Positions 1-64,000 of a DNA stretch of 64,000 nucleotides are shown piece by piece; within the stretch, counting starts at the first letter, position 1, and each line of letters starts with the position of its first letter. This stretch comes from Amphibalanus amphitrite (taxonomy: Eukaryota > Arthropoda > Thecostraca > Balanomorpha > Balanidae): the NCBI RefSeq assembly GCF_019059575.1, contig NW_024881591.1, positions 434,001 to 498,000 on the forward strand, given 5' to 3'. Made by a program: the position numbers and the translations under genes. Below the pieces are notes generated by a model. It had not been told where the DNA came from. It saw only the letters and a program-made list of their open reading frames with translations, and searched no databases.

Positions 1-271
1 AAATAAAACGAAAAATGACGTTCCTTTTGACTGAAGTTCTGCTCATTCTGCTAACATATGCATATCCTACTCGCTTGAATAGGGTTTGACAGTTTTCGTC
101 TTTCCTTTTTCCCCTCGTGAACGTGGGAAAGGAATCAAGTTGAAGTAAAACTGGAAGAGGGCGCGGTTTTGGAATAAATTTGTAAGCCTATATCACATTA
201 CGATAATTTAAGTGTACCATTTTTTGTGAGAATATTTGTGCTGATAAATTAAAGAAGAGAGCAAGCTTGTT

Positions 272-3200
272 ATGGAACCCATTCTGAATGGCATCTCATC
301 TCCAGATGCTGAAGTTGAGGCTAAGGTAAAAAGACCAATTTTCAGCCCATAGACGAAGGATATAAAGAAAAGTCTCTTTCTCCAATGCTTTGTAATGTTT
401 ATTCACTGCAAAATGAAAAGGTTAATGAGAATGATAGTCGGATAATTTATGAGTTGGGGACGGGGGTTGGGGAATAGGTAGGTATTTTTCTTTAGTAGGT
501 AGGTATCTAGCCGTTTGCCCCATGATCTTCATATCAATGGTTGATATATATCTGTAAATGGCTCATTTGGTGATCAGATCTCGTTTTTATCCATCAAATT
601 TGTTTCAGCCACTGAACCTGGTGACTCCAAGTATTCCCACCAAGACACCAGTGTCCCTGCTCCAGGAACTGGCTGCCAAACAGTGCATCACACCCAAGTA
701 TGACCTTCTGCAGGTGAGCTGAACTACTGGTTACTGGCTGAGCTTAATGCTGTTTTATACTTCCTCCTCACATTTATGGTGTCATGGGAGTCACCATCCC
801 TCTAAGACTTTCTGACCAGGATGTACACCAGTCTTTGAATATGCTAACTGCTAAGGACAATGTTGGACTGACCCACTCACATACAAGATGCCTTTCCACT
901 TGCTGAACCTCACTCCAGTAGGCAAAGGGTGTAGAAATGTGTGCATGTGATCTGAAAGTCCCCCCCCCCCACATGTGTTGAATACATTTCTCTGTGGCAC
1001 TGATCAAATATTCATGGTCAGTGGGACATATTGCACCCTTCCACTCCCTTCCTGAAGGAAAAAGGCAGTCCTGAGTGCTAATGGTTTAATAATTGTGTCT
1101 GATACTCTTCAGTATCTGATGCCAGCAGGGTCTGACACCTTGCTTGCATAAGTTCATCCTGTTAGGCTTGCATGGCATGCTGTGTGGCCTGATATTCCAT
1201 CCTCTGCTGTCTGGCCCCCACTGATACAATGCACCATCTTTTGTGATGTGATTCAGGTGGTGGTGTGATAACTGATATCCAACTCTCCTCTCTCCCCTGC
1301 CTGCAGAGGCTGCTCTCCAATGTCTTTACAGGTGACACTGACAAACCATCCACACATCCCCACAGGTATGAGGTAGATGTCCCTGTCCTTTGTGCTGTGA
1401 CAGTGCTCTGATACTGCACTGTACCTGCCCCTCCCCCCCCCCCCCAAGATAGTCCCGTGGTCTGACACTCCATCCTCCCCTGCCACTCCCCTCACAGGTA
1501 GAGGGCGCCGTCCATGAGCCGACGTTCCTTTACCGCGCCACGGTCGGAGAGTTCGTGGCCAGCGGCCAGGGCCAGAGCAAGAAGAAGGCCAAGCACATGG
1601 CGGCGCGTGCCGTGCTGGACCAGCTGCTGGGTCAGCAGGCGGCCACGCCGCTGGTGCCGTCGGCGCGGCCGGCGGCGCTGGCCGAGCTGCCGCTGCTGCC
1701 CTGCGAGGACGACGCGGCCGGTAACCCGGTGGGCCGGCTGCAGGAGCTGTGCATGTCGCGCCGCTGGCCGCCGCCCACCTACGAGCTGGTGCACGAGGAG
1801 GGCCAGCCGCACGAGAGGACGTTCACCATCGCCTGCTGCATCGGCACCAAGGCCAGGGAGATCGGTACGGAAAGGCCGGGACGTACCTACTGTGCAGGGA
1901 CGGGTGGGTCAGGAAATACGGACGGAGTATTGTCGTCGCTTTGGACTTTGCAGTAGCAGTCGATTTTCTGGAATATTCTATTATACAGCTATTTCTTCCG
2001 TTTTAAATCCATTTTAGTTTGCGAAAACGGCGTAATCTGTTTTATGAAGCCTTTTCGGCTGGTGTATTCGGCCGGGATGTCTTGTGTTGGTCTGAGATTT
2101 TATCAGTCTATTACGTTACCCCTGTGTCCCCCCGTTATCAAGCTGTATCGCTGACCGTCTGTCATTGGTCTGTCAGGCGTGGGCAAGTCGAAGAAGTGCG
2201 CCAAGCGCCAGGCGTCGTCTCTGATGCTGTCCAAGCTGCGCGACTCGTCACCGGCCGACGGCGCCAGCGTGCTCGATGACGAGGATGAGGTGGGCGTCCG
2301 GTGGTCCGGGGAGCGGGACTGGAACCAACCCAGGGACTGGGGCAAGGTGGTTGACCCACCCACCATTCTCACTTTCATTGTCGGGACTCTGAGCCAGGGA
2401 GTCACTGTGGGATCGGTACATTTTTTTTCAGTAACTGAAGTCGTGAAAGGTGTTTCGCCGGAAGTTATGAAATCAGGGAAATGATGCCGTCGGTGCATTA
2501 AAATGTACCGTGCCGACTGCCGAACTCTCTCGCCTAGACCGTTTTAAGCCATCAATGAACTTTTTATCGGTAGTCATTTATAGCGATTTCCTTATTTACC
2601 TTAAGTATTTACCTTAAGTAAAGGTCATTAGGTACCCTTTCGAGTAATCAGACCCTTTACTCAAGAGATGCCTCCTCTTCTTCTGATGAAGACGAGTAGG
2701 CTGCCATGCTAGGTGAGGCCATACATTGATGGCCACGATGATCATTAGTATGAGAACTTGTAGTTGAACTTTTCAGGGTGATCCTTCCATTCCTTCCCCA
2801 GTCTGTACTTGAACACATCGACATTTGGAGCATCGATGGTGTGGGTTGACAGCTTGTTCCATGTCTGAGTTACTCGTGCCGCAAAGAAGGCTTTTCTGGG
2901 TCCCAATTGATGCTGAACTTGAAGTTTTTGATCGTGACCTCGGGTGACACGGCTGAGAGAGTTCTTGAACATGCTGTTGTGACAACACGGGCACTCTCTT
3001 TGGAAGTCCACCTTTTCGAAGCCTTTCAAAATTTTGAAGGTCTCGATGATGTCCGACCGTTTCCGTCGGAATTCCAGAGTAGGTAAATTAAGGCTCGACC
3101 TGAGGCGATCTGAATATGAAAGGTGAGACAGTCCGTTCACCAGCCTTGTTGCCCGCCGCTGCACCTGTTCGAGTGCATCTTTGTCCTTTTTGAACTTGGG

Positions 3201-6200
3201 ACTCCATATAACAGTTGCATACTCGAGGTGGGGCCTGACAATGCTTTTGTACAAGGCTTTGAAAATGTCGCTGTCAATGTTTGCAAAGGTATGCTTGATT
3301 GCACCAAGAATTCTATTGGCCTTGTTAATCTGGTTAGTGACATGTTTTGAGAAGGATAGCTTCATGTCTATAGTGACTCCCAGGTCCTTTTCCTCACAGA
3401 CTGCTTCAAGGGTATGTTTGCCTCCACCCATAGTTGTCATGGTATACTCACTTCCAGGATTTGTTGGTCCGAGATGCATGACCTTGCACTTGAGTGGATG
3501 AAAGATCATCTGCATTGTTTTTGCCCAATCTTGCAAAGAGTTGATGTCCTCTTGCAGATTGTGAAGTTCACCATCACGCTCGTTGATGACTTGGTAGACC
3601 TTGGTATCGTCCGCAAACATAGAGATATGACAATTTAAGAGGTCGGGAACATCACAGACAAACATGGAAAACAAGAGAGGCCCGAGCACTGAGCCTTGCG
3701 GCACTCCACTTGTTACAAACTCCCAGTCTGAGAGTGATCCATTGACGTTCACTCTTTGCCGCCTGCCTGTTAGAAAACTCCTTATCCACTGATGAGTCTT
3801 TGCATTCACCCCTAGAGCCTGGACCTGGGCTAGAAGCCGTTCATGGGGCACAGTGTCGAACGCTTTGGCATAGTCCAGAAACACAACATCCACTGGTAAG
3901 CTGTGGCTTAGCGCTTCCGTCCAAATATCAAGAGCTTCCAGTAGGTTTGTGACCGTAGATTTTCCTGTGATGAAACCATGTTGTTGGCGAGCGATAAGAT
4001 TGTTTGTCTTCAGATGAGCGATGATGTCCTCGCATATGATCCTCTCCAGAATCTTGCATAATATTGATGTCAGTGACACTGGTCGGTAGTTCGCGGGATC
4101 ACTTTTGTCGCCTTTTTTAAAGATTGGCGTGACGGTGGCCACCTTCCACTGCCGTGGAACTTCTCCAGTTTCAATACTTTTACAGAACAGAGATGTGATG
4201 GGTGTCGCAAGTTGGTCAGCAAGTTCGTGCAAAACACGAGGGTGCATGTTGTCGGGACCTGGCGATTTATCAATCTTCAGTGTTTTCAGCTTGGCATGGA
4301 CTCGCTGAACAGTTATCGCAACTTGCATCTCTGCCTCCAGAGGCTTTGGAGCTAGCGTTGGGATCGATGACTTGTCTTCCTTTGTGAAAACGCTTGCGTA
4401 CTGATGATTCAATATATCAGCCTTGTGCTTGTCGTTAGTTGCCAGTTCACCATTAGCACTACGCAAGTCCGAGATACCACATTTTGATTTCCTGCGACGG
4501 TTGACGTAGTTCCAAAACACTTTGTGATTTCCTTTGACTTCTTTAGCCAGCTTCGACTCGAATTCCCGCCTTGCTTTCCTGGTCGCGTGGGTAGCTTCAT
4601 TTCTTGCCTTGACATGTTATGTCAAGGCAATCGGTGTTAACACCTTATCGGTGTTATGCTGTCGTTTTCCTATGGCTTTACAATTTTCGTGTTCCATTCC
4701 CAGCTGGCGCTGAAGATGTCAAGCTGCGCGAGTCTGAGGGACGGCTGGCAGCCAAAGCTGGCACAGCAGGGCGGAGCACGCGTCAGCCAGTTCCACCGCA
4801 GTCTGAAGACGTCCACGGCGCCTCTGGTCACACAGCTACAGGTACTGGTGGAAGCGAGGAAGCGGGAGGGAGGGGCAGTTTATTACCGGGGAAGGGGAGG
4901 TTTTAGGTGTAGATTGAAGGAACGAGTGATTACCCAACCTTTCAGCTTTTTCCTGTAATAGTAGGACGACTAGCCGCCGATCAGAGCATTCTTACGTAAG
5001 GCTTCTTCTCTTCGCAGCCCAGAAACGGAATCTTATATGAATTTTGTCTCTTATGATTTGTCACCTCACGACCTATCAACCATTGCCACAGCACCCCAGG
5101 AAAGCAGCTCACTCTGACACTCTGAGCCCGCAGGAGTTCCGTTCTGACCAGTGCCTGCCGTCCGTGTTTCAGAACCTTTCTCTGGACTCAGTGTTCAACT
5201 GCAGCCAGCACCTGGAGGAGCTGGCGCACGAGCAGAACTTCGAGGTCACCTGGGTCGACATCGACGAGCAGACCACAGAGGGTGAGCGTCCCGTGCCGCC
5301 GGCCGGGCGGGGCACCGGAGGGCAGGGAGTAACCCGACCTGACCTGGTCGTAGGGGTGTATGGAACCGATCCGAGTCCTGCCTCTGAATTTTTGTCCTGA
5401 CCTGAGCTAGTCACGGTGTTGTCCTAATCCAGACTTGACACGGCCGCAGAGCTACCTGACCCAACCTTTTTCCGGAAGTTGACCCGACCTGGTCCTGCTC
5501 CAAGAGATGTCCTGTTTTCAGACACGCACCTGCAGAGAACTACCGTGCGGCGAAGGCTCTCTGGTGATTGCATGTCAGGGTAAGTATTGTGATTTCAATG
5601 CCGCAGTTGAAATTTCCCGTGGCAATGCTCCGTAACTCGGAAGGCCGTCATTTGTCATCCCCTTTCCTTACATTATGGACTCATATCCGGTCCCGTTCTA
5701 GCGTATGAGGGACTTGCGGTCTTCCGTGATCAACCTGTACTTCTCCTGCCTGATGCTGCAGCGTTTAGATACGTCCTGCGCCACCTCCCAGCTCCGTAGT
5801 TCCGCGTTCCCGGAGAAAACTTTACGACACAAGAATCTTCAGACGCTAATTCCCACGTTGCGGTAGTTACTCGACTCTCCCTAGTAGTTATCGCCAGTGT
5901 CTGATGTTTTCAGGTCGTCACCAATCACCACTGTGTCTCCCCCGTCCGCAGTCTAGTCACCACTGTGTCTGTCCCGTCCGCAGGCCGCCACCACTGCTTG
6001 GTGCGGCTGTCCACTCGCCAGTGACCGTCACCACATCTGTATCTGTCTCGTCACCGCTGCGTGTTACCCGTCCGCAGGCCGCCACCACTGCCTGGTGCAG
6101 CTGTCCACCCTGCCGGTGGCCGTGTGTTACGGCACCGGAGACGATCCGTCCGGCGCCAAGTCGGACGCCGCCCACAACGCCCTCGAGTATCTCAAGATCA

Positions 6201-6214
6201 TGGTGCAACAGTAG
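272..6214 (+). CDS. loqs: Loquacious/TRBP/PRKRA-type dsRNA-binding protein (Dicer partner), complete
   Basis: Seven exons close in phase: 272-325, 609-713, 1498-1864, 2177-2289, 4704-4841, 5173-5281 and 6078-6214, about 340 residues. The first dsRBD (about residues 29-98) starts TPVSLLQEL, contains ITPKYDLLQ and has the KKKAKHMAA helix. The second (about 129-198) starts NPVGRLQELC and ends with GKSKKCAKR. The third, C-terminal domain begins SQFHRSL and contains FEVTWVDIDEQT and CLVQLSTLPVAVCYGTG, which is the signature of the Loqs/TRBP Dicer-binding domain. Family members bind small-RNA precursors through domains 1 and 2 and dock on Dicer through domain 3, in microRNA or siRNA production in the cytoplasm. 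The start was chosen as the only ATG giving a phase-0 exon before the first domain. Intron 4 (2290-4703) holds an antisense LINE. Whether the RNA-pathway role is miRNA-like (Loqs) or siRNA-like cannot be told from sequence. Confidence 0.9.
2640..4618 (-). mobile_element. 5'-truncated non-LTR retrotransposon (Jockey/CR1-like LINE) with open reverse transcriptase frame
   Basis: On the minus strand an uninterrupted frame runs from about 4612 to a stop at 2745, over 600 codons. It encodes a reverse transcriptase: SPGPDNMHP, the palm motif with YRPVSLTS, FLDYAKAFDTVPH, GVPQGSVLGPLLF and the catalytic FADD box, followed by the usual thumb and C-terminal segment. The amino-terminal endonuclease is missing, so the copy is 5' truncated at about 4612-4618. 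The intact frame suggests recent insertion. It sits antisense inside Loqs intron 4. A 12-bp inverted repeat with a 3-bp loop (4604-4630) marks the 5' junction. The 3' end is not sharply defined; a short repeated TTTACCTTAAGTA motif lies near 2590-2615. I could not find target-site duplications. Clade assignment within Jockey/CR1 is tentative. Confidence 0.88.
5935..6106 (+). repeat. Tandem duplication of the acceptor side of Loqs last exon (exon-edge echo)
   Basis: The stretch from CCCGTCCGCAG through the first codons of the last exon (6067-6106) is repeated almost exactly at 5973-6012, a period of 94 bases, with two substitutions. A third, shorter piece carrying CCCGTCCGCAG is at 5940-5951. 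The outer copy keeps an AG acceptor and reads GRHHCLVRLST before a stop. Confidence 0.85.
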
Positions 6215-8249
6215 GCGACCTGGTCAGGTGCGGCGCCGGGCAAGGCGCCCGCCCTATATCGTGAGTGAGGTGCGAACTTCGACCTGCATACGGGGCAGGC
6301 GATTGGGTGTGCTTTGTGAGATAAATGACATTTTTCTGGACAGGACGGCCATATTTCTTTTGTGGCCTGTGGTCGTTTTGGCGACGGGAAGAAATGCTTT
6401 CGTCGTCTTGCTGGATACTGAAGATGCGTTTTGGCATATTCTTTTGCTCTTGCGACTGGTCTATTATTTTCACCGCATAGTGAAACTCGACTCGGGTAAC
6501 GAGTGTTCAGCTTCCATTTTCAGTCAATAGCATTCAATTGACAGAAGCAGTTAGCACGAATGCGTTCTTTTTTGTGGATTTTGGGGCTCATCTGACATTG
6601 CTTACCAGGTGGGCTCGCGTTTTCCGCCAGCTGTTATTGTGTAGGAGTTTAGGCCGCGCGGCCGTGTCTATACCTCCGTGTCTGTCTGTCTGTCCGTGTG
6701 TAGCCTCCCCGCTCCGCGGCCGGCGCCGACGGCGACCCCGGCGGACCGGCGCCGGCGCCCGCCGCGAAGCCCGCCTGTGTCCGGCGCTGGGCGGACCCCG
6801 GGCGCGCGCGCGCGAGCTGCCGCCGCCGCGCGCGCGCCCTCCCTGTGATTCAGCGGCGGCTCGTGCGGCGCGCCACCGCCGGCCGCGCGCGCCGCCGCTG
6901 CTGCGGCCGCCAGGGCGCGGCGCCACCAGGACCCCGTTTCAGCGCATGACGCTACCTGACGCCACCAGATATTCGCGCTCGGTGTCTACGGAAACGTAAG
7001 TAAAATTGGCAATGCTGTTTACGTTTCCATGGAAACCGAGCGCCAATATCTGGTAGCGTCAGGCAGCGGCGTGCCGTGAAACAGGGTCTCAGAGCTGACG
7101 GGACGCCGCGCCCCGGCCGCCCACCAATGCCAGCCGCTCTGGCCGCCCGTCTACCAGTGGTAGGACGCGAGTATCGGTGTGTGATGGGGTAGTATCGCGA
7201 CCCCTCTGTGCACGCCACTGGTCTCTTCAATATACGAGTCGAGTGCAGCGAGCAGTGTCTGACTAGCAGCGAAGACAACTATCAATGAATGAAATAAGAA
7301 AGAATCAAAGAATGAGGAATCACGGCCTGGTGGGATGCAGAGGGCCGATGGCGTCGAAGAGAGGAACAGGATCAAACATGGAGCACAGCCAACTGCCGGT
7401 ACTCGAGGCGATCTCGGCTCTCGATATGCTACATACAGAGGAATCCATATTTTGGTTATAATATTGCGCCACTGTCACCTGACACTTTAACCGTGCATCA
7501 GCTTTGGAGGAGCCAAACAATACAGCATAGCCCGCCCTCTGCCTGCGAACAGGCAAATGTGCAAAATATGCTCCACTAGCAACATTGCACGTAAAACACC
7601 TTAATGATATCAAAACAACCCATATAGGCACAACCTTGGTCTAAAGCAAACAGCGGCCCCCTGCGACCGAATCTCAGGAAGGCGCGATCACGGTCCACCG
7701 ACACAGCGCAGCGACCGATTCACACGTACCCTGTCTGTCACATATCTCATTGGGAGAGCCAACGCCCTCCATCCAGCACATTGAGCGAGACAACAGCGGG
7801 AGCTGCCGGCGGTGGCGATGGCTGCGTAAAACAGAGAGCGTGGTTACATTGAGATGGCACCGGCCCGCGACCACGGGCACGTCGAGGCTTTAGATCACAG
7901 TCATCCCGAGAGTTGGTCCAGCATACGCTATGGAGATTTTAGTTTGCGGGCCAGGCAGCATATCCTGGCATATAGAGAGCTAATTGGGAGTATCTCACCC
8001 TTTTTCAAGGGTAAGTCGAGGAGTTGGACGGTCTTATTCAGAGCTATAACGCTGAGGGAGCCTCACTTTGGCTTCGTGTCAGAAGGCATACTTCATATCA
8101 CACTGTCGAGTCGTGCCACTACTCACCGATATAAACACATCGTGTATCCCCGACCACCCCGTGGATCGCAGAGAGCCACATATAACACCGAGAGACCAAG
8201 ACAATGCTATCCCCGGCACAGACCGCCCGAGCCGCGGCACCGGCGGGTG
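6215..8249. other. Intergenic region between Loqs and ANKZF1 3' ends
   Basis: Convergent genes end on both sides, so 3' UTRs are expected here. An extremely GC-rich stretch with CGCG runs lies at about 6710-6925; its long frames are low-complexity Arg/Ala/Pro and show no domain. A fold-back element is at 6930-7088. I see no supported gene in 7100-8249. Confidence 0.5.
6930..7088. mobile_element. Small fold-back/MITE, about 159 bp
   Basis: The ends GACCCCGTTTCA and TGAAACAGGGTC are inverted copies. Inside, arms of about 34 bases (6950-6983 and 7035-7068) are largely complementary around a centre containing GTTTCCATGGAAAC. A related arrangement is found at 20193-20358. No coding capacity. Confidence 0.65.
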
Positions 8250-11200
8250 TCACGCCGCCGTACCGGCCCCTGCGGTGGCGGCGCGGTGCTGTCGGACGCA
8301 GGCGGTGGAGCAGAGCAGCCGGCCGCTGTACTCGAACGGTACCCGGCCAGTGATGTCCTCCCCGCAGTGGCAGCAGCGCACCAGCGCGCGGCCGGACTGC
8401 TGGGCGGCCATACGCCGCTCGGCCGCCAGCGCCCTCTGACGGACAGAGATAGGGTCGTGGAGGGTCAATACTGTCACAACGGCGGGCGCGCGAAGGAGGC
8501 GGAAACAGGATGGAGACTTTATGTTCGAAAATGAGAGGCTAAACAGCACGAAAAATGTCTAAGCTGAGCCGCGACGCAGGTAACTAGCACTATACATGGT
8601 ACATCAGATTGCTTAATTCGTAGCAGCTGGAAGTTACCTTTTCCCTGTCAGAAAGTTGTAGGAATCTCCGTTTTTCCTCTTCTTCCTTTTCTTTCTCTTT
8701 CCTAGCGGCCTCCTCGATTAACTGTTGAGCTTTCTTTTCCTTCATCTTTTCCTTTCGCTTCTGGTTTTGTAGCTTCTTTTTCTCCGCGTCTCGTTGCTTC
8801 TTTTCCGCCTCCATTTCCTCGGTTAGTGGAGCAGGTATGTGAGCCTGAGACAGAAGACACCAAACTAATCAAAGCAAGTCACAACTCAGTCAGATGTGGG
8901 CCCAAGTTGCAGCAGCACCATACTATAACCGCCGACAGCTCCACCGTAGCCTCACATCGCACTCAGTTCATAAAACAAAGTTGGCACGCTACACACGTAC
9001 CCCAGCCGTTCATCGGGACACGTCCGAAACTCTCCCCTCACCCTGAGACGTCTCCGGCCTTAACCTCACCTTGGCGTAGTTGTGTTTGTCCGGGTGCGCT
9101 GCCCGGTACCGACGGAACTGGTTGCGGGTCTCCCGCGCGGACGACACGTCGTAAGGTGTCTGTCCGGCGCCGTCCCGCAGCGTCGGGTCGGCTCCCACCT
9201 CCAGTAGGCGGCTGTAATGATCAGCTACGAGTTAGACACGTCATATGCGACAGGTCACACGACGATACAGGTCAAACAGAGCCATTTGCATGCCACATCT
9301 GAGCCGATTAAACAAATCAAATCACAAGTCTTGTGTCGTCACAAGCTTTCGTTTTCATTCGGACCCACCCGCTATAAAGTACTCAAACGTTGTTTCGTTT
9401 TTATATGTTGAGTAATTGTAACAGTGTCGTTCTGAGCTGTATAACCCAACCCGACGGCAGCAGCTGACCTCACGAGCGCGCTGTGTCCGGCCCGGGCGGC
9501 GGCGTGCAGCAGGGTCTGAGAGGTCTGTCCGAAGGAGCGGCTCAGCAGGGCAGTCAGCGGCACCAGAGGCTCAGTCAGCAGCGCATCCAGACCTGCCGCG
9601 TCGCCGGTCTTACAGAGGGTGTAACACTGCACCCGGAACTCCTCTGCGCCGGCTGGAAAACAGGGGGATGATTTTTTTTTAGAGGGTTTCACGGGTTTGA
9701 TCGTCTTCACAATCAGCTAGCGCAACACTGGATTCTCAATCTTTTATACTCGATAAGCAGATTGCACCAGTGCACCACATGACTGACGAGGTTCGGTCGA
9801 CGACTCCCGTCATATTTACCCGGTTCCTTGGGCTCCGGTGGCTCTGCATCAGTCGTGCTCGGCGCCGCCGTCTGCTGCCCATTGTCCGTCGTCCCCTGTG
9901 TCTCCCCGACCTCCGCGGCGCGCTGCTCCTCCCTCAGCCGCCGGCGGAACTCCCTCCGTCTCCGCCGCTCCTCCACGGCCGTCACCACGCGGTCGTCCAG
10001 CGGCCGGGACGAGTCGAAACCCTCCTCGGGCGAGAACGACGACAGGTCGGTGAGCCCGCGCATCTGGCGGACTTCATACTCGGCCATCTCCGAGTCGGAC
10101 CCCTCGGAGTCTGTCACCGACAGCGAGCGCTCCAGGTCCTGTTGCCGCTCGCTGTTTCGCCGGTCGCGCGCGGTGATTCGCCGGCCGGGCGGAGGGGCGG
10201 TGGGTGGGCCGGTCCGCTCGGCTGGAGGTCGCTCCGGCCGCGGGGAGCGGCGAGGGGTGCGGGCCGGCGTCTCCGGTTTGGGAGGAGACTGAGGCACCTG
10301 ACTGAGGTTCACGTCCACGTCCGTACCTGGGGATGAGCGACAGACCAGTGGAGACGTCTGAGGGCGGGAGATGTGACGTGGGGCCAGCCAATTACGCATT
10401 ACGCTGATGAACTAAGTCTTGGTGTCATAAAATGGGATAAGTACCAAATACGGTAATTAAAATAAAAAGTGCAACTATTTTAGCCCACCACTTAATCTAA
10501 ACGGACTGTTTATTGTCCCATTAACTACTAAGGCTTGAACGAGAGTACCGATTAAAAAACAGGTAGCATAGGCGAATATTGGGATTTCACGACTTTTGAT
10601 GATTACAAGTTACAACATAGTGCCAGAAATAATTATGTTATTTATTACACTATGATTATAATCATGTAACCAAAGTATTTTCGAGGCTATCACTCACCGT
10701 AGACATGGACACAGGTGAGCGCCTGGTAGACCCGCTCCAGCTCGGCGAACGTCGGCCGTCGGGTTGGGAACGGTACACTGCGGATGCGGGGGTCGCGCCG
10801 GTTCAGAGGGGGCGCCTTTCCGCCGTACAGTGCCGCCGCGCCGCTGCCCAGGGCGCGCACAAACAGCAGCGAGCAGCGCGACACCTCCTCCTCCCAGGAG
10901 GCCAGCAGCTCCTGAATGTGCTGGAGACGAGAGGGGAGAGGAGGTCAATGAGACGTTACACTAAGAAAGGCCATACCAGACAGGCTCACTGACTTCCTTT
11001 GTTGGCAGAGTTGCCCTGTTGGCGATCATGGCAAATAAACAATAATTGCCTGTCTCGTGACTGACTGACTGACTGACTGACTGACTCGTGACTCGTGAGA
11101 GGACCAATGAATGTCTTCATGTCATGCTCTTCTAATGTCAGATGCCAAGCTCTCCCGTTACCTGCACGAGCGATGCCTCGTTGTACCGTCGCAGGCTGGC

Positions 11201-13692
11201 GCCGGCCGAGCGGGGCTGCTTGGTGGCCGAGCGGGCGTCCCGGCTGGCCTGTCCTCCGCCCTGTTTGGCTCGGACCGTGTACGAGTGGAACGTCTTGTGC
11301 AGCACGGCCTTACCGCCTGGAGACGCAAAACACTACACCAATGGCCGATAATGGACAGAAAGACATTGATAGAGCCTCTCATACGTTGAAAGACATTCGA
11401 AATCCTCGCGATTACCTCGGATAATTGGCAAGCAAAGCACAAAGTTGATACTCAGTCGAAGGTATGACAATATACGCTTAGTTGTTAAGGCCGTGTTAGC
11501 TCATTCCTCCCCACGTCTACATGTTAGACAGATCACCGCATCATTTAGCGGTTACGACAACCTCTCGCCCCACCGGTCCCACGGCATTGTGCACTTGCGG
11601 CGCTGGCGGCCCACGTACCGCTGAACACGGCGGCGGCAAAGTGTCCGCCAGAGAGGAGGAACACTCCGACTCGGAGTCCGCGCGCCAGCTGCTTCACGGC
11701 CAGCTCCACCTGCGTGTCGCCGGCCGGCGCCTGACCCAAAGGGGAGAGGGGTGGTTACTGGTTAGGTACACAGCTAAGGAGAAAAAAGGAGTAGGTACTG
11801 GATACATCTGCGGGCAGACAACGACTGGACGCTAGCGTTCGGAGGGACAGAGCCCGAGAAACTGTCGAATTGAGAACAGACCATTGTCTTCGCCGATATT
11901 GGACACTGTATGTGTGATTAACGAGAAACAGAAGACAAACGGCAGATAGCGCCTTAGGTATACAGAAAAACAAATTCATTTGGAATTCCGAAAATTGCCG
12001 TCTTTGTTAAACGTTTTTGTTCTTTCGTTCAAAAGTTATAAATTTATGTAGAACATGAACAACAACAAAATGACACACACGACCGTCCGAAAGGTAAGCT
12101 GATAAAAAAAAAACATCACGTTCGTCGGGCACCGTCTCTGTCGATCTCACCCATTTGGACATGATGAGGCACTTGTAGAGGCAGAACATCTGTCGGTCGG
12201 CGTTGACCAGGAACAGCTTGGTGTGCCGCCTCAGCTGGTTCCTCTGCAGCTCCCTGTCGCCGTCGGCACGCCGCCGCCGCCGCCGCCGCGCCGGGGTTTC
12301 CTCTGAGGGGGTGGGGGAGGGGGGTCACAGGTGGCACCGGATCGTGGGAGGGAGGGTAGGCACGGTAGTATCGGCCGCCAGCTGTGCGGATAACGGTCGT
12401 TTCCAAGTTTAGTCATGCTACGGCTCAGCTCGCCCGGTCTTTATGGACACATGTAGACTGCCGATCCCCAGAGGACAGAAATGTAACATGTCGCTCGCTA
12501 GCCACCAGCCCTAGCATTTGTTCTTCATTCGTACACTCATTAATTCGGTACGCGGTCTCTGGTTCAGTAATAACAAGATCGAGCCGTCTGTCCAGGTGGA
12601 CACTCACCGGAGGCTGACGCGCTGGTGGACCCTTCCTCCCGCTCCGACAGCGTGTCCTCATCAGAGTCCTCCTCTGAGTCGCTCCCCGACAGGCTGAGGA
12701 CGTCATCTGACGAAGAAAGTCGTCCCTCAGAGCTGGTAAATGAGCTAACACCACACACGTCACACATAACACCCATATGCCTGGCAGAATACCGAAAACG
12801 GAAAACCCGCAACGTCCACAATGAATCGTCGTCGTCGTTTGGACATTTTATCTTCCAGTCTTTCTCTCACAATTTATAATTTCGTTTCAGTCGCCATAGT
12901 AAGATATCAGACTAAATTCGCCGGCAAGGCGACTGTTCCCGATGTCGATCAGCCCCCATACCGCAGGCGCAGTCTATCGTATCCGTACGACGGTCAATGT
13001 CTATCCGCCCCCGTACCGTCAATGTCGAGTCGGTCGAACTGTCGCTCCGTGAGCGCCGTCTGCCCGCCGGCGCTCCGCTTCACGTTGTACTTGTGGAAGT
13101 CGGACTTGTAGTGGCCCACCTGCTCCGGGCGGTCCGAGAACCCGACGCCGCAGTGGGAGCAGGTCATGACCTCCGAGACCACCAGAGGGTCGCGCGGAAC
13201 TGCCGGCAAAAGTCGTCACAAGTCAACAAACCTTGCACAAAACTAGACAGCAGGTCGGAAGTTAATAAATTTCGGAATCAGGAACATCCATGATGCATAA
13301 TATGAGCCACTACTTCCAGCAAATATTATCTTACCAGCATGATGTAGTGAAACAGCAGTGCTTCAATGAAATGTAGTGCCATGTCAATGATGCAGAGCAC
13401 ATTGAGGCCTGAATCTGACTAAGAATTGGCACCCCAGCCACACTCCTATAACCATGTGAGCCTGCATCTCCAAGCACCACTCACCATTGTCCAGCTCAGC
13501 AGACTCATCCTCCTCCTCTATGGATGCATTGAGCCGTGAGCAGTCCGCTATTTTCAACCCCTTGAACAGCTCCCTGATTCGATCCTCTTGATGGAGGAAC
13601 ATTGTGATTGGTTTGGATGATTCTGCTGTTGATTTCCCTGGACCTTTCACAGCAGTCTGTCCATTGCTGTTTGATTCAGTATTGTCGGCCAT
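8250..13692 (-). CDS. ANKZF1: ANKZF1/Vms1 homologue: peptidyl-tRNA hydrolase of ribosome-associated quality control
   Basis: Minus-strand exons: 13485-13692, 13017-13199, 12608-12732, 12151-12302, 11619-11730, 11162-11316, 10698-10920, 9820-10326, 9469-9652, 9070-9211, 8638-8844 and 8250-8435, about 795 residues. Domains in order: a C2H2-like finger (CSHCGVGFSDRPEQVGHY), an acidic Ser-rich linker, the VLRF1 release-factor-like domain with LFLVNADRQ, GGHFAAAVF and HKTFHSYTVRAKQGGGQ (the Gln in the GGGQ loop matches the catalytic position of Vms1/ANKZF1), then SAGASLRRYNEASL and RIRSVPFPTRRPTF. Ankyrin repeats follow (LLHAAARAGHSALV, LLEVGADPTLRDGAGQ), then a Lys/Glu coiled coil and a C-terminal four-Cys motif (CCHCGE...CSTAC). 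Family role: cleaves stalled nascent chains from tRNA on 60S ribosomes. All junctions agree in phase except 13017 to 12732, which needs a further short exon, a non-canonical site or a correction. Confidence 0.9.
11058..11086. repeat. (CTGA)n microsatellite
   Basis: About six perfect CTGA units within an ANKZF1 intron, followed by two CTCGTGA-type units. Confidence 0.9.
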
Positions 13693-15993
13693 GCTCTTAC
13701 GAAGGGTTCCTTGTAGTTTGGGTGCACACAACGTTCCTGTAAAAATATGAACTTTGATAAGGTGAAGGCATGGAAAGACAAATATGCACAATTGCTTCAT
13801 AGGCACAATTGCTATAAAAGTAACACACTTCTTCATAGGCAGCATGGTGACTATAAATATATGCAGCACTATTCTCATATTTTGAAAATTTCTGGAGAAA
13901 TTGATGAGGTACAAGCTTTTTAAAGACCTAAATCAAAAGCAGGACAGTAGGTATTTGATAATTTTGCAATTCTCCTTGTTTTAAATATTAAATAGAAATG
14001 CCAGAAGAACTCTAAAACTATATGTGAGTCATTCCATACATTGGCTCTGAGATCCATGAGAAAAAAATAGTATCAGTTTGATAAGACAGACACACTTGAC
14101 ACTTCAATTAAAACAGAGTCACTACCCTTGCATTAGTAATATATGTACAGTGACATCTTCTCTAACACTCGCCTCATCAAGCCTTAATTAACTTGATACA
14201 AACACATGCACAATCCACAGTATCAAAGCAATGAATATGAATAATGACAATGAATCCCCACCTCAACCTAGCCACCAACGCCAATGCCAGCACTGTAACA
14301 GGAACAGTTTGATCGTGCAAGCTTTGATGTGCAACTGACAGAACCAGCTGTCATGTATGAAATGGAAGCAGCTCAAGTTTTCCTCAACATCCTAGCATCA
14401 GTATGCCTTATTTGATCGTTCGAGGCTGACTTTTTTCAGAAGCAACCAGTCCACTCAAGGTCAACACGATCCGAGCACGAAACTGAACTGCGGTAGACTG
14501 AGACGAAGGCTAGCTGCTAATCAAAATGCCTGATTGCCTAGATCATTCGACGGGGGAAAATGGTCCTATAAAATATCATTAGAGCAGAGTATTGCACAGA
14601 TCGTTACAAGCTGATATTGATGTAGCCGGATAAAAAAAAAATAAAGCAATTACCCAGCTGTTTCCACTTTCCACCCAGCACGTGTAATGCGGCGACTTTT
14701 TAGTGGCCACAACATTATAGAGTTCAGTGAGTGGGCCACAACTTTCATCATCGCCCAGATTGTCACTAGCGCGCAACTCACGCGACATATGGCAGCAAAA
14801 ATATCCCGGCGGGATTTAGATTTTCCTTCACCATCTGAAAAAGTGTGTAGGCACAACACGCGAAGGTCTGACGCAACCATATACGCTAGCCGCAAACACC
14901 TATCCATTAAATCTCAGTCGTTTGCTATCCATCGCCAATCTCCATTACCTGATGATAAACTTTACCTGCCGTCTAACCCCTCAGATCTATATACAAAAGG
15001 TAACCATCCCGGCCCCTCCGCGGGTAGAGACGTAACCAGGTCAAGGCCCAGACGCTCGGACAAGGTAAAAGGGCCCGCAGACTCCTGATGTGCTGGCCCT
15101 TCTACGGTCTTCCGCCGCTGCGGCTGGGTGTAGGTAAACTAAAAACCCCTGACGTGGGTGTAACCACACTGAGTTCAGTTCCCAGCTCCGGACAAGCCCT
15201 CTTGGATCCCCTCACACATCTATCTCTCCCCTCAGCCCTTCTACATAAATTGTGGTGGCTTGTATGTACCGGCGACAGCCAACAGCGGTACCTGTCTTTT
15301 TATCATGCATCAATGAAGGCCATTGTCCGACAGGGACGGATGGACGATAGAGACTATGAGCCCGCCAGACGGCACGCGTCCGTGTCAACCAAGCTATAGA
15401 CTACGCATTAGAGCTGTCGGGCTGTAATATGACTCAATAGAAATGAGAAGAGGGTTCGTGCACACACTTCGGCAATGGTTTTCAACAGCCATTAGACGCA
15501 TTCATCAATGTAGATCGCTTATTGTGATGTTGGCAAATGGCAACCAACCACAATAAGCGGTTGGTTGCCAACCTGGAGGGCCGTACAGTAAGATCCTGAG
15601 AGGAAGTGTCAAAGGAGCGATTATTTCCAAATCACGCACCGGACACCATCGAGCCGCGTTAGCCAACCGGTCAGCGGCGGTCGGCGAGGTGCCGGTCCGC
15701 GAGGGGCCTGCCGGCCGCAGGACCGACCTGACCCGCTCCACTCCGGGATCATTGACACGAGCCTCTGCGGCACGACGGCCATCGATAGCCGATGGAACGC
15801 AGTCGATCAACAGATTAGACTTGGTAAGCAGCTTATGCTGCAGCCGGTCGTCATCACAGCGGAGGCAAACCGGTGGGACGGGCCGCCTCCCCGGCCGGCC
15901 GGGCTGCTGATCGGACGGACGGGCGCCACTCGCGGCCCGAGCTCAGAGGTTGAGGTGTCGCGCACTGCCGTCCCCCTGCCGCCGTCACGTGCC
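13693..15993. other. Intergenic region between divergent ANKZF1 and serine protease genes
   Basis: Both flanking genes point outward, so their promoters should lie here. 13700-14650 is AT-rich with no supported coding sequence. 14650-15993 is more GC-balanced and holds only short frames without recognisable domains. I see no clear TATA box or initiator that I would call. Confidence 0.45.
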
Positions 15994-18900
15994 ATGTGGT
16001 CACCGAGGGAGGTGCGAGCCGGCCCGCCGCCGCTGGTGCTGCTCCTTCTGCTGCAGGTGGGTCCGACCGGGCGGCCGGTGGCCGGATAACGTTTAACCGG
16101 AATGGGTAAAACGGCGGAGAAGTGCCGATTTCTGACATGATGACGCACTGTGACATATTGTCTGACACCGTGAAAGTGTCATAATTTGATACTGACCAGC
16201 CCGCTGTGTCGAAACGGTATACGCCGTTTTGATGCAAAGCATTGCCGAGCGGCCGAGAAAGGACGATGGACGTAACCTAACCTAACCTAGCCTAACCTAA
16301 CCTAACGTTAGTTTCCCAAACCTGATCCGTAACATGCCCATATATCGGCAGGCGCACAGCACCCCTGACATGCCCCGTTTGCCCGCAGTCGGCGACTCTG
16401 TGCACCTGCCAGCGGTACCGGCCGCTGGTGCCTCCCAGCGTGTCTCTGGGGCTCGGCTCGGCCTCCGGACCCGTCCCCGCACAGGGGCTGGGCGCGGCGC
16501 CGGGTCCCGTCACTGCCCCGTTCTCAGAGACGGTGGAGCGCGGCACGGAGTCGGCCAAAATCCAGACCAACGACCCGCTCTGCGGCCTGGAGCCGCGGCG
16601 GAAGCGACAGGCGGGGCCGCCGGGAGGAGAGCCCAGCCCGCAGCCTCCGCTCCGGATCGTCGGAGGACTCACCGCCGAAGTCGGACGCTTCCCCTGGCTG
16701 GTGAGTCATGAGTAAAACCAAAGCCGGGGGAGAACTGATACACCGGCTATAGGAGTGTTATCGGAAAGGCAAATACGCCCCAGGGCACTAAAGAGTCACT
16801 AAACCCTCACCCATTGATGAGGATAAAATGACTTAAGACCAGTTGCATCCGCCGTGCTGGTAGGAGTATCATAGCGACACCAGCATAATAAAACTCCAGG
16901 TTCTATCGTCCGTCGTGATTCATTGCTTCTGTAGAAAACCACCCGTTGAATCTTTGTCCGCCAGGTGGGTGTCACCAATTTCTTCAGCACGGTGCCGTTC
17001 TGCGGCGGTGCCATCATCAACGAGCGCTTCGTCGTCACGGCCGCCCACTGCCTGCGAGGGTAACGTCCGAAGACCAAATACAATACCCCTCTGTACCTCC
17101 CTTAGGGCCGTCCACAGCCCGCGAGGGTAGCATTTGATTACCCCTTTGTATATACCTCCCCAATTCCCACAGGGCTACCCGCGAGGGTACCGGTGCTCCA
17201 GTCCTCTTGGCCCTGGGGCAAAAACGTCTTCGGGGATAATCTAAGATAGGCGCCTCCTTTGTTTCATCTACCAATGATTTCGACTTAAAAATTAACTCCA
17301 TTTCGTCGCGCGGAATCCGGCTCTTGTCTCCCAGGAAACGTAACCGCTATCGGCCCGTCTCAATAGCAATATTGTTTCTGCGCCGACTAAAATATGAGAG
17401 CATGGCAGTAGTCACTAGTCAGTAAGGACCATGCTCCGGCTTATATTGGTTCAACGAACTAGTTATTTACAACCCATCAGTCGTCTCTTTTCGACATTCG
17501 TAAAGAGACATTCCAGTCATGAAATGCTCATTACTTGTCCCATTTATGTCGCACTGAGACACACATCTCGTTTTCAGCCGGTCTCCAATTACGCTGGCCG
17601 TGCTCGTCAACAAACATCTGAGGAAGGAGGACGAGCGACAGATCAAGTTCGGCATCGAGAAGATCATCCGACACCCCGAGTATAGCCGAGAGACGCTCAC
17701 CGACGACCTGGCCCTCCTCAAGTGAGATATTTGGCTAGGGGTCGTCTTTGTTGGATTCGAGGGCGCAGAGCCGATTTCCGTTTTTTTTTTCGGACCGTTT
17801 CACCTAACAAGTCTCGTAACACCTACCGCTCTTTATCATCACGAATGTCAAAAAGAAAACGTTAAACCTTGCGTTAAACGTTGTAGTCCTAAAGCACGTC
17901 AGTACATACATACATAACTATCATAAACGATTTACCTACAGGTCGCCCGAAAAAAAAAAAACAGAATAAGATTCGATAAGGTTTAGTCAGTATTCTGAAC
18001 GCAACATTAGGTAGGATACTGAAAAGTGAAACTGAAAACGACACATAAATTACATATCGCTTGTTTGTCGAAGAATCGCAACGGCAGCACCATGCGAGAT
18101 AAGCGAAAGTTATTTTTGGGTTAATTGGGATTTATGCCGTTTGAAGGTTAATTCGTCAGCGCCATTTATAAACAGAGCTTACATCATTACCATTTGCCAC
18201 AATACCGTTGTGGTCCCATCTCAACAGACAGCGCATCCCGTTTTACTCATGACTCATCGTTCGATCAAGGTAAAGGCAATAGTAAAAAAGCTATTTGACA
18301 ACGGTTTGAGCCTTGAGGGCGTGGAAAATACATATATGGCACAGCAAACAAGATAAAGAATAATAATGACGGAACTTTGTCAGCTTCTCGAGATAAGTCG
18401 GTTGGTTCAACTTTGATATATTGGCATCGTCTTCTGGAGTGTAAATTAATGTTTGTCGTAAAAAAAATATGAACGAAGATCGTAGTAGAAACAAATCATA
18501 AACGATAAAACCAAACGGCATCCTATGTAACTGCGAGCGACGAGTGGGAATGGAATGGGCGACTGACTCTCCCTGCTCTCCAGGCTGAAGGACAGGAAAG
18601 GCCAGCTGCACGAGCTGCTGGCGAGCGGCACCGTCCGGCCCATCTGTCTGCCTGAGGAGCCGTGCGAGGGTACCGGCCGGCCGGCCTGCCTGCTGGAGCG
18701 AGCCGTCACCATCGCCGGCTGGGGCTCGCTGGCCGAGGAGGGCGCCAAGCCCACCGCCCTGCAGTTCGCCACCGTGGAGGTGCTGCCCAACGTGGTCTGC
18801 CGCGACGCCTACCGCCGGATCAACATCACCGTCAACGACCACATGCTGTGCGCGGGTCAGCGCGACGGCGGCAGGGACACCTGCCAGGTGGGTCCCACCA

Positions 18901-19539
18901 GTCGACTGGTGGGACTGGATATTCTGGGACTGCAGTCCCAGAATATCCAGTCCTATGCCCTTATGTGGATCAGACAGATCCTTTACGAGTCTCATATACG
19001 CCGGGGATGATTGGCGGCGATGACAATGACGGCCAACGACAGGGAACACTTGTTTCTGCCGACTACCAAAGCGCTAAGTTAAATCAGCCGGAATTACGCT
19101 CTTCGAAGACTGAGTTTCTATTGGAGCTGCATAGCACCGATGCGAGGGATATGGTTGACCTTTGCTCCATCCTTTCCCAGGGCGATAGCGGCGGTCCGAT
19201 GATGCTGGAGATCGACGGCAAGATCACCCTGGGAGGCATCGTCAGCTTCGGCAAGGGCTGCGCGTCACCCGACTACCCCGGGGTCTACGTTCGAGTCTCA
19301 GGTGCGCTGGGGAGACGGACATTTAGGAAGGGCGCCTTATATGGGTCTACCTTAGGTATAAAGACGGGTCTACCGAGTAAACGTTTTCCGCCTGTGGACC
19401 TTTTCGTATACCTGACAAATAAGCACAGCTTCGATACGTGCCTTTTATAACTGCTTTGAGATTGTCATCGACAGTGACTGGCATTCTCCAACACGTTTCA
19501 GAATTCACCGAATGGATCATCAACAACAGCCGCGTCTGA
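15994..19539 (+). CDS. Secreted trypsin-like serine protease zymogen (S1 family)
   Basis: Seven exons close in phase: 15994-16056, 16389-16700, 16965-17059, 17578-17721, 18584-18887, 19181-19301 and 19502-19539, 358 residues. Residues 1-21 form a Leu-rich signal peptide. Residues 22-110 are a Pro/Gly-rich propeptide without a recognisable CLIP knot, containing CGLEPRRKR (possible furin-type cut and the Cys that usually bonds to the catalytic domain) and ending at the activation site R110/IVGG. The catalytic triad is visible: His153 in TAAHC, Asp200 in DDLALL and Ser309 in GDSGGP. Asp303, six before the Ser, predicts cleavage after Lys/Arg. [18 protein letters not shown] completes the fold. 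It should act outside the cell; immune, digestive and developmental roles are all possible and not resolvable here. The first exon is the least certain part. Confidence 0.9.
16275..16306. repeat. Interstitial arthropod-type telomeric repeat (CCTAA)n
   Basis: Six CCTAA units, one with a G substitution (CCTAG), lie in protease intron 1. The reverse complement is TTAGG, the common arthropod telomere unit. Confidence 0.85.
17048..17191 (+). repeat. Echo of the donor side of protease exon 3
   Basis: The exon end plus donor, CTGCGAGGGTAAC at 17052, recurs as CCGCGAGGGTAGC at 17118 and CCGCGAGGGTACC at 17177, with similar spacer sequence (TACCCCT...TACCTCCC), spacings about 66 and 59 bases. Each outer copy retains a GT after GAGG. 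Confidence 0.65.
18892..18953. repeat. Two overlapping perfect palindromes at an intron 5' end
   Basis: 18892-18915 is a 24-bp perfect palindrome (core CCAGTCGACTGG). 18912-18953 is a 42-bp perfect palindrome with no spacer (centre GGGACTGCAGTCCC). They share four bases and start four bases after the protease exon 5 boundary at 18887. Confidence 0.92.
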
Positions 19540-19715
19540 AGTCGTCAGCCCCGAGAGAGCCGGACAAATGAGGATGTCTGTTCGGCTCGGCATACGACGG
19601 AAGCCCCAACGCGTACTTTATGCATCTACGACTACGACCGATCATTCGCATTCCATATAATATTGGATCTGACCCAGAAGACCATGAACGCTCGCGTTTT
19701 TGCGATCGATATCGA

Positions 19716-19721
19716 AATAAA
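19716..19721 (+). promoter_or_regulatory. Candidate polyadenylation signal of the serine protease gene
   Basis: AATAAA lies 177 bases after the stop codon, in an AT-rich stretch. It is the nearest canonical hexamer downstream. Confidence 0.45.
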
Positions 19722-20192
19722 TGTAAAACTGAAACGACTCCCGAAAAAAAACGACACGAACCGCCTATGACGGCTACCGACAAACAATTCCCCGAACATA
19801 TGTGGAGTAGGTAGAAATAACAGCAAACGTGTCCTACAGCAAATACTATCGTCAGTTCGTACACAGATTTCACAGTGCCGAACGGGAGACCACTATCAAC
19901 CCACCTGAAGTTGGTGCAATAGGTTGCTCGACTTTCAGACGCATTGCTTCTTGCAGTTCCTCGATGGGAGAGCGACTGGACGCTGAACAGGACCGGAGCC
20001 AGCGGAACACCAACGTGTGCTCCCGGTGAGCCGACGACACCGAGCCCACCACCGCTGACCGACCTCGCGACGGCGCGTGGATTTACTATGGCACCGGCCG
20101 GTCTCCGTGCTAACCGATGACGTCACCGATCTGACGTCATGGCGTGGCTCCGGCCGGAGTTGCACCACCTGACGGACGGCAGACAGGGACTG

Positions 20193-20358
20193 CAGGGCGG
20201 TGTTTCACGGGCTGCTGCTACCACGCTGCTATCAAATTGCGCGAGCTGACGTCACACTTGTGGTAGTGTTGGAGCAATGGGCCTGTTGATGTCTCCATGG
20301 AAACCCAATTTGACAAGTCGTAAAATCGGCGTGCTGCTATCACCGGTGAAACAGGGCC
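20193..20358. mobile_element. Fold-back/MITE related to the copy at 6930-7088
   Basis: The ends carry TGTTTCAC and GTGAAACAGGG in inverted orientation, with an internal GTCTCCATGGAAACC close to the centre of the 6930 element. Length is similar (about 165 bp). Arms are more diverged than in the 6930 copy. Confidence 0.5.
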
Positions 20359-20946
20359 CTGGCGGTCACAGGGACAGGGACTGATAACATGCAGACAGGT
20401 GCCGAGCCCCGAGGGTGGAGAATGAGATACGTTCAGGGAATGGAACGCTGTGCAACACGCGTATCGAGGATAACCGAAGGCGATATACCTGCATACCTAT
20501 ATCCAAACAGCATACTCAGGACGGTTTGAGGTCTAACACTGATTAGCTGTCCTACCCAGTCAGTCCTGACATACCATATGGTGTATTCACTGGTAACTTT
20601 ATCATAAAATGCATATTATATATTATATTGTATTGTGTCATTGTATAGCCCGGGGAACTCAGTTTTGTTTGCATATTAAACAATGAACACGGTATGTGTA
20701 CATATTCCTATTGAATGGGTCCGACACCGCGCAGGCGTCAGTAAAACAGAATGCCTAATGATATAATGCGATAACCTATGAAAGGGGGAACACGAATACA
20801 AAAATGGGCGACTAGATTAGAAGTTCCTATTTTACTCCCCGACATTCGGTGAACAAAATACGAGCTGATCTAAGCTGAAGCGCTCTCGCGCTACCGCTCC
20901 CGTCCAGGGGGCAGTCCAATCCGGGATAGGAGTTTGAATAAATCCG

Positions 20947-20949
<3 letters not shown>

Positions 20950-21032
<83 letters not shown>
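20950..21032. repeat. (TA)n microsatellite
   Basis: An uninterrupted run of about 41 TA units. The Tyr-Ile protein frames on both strands are its translation. Confidence 0.98.
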
Positions 21033-21033
<1 letters not shown>

Positions 21034-21954
21034 TGTTTTACTGTTCTACTGTACTTGCTGTTCTTATGACTACTGTTCATGTTGTTGAGGTTGACACAAA
21101 CTTATCGTTATTGTGTTATCGGGCTTAGGTATTTCCCATCGCCTAATCTAGATTTTCAATTTACTGGATCACTGGCGGTCGCAGCCGCTAGCAAAAGGGG
21201 GGGGGGGCCAAAGTCACACTCGCGGGACATAACATTTATTCGTCACCGGGAGGGGGGGGGGGGGGTGATCGGCTATTTTTTTACGTCCACGAGGTGCCGC
21301 GCAGTTGGCATTACTTATGCTTCATCCATCTGATTCTTGCGTGAATTTTTTAAGCTCAATTTAAGGCAAAATCACCAGTTCCATTTCCCGTCCCACGGTG
21401 CTTCCACCGGTCGGCCCACTGCACCATGACGACGGATCGGTGTAGCATAGGTATACTGGAAGGTCAGGCACGCGGATTCATGACCTTGCCACTATAAAAC
21501 AATTCGGAAAAGTACAGATACCTCTTGCTTTGAACAAGCATGTGAAACCCAGAGAGCATTTTCAGACTATGACATTTACTCATATAGGTAACATACCTAG
21601 TTGTGTGGCGGCGGGAGAGAGTAGGTACACCGACCGACCTCTGGAGACCCCCCACAGGTTCCGAGCTTTCAAAATTGGCATCTGAGGGCCGCGCGCGACT
21701 CCTGCGGGGCTTCGCAGCGGCTCTATTGGGGCTCACTCAACCTGCCTAGTCTTACTGCTAAAAAGACTGGCCCTGAGCCCTAAGGACTTCATCAGTCTCT
21801 GCCAGCCCCAGGACCCACACCGGCTCATGGGGTTCCGACGTCGAAATATGAGGGAATCTGCGCCGGACCATCAGGACGCAAAGTAATCTCGATCAGGACC
21901 AACGTAAGGCTGTGCCGGAGACTGCGTGAGCCCTTTGATCTTCAGAAACCCACC

Positions 21955-22520
21955 CATATATGTTTTCACGTAGAGGCCAGTTTAGGGCCCTCAGAGACCA
22001 GTACAGGGCCTGCAAACTACAAAGGCTAGTAGTTTGAGGCAATCAGTGACCGAGTTGGGCTCTCAGAGGCTAATGTGGGTTATTACAGGCCAACATGGGC
22101 CCTCAGAGGTCAGCGTGGGGCCCTAAAAGACCGGCATGAGCCGTCGTTGGACCCCAGAGGCCAGCAGAGGGCCCTCAAAGGCCAAGATGGGCCCTCCTCA
22201 AATGCCAATGCAGGCCCTTAGAGGCCGGCATCGGGTCTTCAGCAGCCAGTGCGGGGCCCTCATTGGCACCTTAAGGTTCGTCTTGGGACACCACAGACAG
22301 AAATAAGGCCACCAGAGACCGGTGTGAGACCCTCAGACGCCGGTTGGGACCCCTGAGGCCTGTTAGGGGCCTTCATAGGCCAGATGTGGGGTCTCAGAGG
22401 TTGATGTAGGCTCTTAGCGGTCAACGTGGGCACTTGACCGCCACTGAAGTTCCCTCAGAGGTCAGTGTAGGACGCTCAAAGACCGGTGTGGGAGCTATAT
22501 TAATAGCTGGGCGTGGGTTT
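21955..22520. repeat. Degenerate GC-rich minisatellite
   Basis: A unit near CCCTCAGAGGCCAGTGTGGG, roughly 28-30 bases, recurs about twenty times with heavy divergence (forms such as CAGAGGTCAGCGTGGGGCC and TAGAGGCCGGCATCGGG). It is an old array without coding potential. Confidence 0.75.
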
Positions 22521-23116
22521 TTTTTAGCTTCGTGACGATCGAATAATTGTCAGGGCCCCATACACCTATATGGGGGCCCATTGGTTGTTTGAGGGGGGGG
22601 GGGGGCAAATGATATGATGGCCCCCTTTATTGACCTTGGGGGGGGGGCATGGCCCTGATGCCCCCCCGCGACCGCCACTGTGTACACATTACACACATGC
22701 CTCTGAGATTACATACTAGCTCATGCAAACTCTATGCAGGCCCCGGAGTTCCCACGCTAATCCTTAAGAAACCAAGCCGGCATACGGCGTCACCACCGGG
22801 CTTCTGAGGTGCACAGCACCAACCCATGAGGTCTTACTTTAGTGTCTTAGAGCCAATCTCCTTTAGCAGGGCCCACCCACCACTGCCGAAGAGGGTCTCA
22901 TGCCAGCCATTGCTGGGCCTACGAGAGCCTCAAGTAAACCCACGCTGATATTCCATATAAGATCCGGCCATACTCGTGAACCGGTGCCAGCGACGCTGAC
23001 CACCAAATTGACAGAATGCGAAACTGAGCCCTCATGAGTGAAATTTACGTCCTTTGATGGCGCAAGAAAGAAAATGAAACATACGAAAAGCTTTTCTAGG
23101 ACTTTTGTTCGATCTG

Positions 23117-23154
23117 AAAGGTGGGGCCAAAAGATAGTATGGCCCCACCTTTCA
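23117..23154. repeat. Hairpin with 14-bp arms
   Basis: GAAAGGTGGGGCCA and TGGCCCCACCTTTC are perfect inverted copies around a 10-base loop, next to a G/C-run element ending GACCGCCAGTG at about 23212. Confidence 0.8.
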
Positions 23155-23273
23155 GCACCAAAGGGGGGGCCATGGCCCCCGTGCCCCCCCCCCCCCCCTG
23201 GGACCGCCAGTGTACTGGATATGGAATGTCTTGCCATTGTACTATTGGTCTCAAGATAAGGGCCCAGGCCAGA

Positions 23274-23344
23274 AGCGGCGGAACAAATGCCAAAATCAAA
23301 GGGGGCACGGTGCCCCGGTGCCCTCCCCGTTCCGCCGCCTATGG
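23274..23344 (+). mobile_element. GGCGGAAC-type MITE, internally deleted copy
   Basis: It keeps the left end GCGGCGGAAC, the block AAATGCCAAAATCAAAGGGG and the right end GTTCCGCCGCCTATGG of the full copies at 28455 and 54624, but lacks the middle (GCACTGCCGACTTTCGG...). Confidence 0.75.
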
Positions 23345-23531
23345 CCTATGGCCCAGCCGCCCAGGCGACCAGTAGTTCGGATGCGGTGAGCCCTCACCAC
23401 AACTCGAGTGGGGTTGGGGTTGGGTGCCGGGTGGGGGGCAAGGGTGGGGGTGAGGGATGCACTCGGACCGAGCTGTAGCGAGAGTAATGGACTAAAGATG
23501 CTCGTTCACCGCAATCCGCATCAAAACTACA

Positions 23532-23713
23532 GGGGCCGTATTCACGTCGGCTTCGTAAGTCGATTTTCTTTCGTAAGTATAATTTGGTATTCACGTCGAC
23601 ACTTCAAGTTTTTATCGACGGAGTTCACGTGATTAAAAAAAAAAAATGCTTAAGAAGTAGGTCATCCGTAAGAAAATTCTTACGAAAATGATCGACGTGA
23701 ATAGTACGGCCCC
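23532..23713. mobile_element. Palindromic MITE with GGGGCCGTATTCACGTCG ends, copy 1
   Basis: About 180 bp, ends GGGGCCGTATTCACG and TGAATAGTACGGCCCC. The two halves are inverted copies (TCGTAAG...CTTACGA; ACTTC...GAAGT) meeting near an A-run at 23634-23646. The same element is at 39929-40106. No target duplication stands out. Confidence 0.85.
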
Positions 23714-23770
23714 AGGTCGCCTGGGCCCTTATCTTGAGACCAAAACTACCTACCTGACGCTATAGTTGAC

Positions 23771-24002
23771 ATAGGCGGCGGAACGGGGAGGGTACCGGGG
23801 CACCGTGCCCCCCGTAGATTTTGACATTTTTAACAATAGCCCTATGGACGTTGCATGGAAAGAATGGGACCAACGTTGGCAGTGCCCCCCCCCCACCCCT
23901 TATTTGAAGGTGTTCGGGGTAGGTATATAGGTATATAGGTATACATAGGTATACGGTATACCGTATATTGGTATATAGGGCCTTGGGTGTCCCGCCGCTA
24001 CT
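23771..24002 (-). mobile_element. GGCGGAAC-type MITE, reverse copy with internal GTATA repeat expansion
   Basis: It starts ATAGGCGGCGGAACGGGG, contains the reverse complement of the CCATGCAACGCCCATAGG block and ends CCCGCCGCTACTG. A (GTATAGGTATA)n array (about 23919-23980) has grown inside it. Confidence 0.75.
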
Positions 24003-25113
24003 GATTAGCTAATGCCAAGCTAATGCATACCTCCTACTTGCCTCCTACTACTGCTACCAGAATCCAGAGGTTGTAGAAAGTAGAAACCAAGCAGAAACAT
24101 CAAACAACCAAGGCCATCTAAAAACTATAAGGAAACAACCACTTTGACCTACCTTGACCTACCATCTCATCTGATCTTGATCTTTATAGCTGGTATTGCA
24201 TTGTCTTGCTGTAGCCTTGCCTTGATAATACGTATCAAATTCAATATACTTTTATTCATATACCTTTACCGCCCAGAAGATACTGATACCTACGCACCCC
24301 CCCCCCCAATCTTGCCCCCCCCCCCAAGTAAAAAACAAACAATGGTATTAGGTACTCAGATATATAGCCTTGGCACTCAGGGTATCCATTCCTGCATGCA
24401 CATGAGTCATGACTAACGACCTCAATCTTGACACTGACTTGTTATATAAAATACTTGGTAAATATCAGTCAGGTATATTGATATTTCATATAATGTATAA
24501 ATCGATTCCTGATTTATACGTACACTAGCCGTCCGCGAGGCTTTTGACTTATCGTTGGAGGTGTTGAACATTCACAGCGCGCAAATTTACCGCCAAGATA
24601 TTTTGTCGCCTATATTTGTCGCATATGCGCCGTTCAAGCAGTGACATATTTGTATTGGTTACTTAAATTGCGTTTCTTCAAAAAAAGGGAGTTTGAATTG
24701 TGTTTCTTACAAATTTAAAATTGAAACTATTATTTATTTCTCAATTCATTATAAACGTATACATATATATGGTTTTAACCGAGCAGTAGAACCTAATTAA
24801 TGTTCATTACGTCATCAAAAGCACTTAAAGTTCCGAAGCCGCAAGGTAAACACGATAATAGATAAGCGGGAGCCTTGGCGGGAGCAGAATAAGCGGGAGA
24901 GACGCGAGCCCAAGGCCCTAAATACACAGCCAAGCTGTTGCGCGCCCTAACTCGAACTCTTCAACAACAACAGCCTCTGAGATACATATAGGGCCTTGCA
25001 TTTTGTCTTTTGTGATCTTCTTCAGTTGAAGCAAGGCCCTAAGTGAGTTGAAGATCTTGTTTTGGCAGTGAGTTCATAGGTTGAGATCCTTCAGCTTGTA
25101 TTTGAACTGAAAC

Positions 25114-27728
25114 ATGGGAGATAACAAGCACAAGATATTCATCATCAAAGGTTTGTGTTTGTTGTTGCAATTGCAAAAGAATACAGATTAAGATGTTTGT
25201 TTTTACATAGGCACTTATCTCAACTGGGGCCCCATAAACCCCAAAGGTAAATTAGTGACTAAGGCTAGCTATTATCTTAAGACTTCATTATGTATTTATT
25301 GATAATCCAAATCCAGAGACCAGATTTGACATCATATCAACTTGTGTTACATACCTACTACACGAATCAAAATCATTCAGCTCAGCAGTATCACAATACA
25401 TCTTTCCTTCAGCCAAGATGAGGATGTGAGCATATCAACACATGTCACAATTATAGTCACTGTGACAGATCACTGATCAGTGCACAACGTAAGCAGAGTA
25501 TCAGAATCTCAGATTTATTCATGTTTTATTTTATTTTAGGCGACCCACTGATTAGGTGACTAACATCATAACACAACACGCTTGATGCTGATTGCAGATA
25601 ATGCCACTGTGACAGGATCTGAAGACAGGCAACTGGATGCACTCCGACTACGCCATCCGAAGACTGGTCAAGCAGCTGCATTTCTGTTAGATGCAGACTC
25701 CAAAGAATTGCTGGAGGTCCAGACATTTGATGACAGCCCCCGGTGAGTGTGGCGCTGAATAGGTTTCCCTGCCACAGGGGTGAGTTACAGTGCCCTACAA
25801 AAGCAGTTGAAGATTACAGAAGCTGCTGAAGGCTAACACATTGCTGCAGCAGAGTGACATGCTGCTCACCACCCACACGTTTCAGTTCCTGGTTTGTTGG
25901 CTCTGCGGTGGAGACGGACGGCCATATCCACGTGTGCTCGCCGCTCGATCCTCTCTACATCGTCCTCGGCTATATGCAGCAGGTTAGAGCCGCCCTGCAC
26001 TGGGCGCTGGCTACTCCCCGGGGGTGGGGAGGGGACTGGTGGCCGCCAGGTTCTCGAAATTCGGTGACGACTCCTGTCGTGTATCTTTCATTGTAAAAGA
26101 AACACGGAAGGATTGCAGCTTTGCGCATATAAGTGCCCTCATGCCTTCAAATGTATGTAATTGTATTGCTGTGTTTTGGGCGCAAAATGACCTTTGCAGT
26201 CGACGCGCCCTAAAGCCCCAATAAACAAACAAACAACAATATTGCTGTGTTTCGCAATATTTCCACTGTGTCATAAGTACGATCTCAGTGCCTGTTGTGT
26301 TTTTGTTTATTATCTGACGTGTCACGGATCCTGTCTGTATATGACCGGACGCTGACGGTGTCTCTCCGACAGAGCCGGTACGCCCAGCAGTTGGACCAGC
26401 TCCTCTCGGACCACCAGTTTCCCGACACGGTCCGACTGGCTGACTCGGTCGGATCAGACCGTCTGGAGCTCATCGCCGACAGAAAGGGTGCGTTCCCGTG
26501 CTGCCGTGTGGACTGGTGTGTGGTCCCCCAGACGGGACGGATACGATACATTCGCTCTTTTTCATCCCCGAATATATACAGAGTGCAACCGTGACGGTAG
26601 TATTCATTCAGAATCAGCTGTACTAACAAATATGTTTGAATAATTTCTAGGAGACAGCGAACTCAACGCATACAAATACAACGAGGAGCGAGCCGTAGCG
26701 TGGCTCGAACGACGCACCCGCCGCCTTGCGGCAGTTCTGGAAACCAAGCGTCTGCACGGCACCAGCGGCAAGGCGGACAACTTCGTCAAAGTGCGAGAAG
26801 AGGAAGTCGAAAAAGGTAATAACTAATAAGTGCTTTACTACAAAGCTATTGATTTAGTGCTAAACCGTGTTAGCTGTTAAATTTTTGTCTTTTATTTGTT
26901 TGTTTACCAATATCGTCGATGGGATTCCCATTGAACGACCGACAATGCATAGAATCGACGTGCATTGGTAGGCTTGGGCCAAGTCCCGGTAGTGCGTAAC
27001 TTCAGCACTGGATTATCGGTGCGGAAAATAATAGCTTTGCCGACTGCCGAGACGGACATTTATATTTCCGGTGATACTGATCGACGAAGCAAAATGACGG
27101 ACCGTAACAACTTGCTTATTGGTCGGACTATGTAGTCGTTCCGCCGTGAAGTAATGGTCTGTGTCCCGCCCTGTCGCTGCCGTGCTGTGCCCTCCCGCCC
27201 GTCCCTCCGTCCCCTCTGACCGGTCCGTTCACCCTCCACTTAGCCGTGTACCTGCGGTTCGCCTGGGGACTGACCTCCGAGTACCTGAGCAGCGAGCTGA
27301 GCGCAGCGCTCCGTTGCCGACTCCAGCTGCCCGACGAGCGGCCCAAGCGCAGCCAGCCGGCCGCCGAGCCGCCGGCAAAGCGGGCGCGCGGCGCCGCAGC
27401 ACCCGCCGCCCCCCTCGAGGACTACTCGCAGTCCGCCAGCAACGCCAAAAAGGTAGGCGGGGCCGGAGAGAGCGAGTTGAAAGGCCGCTGTTGCAGAGTG
27501 ATCTGACATTTGTACGAATGATTGCTTGTTCTTTCTCCGTTGAGTTTTGTTTTCCTTAGTTCGTTTGCTTGCTTTCATTGGCGTCTTGTTGCGAGTCCTC
27601 GCACTGGCATGATCCGAACCGTACATTTGTTTTTGTAGGTTCTGGCTCCTAAAAACGCCAAACAGAAGGCGCTGGCCAAGTCAGCCATCGGAACCAAGAG
27701 CATCGCGTCGTTTTTCAAGAAGAAGTAG
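25114..27728 (+). CDS. RNASEH2B: Ribonuclease H2 subunit B, complete
   Basis: Seven exons close in phase: 25114-25150, 25598-25742, 25886-25982, 26373-26487, 26651-26815, 27244-27452 and 27639-27728, 285 residues. The N-terminal triple-barrel segment contains LRHPKTGQAAAFLLD, ELLEVQTF, PRSWFVG and DGHIHVCSPLDPLYIVLGYM. The helical part contains YKYNEERAVAWLERR and AVYLRFAWGLTSEYLS. The last residues KSIASFFKKK match the PCNA-interacting box found at this end of the family. RNASEH2B is the non-catalytic scaffold that with subunit C holds catalytic subunit A; the nuclear complex removes ribonucleotides from DNA and resolves RNA:DNA hybrids. A Lys/Ala-rich linker (about 235-262) with PPAKRARG could carry nuclear import. 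The first exon codes only 12 residues (MGDNKHKIFIIK), which fits the short N terminus of the family. Confidence 0.92.
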
Positions 27729-28454
27729 TTCGGTACCGAAGTGCTCTGGCCCGTGCTTCTTGGTTGTTCCCGGGACAGTCGTCCGCCGGTTTCTCTTCGA
27801 GTTCAGGACTGCAGAGACGTCCGTGTCGCCGTGGCAGATCGGGCTGCTGCCATCAGCATTTGTCAATATACATTTATATCATTGTCCTTTCATGTTTCAC
27901 CCGAAACCGGCGATAAAGGAAAGATGCCGGGCTGAATATGGAACCGGACGATGAATAACGGGCATTGCCGAAGTGGGAGGACGAGGACCTACCGCTTTCA
28001 GTTTTCGTTTCTTGGCTTTAGCGCTTTAGGGCAATTTTCGATGACAGAGGCGCCACACACGCGCTATGGATAGCAAGGAATCATTTTCACTCGTATGACT
28101 ATCGCCAGTAGCGGCTGGTGCAATCAGGAGACTTTGCCCTTTGGGCCCGCTGCCGGACATTGGTCACGTGACCACATTTCCGTGTGACCTTGAGTTGGCA
28201 CCAGATTTTGTCGACAGACGTGGCGCAGCTTATTTTACTGCATTATTTTAGATACTAAATATTTAGGCGTGTGGTGGTAAATGATACCGTGCAAATAATA
28301 TTGAATCATCGGTGACATAGTTCAACCATTGATACTTGAATAGCATCAATTAAATGCAATTAATCTATTATTACTCTTCCGTTGATTTTATTGTGTTTGC
28401 AGGCATAGGTAGAAACTGAAAAGCTGAGCCTGCAGCTTACAGTTGTTCTATACA

Positions 28455-28614
28455 GTAGCGGCGAAACACCTTACTTTTTAACACACGGCGGGGGGGGGGG
28501 GCACTGCCGACTTTCGGTCCGATTCTTTCCATGCAACGCCCATAGGGCTAATGTTAAAATGCCAAAATTATAGGGGGCACGGTGTCCCGGTGCCCTCCCC
28601 GTTCCGCCGCCTAT
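28455..28614 (+). mobile_element. GGCGGAAC-type MITE, near full-length copy
   Basis: It starts AGTAGCGGCGAAACACC, has a G-run, then GCACTGCCGACTTTCGG, CCATGCAACGCCCATAGGG and the end GTTCCGCCGCCTATGG. The same order is found at 54624-54760. Confidence 0.85.
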
Positions 28615-28889
28615 GGTTCTATAACTCTTAATGCATAAATCAATGCTACTGAGGGCTGCAAATTTGTTTTTTACCTATCTTTAATAACTGATGCCCTACC
28701 TTCATCTACCATTATCTGTAAGAATCTTGCATCAATCATCACCAGACTTCTTAGTTTTTTTTTTTTACATACCTACGCCCCAGCCGCGAGAGTGGGCGGG
28801 TACGACTCCCTCGCCTTATAATTGAGCTAGCCTCGCGGGAAAAACGAGCATGTGTGCCGTTACGGGACCGGGGACGCAGCGATTGATGC

Positions 28890-29460
28890 ACGGTTTAAAA
28901 GTCTCAGGTCAACTGATGCCCTCTGAGGGTCAGGTCAAGTGCCCCGAGGGTCAAAATACGATTTCGGGTTTTGAAAAATAACTTTGTCAAAAAACGGCGC
29001 AGAGTCGCTATTTTAGTACCATCATGTTTGTCATGCTCCGGTGCGTCAAAATGGTACACTTTTATTTGGGTGGGGTCAACATAAGGTGTTCACATCGGAT
29101 CAAAGCCAGGTCAGAGGCACTCAGGTCACGAACTTGGTCGGAGGAGGTTATATCGCATATCATTCGATTCGGTAGGTCTTCCCGAGTCTATTGGCGACTT
29201 TTCCGACTTGCCAGCTCAATTTTATCAGGAGTTATTGACGAAAAAACTTGTGACATTTGTGACGTCATGAATGACGTCACGCGAGGTTAAAGATGCAAAA
29301 GTGAAGCATTGGACATTGCAAGAATTGCATGAAATTGCGATTCCATGTGCTTGAGCTAGGTTTAGATCATTCTCGGCGTCAAAATTGCAGTTTCCATATT
29401 TTCCCATTGACTTGTAATGGTGACGTCGCGCGATCGGCCTGACCTCATGTGACCTCTAGG
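28890..29460. repeat. AGGTCA-rich dispersed sequence
   Basis: AGGTCA or GGGTCA hexamers on either strand recur about every 30-60 bases. Comparable stretches lie inside 44990-45390 and at 49050-49420. A TGACGTCA pair separated by a few bases lies at 29262-29280. Probably diverged repeats; relation between copies not demonstrated. Confidence 0.4.
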
Positions 29461-30102
29461 AGAAATCTGAGATATACAAGTTTTGAGACTCCTAGAGGAT
29501 ACTAGGTCCTGTAAGTATCATCTCGCTGTGACAGCTCCTCTGGCACCGAGGGCGTTGCGAAGTTTCGGTATTTTGGGACTATTGCAGAGGTTCACGTGTG
29601 ACGTCATAAGTCAGTGACCTGACCTGAGACGGAAATGCAATTGGTTTCCAAAGATGCGTATGGAAGCAAAGATAAGGTGTGCCAAATAGCAGCCCTCTAA
29701 CTGTAAGGTGTTTTGAGCTATCGCCAAAAGTCGTGAGTGGAGCGCTACTGACTCCTCCGGTCGGCCGCCGGGGGTAAGGAGGCGTGCAGGGTATCGGAAA
29801 ACCACCTGGTACTTCGCGAATTTTGCCGATAAAAATACGTTTCTTATGCCAACTTGTAGCCAAAAGACTACTGAATCTCAAACCAATCGTATCCTTGCAC
29901 TAAATGGCTTGGTTTAGACACGATAGGTCTGAAAAGAAAAGGTCCCATGTATTCTCTATGGGCGCCGCGAGGCCGTTGGCACCAGAGTTTCGGGAAGTGC
30001 CCTCGCCACAACCGCACGTGCAGATTTGGTCACGTGACCAAGCGCATTTGCCGCCACTGTATTTATCCCGTGCCTTCAGCATTACGAAAAATGGAAACAA
30101 CC

Positions 30103-30212
30103 CGTGAGCAGCATCAGCTGCTCACGTATATGTTCAAGGAAAACAACATGTAATGGACTGCTGACGACGGCCCTCTCCACCAATCAGCGCTCGGCATGTC
30201 GAGCGCTGATTG
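30103..30212. repeat. Two adjacent hairpins
   Basis: 30103-30126: CGTGAGCAGC and GCTGCTCACG around four bases. 30179-30212: CCAATCAGCGCTCG and CGAGCGCTGATTGG around six bases. Both arms are perfect. Confidence 0.85.
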
Positions 30213-31518
30213 GCTGGTAGCAAACGCGTCATATGTGGGTCTCATTTTTTTGCGATCAGTGAACGCGTTATTTAATACACAGTGGCCTATGGGGAATGGC
30301 ACGCGGAACTGAAGGTCAGTGTTATATTGCTTCGTACATGCGAATGGGGGTATTTGAGTGGCATTTGACACCATTTTCGAAATCTACAGTGAATTTCTGA
30401 TCGACTCATGTATATATTTTTATGAATTTGATAGTATTAGTGCTACATAGTCGGTGTTTTATGTTGGTGTTGTTTCTCTCGACCTTTGTCTTGGACTTTT
30501 ATCATATCTTTTCTAGAAAATGCTTGCCATAACCAAGTCTTAACTGTATCTGTATAAGAGATAATTTGTGTTGAATATGAGGAGAAAGTAGTTATGACCA
30601 TTCTGCCCATCAAACTGCCAGAAGGTGTTCTTGTAAGGTGATTGAAACTTCAGTACAGGTTGCAGATGTGGGTTTGACATTAGCATTGTTGTTGTAACCC
30701 CACTTGCTCTAATAAAATGGAAACATGGGGTTATGTACCCACTATTGCACAGCCTGGTATCAAGCTGGTTGATATGTGGAGGATAATGAAAGCATAAAAA
30801 CTTTTCTTAAGTGAATAGGAGCGTTGCGTCTTGTGACTTTGTCAAGTCACTTTAAATCAAATGATTGTGATTGTAACTTTTACTTCAATTAATTATTGTT
30901 GCTAGTTTTGACCTTTTTAATCATCAAGTTTTATGTGTACCAATTTCATATGCTTGTGTAATGTCTGTGCGGCTTTGTGCAGTGTGCTGTCTTGAAACAA
31001 ACCAATTTATTTTGTACCTTTTTGTACTTGAACAAATGTATGTCAAAAGACAAAAATGTCATGTCTATTATCATTGACACTACTACAGCTAACTTTGCCT
31101 ATATTCCTATCTTTCAGAGGCATTCAATATTTCTAGTGCAGTACCTAGGAGGCTGCAACTGAAACTCGCACAAAGGCAATTAAGTGTCACTTCATCAGCC
31201 TACAGTAACAGCCCATCTGTAATCAAGATATGGATGAAGTGGCATAGAAGAACAACCAATTCAAACAAGAAAAGATTGTATTTTGTTTTGGACTATTTTT
31301 AAGCATAACAGAACACTACACTTGCTGCTTTTTATGTTTGCCCTGTGTGCAGTTTTGAATAATTAACTATGAAATGCTTTTGCCCACTATTCTCTTTAGA
31401 TAACCTTCCTTTGTAATGCATTTTGAGCTTACATGCATGATGTAGGCATATTTCCCTTGGCTTCATAAAACTACTTGCAGCAGTTGGTGAAGGGAGAAGA
31501 GAAGTAGGACAGCTGATA

Positions 31519-31589
31519 GCTATTACCAAAAATATGTGCTTGTCTGCACTGATGGCTATTACCAAAAATATGTGCTTGTCTGCACTTCG
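31519..31589. repeat. 36-bp tandem duplication
   Basis: The segment starting GCTATTACCAAAAATATGTG at 31519 is repeated at 31555 with no change over about 32 bases. Confidence 0.9.
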
Positions 31590-34262
31590 GGCTGTTCCAT
31601 CATATGCAACCTCTTTTTACCTCCTTGAGTTAAAAACACCTCATCTTTTGTTTCTTTCCTGTGTGCCAATTGTTTCCGTGGTGCTATAAATGTCAAGTTT
31701 GAAGTTGGTATCTAAGTGAGGAGAATGTGCATTATTTCAGTCCGTCTTGAATCATTCGTCTTGAATTATATCCCTAACTGACATCCTGTTATTTGTCCTG
31801 CAATGTATGTGCCTGTGTCCGCCCTTACCTCCGGCTTTAGCTTCAAACCAGCCCTGCTGAGCTCTGTCGCCGGCGCGGTGTGTCGCAACGTGCTGTTTCT
31901 CCACTTCAGCCGACAGCTACTAGGAATCGTCCTGTGCCATGCGCCATGCGACACAGCAATTGTAAGCTTCAGGTCACATATTCGGACTGATTGGCTCCGC
32001 GTATGTGCATCCGGCCGGGTGCTAGTCGATATCAGGGACGTGGGTCGGACTGTTGTGGCGGCGTGCACTGTGGTGGTTGAAGTTGTTGTATTTCTGTCAG
32101 TGAAAAGCATTAATACATAACCGTGGCCGCAGCCCAATGCTATTGTGAATTTCAGAGGGAGTGGCCAGTCAGGAGGGCCCCATGTGGGTATGGATCCAGT
32201 GTCCAGTGGGATTGGCTAAGATTTCCGGCGATTGATAAACGCTTCTATGAAAGTAAACCTATTGAGTTATGAGGGGAGGTCACGTGACGGACCTGACCTT
32301 ACTAAACTCTTGTGAAAACACGACACATACGAACGATAAGAAACCGACAGCTCTTCTTTCTGCCAAGTGTCATCTTTGTGTGAAGGATTTCTTGGCACTG
32401 AGTGTTCAGAAATTGCATTGTTTTTGGACTGTGCAGAGGCTCACGAGCGACAACATAGGTCAACAACCTGACTTACCTTAAATATGCAACCTGTACCAGA
32501 AGATCCAGCTTGACCAAAAGATTGGACGAGTCAAATTTCGGCTCTTTAGCTTAAAAGAATTTTGAGCTATCTTAAAAACCGTCAGTGTGGCACCATATCG
32601 CCCCCGCGCGGTCGGAAGGTAAAAGTTCGCCGGCTCTAACTAAACAAATACGCGTCGCATCGCAAATTCATTGACGGCGTTCGAAGCGTCGTTCAATTTA
32701 CTTTCGAAACATATCCTAACATTAACATTTAACTGCCTAGCGCAATCTCCAACAAGCAAAAGTTCCGTGCACTCATCCTCATACAGTGTTAGCGGCCGCC
32801 GGCCGCCGGCCGCTGACCCACATTCGCGTCATCAGGGAATGCTGCAACTAATTTATTGTTTCCAACTTTTTTCCCGGAGCGTTCTACCTGGTTTATATAG
32901 CCTTGATTTATATACACTGTGCTTTGGGCCTTCCTGAGAACCATACATTGTGGAAGGAAGCGAAGGAAATCCTTGCTGTCATAATATTTGGCAGTATTAT
33001 TTTTAGGCATTTAGTGCGCATTTGCGACGTTTTTGTCTCCGAGAAGGATGCCTAAAAGTTGTTGTGTTGGTTAGACCTGTTTTGTCCATTTTTTTTTCAG
33101 GAAAAGGTAAGGAGGGAGCTTTAGCCTGTGCATATAATTCCCTTGTATCCACTTTATTAATGTAGTGGATGCCAAGGCCATCAATGATTATTTATTAACA
33201 TAATTAATGAGACATTAGGATGCAGGTCAGACAGTTCAAGCTGCCTGATATTTCATTTTCAGTGCATTACCTATAGCATTTATACCAGTGAGATGAGAAC
33301 ATTTTTTCTTGATGCTATGAAAATGTATACCAATATTTCATAGTAGTAGTAAGTAGGTAGTAGGTACTGTTCAGGTGTCTTTAAGCCAGGTGAGAAGGGT
33401 GGCTATTAGGGGTGGAATCTGAACAGGGTGCCCATGGCAATGGGGCAATTTGAACAAGAATCAGAATCTTGAAATTTGCTTCACCCATTCACGTGACAAT
33501 TAACCTGTTAAAGGCACCAAGAGGGAGAATCAGAATATCCCGATAATTACATGACTAAAAAGCCCTCCGGCGGCTGGCGCCCTGTTTTCAGATTTCACTC
33601 GACTAGGGGGGAGGCCGCACATTTTGGAGATCGCAACACAAATTGAGGTGATATTATTTTGAAGACACTTTTTAATAGCATTATTTCTAATTCTTGTAGC
33701 CTGTAGAATGTAGGATGTTGTGGGTTATTACCTACCTTACGGTAACAGGATTTTTTAGTCTGTGAGGCCTGTGGGACCCGATCTTGGCAAGCTCCTGATG
33801 TACTTGATGTTCAGGTAAAGAGGACTAATAAGCCCTGTTGGTCCTGCTCTTGACTTTATAAGTGAACCCAACTGGTCCACTCTCGTGCCATAACTTTACT
33901 GGCCACTAGTTGAGTACAGTGAGCTGTTTGTTTGAATTTCGTCAAACCTATTCTTAAATTGGTTTACATTTTGAGAGTCTACCAAGGATTGTGACAGGGC
34001 ATTCCAACTGTTGACCGTCCTGCTTGAGAAAAAGTGCTGGTGTCTAGCATAGCTCAGTCTGTGTTGTGTTTATTATTTCTTATTAATTCTTGCTTTGTAT
34101 TATTTGTTTTTTGTAATACATTGGAGATTGTAGTTGTAATTGTGAAATACACCTGCAGGGGTCCTGCCCTGAATGGTCACCTAACAAATGGCATTGTTTG
34201 CAGATAAAACCAAAACTGCTCCCAAGGCTCAGTGTCAATACTTCAAGCTCTGAGAGAGCAGA

Positions 34263-35773
34263 ATGGCTACTCGTGGGGTTAGTGAGACTGAGAAACTCCA
34301 AAAGAATCTGACAGATCAGCTTGACAGATTGATGTCTCAGCTGCAGGACTTGGAAGATTCAAAGTGAGTAGTTATTACTATGCGAAATCAGTTTGTACAA
34401 AACCACACAATGTGTCACGTCTTAATTTATTAGATAGGTTGGTATTTTTCAACTGGATGCTTATAACAGCGTTTCTGTAGCATTTATTTTGCCGGTGATT
34501 ATTGATCTGGACCGCAATTACAATGATAAGTAATGTGTTTGTGTGAATTACATAATGCCTGTTTGCTTTCTTCAATCAACTGATTGCTCCCTCCATGATC
34601 ACCTTCAGGGATGACCTTGATGCAGATGAATACAATGAAACCAGACAGGACACCATAGAGCAGCTGAAAGAGTTCCAGCAGAGGCTGAGCAAGTTCAGCG
34701 AGGGAGATCTGTCTCTTGTTGACCAGTTTGGAGCCACACAACTGGTAAGTTGGGACGATTCTACCATATGAAGGTATTTTAATGTTATCCTGCATTCAAG
34801 TTGTTGTATTCACATAGATCATATCATGGATCCTGGATTATTATCAGTTCCAAAGAGCTTTAAATATTGTGAAGAAAACCTGATTCCATTACATCTCAAT
34901 TTTGTTCCTACAGGCGATCCAGGCAGCCATAACGGAGGCGTTCCGCACGCCGGAGATAATCGGTCTGTTCGCGCGCCGCCAGCCGGAGGGTCTCCGTCAG
35001 CGGCTGTCCCAGCTCGAGCGGGACCACCGGCTGGGCCACCTGGCCGAGGAGAGCTTCAGCCAGCAGAGGGTGAGCCGACGCACCCGTCCCGTGCAGCCAC
35101 CGGGAGTGTGACCACCGTAACTTCAGAGCAGCTGGCGCCGTTCAAGCTGATTTTGATGATGATCGATTTATGACACTAGATGACCCACTCTGGTATAAAA
35201 TCTATTTTGTGGAATCGTTCTTCACATTTTCGTGTATTGCTCGCCGTCTAACCGCCGATTGCCCGTCGTCGCGCTCCCTCCCCCTCAGCTGGAGATCTTG
35301 TCTGCGCTGAAGAAGCTTGGCGAGCCCCTGACGCCGGAGGAGGTGCACTTCATGACCACCAACACCACCGACGACCTGCGCCAGTTCCTCGAGGACGACA
35401 TGAACGGTGAGGACGGGAACGGACGGGAAACGTGAACGGTGAGGGCGGGAACATGAATAGTGAGGCAGATCGCCGATTCCCATGCAGTCTGGGCGTCCCC
35501 GAAATAACAACGAAATATTAATCAACTAAAATGAACCATCACGAAGGTCGTATTCGCGCAATCAGCTTGCATCGTTGATCCAAATGGTGTGAGGGCTGGT
35601 ATCGATGCATTCCACCAGTTTCATTAGACCGGAGCTGTGTGCCGCTCTATTGTCGCCTGAGCGCGTGGTGTGACCTGTCCACATGTCGTGTGTTTAACCA
35701 GCGTCTCTCCATTGCAGTGTCATCGGAGCGGGTGGTGCGGCTGGCACAATCGGGACTGTCGGGCGGCACGTGA
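34263..35773 (+). CDS. LZIC: LZIC (leucine zipper and ICAT/CTNNBIP1 domain) protein, complete
   Basis: Five exons close in phase: 34263-34363, 34609-34744, 34914-35069, 35289-35406 and 35718-35773, 188 residues, close to the usual length of about 190. The N terminus (TEKLQKNLTDQLDRLMSQL and LEDSKDDLDADEY) forms the leucine zipper. The middle, LVDQFGATQLAIQAAITEAF then TPEIIGLFARRQPEGLR, is the most conserved block. LEILSALKKLGEPLTPEE begins the C-terminal ICAT-like helical domain. The ICAT domain is known from beta-catenin inhibition, but in LZIC it is not shown to bind beta-catenin strongly; vertebrate work links it to cell-cycle checkpoint and DNA damage responses. The C-terminal tail (VVRLAQSGLSGGT) is short. 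No oddities in splice sites. Confidence 0.92.
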
Positions 35774-37399
35774 GCAGCCTCCGTCCGACTTCTGAGCTCG
35801 TGCCGCGCCGACGGGTCTGGGGCTGCCGAATTCCCACCCTGCCGACCGTTATTAGACGGACGGCACATGCCACCGAGACAGAACGCCAGTCGAGCCTTCA
35901 CCGACCCACTGAGGAGCGGCGTCGGGGATCGACAGTTCATGGGTACCTAAACCAAGTGCCCAGCCGGTTGGTAAAGCGAGGGTTTGTATGCAATGGCTGC
36001 CGCTCTATCCCCATATCGTTCATATTGCGGGGCTTTTTAAATCAGCTGCGTCGGTTATCGATATTCAGATTTAAACAACTCGATGTTCACTATTTATTAA
36101 CATGAGCTGCAATTAACAGCTGGACGCTGAGCTGAGCGACGAGATGGGTTTTAATTAGGCATTCGCGACGTTACCTGATATTGGAGGCTGTACGTAGGTT
36201 CTGTGTGCTAGTGCTCGGCGCCCTGTTCCCGGGCGTTTGTTGACAGTTGATGTGTGTGTGGCTCGCCGCCGGCGAGAGTTGCCAGTTTTACCAGACGGGT
36301 GGTCTGCTCGCTCCACGGTATGTACCGCCGGTTCAATACAGTGTTCATTCTGTTTAACTCTCCCCAGTCAGATACCATCCGCATTTAGTACCGGTAATTG
36401 TATTTGTCGCCGTCTGGGCTCGGCGGGCCGCGGCAGTCCAGTGTTGTCCCGGCGGGGTCACGGCTGGCGCCCCTTACACATGCAGCGGGTACAGGCACAG
36501 CCCACAGCCAGTGATCTGGCTGTGGGCCTTACTGCACCAGGCCAACAGACGAGAACAGCCGACCGACCCAGAACGGAGAAACGCTCTCGCACAAAACAGC
36601 GAGCTGTCAGACAACGTAGCGGCCCGGTTAGGCGGAAAGGTTGAGCAGTGCAGAATAGCCGCGCACGATCGTAGGACTCAGGCCTGCCTCTACACAAATA
36701 TTAACACTGAGGTCCGACACACAGCTCACTGGCTCTGTCAGTTAATGCCTGGGTTACACCAACAACGCGGCTTTGAATCACTATAAATAACGCCACTATT
36801 CTACATGAAAATACACGCTTTAAAACTAGGCAGTCACAGCGATTGGAAGCAACAAGCAACAGGAAGCCCTCCCTGCAGTAATGAGAGTTAAATTAATACC
36901 GTTAACAGTAACCCGGTTTACATAGGGTTTGTTGCAAGCTTATATCTCCGTCCGTGATGTTGCATAAGATGCCAATGGTGCTTAACAATTTACAAAATGA
37001 TCCCCTCTAAATATTTGAAGACCACTGCATCGAAATTATCGCCAAATTAACGAGCTAGAGCCTCGTCAAAATATGCTATGTAAACCGGGTTAGTGTGCTG
37101 TTAATTTGTTAGCGATCCAAGCCGAACGAACGTGAATAAAACATATTTTTATCGTTTCTGTCAGCATCAATACTATATTCATTTGAACTCGGATTATCTA
37201 GTCACGATGAGTACAACTATTTCCGTTGTTTTGCCGAGCATGTGTGTAGCCCAATAAGACCCGATGCACCATCTCGAGGCACTGACGCGGCAGTAGTCTA
37301 TTCGTTGTCGTCGCGCTATCTCAGGTCCCAGCTGCCCTCTCTGCAGCACAGAGGAGGGACTCACCCCTCCCTCCGCCCCAGTGCCAGTCCTCGCAGAGG
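35774..37399. other. Intergenic region between convergent LZIC and HDAC6
   Basis: Two 3' ends face each other. No supported gene; one inverted-repeat element lies at 36909-37092. The rest is unique sequence with only random frames. Confidence 0.5.
36909..37092. mobile_element. MITE-like element with 17-bp terminal inverted repeats
   Basis: TAACCCGGTTTACATAG at the left and its exact inverse at 37076-37092 bound 184 bp of AT-rich sequence. TA at each outer edge would fit a Tc1/mariner-type insertion, but that is inference. Confidence 0.65.
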
Positions 37400-40300
37400 T
37401 CACGCGTGGCCGGCGTCGCCTCCGGGCATGTCGACGCCGAACTTGCTGTGGTGCGCCGACCGTTTGGCGGCCGTCAGCCGCTCGTGGTGGATGTAGTTTT
37501 CACACACGTAACACCATACGGAGAGGTCGGCCAGGCTGAGCACCATGCAGTGGCCGGTGACGGCGCCGTGGTCCAGCATGTGGCACGAGCGGTACCGGCC
37601 GCAGCACACCTGGAAATAGACGGGGACGGTCAGATGGCGGTACCGGCCGCAGCACGTCTGAGACACCAGAGGGTGAGTAAATGCTCGAACACAGCGGTAC
37701 CGTCCACCGGCAGAAAAGGAGCCAGTGGTGAAGAACATTATTCGGTGGTGAAGAACATTATTCTACCGAGTCATCACGGTCCTGATCGTGGACCCGGCGA
37801 ACAGCTGAGAAACTTAATTGCACCCGACCTTGCGTCGGCACCGAGCTCCACTATACTCATTCAACCCACTGAACCTCCAAACGAAACATCGCCCAGTCAC
37901 CAGACCCCATGCCTCCCTTCCCTGTCTGTCCAGCTCTAGCCCTCCCGGCCCCACTCGGTTACCTGATAGCAGGTCAGACAGACCCAGTTCTCCTGGCTGT
38001 CCAGTACTCCCGGCCCCACTCGGTTACCTGATAGCAGGTCAGGCAGACCCAGTTCTCCTGGCTGTCCCCGCAGTCGGCTCCACTCGGTTACCTGATAGCA
38101 GGTCAGGCAGACCCAGTTCTCCTGGCTGTCCCCGCAGTCGGCCCCACTCGGTTACCTGGTAGCAGGTCAGGCAGACCCAGTTCTCCTGGCTGTCCCCGCA
38201 GTCGGCGCACGGAGCGGAAGCGTTGATACCTCCGACCGGCAGATCGGCTACCGTGCAGAGGTGGGGACAGTCGAGCAGCGGCACCACCGCGTACATATTC
38301 TGAGGGAGACAGAAGGAGAATGGTCAGCGGCACACCGCGTACATGTTCTGCCGGAGGGACTGATAGTGGGCGGTCAGACTGACATACTGACACATCGACA
38401 CTACACTATGCCACAGCGTGTCCAATAGACACCATGCCACAGCCGGGCCAATTGTGCTAAAAACAGCACGGCTGGTCACATTCAAAATACCGCCCAGTCG
38501 ATACCAGACGCGAACAAACAGAATTGCACACGCACATACCCAAGTCCAACCCTACTGCGCCGGACTGCTCGTCCCGGGGGCGTCAGTTAGGAGCTGTAAC
38601 AAGCATAGCTCCATGGAAAGGCGGTGGTTCGAGTCAACACTGCACGAGTCGCTCCCCGGTCGGTGTGACATTTGGGTCGCAGCGCGGTAAATGGGTCACT
38701 GGCCAGGAGGGCAGTGGGACTGGGAGCCGGCGGCCAGCAGTTGCGTGACGACCATGTCCAAACAGTGAAACGGCAGGGATTCGGACCGCTCCGTAGATGG
38801 CTGCCCGACACGCACGGACGCACGGACAGTGGAAGGGACGATACTGAGGGGTGTCTGCCGAGGGTGTCGCCTCTATTCCGGTGACAGCGGACGGCCCATT
38901 CAGCCGCCTGGGAACGCACACCTGAAGCCAACCTATGGAACAAACGTGTCATGAATTATAGTGCATCAGTATTCAGTATTTTCTATTTCTAAAACCTCAC
39001 TGTCTCTACACGTATGTGTGTACCGATAAAATGTCCAAAACTGAAATCAGTATACCAGGTAAAGGTCTAGCAGTGCATGCAGGCACAAGCTGCAAAGTAG
39101 CTATGGAATGCATGTTAATGTTCGGCGGCCTCATTCTCACCGTGTAATGGCTGCCCAATGACCAGTCTGTCGTCGTGGTGAGTGGTCAATGCGGCTCAGT
39201 CTGTCCTCGATTGACGTGCCCTGCTCATCGGCGACATTGTGCACTAATTGATACGGCCGACAGCACCGGCCACTAATTGATAGGGGAGTAGTTATTGGGT
39301 ATCAATGAACAGCGGTGATTAGGGATCTCCGGGCGGTGGCCGATACAGCGCCATATACGTGATGACTGGAGAGTGAAGAGGCCGGGCACCTTGCCGGGGA
39401 ATCAAGCGAGGACGACTGCGGGCTGATCCAGGGGGTAATATCAGGGAAGGGGCACTTCCATCATAAAGCCTTAGTGCAGCTGAACGGATACGATTAGTGC
39501 ATTACTGAAGCCGGAGGCAATAAAGCTCGCCACTGAAACTGGTTAACAATATGTCCATGAAGACGACCGAAATAGCGTGTAAAAAATCCCACATCTCGAC
39601 AAACAGACACCTGGGCCGACGTGCTACCAATGTGGGCTCCACTGTGTCCTGTTATGACTCCATACAGCTGACCTGGTCCTGCCCGGTCAGTCAGCCCGGG
39701 GTCGATCCCCGTTAGTGGCCCGGACATCCAGACCTGCCCGGGCCTGACCCAGTCCGCCGGGTCTGACCCAGTCTGCTGGGGTCGCGTCGATCCTCCGCGG
39801 TTTGGTCCCGTCAGGCCCCGATCCGGCTCGGGACTGCCCGGGTTGGGCCGATCCCCGGCGGTCCAGTCCCGTCCCGCCCGGGTCCGGGTCGATCCCCGTC
39901 GGACCTGGGACCAGTCCAGTCCGGTCCTGGGGCCGTATTCACGTCGACTTCGTAAGTCGATTTTCTTTCGTAAGTATAATTTGGTATTCACGTCGACACT
40001 TCTTAAGTTTTTATCGACGGAGTTCACGTGATTAAAAAAAATTACTTAAGAAGTAGGTCAAACTTAAGAAAATTCTTACGAAAATGATCGACGTGAATAC
40101 GGCCCCGGGTCTGGCTCAGGTCAGCTCGGGTTCGGGTCGATCCCCGGTCCGGTCCAGTCCGGTCACCGGGCAGCCGTGTCCGACCTGCCACAGTGACCGA
40201 TAGAGCGGACCGATCGACCGACCGACCGACGGGGGGAGGGGGGGGGGGGGCAGGTGACCTCAGCAGCTGACCACCGGCAGTCGGCCGGCGACAGCCGTGC

Positions 40301-43300
40301 GTGGTGGACAGCGACGGACGGACGGTGGAGGGTCAATGGAGATCGGCGGCGATTTGCCAGGAAAGACGGCAGTGGAGGGCGAACGGTGTCGTGCATTATC
40401 GAGTGGACGGTGACCACCGACCGAAGGTAACAGTCCCAGCAAAGACGATCGAGCTAAGCACCAGAGGAGACCCGGTAGACGAGTGGGGTGTGTATGAGGT
40501 ATGACTGAGGGCAGTCGATGTGATAGTGGGTAGCGAAAAGTCTGCTTATTGTAACCTAGAAGCATCCCCGAAGTCCTGGAGACACTTCACGTCACCAGTG
40601 CGTGGAGCCGTCCAAGTATCCGCGGCTGCCTAGGATCGACCACCCAGGCCTCTGACAGCACCACTCATCAATATCCCAGCCTCATCACGATCGCCCGCCG
40701 GCCGGCGGGCCGCTGAGCCCCGTGAGCGGGCCCTGGGATGCCGCTGAGCCGGCGGTCGTCCAGTAGCGGCAGTCGTCCCCTCCGGTCCGGCTCGTGTTCG
40801 TCGTCCGGCGGCGGCGGCGGTCCGCTGACGTCCTGCACGGTGACGGTGGCGTTCCTGCCGCTGAGCGGTCCGCGCCGGCCGCAGCCGCTGCTGCTCACCC
40901 AGGCCGGCCGGGTGGTGTTCTCCGGCCCGGTGCGGCCGCGCCAGCACGTCACGTTCGTCTCGCAGCGCCGGCCGCCGGAGCCGTTCTCGCTGACGGCGCG
41001 GCTGGGCGGTGTGACGGCGGCACGGCTGAGCGTCTGCTGCGAGCGCCGGCGGCCGGTGGGCGCGCGGCTGGGCGGCGCCGCCAGCCCGCTGGTGGTGCTG
41101 GAGGTCAGCGGCGGCGCCGGGCCCTGCGGCCGCTGCCTGGCCGCCACCGACCGCCGCACCCAGCGCCACCGCAAACAGGTCCGGAAACTCGACAGGAGAC
41201 TCAAGCGCATCTTCCTGGCGACTCGGATGAAGGTTCTGGCGGCGGGTGCGGGCGGCGCGGAGCCGGCCGGGGCAGACGCCGCGGAGCCGGCCGGGGCAGA
41301 CGCCGCGGCCGAGGCCGGCAGTGACAGTACGGAGCCCACGGCGGCCACGGCCACCACCTCCGGACACGCCGGCGACTCGGAGCCGTCCCCGCCGGCCAGT
41401 CCGACTCTGGCCGACTCCGACTCCGACTCCCAGTCCTCCGGCGCCGAGTCGGAGGTCGGCGAGGAGGAGTCCAGTGACACGGACGAGTCGATACAGACCG
41501 AGTCGCAGTCAGAGTCGGAGTCAGAGTCAGTGCGGGAGGTATTACCTGCCTGACGGGCTCCTTCCAGCGGCGGGCTGCCGTCTCACCAGGTGAACATACT
41601 CGGGGATCGGATCAGAATCGACCCCTGGGACAGAGAGTGCCACCACCAGCTCCACGAGGAACCTACCCCAGAGCCCCGAGCGTTCAGATCAGAACTTACG
41701 GTAATCTTCTTATCCTAGAAGTGTTTGATGCTCAGCCATACACCGGATAAATCTTCAGATGGTGGCCATATGGAGTGCATTACTGGTGTGTACGAATGCG
41801 ATGCTTTGACGAGGTAGAATGGCTATTGCCTGTTGACGCCGGATTGTTGTGTAAGTACATTGTTTGTTGGAAGAATGTGGTCCGGCTCAGGCTAATTACT
41901 TTATCGATCGTTATCCCTCATGTTGGTGATACACAATAACAATGACATGGTTACCTATTGGTTGGCAAATTTACTGCATGGATTATGTAAAACTGCTGCC
42001 ATTAATCCACAACACGTCAGGAGAGAATGATGCATAACACGATAGTTCAGCAGCAAAACTTAAATAAGCGCGCTGGTTGCTGTTTGATGAAACTTGCCAC
42101 TGCCAAATTATCCGACCAAAGAACGATGGAATAGAGCACTAAACAATAATACCGCTAAATACCTGCCCCCATCGAAAAAAGGCAGTTACACCGCATCGAT
42201 TCACCCAGAGTAGCACGGTAATAGTCCATACCATGATACACCCGTTTACCTACTCGATTGGATACGTTACAAACATTTATATGTCTGTCTGATATAAGGT
42301 ATGTGATTTCATCTGGCACCGATAAAAACAAGGGTACAAATGAACTATCGGAGGCAAGCAATGTCCAACCGATGAGCAGCTGGCCAAGTAAAAAATAAAT
42401 TCACGTTCGGTGCCAATTCGCAGTCTGATTGATCTCATCGACCTGTGACCATACCTGTCAGAATCGAAGAAAGAATCACGCAATGCGAAGCCGCAGAATA
42501 GAGCAGGAAGGACGGGACGAGGCAGCAACAGCGACAGTCTTCATCAACGGTATTTCTCAAATGTCGAGAGCTTAGGAGCTACATACTTCAGGCAGCAGAG
42601 ATATTGAAATGTCTTCGAAAATCGAAATTAATTTAGGATTTTATCGGTCAAAGCAATATAATTCACAATGCAATAGCAACCAGGAGTGGACAGATGCATT
42701 CCAAAGTTGACCACCTAAATATTGAAATTGGGGGCAATATAATTCACTGGTCTAATGTGACGCATTTCTACAATGAAGGCGAAAACGGTATATGGTGTAT
42801 GTTAACCAAGCTGACGTCAGCTGGCAACAGAGCTAAAGATTGGAAGCTCCCAATATAAAATAGGGACCTACTGGTAAAAACGAGCAGCACCAATCAGCGC
42901 TTCTTTCACTGAAAGATTTTAGTTGTCGGAGCTCCCCGTCGAAATCGAAAGCCGCCCAGGTAACACGTGCAGCGCGAAACGCTACACAACATAAAAAAAC
43001 TGGGCTAATGAGACTACCTGGATAATCATGGGCACGCTGAGAACTATAATTTACAGATAAACGCAGCGACACATTTCACCACGTCAAGTATCGGACATAC
43101 CACTATATCCCCCCCCCCCCCTCTCCACTGAGACAGCCCCCCGGCTCCACTGACCTGATTGGAGATCTCCTCGAGCACCAGAAACTGCTGCAGAGCGGCG
43201 TCTCCGGCGGCGAGCGCGGCGGCCACGGCTCCCTGCTCCGACAGACCGGAGGCCTCAGCCGCCCGCTCTGCCCAGGCCGACTTCACGGTGGCCGGCGGCG

Positions 43301-46300
43301 CGGCCGCCTTTTCCGCCTGTCCTTCCGCTGGTGTAGCGTCCTTTCCGGGCTGACCCTTCTCTGGCGGGGTAGCCTTCTCGCCCTCGCCAGCGGGACCAGT
43401 AACCGGCTTGGCATCCCTCTCGGGAGATCCCTCCACGGCCAGGTCGCCGGCGGCCGCCGCTGTCTCAGGGACCGCGGCCGCCGCTCCTGTGCCCTGGTCT
43501 TCAGCCAGCGTCAAACGGTCCACCAGACGCTCCAGCGGCTCCGGCTCCGGCTGCAGTTCAGGCTGTGGTTCCGGCTCCGGCTCCGGCTCCATCTTTGGCT
43601 CCGGCTCCGGCTGTGCTTTTGTCTCCGGCTCCGGCTCCGGCTGCCAGGCTGTCCGCGGCAGCACCGGCGGCCCGTCCTTCTCCGCCTCCTCTGCGGCAGC
43701 GGTGGTCGGCTCGGCGGTGACAGCGGCGTCTCCCCGCTGTTCTATGATGCGCCGCACCACGTCCAGCGGCTCCTTGGCCAGTCGGTACGGCTCGGCCACG
43801 GCCGGCCAGAACGGCCGCTGACTGTGCGCCACCGAGCACAGCGTGCGCGCCGCGCTCTCGTTGACGGCCGGCAGCGGCGGCAACTGCACGGCCGGGTCAC
43901 CCAGCAGCGCGCGCGCACACATGGCCATGCTGTAGGAGATGCTGGTCAGGTTGTAGCCGCCCTCGAGCGCCACCACCACGCGCCCGCCGGCCAGCGCGGT
44001 CAGGTGGTGGGTCAGGTGGCCGTACACCTCCGGAGGGACCAGGTAGCCGCCCAGCGGGTCGCCGCGCGCCGCGTCAAACCCAGCGGAGACGAGCACCAGC
44101 TCGGGGCTGAACTGGTAGCCCACGGGGAGCACGACGGTCAGCAGGGCGGCCAGGTACTCGGCGGCGCCCATGCGCGCCCGGTTCCAGGGCACGTTCACGT
44201 TGAACCCGGCGCCGGGCCCGCTCCCCACCCGGTCGTGGTCGCCGTCGTCCGACATTGGGAAGAAGAAGCCGAAGTCGTGCCGGTGTAGCGACATGTACAG
44301 CACGTCGCTGTCCTCGTAGAACATGTGCTGGATGCCTGCCGGCACGGGAAGGAAACAGTTACGATCCATGATCGTTAAAAATACTCCTGTAAGACTCAGA
44401 CAGACTGAAGATGTGTAAGCTGTTAGCACGGAGGTGTTATGCGAGACCTGACTGCCTTCATGCGGAAAGTAACAAAGAGGCCAGCATGAAACCAAACACG
44501 CCATTTTGATGAAAAATTAATGACTTATTCTGCAGAGCACAAAGTAGTTTGGGGCGTGTCTTCGCCGTCCTACGGGCCAACTCTTATAGATCAGCCAGCA
44601 TATTCTAAGAATCCAGCAAATTTTCCAAGACTATTAAGGTGATAATCCATAAAATAACCTGACTGTCGGGTGACTCGCGTGACCCATCTGTCGACCATTC
44701 CCGAAATGTGTCACACCCATCGACCAGTCTGCAAAAGTTCCGCGCAGACGGGATCGAACCGATAACAGCCCGATTATGTAAGATGCGGCAGTCCCTGAAA
44801 TAAATAATACTCTACACAATTCATGGACGATGCACTCCAACATACTTATTAACCCGCGCCCCACTGGGGTCTGCGTATAACACGCCCTACTGGGGGGGGG
44901 GGGGCTATTCATAGCCCCCCCTCCTAACTCCGAAACTACTGGGCCGATTGTCAAAATTCAAACGGCGTCTGATAGCCCCGGAAAAACTGTCGAGCGAAAC
45001 CTAATTTCATTGACCTCGAGGTCACCGATGACGTCACAGGTCAGGTCAAAGTAAAAATTATTAGCATTTTGGCTTCTTCACGTTTTGGGCTCTGGCCGCC
45101 GTCTTACAAGTCAGATCAGGCTCATTTTTGGTTCACACACTCGTGAACAGATGCTCTAGATACTCTGAGGGTACCAAACTTGTACTTTGATTTTCAGGTC
45201 AAGGTCAGGTCATCACAGGTCACGAAAATATTATATCATCCGTCGGTCACGTGACACATGTTTTACGGTCCATTTAGGCCAAACACTTCGAATTTGATGT
45301 CGTCTGTGTCATTCGAGGTCATTTTGAGTCAAATTTAGCTCAGGTCAGGTCACTTTCAGGTCAAAAAAGGTCAAATTTTGAAGTTAAAATTTTTCAACAA
45401 ATAAGGTGTCTATTGGATGCAGTTTGAGCTCAGGAACACGATGGTGCTATTTATATTGGCGTACGATGTCAAATTCGTGCTGAAAAATTGATTTGAAAAA
45501 TTAATAATTGTTAATTTTTTGCAATAATGCGTATAACTTGGCCATTTTTGGAGATATTTAGCTAAAACTTGCTAGAGTTAGTCATAATAATGCGTTCTAT
45601 CACATATATTCCGGTTTTTTCGAAAAGTCAAAAAGTTTTTGAAAAAAATGTAAAAATACAAATTTTGAATTTTATTATATAAAATTTTCGAAATTTTCAA
45701 AATTTCGAAAATCCGAGATAGCAGTTTGATAGCTCAGTCTATTCTGAGTCCTCTCATGCAAAGAAATTGGATCTAGCTTAAAAACTGAGCTCTTGGGAGC
45801 GATTGCCGTGGTTCACTGTTTTGCGTCGAAATCGGCCGAACATGACGTCACTCTGACGTCATTTCCGGCCGACCTATGGTAGGTACGAAGTTCAAATTTT
45901 GACACAAGGTGTCAAATTGATGCAGCCGAAGGTACTGAAAGTTTGGCGTCGATACGTCAAGCGGTTCGGAAGTTATTGCAGAAAAACGGGAGGGGGGCTA
46001 TAAATAGCCCCCCCCAGTGGGGCGCGGGTTAATCCGCCAGCCGCTCCCCTTCTATGAAATCCTTCGCCGTTTTCAGCTCAACGTCCAAGACTGCACTATC
46101 GGCTCGCTAGTTTTGACAGGCACTTTTCTCACCTCAACATCGAGAAAACGAGCAGTCACATCAAAGCTGAATGTTCTCGTACTTATACCATTGCTCGCAA
46201 ATAACACCGACCCCGTCCAAACTAACAATAACCGGATTGGTGATATGATCCCGTTTCCCCACTGTTTCTGTTCCTCATCGTAGCCGTACAACCACTGTTT

Positions 46301-49300
46301 CCGTGTCTCACCGTGTCCGTGATGGACGTTGTTTCCATGTGTTCCCGTCTCTCACCGTTTCCTACGTGGATTAGACGCCCCCCGTTTTCCCACTGTTTCC
46401 GTGTCTCACCGTTTCCGTGGTGGACCTTTCCCCACTGTTTCCGATTCTCACCGTTGCCGTGGTGGACGTCCCAGTCGAGTATCATCACCCGGCGCAGGCC
46501 GTGCGCGCTGACGGCGTGCCGCGCCGCCACCGCCACGTTATTGAACAGGCAGAAGCCGTGAGGGGTGTCCGGCTCGGCGTGGTGACCCGGCGGCCGGACC
46601 ACGCACAGACCTGAGCCGCTCTCACCGGAGAGCACACTGTCCACCGCCTGAAACAGAGGGGTACGACTAGAAACAGACCGGAGCCGCTCTCCAACACAGA
46701 ACCGAGCCGCTCTCACCGGACAAAGCGGTGTCCACCGCCTGAAACGGGAGATAGGGCGATAAGAGTAAGACCCCTATAACTATATGGCCTTGGTAAGACC
46801 ACAGTCAGCCAGTCACTAACTACATAAGATTACAGGACACAACAGGTCATAATAACCAAGACAGCTGGCGGCTTTAGGTCGCTAGATTCGAAATCATGCC
46901 AAGCAAACGGTCAACATCGGTCACCAAATATGTCTCCATGTCGTTTCGGGTTCCCCATAGTCACCTCCTCCGCCTCTCTCACCTCCACCACACAGCCGGC
47001 CGCCAGCAGTGCGCAGTCGTAGCTCTCCGGGCAGAGGAACACGGAGTTGAACCGGTCGGCCAGACGGTCCAGCTCCGACTGGGAGAGCTGCTCGGTGTCG
47101 GACAGCGCGGCCACGTGCGCCGGCTCGTGCGGGGGCACCAGCTGCTCGGGAGCAGCGCGCAGCTGGCCGGGGGTGCGCAGACAGCGGTCCGACAGGCCCC
47201 AGGCGCTCAGCCGCGTCAGGATCGACTGCAGACGCGCCGGACGCTCCGGGTGGTCACTGCGAGGGAAGGAGAGACGGTCAGTGGGCGGTCACAGGTCACT
47301 CACTGGTTGGTGAACGGAACGACAAATGACAGGACGTACGCTGTAGAGAATAAAAGGGAAAGAAAAAAGTAAAATACCTGTTTGTTTGCTTTTTTATGGG
47401 CTTTAGGGACATTGAGTAAACACGTCATTAACAAACATGTCATTAATATATGTCAAATTTAACAGAGCCGTTGAAAGTCGGTAACGATTGTACCGCGCTA
47501 ATCGGGCTTTTATCCACGCCCCAGATTAGCGTGTTGGCGTGCCACTCACGGGTCGTCGACGTTGCGGTGTCGCATCATGTCCTCGTTGGTGGCCAGACAG
47601 ACGCGGTGGGCCGGCGGCAGCGGCCGAGACACTGAAACACAACCAAATGACACACTGCGTGACGATGGACTACGTCCGCGGCGGGAGGGGTGGGGTCACC
47701 GTTCCGTGCTTCTATCCTCAGGATACTGAAATCCTTCTCCTCCACGCCGCAACCCTCTCTGGGCTGGACAGGCAACTTTATCTCATGCGGGCTGCTCCCT
47801 TGGAGCGGCACCGCTGCTCCCCAGGGAGCGCACCCCGTAGCCGGGTGCAGTGAGTGCCTTGGGGCTGGGTGGCCTGTCCTCTGGACGGGCTCAGCCCCGG
47901 CGACTCACTAGGGTGCCTGCCCAGACCAATGTCTCCCCCTATATCCTATTATCCTCCCGGCTCTGAAATGGTCTAATTGGACCGAAAGGGCCTAACCCAA
48001 CAAAACAACAAAACAAAGGGGTGGGGTGGGTTTAGTACAAACTTAAGCTAACTCGTCCAAAATTTGTCGATTTGACTTACTACCACCCTGTTACCCTGTA
48101 CTTGAGTGTCTAGCAAGGACGACAGACAGGGAACACTTTTGCGATACCTATATTTCAAGAGTCCTTTTCAACGAAACCCAAAAATTTATTTATCTATTCC
48201 CTGAATAACAAACATTTGTTTTAGTGGATTCTTCAATCTGTCTCCATTTAGAAAGCGGTTCGTTACCTATGTTTTCAGGATCGCAGCAACTACAAACCTA
48301 AAAACGAGCAAACAAACTATTAGCACCCATACAAGTTACAACATTTCACACCTTTGTTTTATTCGCCCGGCCTTTCCAATCCAATCACTAGCAATCAATC
48401 GCCATTCGCCAGCATTGTTTGTGACGCAAGTGCGGACGGAGCGAGCGAGCGCTGTGTGGTGCCGCCGATGGGGAGGCGCCGCGCGCGCACGGCGGGCAGC
48501 TGACGCTCCGCACACGGCCCGCCGGCCACTAGCTGCCCATAACTCCGCCCACCGCTCCACTGACGTCACGGCACCGCACAGCTGGCGGCCCGGCGCGTTA
48601 TGTGCACCTACTGCGGTCGGAGAAAGGGAGACACGGCCGGTGGCACTTGCTTCCAACTTTCCGCCAACTCTGCGACTTGCTGCGACACCGGGGTAGCACC
48701 GTAGCAGTGGGCTGGATGGGCGGCGGCAGATCGCGCTGGTGTTGCGTTATGAGGAGACCCGACCACACTTATGTAGTTTTAGAATCAGGACGTGGTGGAA
48801 GGACCATTGAGCATGAGTGTGTGGATAAAATGAGCTTGTAATGTAAAAACGAAAATACAAATTTCAAATTCGTGTTTTTAAAATTCCCCCGGCTCACCAG
48901 GCCCCTGGGGGACCAACGACAACCTGGAGGAGGGTCGGATCCGACCCTTTGTTATCTCGAGAACCAATGGTCCTATAGAGACCCGCGAGGCGGCGTTTGA
49001 AAGCTCTCCACGAGATCTTCCCAAAGCATTCTCAAGATTTCAGGATTGATATCATCTTTCGGGTCAATATCAGGTCCAGGATCAGGCCAAAGGTCGAATT
49101 GGGGTATTCGCACGGCATGGCTTGAATGGTGGAATAAGTAAGTTTCTGCCCGAAACTAAGCCAAAGTGACCTTAAATACTTTGTAAAGGTGCCTTGTTAG
49201 CATAAGTGTCATACGAAGGGTCAAGGTCAAGGTCAGGTCATGAAAGGTCACTTTGAGACAACTCATCGACGAGAGTTGTCATGCTTCTTTGGAGTTGAGT

Positions 49301-52300
49301 GACAGATTTTCGCGCTTATTTTGATGGTAGTCGTTGTTCAGCATCCTGACCTTAGTTGCAGAAGCATAAATCAAGCTCAATGTCACGTCAGGTCAGATCA
49401 GGTCACGAAAGGTCACCTTATGCTACGTGGGTATGCGACATAATAAAACGTAGAAGTTATTTTTCACGCCGGATCCGACGGTATGACCTCACTTACGACT
49501 TATATGACTGACATGAGACTGCTACCTAACCTCTCACGATATTACGAGTACATTCCATCCCCCGCTCCCCGCCCGTCACTCACCGAGCAGCAGTCTGTTG
49601 AGCCGCTCCAGGGCGTCCGGCGGCGGCTCGGGGTTGGGCCCCACCGGGCGGGGCGGCCGCGCCGGCGGCGGCCAGTGGCAGTCGGGCGCCGACACAGCCC
49701 ACTCGTCAGCAGAGGCCGAGAAGGTGCCGTGCCGGCCCAGGAACGGGGAGGTGGCCCGGTGGGCGCACATCACGTGCCGGATGGTGGTCGACACGCTGAC
49801 GGAGGGGTGCGGGCGGAGATAGTGGTCAGGGTAGGCTGGTAAGAAGCGATCACTGCAGGTCAGGTGTGCGTGGGCAACTTCTAGCTTTAACCGTCCACAA
49901 GTCGGTAAAGGGCGGTCCACCAGTCGCTGAGCCACTTCAACTGAGTCCAATGGTCAATGCAACCAGCGATAACAAATGGAAGTTCGGTAGTCACCGCAAC
50001 CAGCCGTAAAAATGACTCGGCCAACACAGAAACGCATGGAGCGCAAACTAATTAACCTACGGACAGAATGCATCCGGATCCAGAATCTCGTCCTCAGTCC
50101 GTTCCTCTCCCAGTCACATGAGCATCCATCCCCAGCCCCGTCTGCCCTCCCACCTCTCCGACGGCGGCGGCAGGCTGGCCGGCAGCGGCGGCGGCGGCTC
50201 CCCGAGCAGAGTGGCCAGTGTGTGCGCGGCGGCGGCGGCCAGCGCCGGCCGGCAGTAGCCGCCCTCCAGAACGGCCACCAGCCGACCGGCCGAGAGCGCC
50301 AGCAGCGCGTGCGTCAGGTGCGCGAAACACGCCGGCGTCACCGCCATGCAGCCCTGCCGGCGGATAGACGGCGGGGACGGGCGGACGGCGGTCAGAGACG
50401 GACGGTGGTTAGAACAGAAACATCATACACAGAAGCATAGACATTATTGATACTTGTGAAGCAAACAGATGCCTCAGATATTGTACGGACAAAATGCGTT
50501 AGCAGATGGTGTAAGAACATATTAACAGGTGTTAAAACATGTTAACAAACTTAGAATCATCTTGGAAGGTTCGCCAAAGAGACTCACCTTAGGATCTCCT
50601 AGCGCCATGTCGAATCCAGCGGACACGATCACCAGGTCCGGTGCGAACTGAAACACGGAAACGCCGTCAGCTCGTGGACATTGGACAAAATATCACAATT
50701 AAACATAATCTGTTCTACAGTACCTTACCACTCCCCACTCTGACCTGACATTATCCATCCCTCTGTCTAGAACCCCACTCTAACCTGATAGGCGGCCGGC
50801 AGCAGGAGCCGGTGCCACACGGCCATCAGGTCCGAGTCGGTCGCACTCCCGTCCAGCGGTACGTTCCAGTTGAGCCCGGCGCCGGCGCCGGCCCCGCTCC
50901 GCTCCCAGTGGCCGGCGCCGCCGCCCGGCCAGTACGCGCCGCCGTCGTACCGGTGCACCGAGAAATACAGCACACTGCCGGCGGGTGGAGTCAAGATAAC
51001 TTTACTAAGTGGAACGCCGTTAGACAGACGGAGAACCCAAGGGAACCGTAAGGCGGCAGAAGGGGAGCCAGACTGCCGTCGTACCGGTGCACCGAGAAAT
51101 ACAGCACGCTGCCCGAGGACGGAACGGCTTAGGCCGACGGAAAAAGGACACATGCGGGACAAAACACGGCAGCAGACGAGGAGCTCAAGGAAAATACAGT
51201 GAGAAACAAAAATACTGACGCAGTATAAACCAAAGAATATGAGCAAAAAAAAATATAATAAGCCAATTCGGCCAAAGGCACCGACTTCTCCCGGAAACTG
51301 GAAGCCAAATATATTTCACACCCCGTCCCCTTCAACTTTCCCCGAACGTAACCGCCCAGCCTCCCTCTCTACGGTCTCCAGAGGTAGGGCCTCGCCCGCT
51401 ACTGACCTCTGGTCAAAGTAGAACATCTCCTGCGTGCCCTGGCCGTGGTGCACGTCCCAGTCGACGATCAGCACCCGTTTGCCGCGGTTAGCCGCGTGAC
51501 GCGCCGCCAGTGCCACGTTGTTGAAGAAGCAGTACCCGCTGAATTCGTCCGGCTCAGCGTGGTGGCCCGGCGGCCTGAGGTCATAGGTCACAGGTCACAG
51601 GTCAGGTCAGAAGCCGTATCTGCTGAACTCGTCCGGCTCGGCGTGGTGACCCGGGGGTCTGAGGCCAGGTCACACAGGTCACAGGTCAGGTCAGAAGCCG
51701 TATCTGCTGAACTCGTCCGGCTCGGCGTGGTGACCCGGCGGTCTGAGGAAGCAGGTCAGGCCACAGGTCAGGTCAGGTCAGAAGCAGTACCCGCTGAACT
51801 CGTCCGGCTCGGCGTGGTGACCCGGCGGCCTGAGTGGGGTCAGAGGTCAGAGTCAGGGCATAGGTAGGTTAAAGGTAAGCTCATAGCGAGGTCAGTAACT
51901 GCTGTGCATCCTACAGTTCCCAGTACACGTTCACTAGAGGCTCATCGATACCCGCTCACTCTCCGTGCAAGGGGCACGTCCTTCCGCAAAGATCATACTC
52001 CGACCGCCCTGTCTGCCTTTTGAACAAGATAATATGAGCACTTTCGACGAAGCACATACTGACACCGTCCGCGAGGCCGACTCTCACCTGACGATGGCGA
52101 ACCCGTTCTGCAGTTTTCCGTCCAGGACCTGATCGGTCAGTTCCAGGGCAGAGCCGGCCGCCAGCGCGGCGCACTGGAACGTCGCCTGGGAAGGATACCG
52201 CAGAGGGACACGGTCACTGGCGAGATACTGGAATGCTTATTGCTTATGAGCTACTGGAGCTTCCATAGAACGGCGTCTAGGACAAAATAACAAACAATTG

Positions 52301-54355
52301 GTACAACGCAACTTCGAGGGACGTCGTCCCACACAGACTACCTATTTGGACAATAAGATTAAAGGTAGCTGCATTTCCTTCATTGACAAGAGGCGGGCGG
52401 GCGGACTGTGCGTTCCAGAGCCGCCAATGAACGGGCAGACCGTGCGCCTGCACTGACCGGGTGGAGGTAGACTGAGTGGCGCTCACCAGCCCCCACTGAC
52501 CGGGTGATCGCGCGCAGCGGACCCCGTGTACTGACCGGGTGGAGGTACACCGAGTCGTGTTAACCGCCTCCCCCCCCCCCCCCCCCCACTGACCGGGTGG
52601 AGGTACACTGAGTCGTGTTTGTCGGCCTCCTGGCGGAGCTGCTGTGGCTCTCCCCGCTCGCAGAGCTGGCGCAGCCTCTGGATGTGCTCCGGGCTGTGAC
52701 AGAGCTGCAGTTCCTCCTCCGTGGCGGGCCGGGCCGGGACGCGCTGGCAGCGGTCCACCAGACCCAGCTGGGAACACCTGGACACGGAACAAGTACGCTG
52801 GTTACACCCACTTCGGCAGGACCAGTTGGGACTGCATGGAGCACCTGAGGTATGGACTTTGATTACTTATACCTCGCGGGAAAAAAACGTCAGGTCCGGC
52901 ACAACGCAGTCTGCGGAACGAGTATCGAGTCTGACTTTGAAAATCCATCTATTACAAATATTCGAACTTAATCCCCAACAACCAAATTGTAAACTAATAT
53001 GACATCAAGCACTACGTGAGCCAGCTGACTAGTGATGACAGTTCATAGCGTAGAATAGATACCCGCGACCGTTATCCTCACTTGTCAAAGATGACCTGCA
53101 GCCTGTCGGGTCCCTCTGGGAAGTCGTCGTCCCAGAGGCAGCGGTGTTTCAGCATCCGCTCATCATACATCAGACCGGTGGCGCCGCGACGCACCTCGGC
53201 CGCCGCGTCACACTGAACGCACGAGAACAGTTAATGGCAGCGGGATACGCCAGTGGGGCACAGAGAACGATACAGCGGGTATTAGCGGAACGATACAGCG
53301 GGTAATTCAGGCTGGACGGGATGATACAGCGGGGATACAGGGGTGATGCTAGCTGTGCTGAATGATACTTTTTTTTCAAGTTTATTGAACATCATCTTCA
53401 ATATTACGAAATATACAAAGCAGTAGACGGAGACGTTGGCCCCCGCCCGCGCCGCCTCGCACCCACGCGCGTCTTTCACGCGAGGCGGCGCCCCCTGACC
53501 ACCGGCCCGCCCCACGGGCCACAGACGGTCCGAGGGACGGGCCGGCGGCCCGGCCTGCCCAGCATATGCTGGGGGGCCGGGCACGGGTTGGCCCGGATGG
53601 GGTAGGGCGGGGGCCACAAATCGCACGAGGCGACGCTAACTCAATAATCACACATCAGAGCCAAGAGGTGCCACCCCTGGCCACATAGCCTCTTGGCAAG
53701 CGACAAGATCTCGAGTCCTCCAACCCCACCTCTCCCCCTCCCTACCCTCATTTACTAAACGGCACTCTGTACATTCAGCTAAATACATCATCTATGGATA
53801 TTTCAAATATAGTTGAGTGGTCCCTGTCCACTACAAATTTCCACCTCTCTCTAAATTTTTCTAACGAATTTTTGTTTTTTTGCAATTACTTCTTCTGCAC
53901 GACAATGGTTTATGATCCCTCCTATTGCCCCGTTTAATGACGGTCTAATGTAATCTTCTCTTAACTTACATGATGTTATATATTGTTTGCAGAGCAATAG
54001 TATCAAATTTACTACATCAGGGGCTTGTGTATATGATATGTGCTGAATGATACTGCTGGCACCACGTTGCGCGTAAATGAAGTCGATAACGTAAAGTTTA
54101 TCACGTGCGAGTCCCAAACCCGGCAGGTCGCAGGACAGCGCCACTCACCGGTGCCAGAGGATCGAACACGGCAGCCTTAGGACTGGCACCTGCAGCTGCC
54201 GCCGCCGCCGCCGCCGCCGCCTTCTTCTGTTTACGCAGCTGCTGCACGTTGATGCGCGGCTGAGCGGTCGCCGTCGGTGTCAGGCGCGGACTGCGGCGGG
54301 GCCGCGACTCCGCGCCGCCGCCGGACGGGGTCCGCCCCCCTCCGCGGGATGTCAT
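37400..54355 (-). CDS. HDAC6: Histone deacetylase 6 (tubulin deacetylase, two catalytic domains plus ZnF-UBP), complete
   Basis: Fifteen minus-strand exons close exactly in phase: 54149-54355, 53082-53212, 52594-52777, 52088-52185, 51407-51574, 50785-50974, 50588-50647, 50154-50353, 49584-49795, 47550-47631, 46983-47256, 46452-46647, 43155-44335, 38156-38299 and 37400-37609; 1178 residues. Deacetylase domain 1 spans about residues 85-400 ([40 protein letters not shown]). Domain 2 spans about 490-830 ([55 protein letters not shown]). Zinc-binding His/Asp and the catalytic Tyr are present in both. A low-complexity linker (about 830-1060) holds (EP)n repeats. The last two exons form the ubiquitin-binding finger: [18 protein letters not shown], then CCGRY and [10 protein letters not shown]. 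Family role: cytoplasmic deacetylation of tubulin and cortactin, aggresome transport. An Ala run (AAAAAAAAAA) is in exon 1. Introns contain a nested gene, two mobile elements and many exon-edge duplications. Confidence 0.95.
37591..37660 (-). repeat. Echo of the acceptor side of the last HDAC6 exon
   Basis: GGTACCGGCCGCAGCAC (exon start, read on plus) at 37591-37607 recurs at 37639-37655, period 48, each followed on the plus strand by CCTGG or GTCTG, so both copies keep an AG acceptor on the minus strand. Confidence 0.75.
37956..38212 (-). repeat. Four-copy 64-65-bp tandem repeat built from the donor side of HDAC6 exon 14
   Basis: CGGTTACCTG starts at 37956, 38021, 38085 and 38149. Each unit holds the exon end coding [16 protein letters not shown] and a GTAACC donor. 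Only the 38149 copy joins the full exon. The two inner echoes are nearly identical to the exon; the outermost has CAGTACTCC in place of CCCGCAGTCGG. Confidence 0.92.
38276..38350 (-). repeat. Echo of the acceptor side of HDAC6 exon 14
   Basis: CAGCGGCACCACCGCGTACA...TTCTG at 38276-38302 recurs at 38325-38350 with one deleted base and one substitution. The exon coding MYAVVPLL starts in the inner copy; the outer copy is frameshifted by the deletion. Confidence 0.85.
39660..40160. repeat. Degenerate GC-rich minisatellite interrupted by a MITE
   Basis: Motifs such as GGGTCGATCCCCG, GTCCGGTCC and CTGACCCAGTC recur from 39660 to 39928 and again from 40107 to 40160. The palindromic element 39929-40106 sits inside, so it inserted into an existing array. 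Confidence 0.7.
39929..40106. mobile_element. Palindromic MITE with GGGGCCGTATTCACGTCG ends, copy 2
   Basis: It matches 23532-23713 nearly base for base, including TCGTAAGTCGATTTTCTTTC and the inverted half. The right end GTGAATACGGCCCC is cleaner than in copy 1. Nested in HDAC6 intron 14. Confidence 0.88.
40738..41553 (+). CDS. DUF4590/ERICH3-like domain protein nested in an HDAC6 intron on the opposite strand
   Basis: An open frame of 271 codons starts at an ATG ([12 protein letters not shown]). Residues about 33-145 resemble the DUF4590 domain of ERICH3 (C1orf173): [55 protein letters not shown] and GPCGRCLA, with the conserved CCE and CxxC pattern. A basic helix follows ([20 protein letters not shown]), then a duplicated AEPAGADA unit and an acidic Ser/Glu/Asp tail. 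ERICH3 is linked to cilia in vertebrates. The codons are strongly GC-biased. The frame lies in the 4.9-kb HDAC6 intron 14. GTATTA at 41538 could be a donor, so this may be one exon of a larger gene; no other exon was identified. Loss of the start to an upstream exon is also possible. Confidence 0.7.
   Translation: MPLSRRSSSSGSRPLRSGSCSSSGGGGGPLTSCTVTVAFLPLSGPRRPQPLLLTQAGRVVFSGPVRPRQHVTFVSQRRPPEPFSLTARLGGVTAARLSVCCERRRPVGARLGGAASPLVVLEVSGGAGPCGRCLAATDRRTQRHRKQVRKLDRRLKRIFLATRMKVLAAGAGGAEPAGADAAEPAGADAAAEAGSDSTEPTAATATTSGHAGDSEPSPPASPTLADSDSDSQSSGAESEVGEEESSDTDESIQTESQSESESESVREVLPA
43549..43652 (-). repeat. (Glu-Pro)n coding microsatellite in HDAC6 exon 13
   Basis: GGCTCC/GGCTCCGGCTCC units code EPEPEP stretches separated by TKAQ, KM and QPELQ. 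It lies in the linker between deacetylase domain 2 and the zinc finger. Confidence 0.85.
44850..46032. mobile_element. Non-autonomous piggyBac-type element, 1.18 kb, TTAA flanks
   Basis: TTAA at 44850-44853 and 46029-46032 flank perfect 17-bp inverted ends CCCGCGCCCCACTGGGG. TTAA target plus CCC ends is the piggyBac hallmark. Subterminally both ends carry a G-run, CTATTCATAG or CTATAAATAG, and a C-run; the left end has an extra 26 bases. The interior is AT-rich with many AGGTCA hexamers (44990-45390) and no transposase frame. It lies in HDAC6 intron 12. Confidence 0.88.
46285..46467 (-). repeat. Tandem repeat built from the donor side of HDAC6 exon 12
   Basis: Units like CACTGTTTCCGTGTCTCACCG then TTTCCGTGGTGGAC recur four times (about 46291, 46337, 46388 and 46430), period about 42-50. 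The 46452 copy is the true boundary of the exon ending DWDVHHGNG. The minus-strand frame stays open through the copies ([20 protein letters not shown]), and each copy keeps a GTGAG donor. Confidence 0.82.
46613..46746 (-). repeat. Echo of the acceptor side of HDAC6 exon 12
   Basis: GAGCCGCTCTCACCGGA...GTCCACCGCCTGAAAC occurs at 46613-46654 (true exon start 46647) and again at 46704-46745, period about 91. An extra GAGCCGCTCTCC lies between. The outer copy keeps an AG acceptor but its frame soon stops. Confidence 0.82.
48880..49470. repeat. AGGTCA-rich sequence in HDAC6 intron 9
   Basis: GGGTCGGATCCGACCC, a perfect 16-bp palindrome, lies near 48932. GGTCAAGGTCAAGGTCAGGTCA and similar hexamer clusters follow at 49218-49420. 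No coding sequence; it resembles 28890-29460 and the interior of the 44850 element in motif content. Confidence 0.45.
50941..51113 (-). repeat. Echo of the acceptor side of HDAC6 exon 6
   Basis: GCCGTCGTACCGGTGCACCG and the following AGAAATACAGCAC occur at 50941-50973 (true exon, [11 protein letters not shown]) and again at 51075-51107, period 134, one substitution just beyond. Both keep an AG acceptor on the minus strand. Confidence 0.88.
51541..51834 (-). repeat. Four-copy 84-87-bp tandem repeat built from the acceptor side of HDAC6 exon 5
   Basis: Copies start at 51541 (true exon), 51625, 51709 and 51796. Each echo codes [13 protein letters not shown] on the minus strand behind a CTCAG acceptor and is separated by AGGTCACAGGTCAGGTCA-type spacer. 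The outer echoes would add a premature stop if spliced in. Confidence 0.92.
52451..52633 (-). repeat. Repeat built from the donor side of HDAC6 exon 3
   Basis: CACTGACCGGGTGGAGGTA is at the true boundary (52588) and again at about 52530 and 52451; a shorter CACTGACCGGGTG is at 52494. The 52530 copy extends across 42 bases, including GAGTCGTGTT. A 17-base C run separates the first two. Confidence 0.85.
53354..54054 (-). mobile_element. 5'-truncated LINE fragment with 16-bp target-site duplications
   Basis: TGTGCTGAATGATACT flanks the insert at 53354-53369 and 54039-54054. On the minus strand the insert (54038-53370) begins inside a frame ending at 53851 ([17 protein letters not shown]... [14 protein letters not shown]), which resembles the extreme C terminus of Tx1/L1-type LINE reverse transcriptases. 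About 480 bases of 3' UTR follow, then AATAAA and an A-run of nine. It lies in HDAC6 intron 1 in the sense orientation, so its polyadenylation signal faces the HDAC6 transcript. Confidence 0.85.
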
Positions 54356-56946
54356 GGTGGTGCACCTGAATAAATAAAATACACACATGTGACCTGATTA
54401 AACCAAGTGATTAAACCGATAAGGCACCTGAAGTGCCTTATCGGGACAGATACTAGATGGTGATTGGCGTAACTTGCTCTTGAAAAGTGCAAGTCAGTCA
54501 GTTGGGAAAACTGCGAGGCGCCAAACTAAAATTGGATCAACCAATCAACGGCTGGAGTGGGCAAGGCGATGGCCATATATGAGCAAAAAATCAGATAACT
54601 TCATTTTTCCATGCATCCTAGCCAGTAGCGGCAGAACACCTTCAATTAAGGGGGGCACTGCCGACTTTCGGTCCCATTCTTTCCATGCAACGCCCATAGG
54701 ACTTATGTTAAAATGCCCAAATCAAAGGGGGGCACGGTGCCCTCCCCATTCCGCCGCCTACGATCCTAGCATTCAAATAAAAAAATAAGGCATAATAATG
54801 TTCTTTAACCACACAAAGTCTAAACTAACTCAGTGCACAATTAACTGGCAGCTCTAAATCGCAGAGTTACAATACAAGGTAAAACAGTGATTGGCAAATA
54901 TCGCAGATTGAAACAGACGCGCCAAAAAATGTAAGCAGCATCATGGTTTTAAAATGTCATTATTTCTATTATTTTGTATAAGGTTTTTCCAATTGTGGTT
55001 CAATAATAATTTGTAATTCAACTATCTTTATTTATTGTAATGAAATTAAATCTTTTAACAATCTTCTTTCAAAATACCAATCCATTTATGGAATGGCCAG
55101 CTGATTGTGATGCCCGGAACCTGCAGAAAAGCCATTTTTCTATCGCCACTTTCGCGTAAATTCGCCAACTTTGATCAAATCACGTTGATTCCTAGTGGAA
55201 AATGGAAGCCTTTTCTCTACGATGTGGACGTGATACCGCAAGTACCTGTGCGTTATACCGTTTTTCACCCTTAGAAGCGAGGACTGCATTTATGCCCATA
55301 CATGGTCATCGAAAGTCTATTTATTGACCGATCCATTTTTGGATCTTCGCCTCGTAGTTTCCCCGACTGAAGTCCCCAACTCAAACTGAAGTGGTGGTCG
55401 CTGGTGGGTACTGGGTCTTGCCGGCTTGCCCCTTCACTTTGGTGGAGATTTCACATCAAATAATATATTTTCTAAGCTGATGTATGGTTGACAGCGCCGT
55501 TGGTTTTAACGTATACGGATAAAACAAAAATATAACTAATAAAATCATTACCACCCGGCACCCACCTTAAAATACAATAAAACAAAATATCAACCAAATC
55601 AACAAGGCCGATCGTCAAACTTGAACTCGCTTTGCGTATAATCGGTGTTTTGGACCTTTGTTATCGCCGAGTTACATAAAGGTAGCCATGGCAAATTGCT
55701 TAGGTTTTCCAAAAGTTTGGATAATCGCTGTAAATTGCCTAGCAACACCAGTGTTTTTCGTTTTCGAGCGCGATAGTGAACAGAAAGGGTAACGTTTTGA
55801 GTTTTGACGCACACTATACAATCACTGACGCAAACAGTTAAATGGAGCGTGACTACGAAATTGTGTGCGCCCCAAATACTGTAAAAATTGCCAAGCCGAA
55901 CTTTTGAACTTCTCCCATGACAACCCTCGCTATGTAAAGCGAATGCCAAATTATACATTAAGATTTTTTGTTGCGTTACTTTTCCACTGATCCATCCTTG
56001 GACTCAATAGGATGGATCAGGATCATGGATCATTGGGCCTGTACTCAAGTACAGGCCCAATCGCCGACGGGCGTGGTCAGGTCCTTTGACCGCTGCATTC
56101 GTCACTCGTTCCAACATCCAACCTGATAAATCCTACAACAAGACTCGAGGGTATATGGCATACATATATTTCAGAACCCTTTGTTTCACATTTACACATA
56201 AACAGCTTATGTGCACACGAACGTAAGTCGACAAATCAAATAACCGAGTTTGAACTCCCGCGGAGGGGATACCCGAGAAACGGCCGATTGTCAACTCCCC
56301 TCCCCCGCATCGGCCGGTAATCCCCAATCGAGCACCAAACCTATCATCAAGTGCGCCCTAACATCCGCAAAATACGATTTTGAAACTAAATTATAATCCC
56401 TAGCTTCTCTGATGCCCTCCCCTAGCGGTGCATGTCACAGCGGATTGCAGTAGGTCATGAGCTTCTGCCAGCGGTGGAGGCCGCCGGCACTTTGCGAGTC
56501 GGTTTGTACAGCCACTGTGGGGACCAGGCGGCTAAGTGGCGCCCGGCACACAGACATACCCGCACACACAAACTCACACTCCCGACCCTACTACCACCGA
56601 GCCAAGGCACCGCCACCGCGCCGTCCCGCACGCGGCACTGTTAGTGTTTATCACCGGACCGGACCGGACCTGGGTCCCAGATCGGTCCCTCCTCCCGGCA
56701 CGGCCCCGGGACCGGCCGGCCGGCGCGCAGTCGGTCCCACGCTCAGACGGTGGACTGGGACCGGCGCGGTATCTCACCATCGAGTCGTTCTCCGGCTACC
56801 GCGGCGCTTCGGACGAGGCGCGTAAATGCATACGAGGTAGCGAGCCGCCCCCGCCGTGGGGGAGCGCTCCCCGCCGACCGGCCGTCCCGGGCCGCTGGAC
56901 AGCCATATCACAGGCGCGCCGCGCCGCCCGCCGGCACACGCGGCAC
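54356..56946. other. Intergenic region upstream of HDAC6 and downstream of DNAJC3
   Basis: A GGCGGAAC-type MITE (54624-54760) and AT-rich unique sequence. 56400-56946 is GC-rich with no recognisable protein; part should be the DNAJC3 3' UTR. HDAC6 promoter elements cannot be named by eye. Confidence 0.5.
54624..54760 (+). mobile_element. GGCGGAAC-type MITE, copy 4
   Basis: AGTAGCGGCAGAACACC, GCACTGCCGACTTTCGGTCC, CCATGCAACGCCCATAGG and ATTCCGCCGCCTA occur in the same order as at 28455-28614, with a shorter G-run. Confidence 0.85.
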
Positions 56947-59900
56947 TCAGTTAAAGTGGAACTTGAAGTGGAACGGCCCGCCGCCGTGGCCGCCGTGAAA
57001 ACCGTGAAAGCCCTGCTCGAACGGGTTGAAGCCGCGTCCCGCCTCCGACTCCGGGTCGAGCGGGTCCTCGCCGGCGTCGAATTTACGCCGCTTGTCTGCC
57101 GGGCAGACGGAGCGGGTCAGACGAGGTCAGGGGAGGTCAAACGGGGCAGACGTGGTCAGCTAGGTTTGGAGCAACAGTGTCACATTTCAGAGCTCTGACA
57201 AATAACGTCGAGTGCCGGACCCGAAAGAAACTGAAGCGAAACTTAAATAGTCAATAATTGGCCAGGCACTGCACCTACGTGCGACTGCTCTTCTCCTCCA
57301 TGCATCTGATTCCCCGTCTTTGTTCTTACCGGGATCGGAGAGCACCTCCTTGGCTGCCGCGATGTCGATAAACATGGCCTCCGCCTTCTTCTTGTCCTTC
57401 TCGTCGCCGGTCGCAAAGTTGTCCGGGTGCCACTGCTGAGCCAGTTTCCTGCACAGCAGACAGCGACGCTCCGTTACATACATGCCGACAAAATACGACA
57501 GATAGTACAGACGTAGGGTATACCAGATAAAATGCATCAGTCACAAAACAATGTTATGGTTTGGTGGAAAAAGAAAAGAAGCAACAATGGCAAAGGTGGA
57601 CAAAGGAGCTTCACGTAATCCTATCACAGGAAATGTTTGGAACATACCAGGTGCTCTTACAATGACCCTTGCTGCCGAGGGGAGCATGACACCGTAGTAA
57701 CAACGATACCAATGGAAGATACCTTATCACGTTAGGCTACCATCAATTACCTGTACGCCTTGTTAATCTCTTTCTTCGATGCTGTCTTCTTAACACCGAG
57801 GATTTTGTAGTAGTCCCTCTTCTTTTTTAGTTTCTGTTTCTTCTGTGCCTTTCCGAGGCCTTCCTTAGCCCTCTGATATCCTTCGTCCATCTCCAGCGCC
57901 TGGTAAGGCACGACGGGGAGCCCACCCAGTCAGTGCGGTCTTTCGGCAGAGTGTCTACCGACGGGAGGTCAGTATGCTAGCGCACGGAGAGCTATTTATA
58001 ACAAGTCACACAAGGTCTGACACCAATTATCTCGAAGTCCGATGTCGAGAGACTGATACTGCACCAATCGAACGTCAATACTGCACGGCGCACACGACAG
58101 TCTGCCGCCCGGCGATGTGACCCACCTGCTGGTAGTCTCGAATGGCCTCATCGAAGAGGTCGTCGTTCAAGTAGGCCTCTGCTCGCTCGCAGTAGATGCG
58201 CGGCTCCCTGTCCAGCTCTATGGCCCGTGTGCACGTGGAGACGGCCTCTGAGGCGCCCTCTCGCACCTGGCACGTGCACATACGCTCCAGGCCGCGGTAC
58301 CGCACCGCCGGCTCTGTCGGCTCGGCGTCCAATACCTGTAAAGGGACAGGGAGTCAGCCGGGGCTCTATGTGTCAGAGAAGCGTGGCGATACGAATGGGG
58401 CATGGAAAAAGGGTAGAATGAATGAACGGGATGGAGAGGGAGATAGGGCTGAAAAGAAATCGGAAAAAGAAATTGAGACAAAAGGGTACATGACGGCACA
58501 AAAAGCAAAATACGGGCAAGCAGGAATTAATATTGCTGGAACTGGAAGCGCAAGTCTGGTTGAATGGCAACGTGACGTTACGCATAGGACAGCTGACAAC
58601 ATACATGACGCTAGCAACAGAGCTAACATTTAACGGCATATTTTAACGGTAAAAGGCAGGGTACGTGATTCCCGGAGGTCAGTGAAATATCAACCAAATA
58701 AAAAAAAACAATAGAGGATCTGGTCACGGACCGGTGTATATGAACGCGTCGTGGACGGGCTGGGGAGGGGAGGAGGGCGGGGCAGAGATGGGGAGGGGCC
58801 AGGGAAGGTCGTTGGTCTACCGGACAGGAGCTTTGGCCAAACCGGTCGCCGCGCACGACTGGAATGTGGCCAGCGGCGGCTGGGTTCCGTCAAGGCCGAA
58901 CTGAATGACACATACATGGCGGATGTCGGGGTCCACTGAGGAAATATCGGCACATTGTGGATACCGAAACAAAACGAACATGGAGCTTCTTGCAGCGGTG
59001 CATCGTACATTTGTGAAAAACTCACGAATCAATAGAATGTTCTCTGGAGCTGAAATGATCAAGGAATGCATCACAACGAAAAAGACCTTATCCGATTTTA
59101 GTAATGTGCCCAGTTATACCAGCAATCGGTCTAAAGTTTCGAGGATCCTGTACTGGAGGTGCTACATAGCACATTTCAACGACCATCCACCAGATACCCA
59201 GCAGCAGCATCATTTTCCCGATCAACCCCTCCCCTTCTACTCCGAAACCGTTAGGAGCTAAATGCTGTCGATCACTGAGCCCTCTGCAGTCACTGAGATC
59301 ACGATCACCCTCTGCAGTCGGAAACATGAGGACTGTGTTTCACCCGGCCAGACAAACGACCTTCGATAGACCCGCGTCCCATGTCCTCACCTTGCTGGCC
59401 GAGCGCGAGCACGAGGCGAAGTCCTCGCGGTCCAGGTGCTCCTGCGAGTTGTCCAGCGCCTTCACCACCTTCTTCACCTTCTTGTAGTGTTCGTGGCACT
59501 GCTTGTCGTCCTGGTCCAGCTTCAGACACTCGCGCACCTCGCTGGACGAGGAGCGGGTAGGAACGGTTAGGTACCGTCGCGACAATCACTCTGTCATCGA
59601 AGTAATTACATAAGCCCGACGTCACTTCCTTATCCCATCTCATTGTCATGCCTCATCGACAGATTTTATCCTTCCCGGCGTCGTCCGTCCTCAATCGCAT
59701 TCCATCGATCCATCGTAGCCCATCGATCGACCGTAGCAACTACCCCAGCTGTATCATCAGAACCGCAGGACATCTGTCTGCCCCCAACCAATTCCGCTAC
59801 TTCATGGCTATCAGATTCAGATCAATCACCAAAGTTAGCCGTCAATCACCGTACAACCACTGGACAGGCCACGTCACCCACCACCCACACGTCCTGGCCC

Positions 59901-61681
59901 TCACCTGAGCGACTCGTGCGCCTCGCCGAGCCGGTAGTGCAGCTTGGCGATCTGCAGGTGACCGGCCCGGTTATCGGTCACCAGTTTGGTGGTGGTGCGC
60001 AGGTCGCTGAGCGCCGCGATCAGGTCACCCACAGCCACGTAGCTGTCGGCGCGCAGCTGCCGCAGCGGTGCCGACCACGAGCACACCTCCAGCACGCGCG
60101 AGAGCAGCGCAATGTGCGTGTGGTGGTCGCCGTAGTGGAGCGCCTGCTGCGCCTCGCGCACGTCCGCCCGCACCTGGTCGATGGTCGAGTACGCCTGCAG
60201 CGCCTCGGCGTTCGACGGGTCGCGCCGCAGCTGAGGAAGAAGGGGGAAATGGTAACAACTAACAATACAGAAAACATAAATCAAACAACGCGTCGCACAG
60301 GCAAAGACTGGGGATGTCACGAGCGTGGTGTACCTAGTTGGACCATTTAATATTCACAGACTTCGAAAACTGTCGACATCCGGCCGTGATATGTAACACA
60401 TTCAGAAAAAGAAAACCAATGTTCAAAATGTTCAAACATTTATCATATCAGGCATATTGTCATTTAACTTACCACATCCTCAAAGTCGATATGTGCCTCG
60501 TCCAGATTTCCCAGTTTGAGGTGGACGTTGCCCCTCTGTAACCTCGCCTGAAAACGAGCAGAGAAAACGTCAATGGATCCGTCCCTGCGTCAGTCATTCT
60601 GAACCCAGTAAGCAATTCCCGCACCACTGTGCAATGAGAGACCACCGACTGACGACGCTAGCGTTTGGGAATCGGGCGTCGAGAACAATCGCCTATCGTA
60701 TGTCAACTGGCTACTGTGACACGTCATCAGGCTTCGGACATCGATAAAACAGCTGGATCCCAGTCCGTTAACAGTTTTAAATGACGAAAAGCTTGATGAA
60801 AATCGATCCGAAATAAGGGTACTCAAATTGATCTCGATCAATACGGTAGCGGCTGTACAGTGTACACTGCACAGACGATGATTCAGTGCCTACTTAGCTG
60901 ACACCTATCGCCGCACGTTTAAACGGAAGTCGGACTCTACGCACAGGTAGACGGTAGACAGGTAAACCGTCTAGATAGACGGTACAGACAGTACAGTGGG
61001 GTATACGGTATGGGGGGGGGGGTACCGGGTAGGACACTCACCGCCAGGAAGTCGGGCTTCATCTTGAGCACCTGCTGGAGGTCCGGCAGCGCCTGTTTGG
61101 CCTTACCCAGCGCCAGGTAGACGGTGGCCCGACGGTAGTACGACAGGTAGTTCTGCGGGTCGGCGTCTGAAACGGGACGAGCGCCGTCACACATAGGGAC
61201 CACAGGACGATGCAAAAACAATAGAAACAAACGAAAAAGCAGGCCAATGAACGGACAAACGGAAAGACGGACGGACAGAAGAAATGAAGGACGGACGAAC
61301 GGGCAGACGGAAAGACCGATGAACAGACGGAAAAGCAGACCGATGGACGGATAACCTTTGAACAAAGGGACAAGCCAAAGGACAAACATGTCAGCAAGCT
61401 AACAGGATGCCAGGACAAACAAACTCTCAAACATATGAACAAACAAACAAACACATGGCCCAGTGGGACAAACAGATCAACATCATTCAGACAGACAAAT
61501 TGTGAATTAAACTAATTAACAGAACTACAGAATAAGAAACACATGTCTTCAGCACCGCTGTTCTCACCAATGGCAGCGTGGAAGTGTGTGAGGGCATCCT
61601 GTAGCTGTCCCTGACTCAGCAGCCTCAGCCCCATCTCTAGGTGCTGATCCACGTCAGCAGAACTCAGCGAGGATGTGGCAT
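56947..61681 (-). CDS. DNAJC3: DNAJC3/P58IPK ER co-chaperone (TPR plus J domain), first exon not found
   Basis: Minus-strand exons: 61568-61681, 61042-61166, 60473-60547, 59905-60230, 59391-59541, 58126-58335, 57751-57899, 57330-57448 and 56947-57095; all junctions agree, 472 residues before the missing start. TPR repeats open with VDQHLEMGLRLLSQGQLQDAL, then YYRRATVYLALGKAKQALPDL, ALLSRVLEVCSWSAPLRQLR and AHESLRSEVRECLKLDQDDK. The J domain is DYYKILGVKKTASKKEI and AYRKLAQQWHPDNF, with the HPD triplet intact, followed by FIDIAAAKEVLSDP. The tail is Gly/Phe/His-rich and ends FHFKFHFN, as usual. It works in the ER lumen with BiP during the unfolded protein response. The family's signal peptide must lie upstream of 61681 (first base joins a phase-1 donor); I found no convincing exon up to 62900. 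Confidence 0.9.
61237..61345. repeat. Degenerate GACGGACG-type simple repeat
   Basis: Units GGACGGAC, GGACGAAC, AGACGGAAA and ACCGATG alternate within a DNAJC3 intron. Confidence 0.7.
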
Positions 61682-61913
61682 CTGCAACAGCGTAAGTCTT
61701 TGATGACACATGGAGTTTGACACAGTCTGCCAACTGATAGGACCCACATACACTGCCAAGTGTCAGAAGACTACAATTAAAATCAGACAAAACGAAGATA
61801 GGGGGCCTGGAAGAATATCAGTATTACGCTCAACTGAACCATCCATGGCATTTACATATAGATAGTATAGTCAAATCAGAATGCTGATCCAGTTCACTAA
61901 ACCAGGACAGATA

Positions 61914-61978
61914 GGTACATAGTACTTAGGTACCTACGTAGGTACTACCTAGGTAAGCAGGTACCTAGGACCTTAAGT
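61914..61978. repeat. GGTACCTA-type self-complementary simple repeat
   Basis: GGTAC, CCTAGGTA and TACGTAGGTA units recur; many are palindromic. Confidence 0.75.
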
Positions 61979-62964
61979 AAATAAATACCAGTACTTTGGT
62001 CTTTGACTGGCTTCCGACCCATTCCAGATACTTACCATTTATATGAATTTCTGCAGCAAGGAAAAATAGCCAAATTGATGCCAAATATCCTTGAAGATGT
62101 GCTAGATCTGTCATGTTTTGTACAATTACCTCAATTAACAAACAACCATGTAAAACTTGCAGGTTATCTCACTATGTCCGATTTCTAATGGTGACGACTT
62201 TAGGCCACGGATAGGGACTCAGATAACATCAAACATTGCTGCCTAATGAAGCATAGCGAACATGCAAAATCTACTCCTTAGAAGCGCAAGTCGTAACGAA
62301 TGTAACGAACTTGTAAGTTGTAACGAACGCTCTAACAGAATGTCGTCTTTCGAACCGCACCAACCACCCCAACTTCTGAAACAACACAAATGACCGCGGC
62401 CAATCAGCACAGTACGAATACTACACCATAATCGTCTTTTGTCATCCACATATGTGATGCTTGTAATCTGAGCATGAGCCCTAGTAATTCCGGTCGTGGG
62501 TTTATTCCATTGGCGCAGAGCTGCTGATACTCCTTTTCATTGGCTCGCGAGTTATACGGTAAATGCTGTTCTCTGTTCTTTCACTTCCTTGTCCTAGAAT
62601 TAAAAGAAAATGTTTTCATTCATTTGTCTAATTGTTTACAAACCTGACATATATTAGAAGAATATTAAATATTATTTGTTCAATTTATTTTATATTTTTA
62701 ATAATAAATGATACTTAATTTTAATCACTTTTGTATATTTTAAGCCAATGACATACCACCTGCCGCATCCGGCGCATTTGTCACAACTCCATTGTGCTCT
62801 CTCGTATTCTTCTCTCTGTAATCTTCTCTGTCGTCGTTTCAATTGATTTTGGTGAGGGTTAAATATTTTAATTTTTCGGTTGTATGCTAGCTTTCACCTT
62901 TGCATGAATGTACGTTATGCTATGACGTCCTTTTAACCCTTTAAACACACGTGTCTGGACAAAT

Positions 62965-63130
62965 TTGGTTTGTTTCGTCTTTCGTCTGCAGACTTTCGTT
63001 TGACATTTTTTCGGCACGCTATTTTTCGTCTGTACATATTTTCGTTCAAACATGTTTTGTCTGCATCTTTTCGTGTGTGCATTTTTCCTCCGACATTTTA
63101 TGCCTGTATTTTTTGGTCTTAATGTATTTT
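62965..63130. repeat. Degenerate minisatellite, unit about 20 bases
   Basis: TTTTCGTCTGCA, TTTTTCGTCTGTACA, TTTTCGTTCAAACA, TTTTCGTGTGTGCA and related forms follow each other. Both strands show an open but repetitive Lys/Cys or Phe/Cys frame, which is the repeat translated. Confidence 0.65.
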
Positions 63131-63213
63131 CGTCCAATACGATTTACATCTCCGTACCCACTATTTCAACTCCCAACGTGAAGGTTGAGTGAAAGCATAA
63201 TGCTATTCGACTG

Positions 63214-63716
63214 CAGTTGGGGAAACTATGGCAAAATCTGCTATTTTTAGCAGTCTGCTATTTTTGACAGAAATCTGCCAAAAATGGGTACGCATGTGAC
63301 GTCATCGTACCCAAATATAGCAGATTTGGGTACGGCCCCATACAAAAGCAGATCTACACCCTAATTGAAGCAAATGCGCATCAAATGCCTGGCAGATTCA
63401 TGATGAGAATAGTGCTGAGAGTGATCTCTGCTATTTTTGTTCAGATCCGACTATTTTCAAATTCATTATTTGAAAATAGTCGGATCTGAACAATAATATC
63501 AGAGGACATTCTCAGCACTATTCTCATCATGAATCTGCCAGGCATTTGATGCGCATTTGCTTCAATTAGGGTGCAGATCTGCTTTTGTATGGGGCCGTAC
63601 CCAAATCTACTATATTTGGGTACGATGACGTCACATGCATACCCATTTTTAGCAGATTTCTGTTAAAAATAGCAGACTGCTAAAAATAGCAGATTTTACC
63701 ATAGTTTCCCCGACTG
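63214..63716. mobile_element. Fold-back element with two 0.25-kb inverted arms
   Basis: Left arm 63214-63462 and right arm 63468-63716 are inverted copies with few mismatches and a five-base loop. Ends are CAGTTGGGGAAACTATGG and its inverse with C for T. Flanking ACTG on both sides would be a 4-bp target duplication. Each arm holds TGACGTCA and GGGTACG. No coding frame. Confidence 0.88.
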
Positions 63717-64000
63717 ACTGTGAGGCAAGTGATGTAATAATTCTAATGGTGAAGCAGAGCAGTGCTGAAGGCAATGCCTTAGGAGAGATTACAGGCAATG
63801 GTTAGTCAAATATTAAAGTGGTTATGTATCCGGCTTCAGACTGGCCTTCCCACTGAAATCAACACATTTTGGGACACTGTCTTACTCTTGTCAAATATTA
63901 GTTACTTAGCTGAGATGGTGCCTGAGAGATTTGTAATTAACAATGGTGGAAAGATCAGAGAATCCTTCAGATTTCATCACTGTAAAATTGTATGTGGATC

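Follow-up and report, generated by a model that had tools for sequence, protein, structure and literature searches.

Gene model and duplicated exon edges

The window, i.e. the whole stretch of 64,000 nucleotides of Amphibalanus amphitrite DNA that was analysed, corresponds to C94:434001-498000 in a genome assembly of 807.55 Mb and 2644 contigs. Its reverse strand carries an HDAC6 gene of 15 coding exons, which join into an unbroken reading frame of 1178 amino acids across 14 introns, all 14 of them bounded by GT and AG. Two Hist_deacetyl stretches and a zf-UBP domain were identified in the protein with Pfam. An open stretch with a match to DUF4590 (PF15257, E 2.4e-15) lies antisense in HDAC6 intron 13 and is probably a nested gene or exon. 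Coordinates of these and other features of the window are collected in Table 1.

Duplicated exon edges were searched for in two ways. Edge probes of 45 bases (35 exon and 10 intron bases) were aligned to the adjoining intron, and an alignment score of at least 16 was counted as a copy. Of the 28 HDAC6 splice sites, 8 have a local copy of the exon edge together with the splice site. When the introns were shuffled (20 shuffles, hit edges only), the best scores were 9.5-10.5 for C94 and 8-13 for C130, the contig with the second haplotype. The lag scan is ungapped, covers lags of 16 to 400 bases, requires a score of at least 16 and includes a low-complexity filter. It returned 22 duplication clusters in the window, 11 of which touch exon edges, 8 of these in HDAC6; three block-wise dinucleotide shuffles of the window gave 0 clusters each in the same scan. 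Both procedures agree on the same 8 of 28 edges, and these are exactly the eight HDAC6 junctions that had been named in a first-pass annotation made from the sequence alone.

That annotation had described the exon ends as copied outward in tandem with a period of 42 to 134 bases. The copies themselves were confirmed, and 14 of the 15 spacings between successive copies fall inside this range (the remaining one is 35). Arrays are present at the exon 5 acceptor, the exon 14 donor and the C130 exon 12 acceptor, whereas several other sites have only one extra copy; at the exon 12 donor, additional degenerate copies can be seen by eye. The description as tandem does not hold for the exon 6 acceptor, where the repeat is separated from its copy by a spacer instead of forming a full head-to-tail unit. 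The further copies listed by the first-pass annotation at two other genes of the window were both recovered by the lag scan, which also found one at a donor of an ICAT-domain gene that was absent from that list. In the other haplotype this donor has a shorter copy, which is visible by eye and lies under the lag-scan threshold there.

Table 1. Features of the window (positions from the first base of the window; lags and predicted extensions refer to C94 unless marked)
Feature	Position	Strand	Copies and lags	C130	In-frame outer site (predicted)
HDAC6 gene	37400..54355	-			
Exon 3 donor copies	52449..52619	-	3 copies, lags 58, 93, 136	2 copies	lag 93, +31 aa; C130 lag 72, +24 aa
Exon 5 acceptor array	51525..51834	-	3 extra copies, lags 84, 168, 255	1 extra	
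Exon 6 acceptor copy	50941..51113	-	39 bases, lag 134, 95-base spacer	absent	
Exon 12 acceptor copy	46604..46745	-	1 extra, lag 91	6 extra	
Exon 12 donor copies	46250..46469	-	2 copies, lags 42 and 140	not found	lag 42, +14 aa
Exon 14 acceptor copy	38285..38356	-	1 copy, lag 48	2 extra	
Exon 14 donor array	37942..38206	-	3 extra, near-identical, lags 64, 128, 193	single copy	
Exon 15 acceptor copy	37589..37655	-	1 copy, lag 48	lag 47	lag 48, +16 aa
Acceptor copies, Loqs exon 7 (gene name from the first-pass annotation)	5925..6108	+	lag scan		
Donor copy, protease exon 3 (gene name from the first-pass annotation)	17039..17129	+	lag scan		
Donor copy, exon of ICAT-domain gene	35398..35452	+	lag scan		
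DUF4590 open stretch in HDAC6 intron 13	40774..41526	+			
Long open frame resembling a non-LTR element reverse transcriptase (by eye)	2748..4616	-			
Perfect (AT)41 microsatellite	20950..21032				

Splice signals of the copies

The GT or AG signal is kept in 15 of 15 copies in C94 and in 13 of 14 in C130 (28 of 29 in total), which bears out the earlier statement that the copies keep their splice signals. The site scores of most copies are near or above that of the real site, and the outward copies are potential decoy splice sites. Selection to keep GT or AG is not claimed from these numbers, since the copies are not independent of each other and detection favours intact ones. Splicing at an outer site is predicted to lead to a premature stop in 24 of 28 cases, including each outer site of the exon 5 acceptor array; the other four would add between 14 and 31 residues in frame (Table 1).

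Comparison with a second haplotype

A region of contig C130 (516-556 kb) is collinear with the window over approximately 39 kb, with gaps. Its HDAC6 reading frame is free of internal stops, and the same 15 exons fit both sequences, the C130 exons having been placed by similarity to those of C94. The exons are 92-99% identical between the two contigs and the introns 83.5% identical (5518 aligned columns from 13 introns, the longest left out), so that about 16% of the aligned intron positions differ. The simplest reading, which falls short of proof, is that C130 represents an uncollapsed haplotype of the same genome. A paralogue was considered and rejected in view of the collinearity over about 39 kb and of other deacetylase genes that are likewise found on pairs of contigs. 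For one barnacle, a coding diversity of about 5.5% between alleles is reported in PMC8270832. Long satellite-like arrays with a period of 143 bases are located at C130:507527-513864 and C130:514807-515577, in a part of the contig (506-516 kb) that has no match to the window among the matches listed.

Edge probes detected copies at 6 of the 28 HDAC6 edges of C130. Five edges are common to both haplotypes, namely the exon 3 donor and the acceptors of exons 5, 12, 14 and 15. The acceptor of exon 6 and the donors of exons 12 and 14 have copies in C94 only, and the exon 6 donor in C130 only. Copy number varies by haplotype as well, with 1 extra copy in C94 versus 6 in C130 at the exon 12 acceptor and 3 versus 0 at the exon 14 donor. 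Persistence in a second assembly, which had been named as a check, was thus assessed on the second haplotype instead: five of the eight HDAC6 sites are kept and three are missing. By eye, a repeated piece of 16 bases can be made out in intron 6 of C94. Remnants below the threshold are therefore possible, and presence or absence in a haplotype may partly reflect loss rather than gain. The exon 12 acceptor array of C130 (C130:534829-535392) consists of seven units, most of which contain an internal donor-like motif, GGTGAGA; judged by these signals, its units could in principle act as micro-exons of 22 bases.

Test of junction enrichment in HDAC6 and in other genes

The first-pass annotation had further judged the clustering at junctions to be higher than chance. 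Inside HDAC6 this holds at the nominal level. In C94, 8 of 14 clusters touch exon edges, as compared with 3.35 expected under random placement (p = 0.006), and in C130 6 of 8, with 2.74 expected (p = 0.018). Probes gave a similar picture, with copies at 8 of 28 edges versus 15 of 461 intron tests in C94, where the intron rate is near background, and at 6 of 28 edges versus 23 of 348 intron tests in C130, where it is higher than in C94. These figures have to be read with the reservation that the two haplotypes share ancestry and are not independent, and that the gene was picked post hoc because it was striking.

An independent set was therefore compiled from approximately 247 kb elsewhere in this genome, with HDAC6 and C130 excluded. 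As about 200 of its edges are on C94 itself, it is not a genome-wide sample. Its edges were predicted by a home-made gene finder, for which HDAC6 provided the first training set and the program's own predictions the next. The program placed 10 of the 15 HDAC6 exons exactly right, and with its exons the number of HDAC6 edges with a copy was 6 in C94 and 6 in C130, versus 8 and 6 with the curated exons. Before counting, 6 of 73 non-HDAC6 clusters were dropped because they were wholly exonic, exceeded 700 bases or lay at the edge of a mask. The probe test was confined to introns longer than 100 bases and to probes that are not of low complexity.

Among the remaining clusters, 16 of 67 touch a predicted edge, with 13.7 expected by rotation (303 edges, p = 0.29). 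No significant edge excess was found under any of nine settings that differed in exon score, site score, threshold or gene proximity and used random cluster placement (p = 0.29-0.68). The probes detected copies at 12 of 279 edges (4.3%) and in 95 of 3143 intron-interior tests (3.0%, p = 0.28), the latter count including outer copies of edge arrays and thus being, if anything, too high. None of 107 exon-interior probes of this set had a copy in an intron. With a stricter exon set the rates were 7 of 236 (3.0%) at edges and 98 of 2966 (3.3%) in intron interiors, and at two higher alignment thresholds they were nearly equal (2.5% versus 2.3%, and 1.8% versus 1.7%). Around the 303 edges, the duplication cover is 5% at the edge itself. 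Inside the intron it amounts to 7-8% between 20 and 70 bases from the edge, to 4-5% between 170 and 290 bases and to approximately 10% beyond 350 bases. Depending on the setting, the comparison of junctions with intron interiors, which had been suggested along with the original observation, thus covered 235-355 predicted edges in the 247 kb, and no significant difference was detected.

Outside HDAC6, duplications are therefore common in this sample, without a clear concentration at junctions, and junction targeting as a general rule is unsupported by it. The 110 kb of sequence on the flanks of the window alone contain 42 clusters. HDAC6 is a post-hoc outlier: its 8 of 28 edges differ from the 12 of 279 in other genes (Fisher p = 1e-4, curated versus predicted edges), and the 95% intervals of the edge rate do not overlap (13-49% in HDAC6, 2.2-7.4% in other genes). 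Edges touched by clusters amount to 16 of 199 on C94 outside HDAC6 versus 3 of 117 on other contigs (p = 0.05). This hints at variation between regions or between genes, and edge duplications may be more frequent than average in the vicinity of HDAC6. In summary, the original observation is real and its description is correct, but an attraction of duplications to junctions is not borne out beyond HDAC6.

An internal duplication with a lag of 128 bases recurs at C94:405638-405883, C94:406300-406641, C94:499738-499983 and C58:338302-338522. The three C94 loci have sequence in common, which suggests a repeated element.

Possible survivorship of edge-spanning copies

Duplications wholly inside exons would be purged, and the first-pass annotation had cautioned that those spanning an edge might simply be the ones that survive. 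The decay of duplicated pairs was simulated with the exon copy constrained and the other copy neutral. The detectable lifetime of an edge pair was 1.56 times that of an intron pair; with one copy preserved by selection, an edge-spanning duplication remains recognisable for a longer time. Correcting the edge rate of 4.3% for the recovery of the gene finder (12 versus 14) yields approximately 5.0% and, by simple arithmetic, an edge-to-intron ratio of about 1.7. This is close to the simulated value, and slower decay thus suffices to account for the small residual excess outside HDAC6, as the caveat had anticipated. The absence of intron copies of exon-interior sequence fits the purging of exonic duplications. 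Selection on one copy alone can thus make junctions look like hotspots, a point that matters for claims of intron gain by tandem duplication.

Origin of the copies and alternative explanations

We consider it probable that the HDAC6 edge copies are boundary-spanning tandem duplications of the type published as “mirages”, in a highly polymorphic genome, and that no splice-directed mechanism need be invoked. Duplications would arise by microhomology or slippage at places unconnected with splicing, and arrays would then grow and shrink via unequal exchange. The copies would be tolerated because normal splicing still takes them out. While wholly exonic copies would be purged and intronic copies would fade as both sides mutate, edge-spanning ones would be slower to fade, their exon side being preserved by selection. 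The number found in HDAC6 would then reflect chance or a local hotspot, and would have drawn attention because the gene is striking.

At the exon 14 donor, the C130 allele is unduplicated. By eye, the parent sequences of the C94 joints share GCCG and GGACAG (4 and 6 bases; a script gave 3 bases each, since its search began at base 6), consistent with an initial duplication by slippage or via microhomology and later growth of the array. A dispersed origin of the units was rejected for the two sequences searched: the exon 12 acceptor unit has 7 matches in the genome, all in HDAC6 on C94 and C130 (very common words skipped), and the exon 6 acceptor spacer (93 of its 95 bases) matched only itself. 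The exon 6 acceptor resembles an insert flanked by direct repeats more than a full tandem unit. Among 55 single-pair clusters in all sequence analysed, the matching stretch is as long as the lag or longer in 15 and shorter than 0.4 of the lag in 16, so partial forms of duplication are common. Some observations speak against this preferred reading: the excess in HDAC6 is larger than the decay model predicts, with near-background intron interiors in C94, and is seen in both haplotypes, related by ancestry as they are; the edges of the independent set stem from a gene finder that placed 10 of 15 HDAC6 exons exactly; the duplication cover rises mildly at 20-70 bases into the intron, and the exon 6 acceptor has its spacer form.

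The same excess also speaks for a duplication process directed to splice junctions, e.g. by R-loops or splicing-linked breaks, with exon edges as mutational hotspots. Clusters and probes are both in excess at the HDAC6 edges of either haplotype, and four edges differ in the presence of copies between them, be it via gain or loss. However, the edges of other genes lack a clear excess, with a rate whose interval stays below that of HDAC6, and HDAC6 was selected after the fact; we thus hold a directed process to be rather improbable. It is slightly more probable, though still unlikely, that new introns or alternative splice sites are born from the copies, when an outer site is taken into use and adds exon sequence or splits an exon. 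Nearly all copies retain GT or AG, and most of these score close to the real site or higher; four outer sites would extend the frame without a stop, and the exon 12 unit has its internal donor-like motif. Against this, most outer sites would lead to a premature stop, and the Adh3 data and globin RT-PCR presented for lancelets are reported to suggest that splicing is undisturbed by such copies (PMC3087553).

That the arrays are assembly artefacts can be given very little credence. The arrays were read from assembled sequence, and the copies at the exon 14 donor hardly differ from one another; yet five of the eight are also present in the second haplotype, despite its divergence of about 16% in aligned intron columns, and most copies differ among themselves. 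At the other extreme, a subset of genes including HDAC6 might have true hotspots of edge duplication in both haplotypes, and hyperpolymorphic animals might continually make spare splice sites that can seed new introns or isoforms. We regard this as a long shot.

Relation to known systems

In the literature searched, mirages are described for lancelets and none came up for arthropods, and a query on splice-site duplication combined with microhomology found no paper. Several described systems are nevertheless related. Repeats near intron-exon borders are also the subject of Rogers and Bendich 2025 (PMC11782384); there, the two borders of one intron are compared, whereas in HDAC6 one border is repeated outward. 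New introns of Daphnia pulex are described as having direct repeats of 4-17 bases from staggered breaks and as varying within populations (PMC4202315). Population variation with direct repeats in or beside introns is thus a common trait, but the Daphnia repeats are found at new introns, while the HDAC6 matches extend over approximately 16-130 bases and the introns are common to both haplotypes. The repeat and spacer at the HDAC6 exon 6 acceptor are the nearest likeness to the Daphnia neointrons.

New introns or splice sites derived from boundary-spanning copies have been proposed for lancelet globins and published for a potato RdRp gene. In the latter, an intron was gained by a tandem duplication across an intron-exon boundary that carried the acceptor and the start of the exon (PMC4974935). 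The duplication crosses the boundary in both cases; a spliced new intron with RNA reads is described for potato.

The closest counterpart are the lancelet mirages, known in the globins BflGb6 and BflGb9, Adh3, troponin C and PGBD5 (PMC3087553, PMC3902484). These are minisatellite-like tandem duplications across the 5' or 3' intron-exon boundary, with units of 10-160 bp. AG or GT is kept in many, not all, copies, and two BflGb6 haplotypes have 6 and 3 copies. The barnacle copies likewise span the boundary, mostly keep their signals and differ in number by haplotype. They differ in occurring in another kind of animal and at numerous junctions within a single gene, and in that splicing data are reported for lancelet Adh3 and, by RT-PCR, for the globins, the HDAC6 copies being documented at the DNA level. 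By their structure, the HDAC6 copies probably belong to this known kind, which then occurs outside lancelets as well, in an animal whose alleles also diverge strongly. Allele pairs such as these let the birth or loss of boundary-spanning repeats be read directly.
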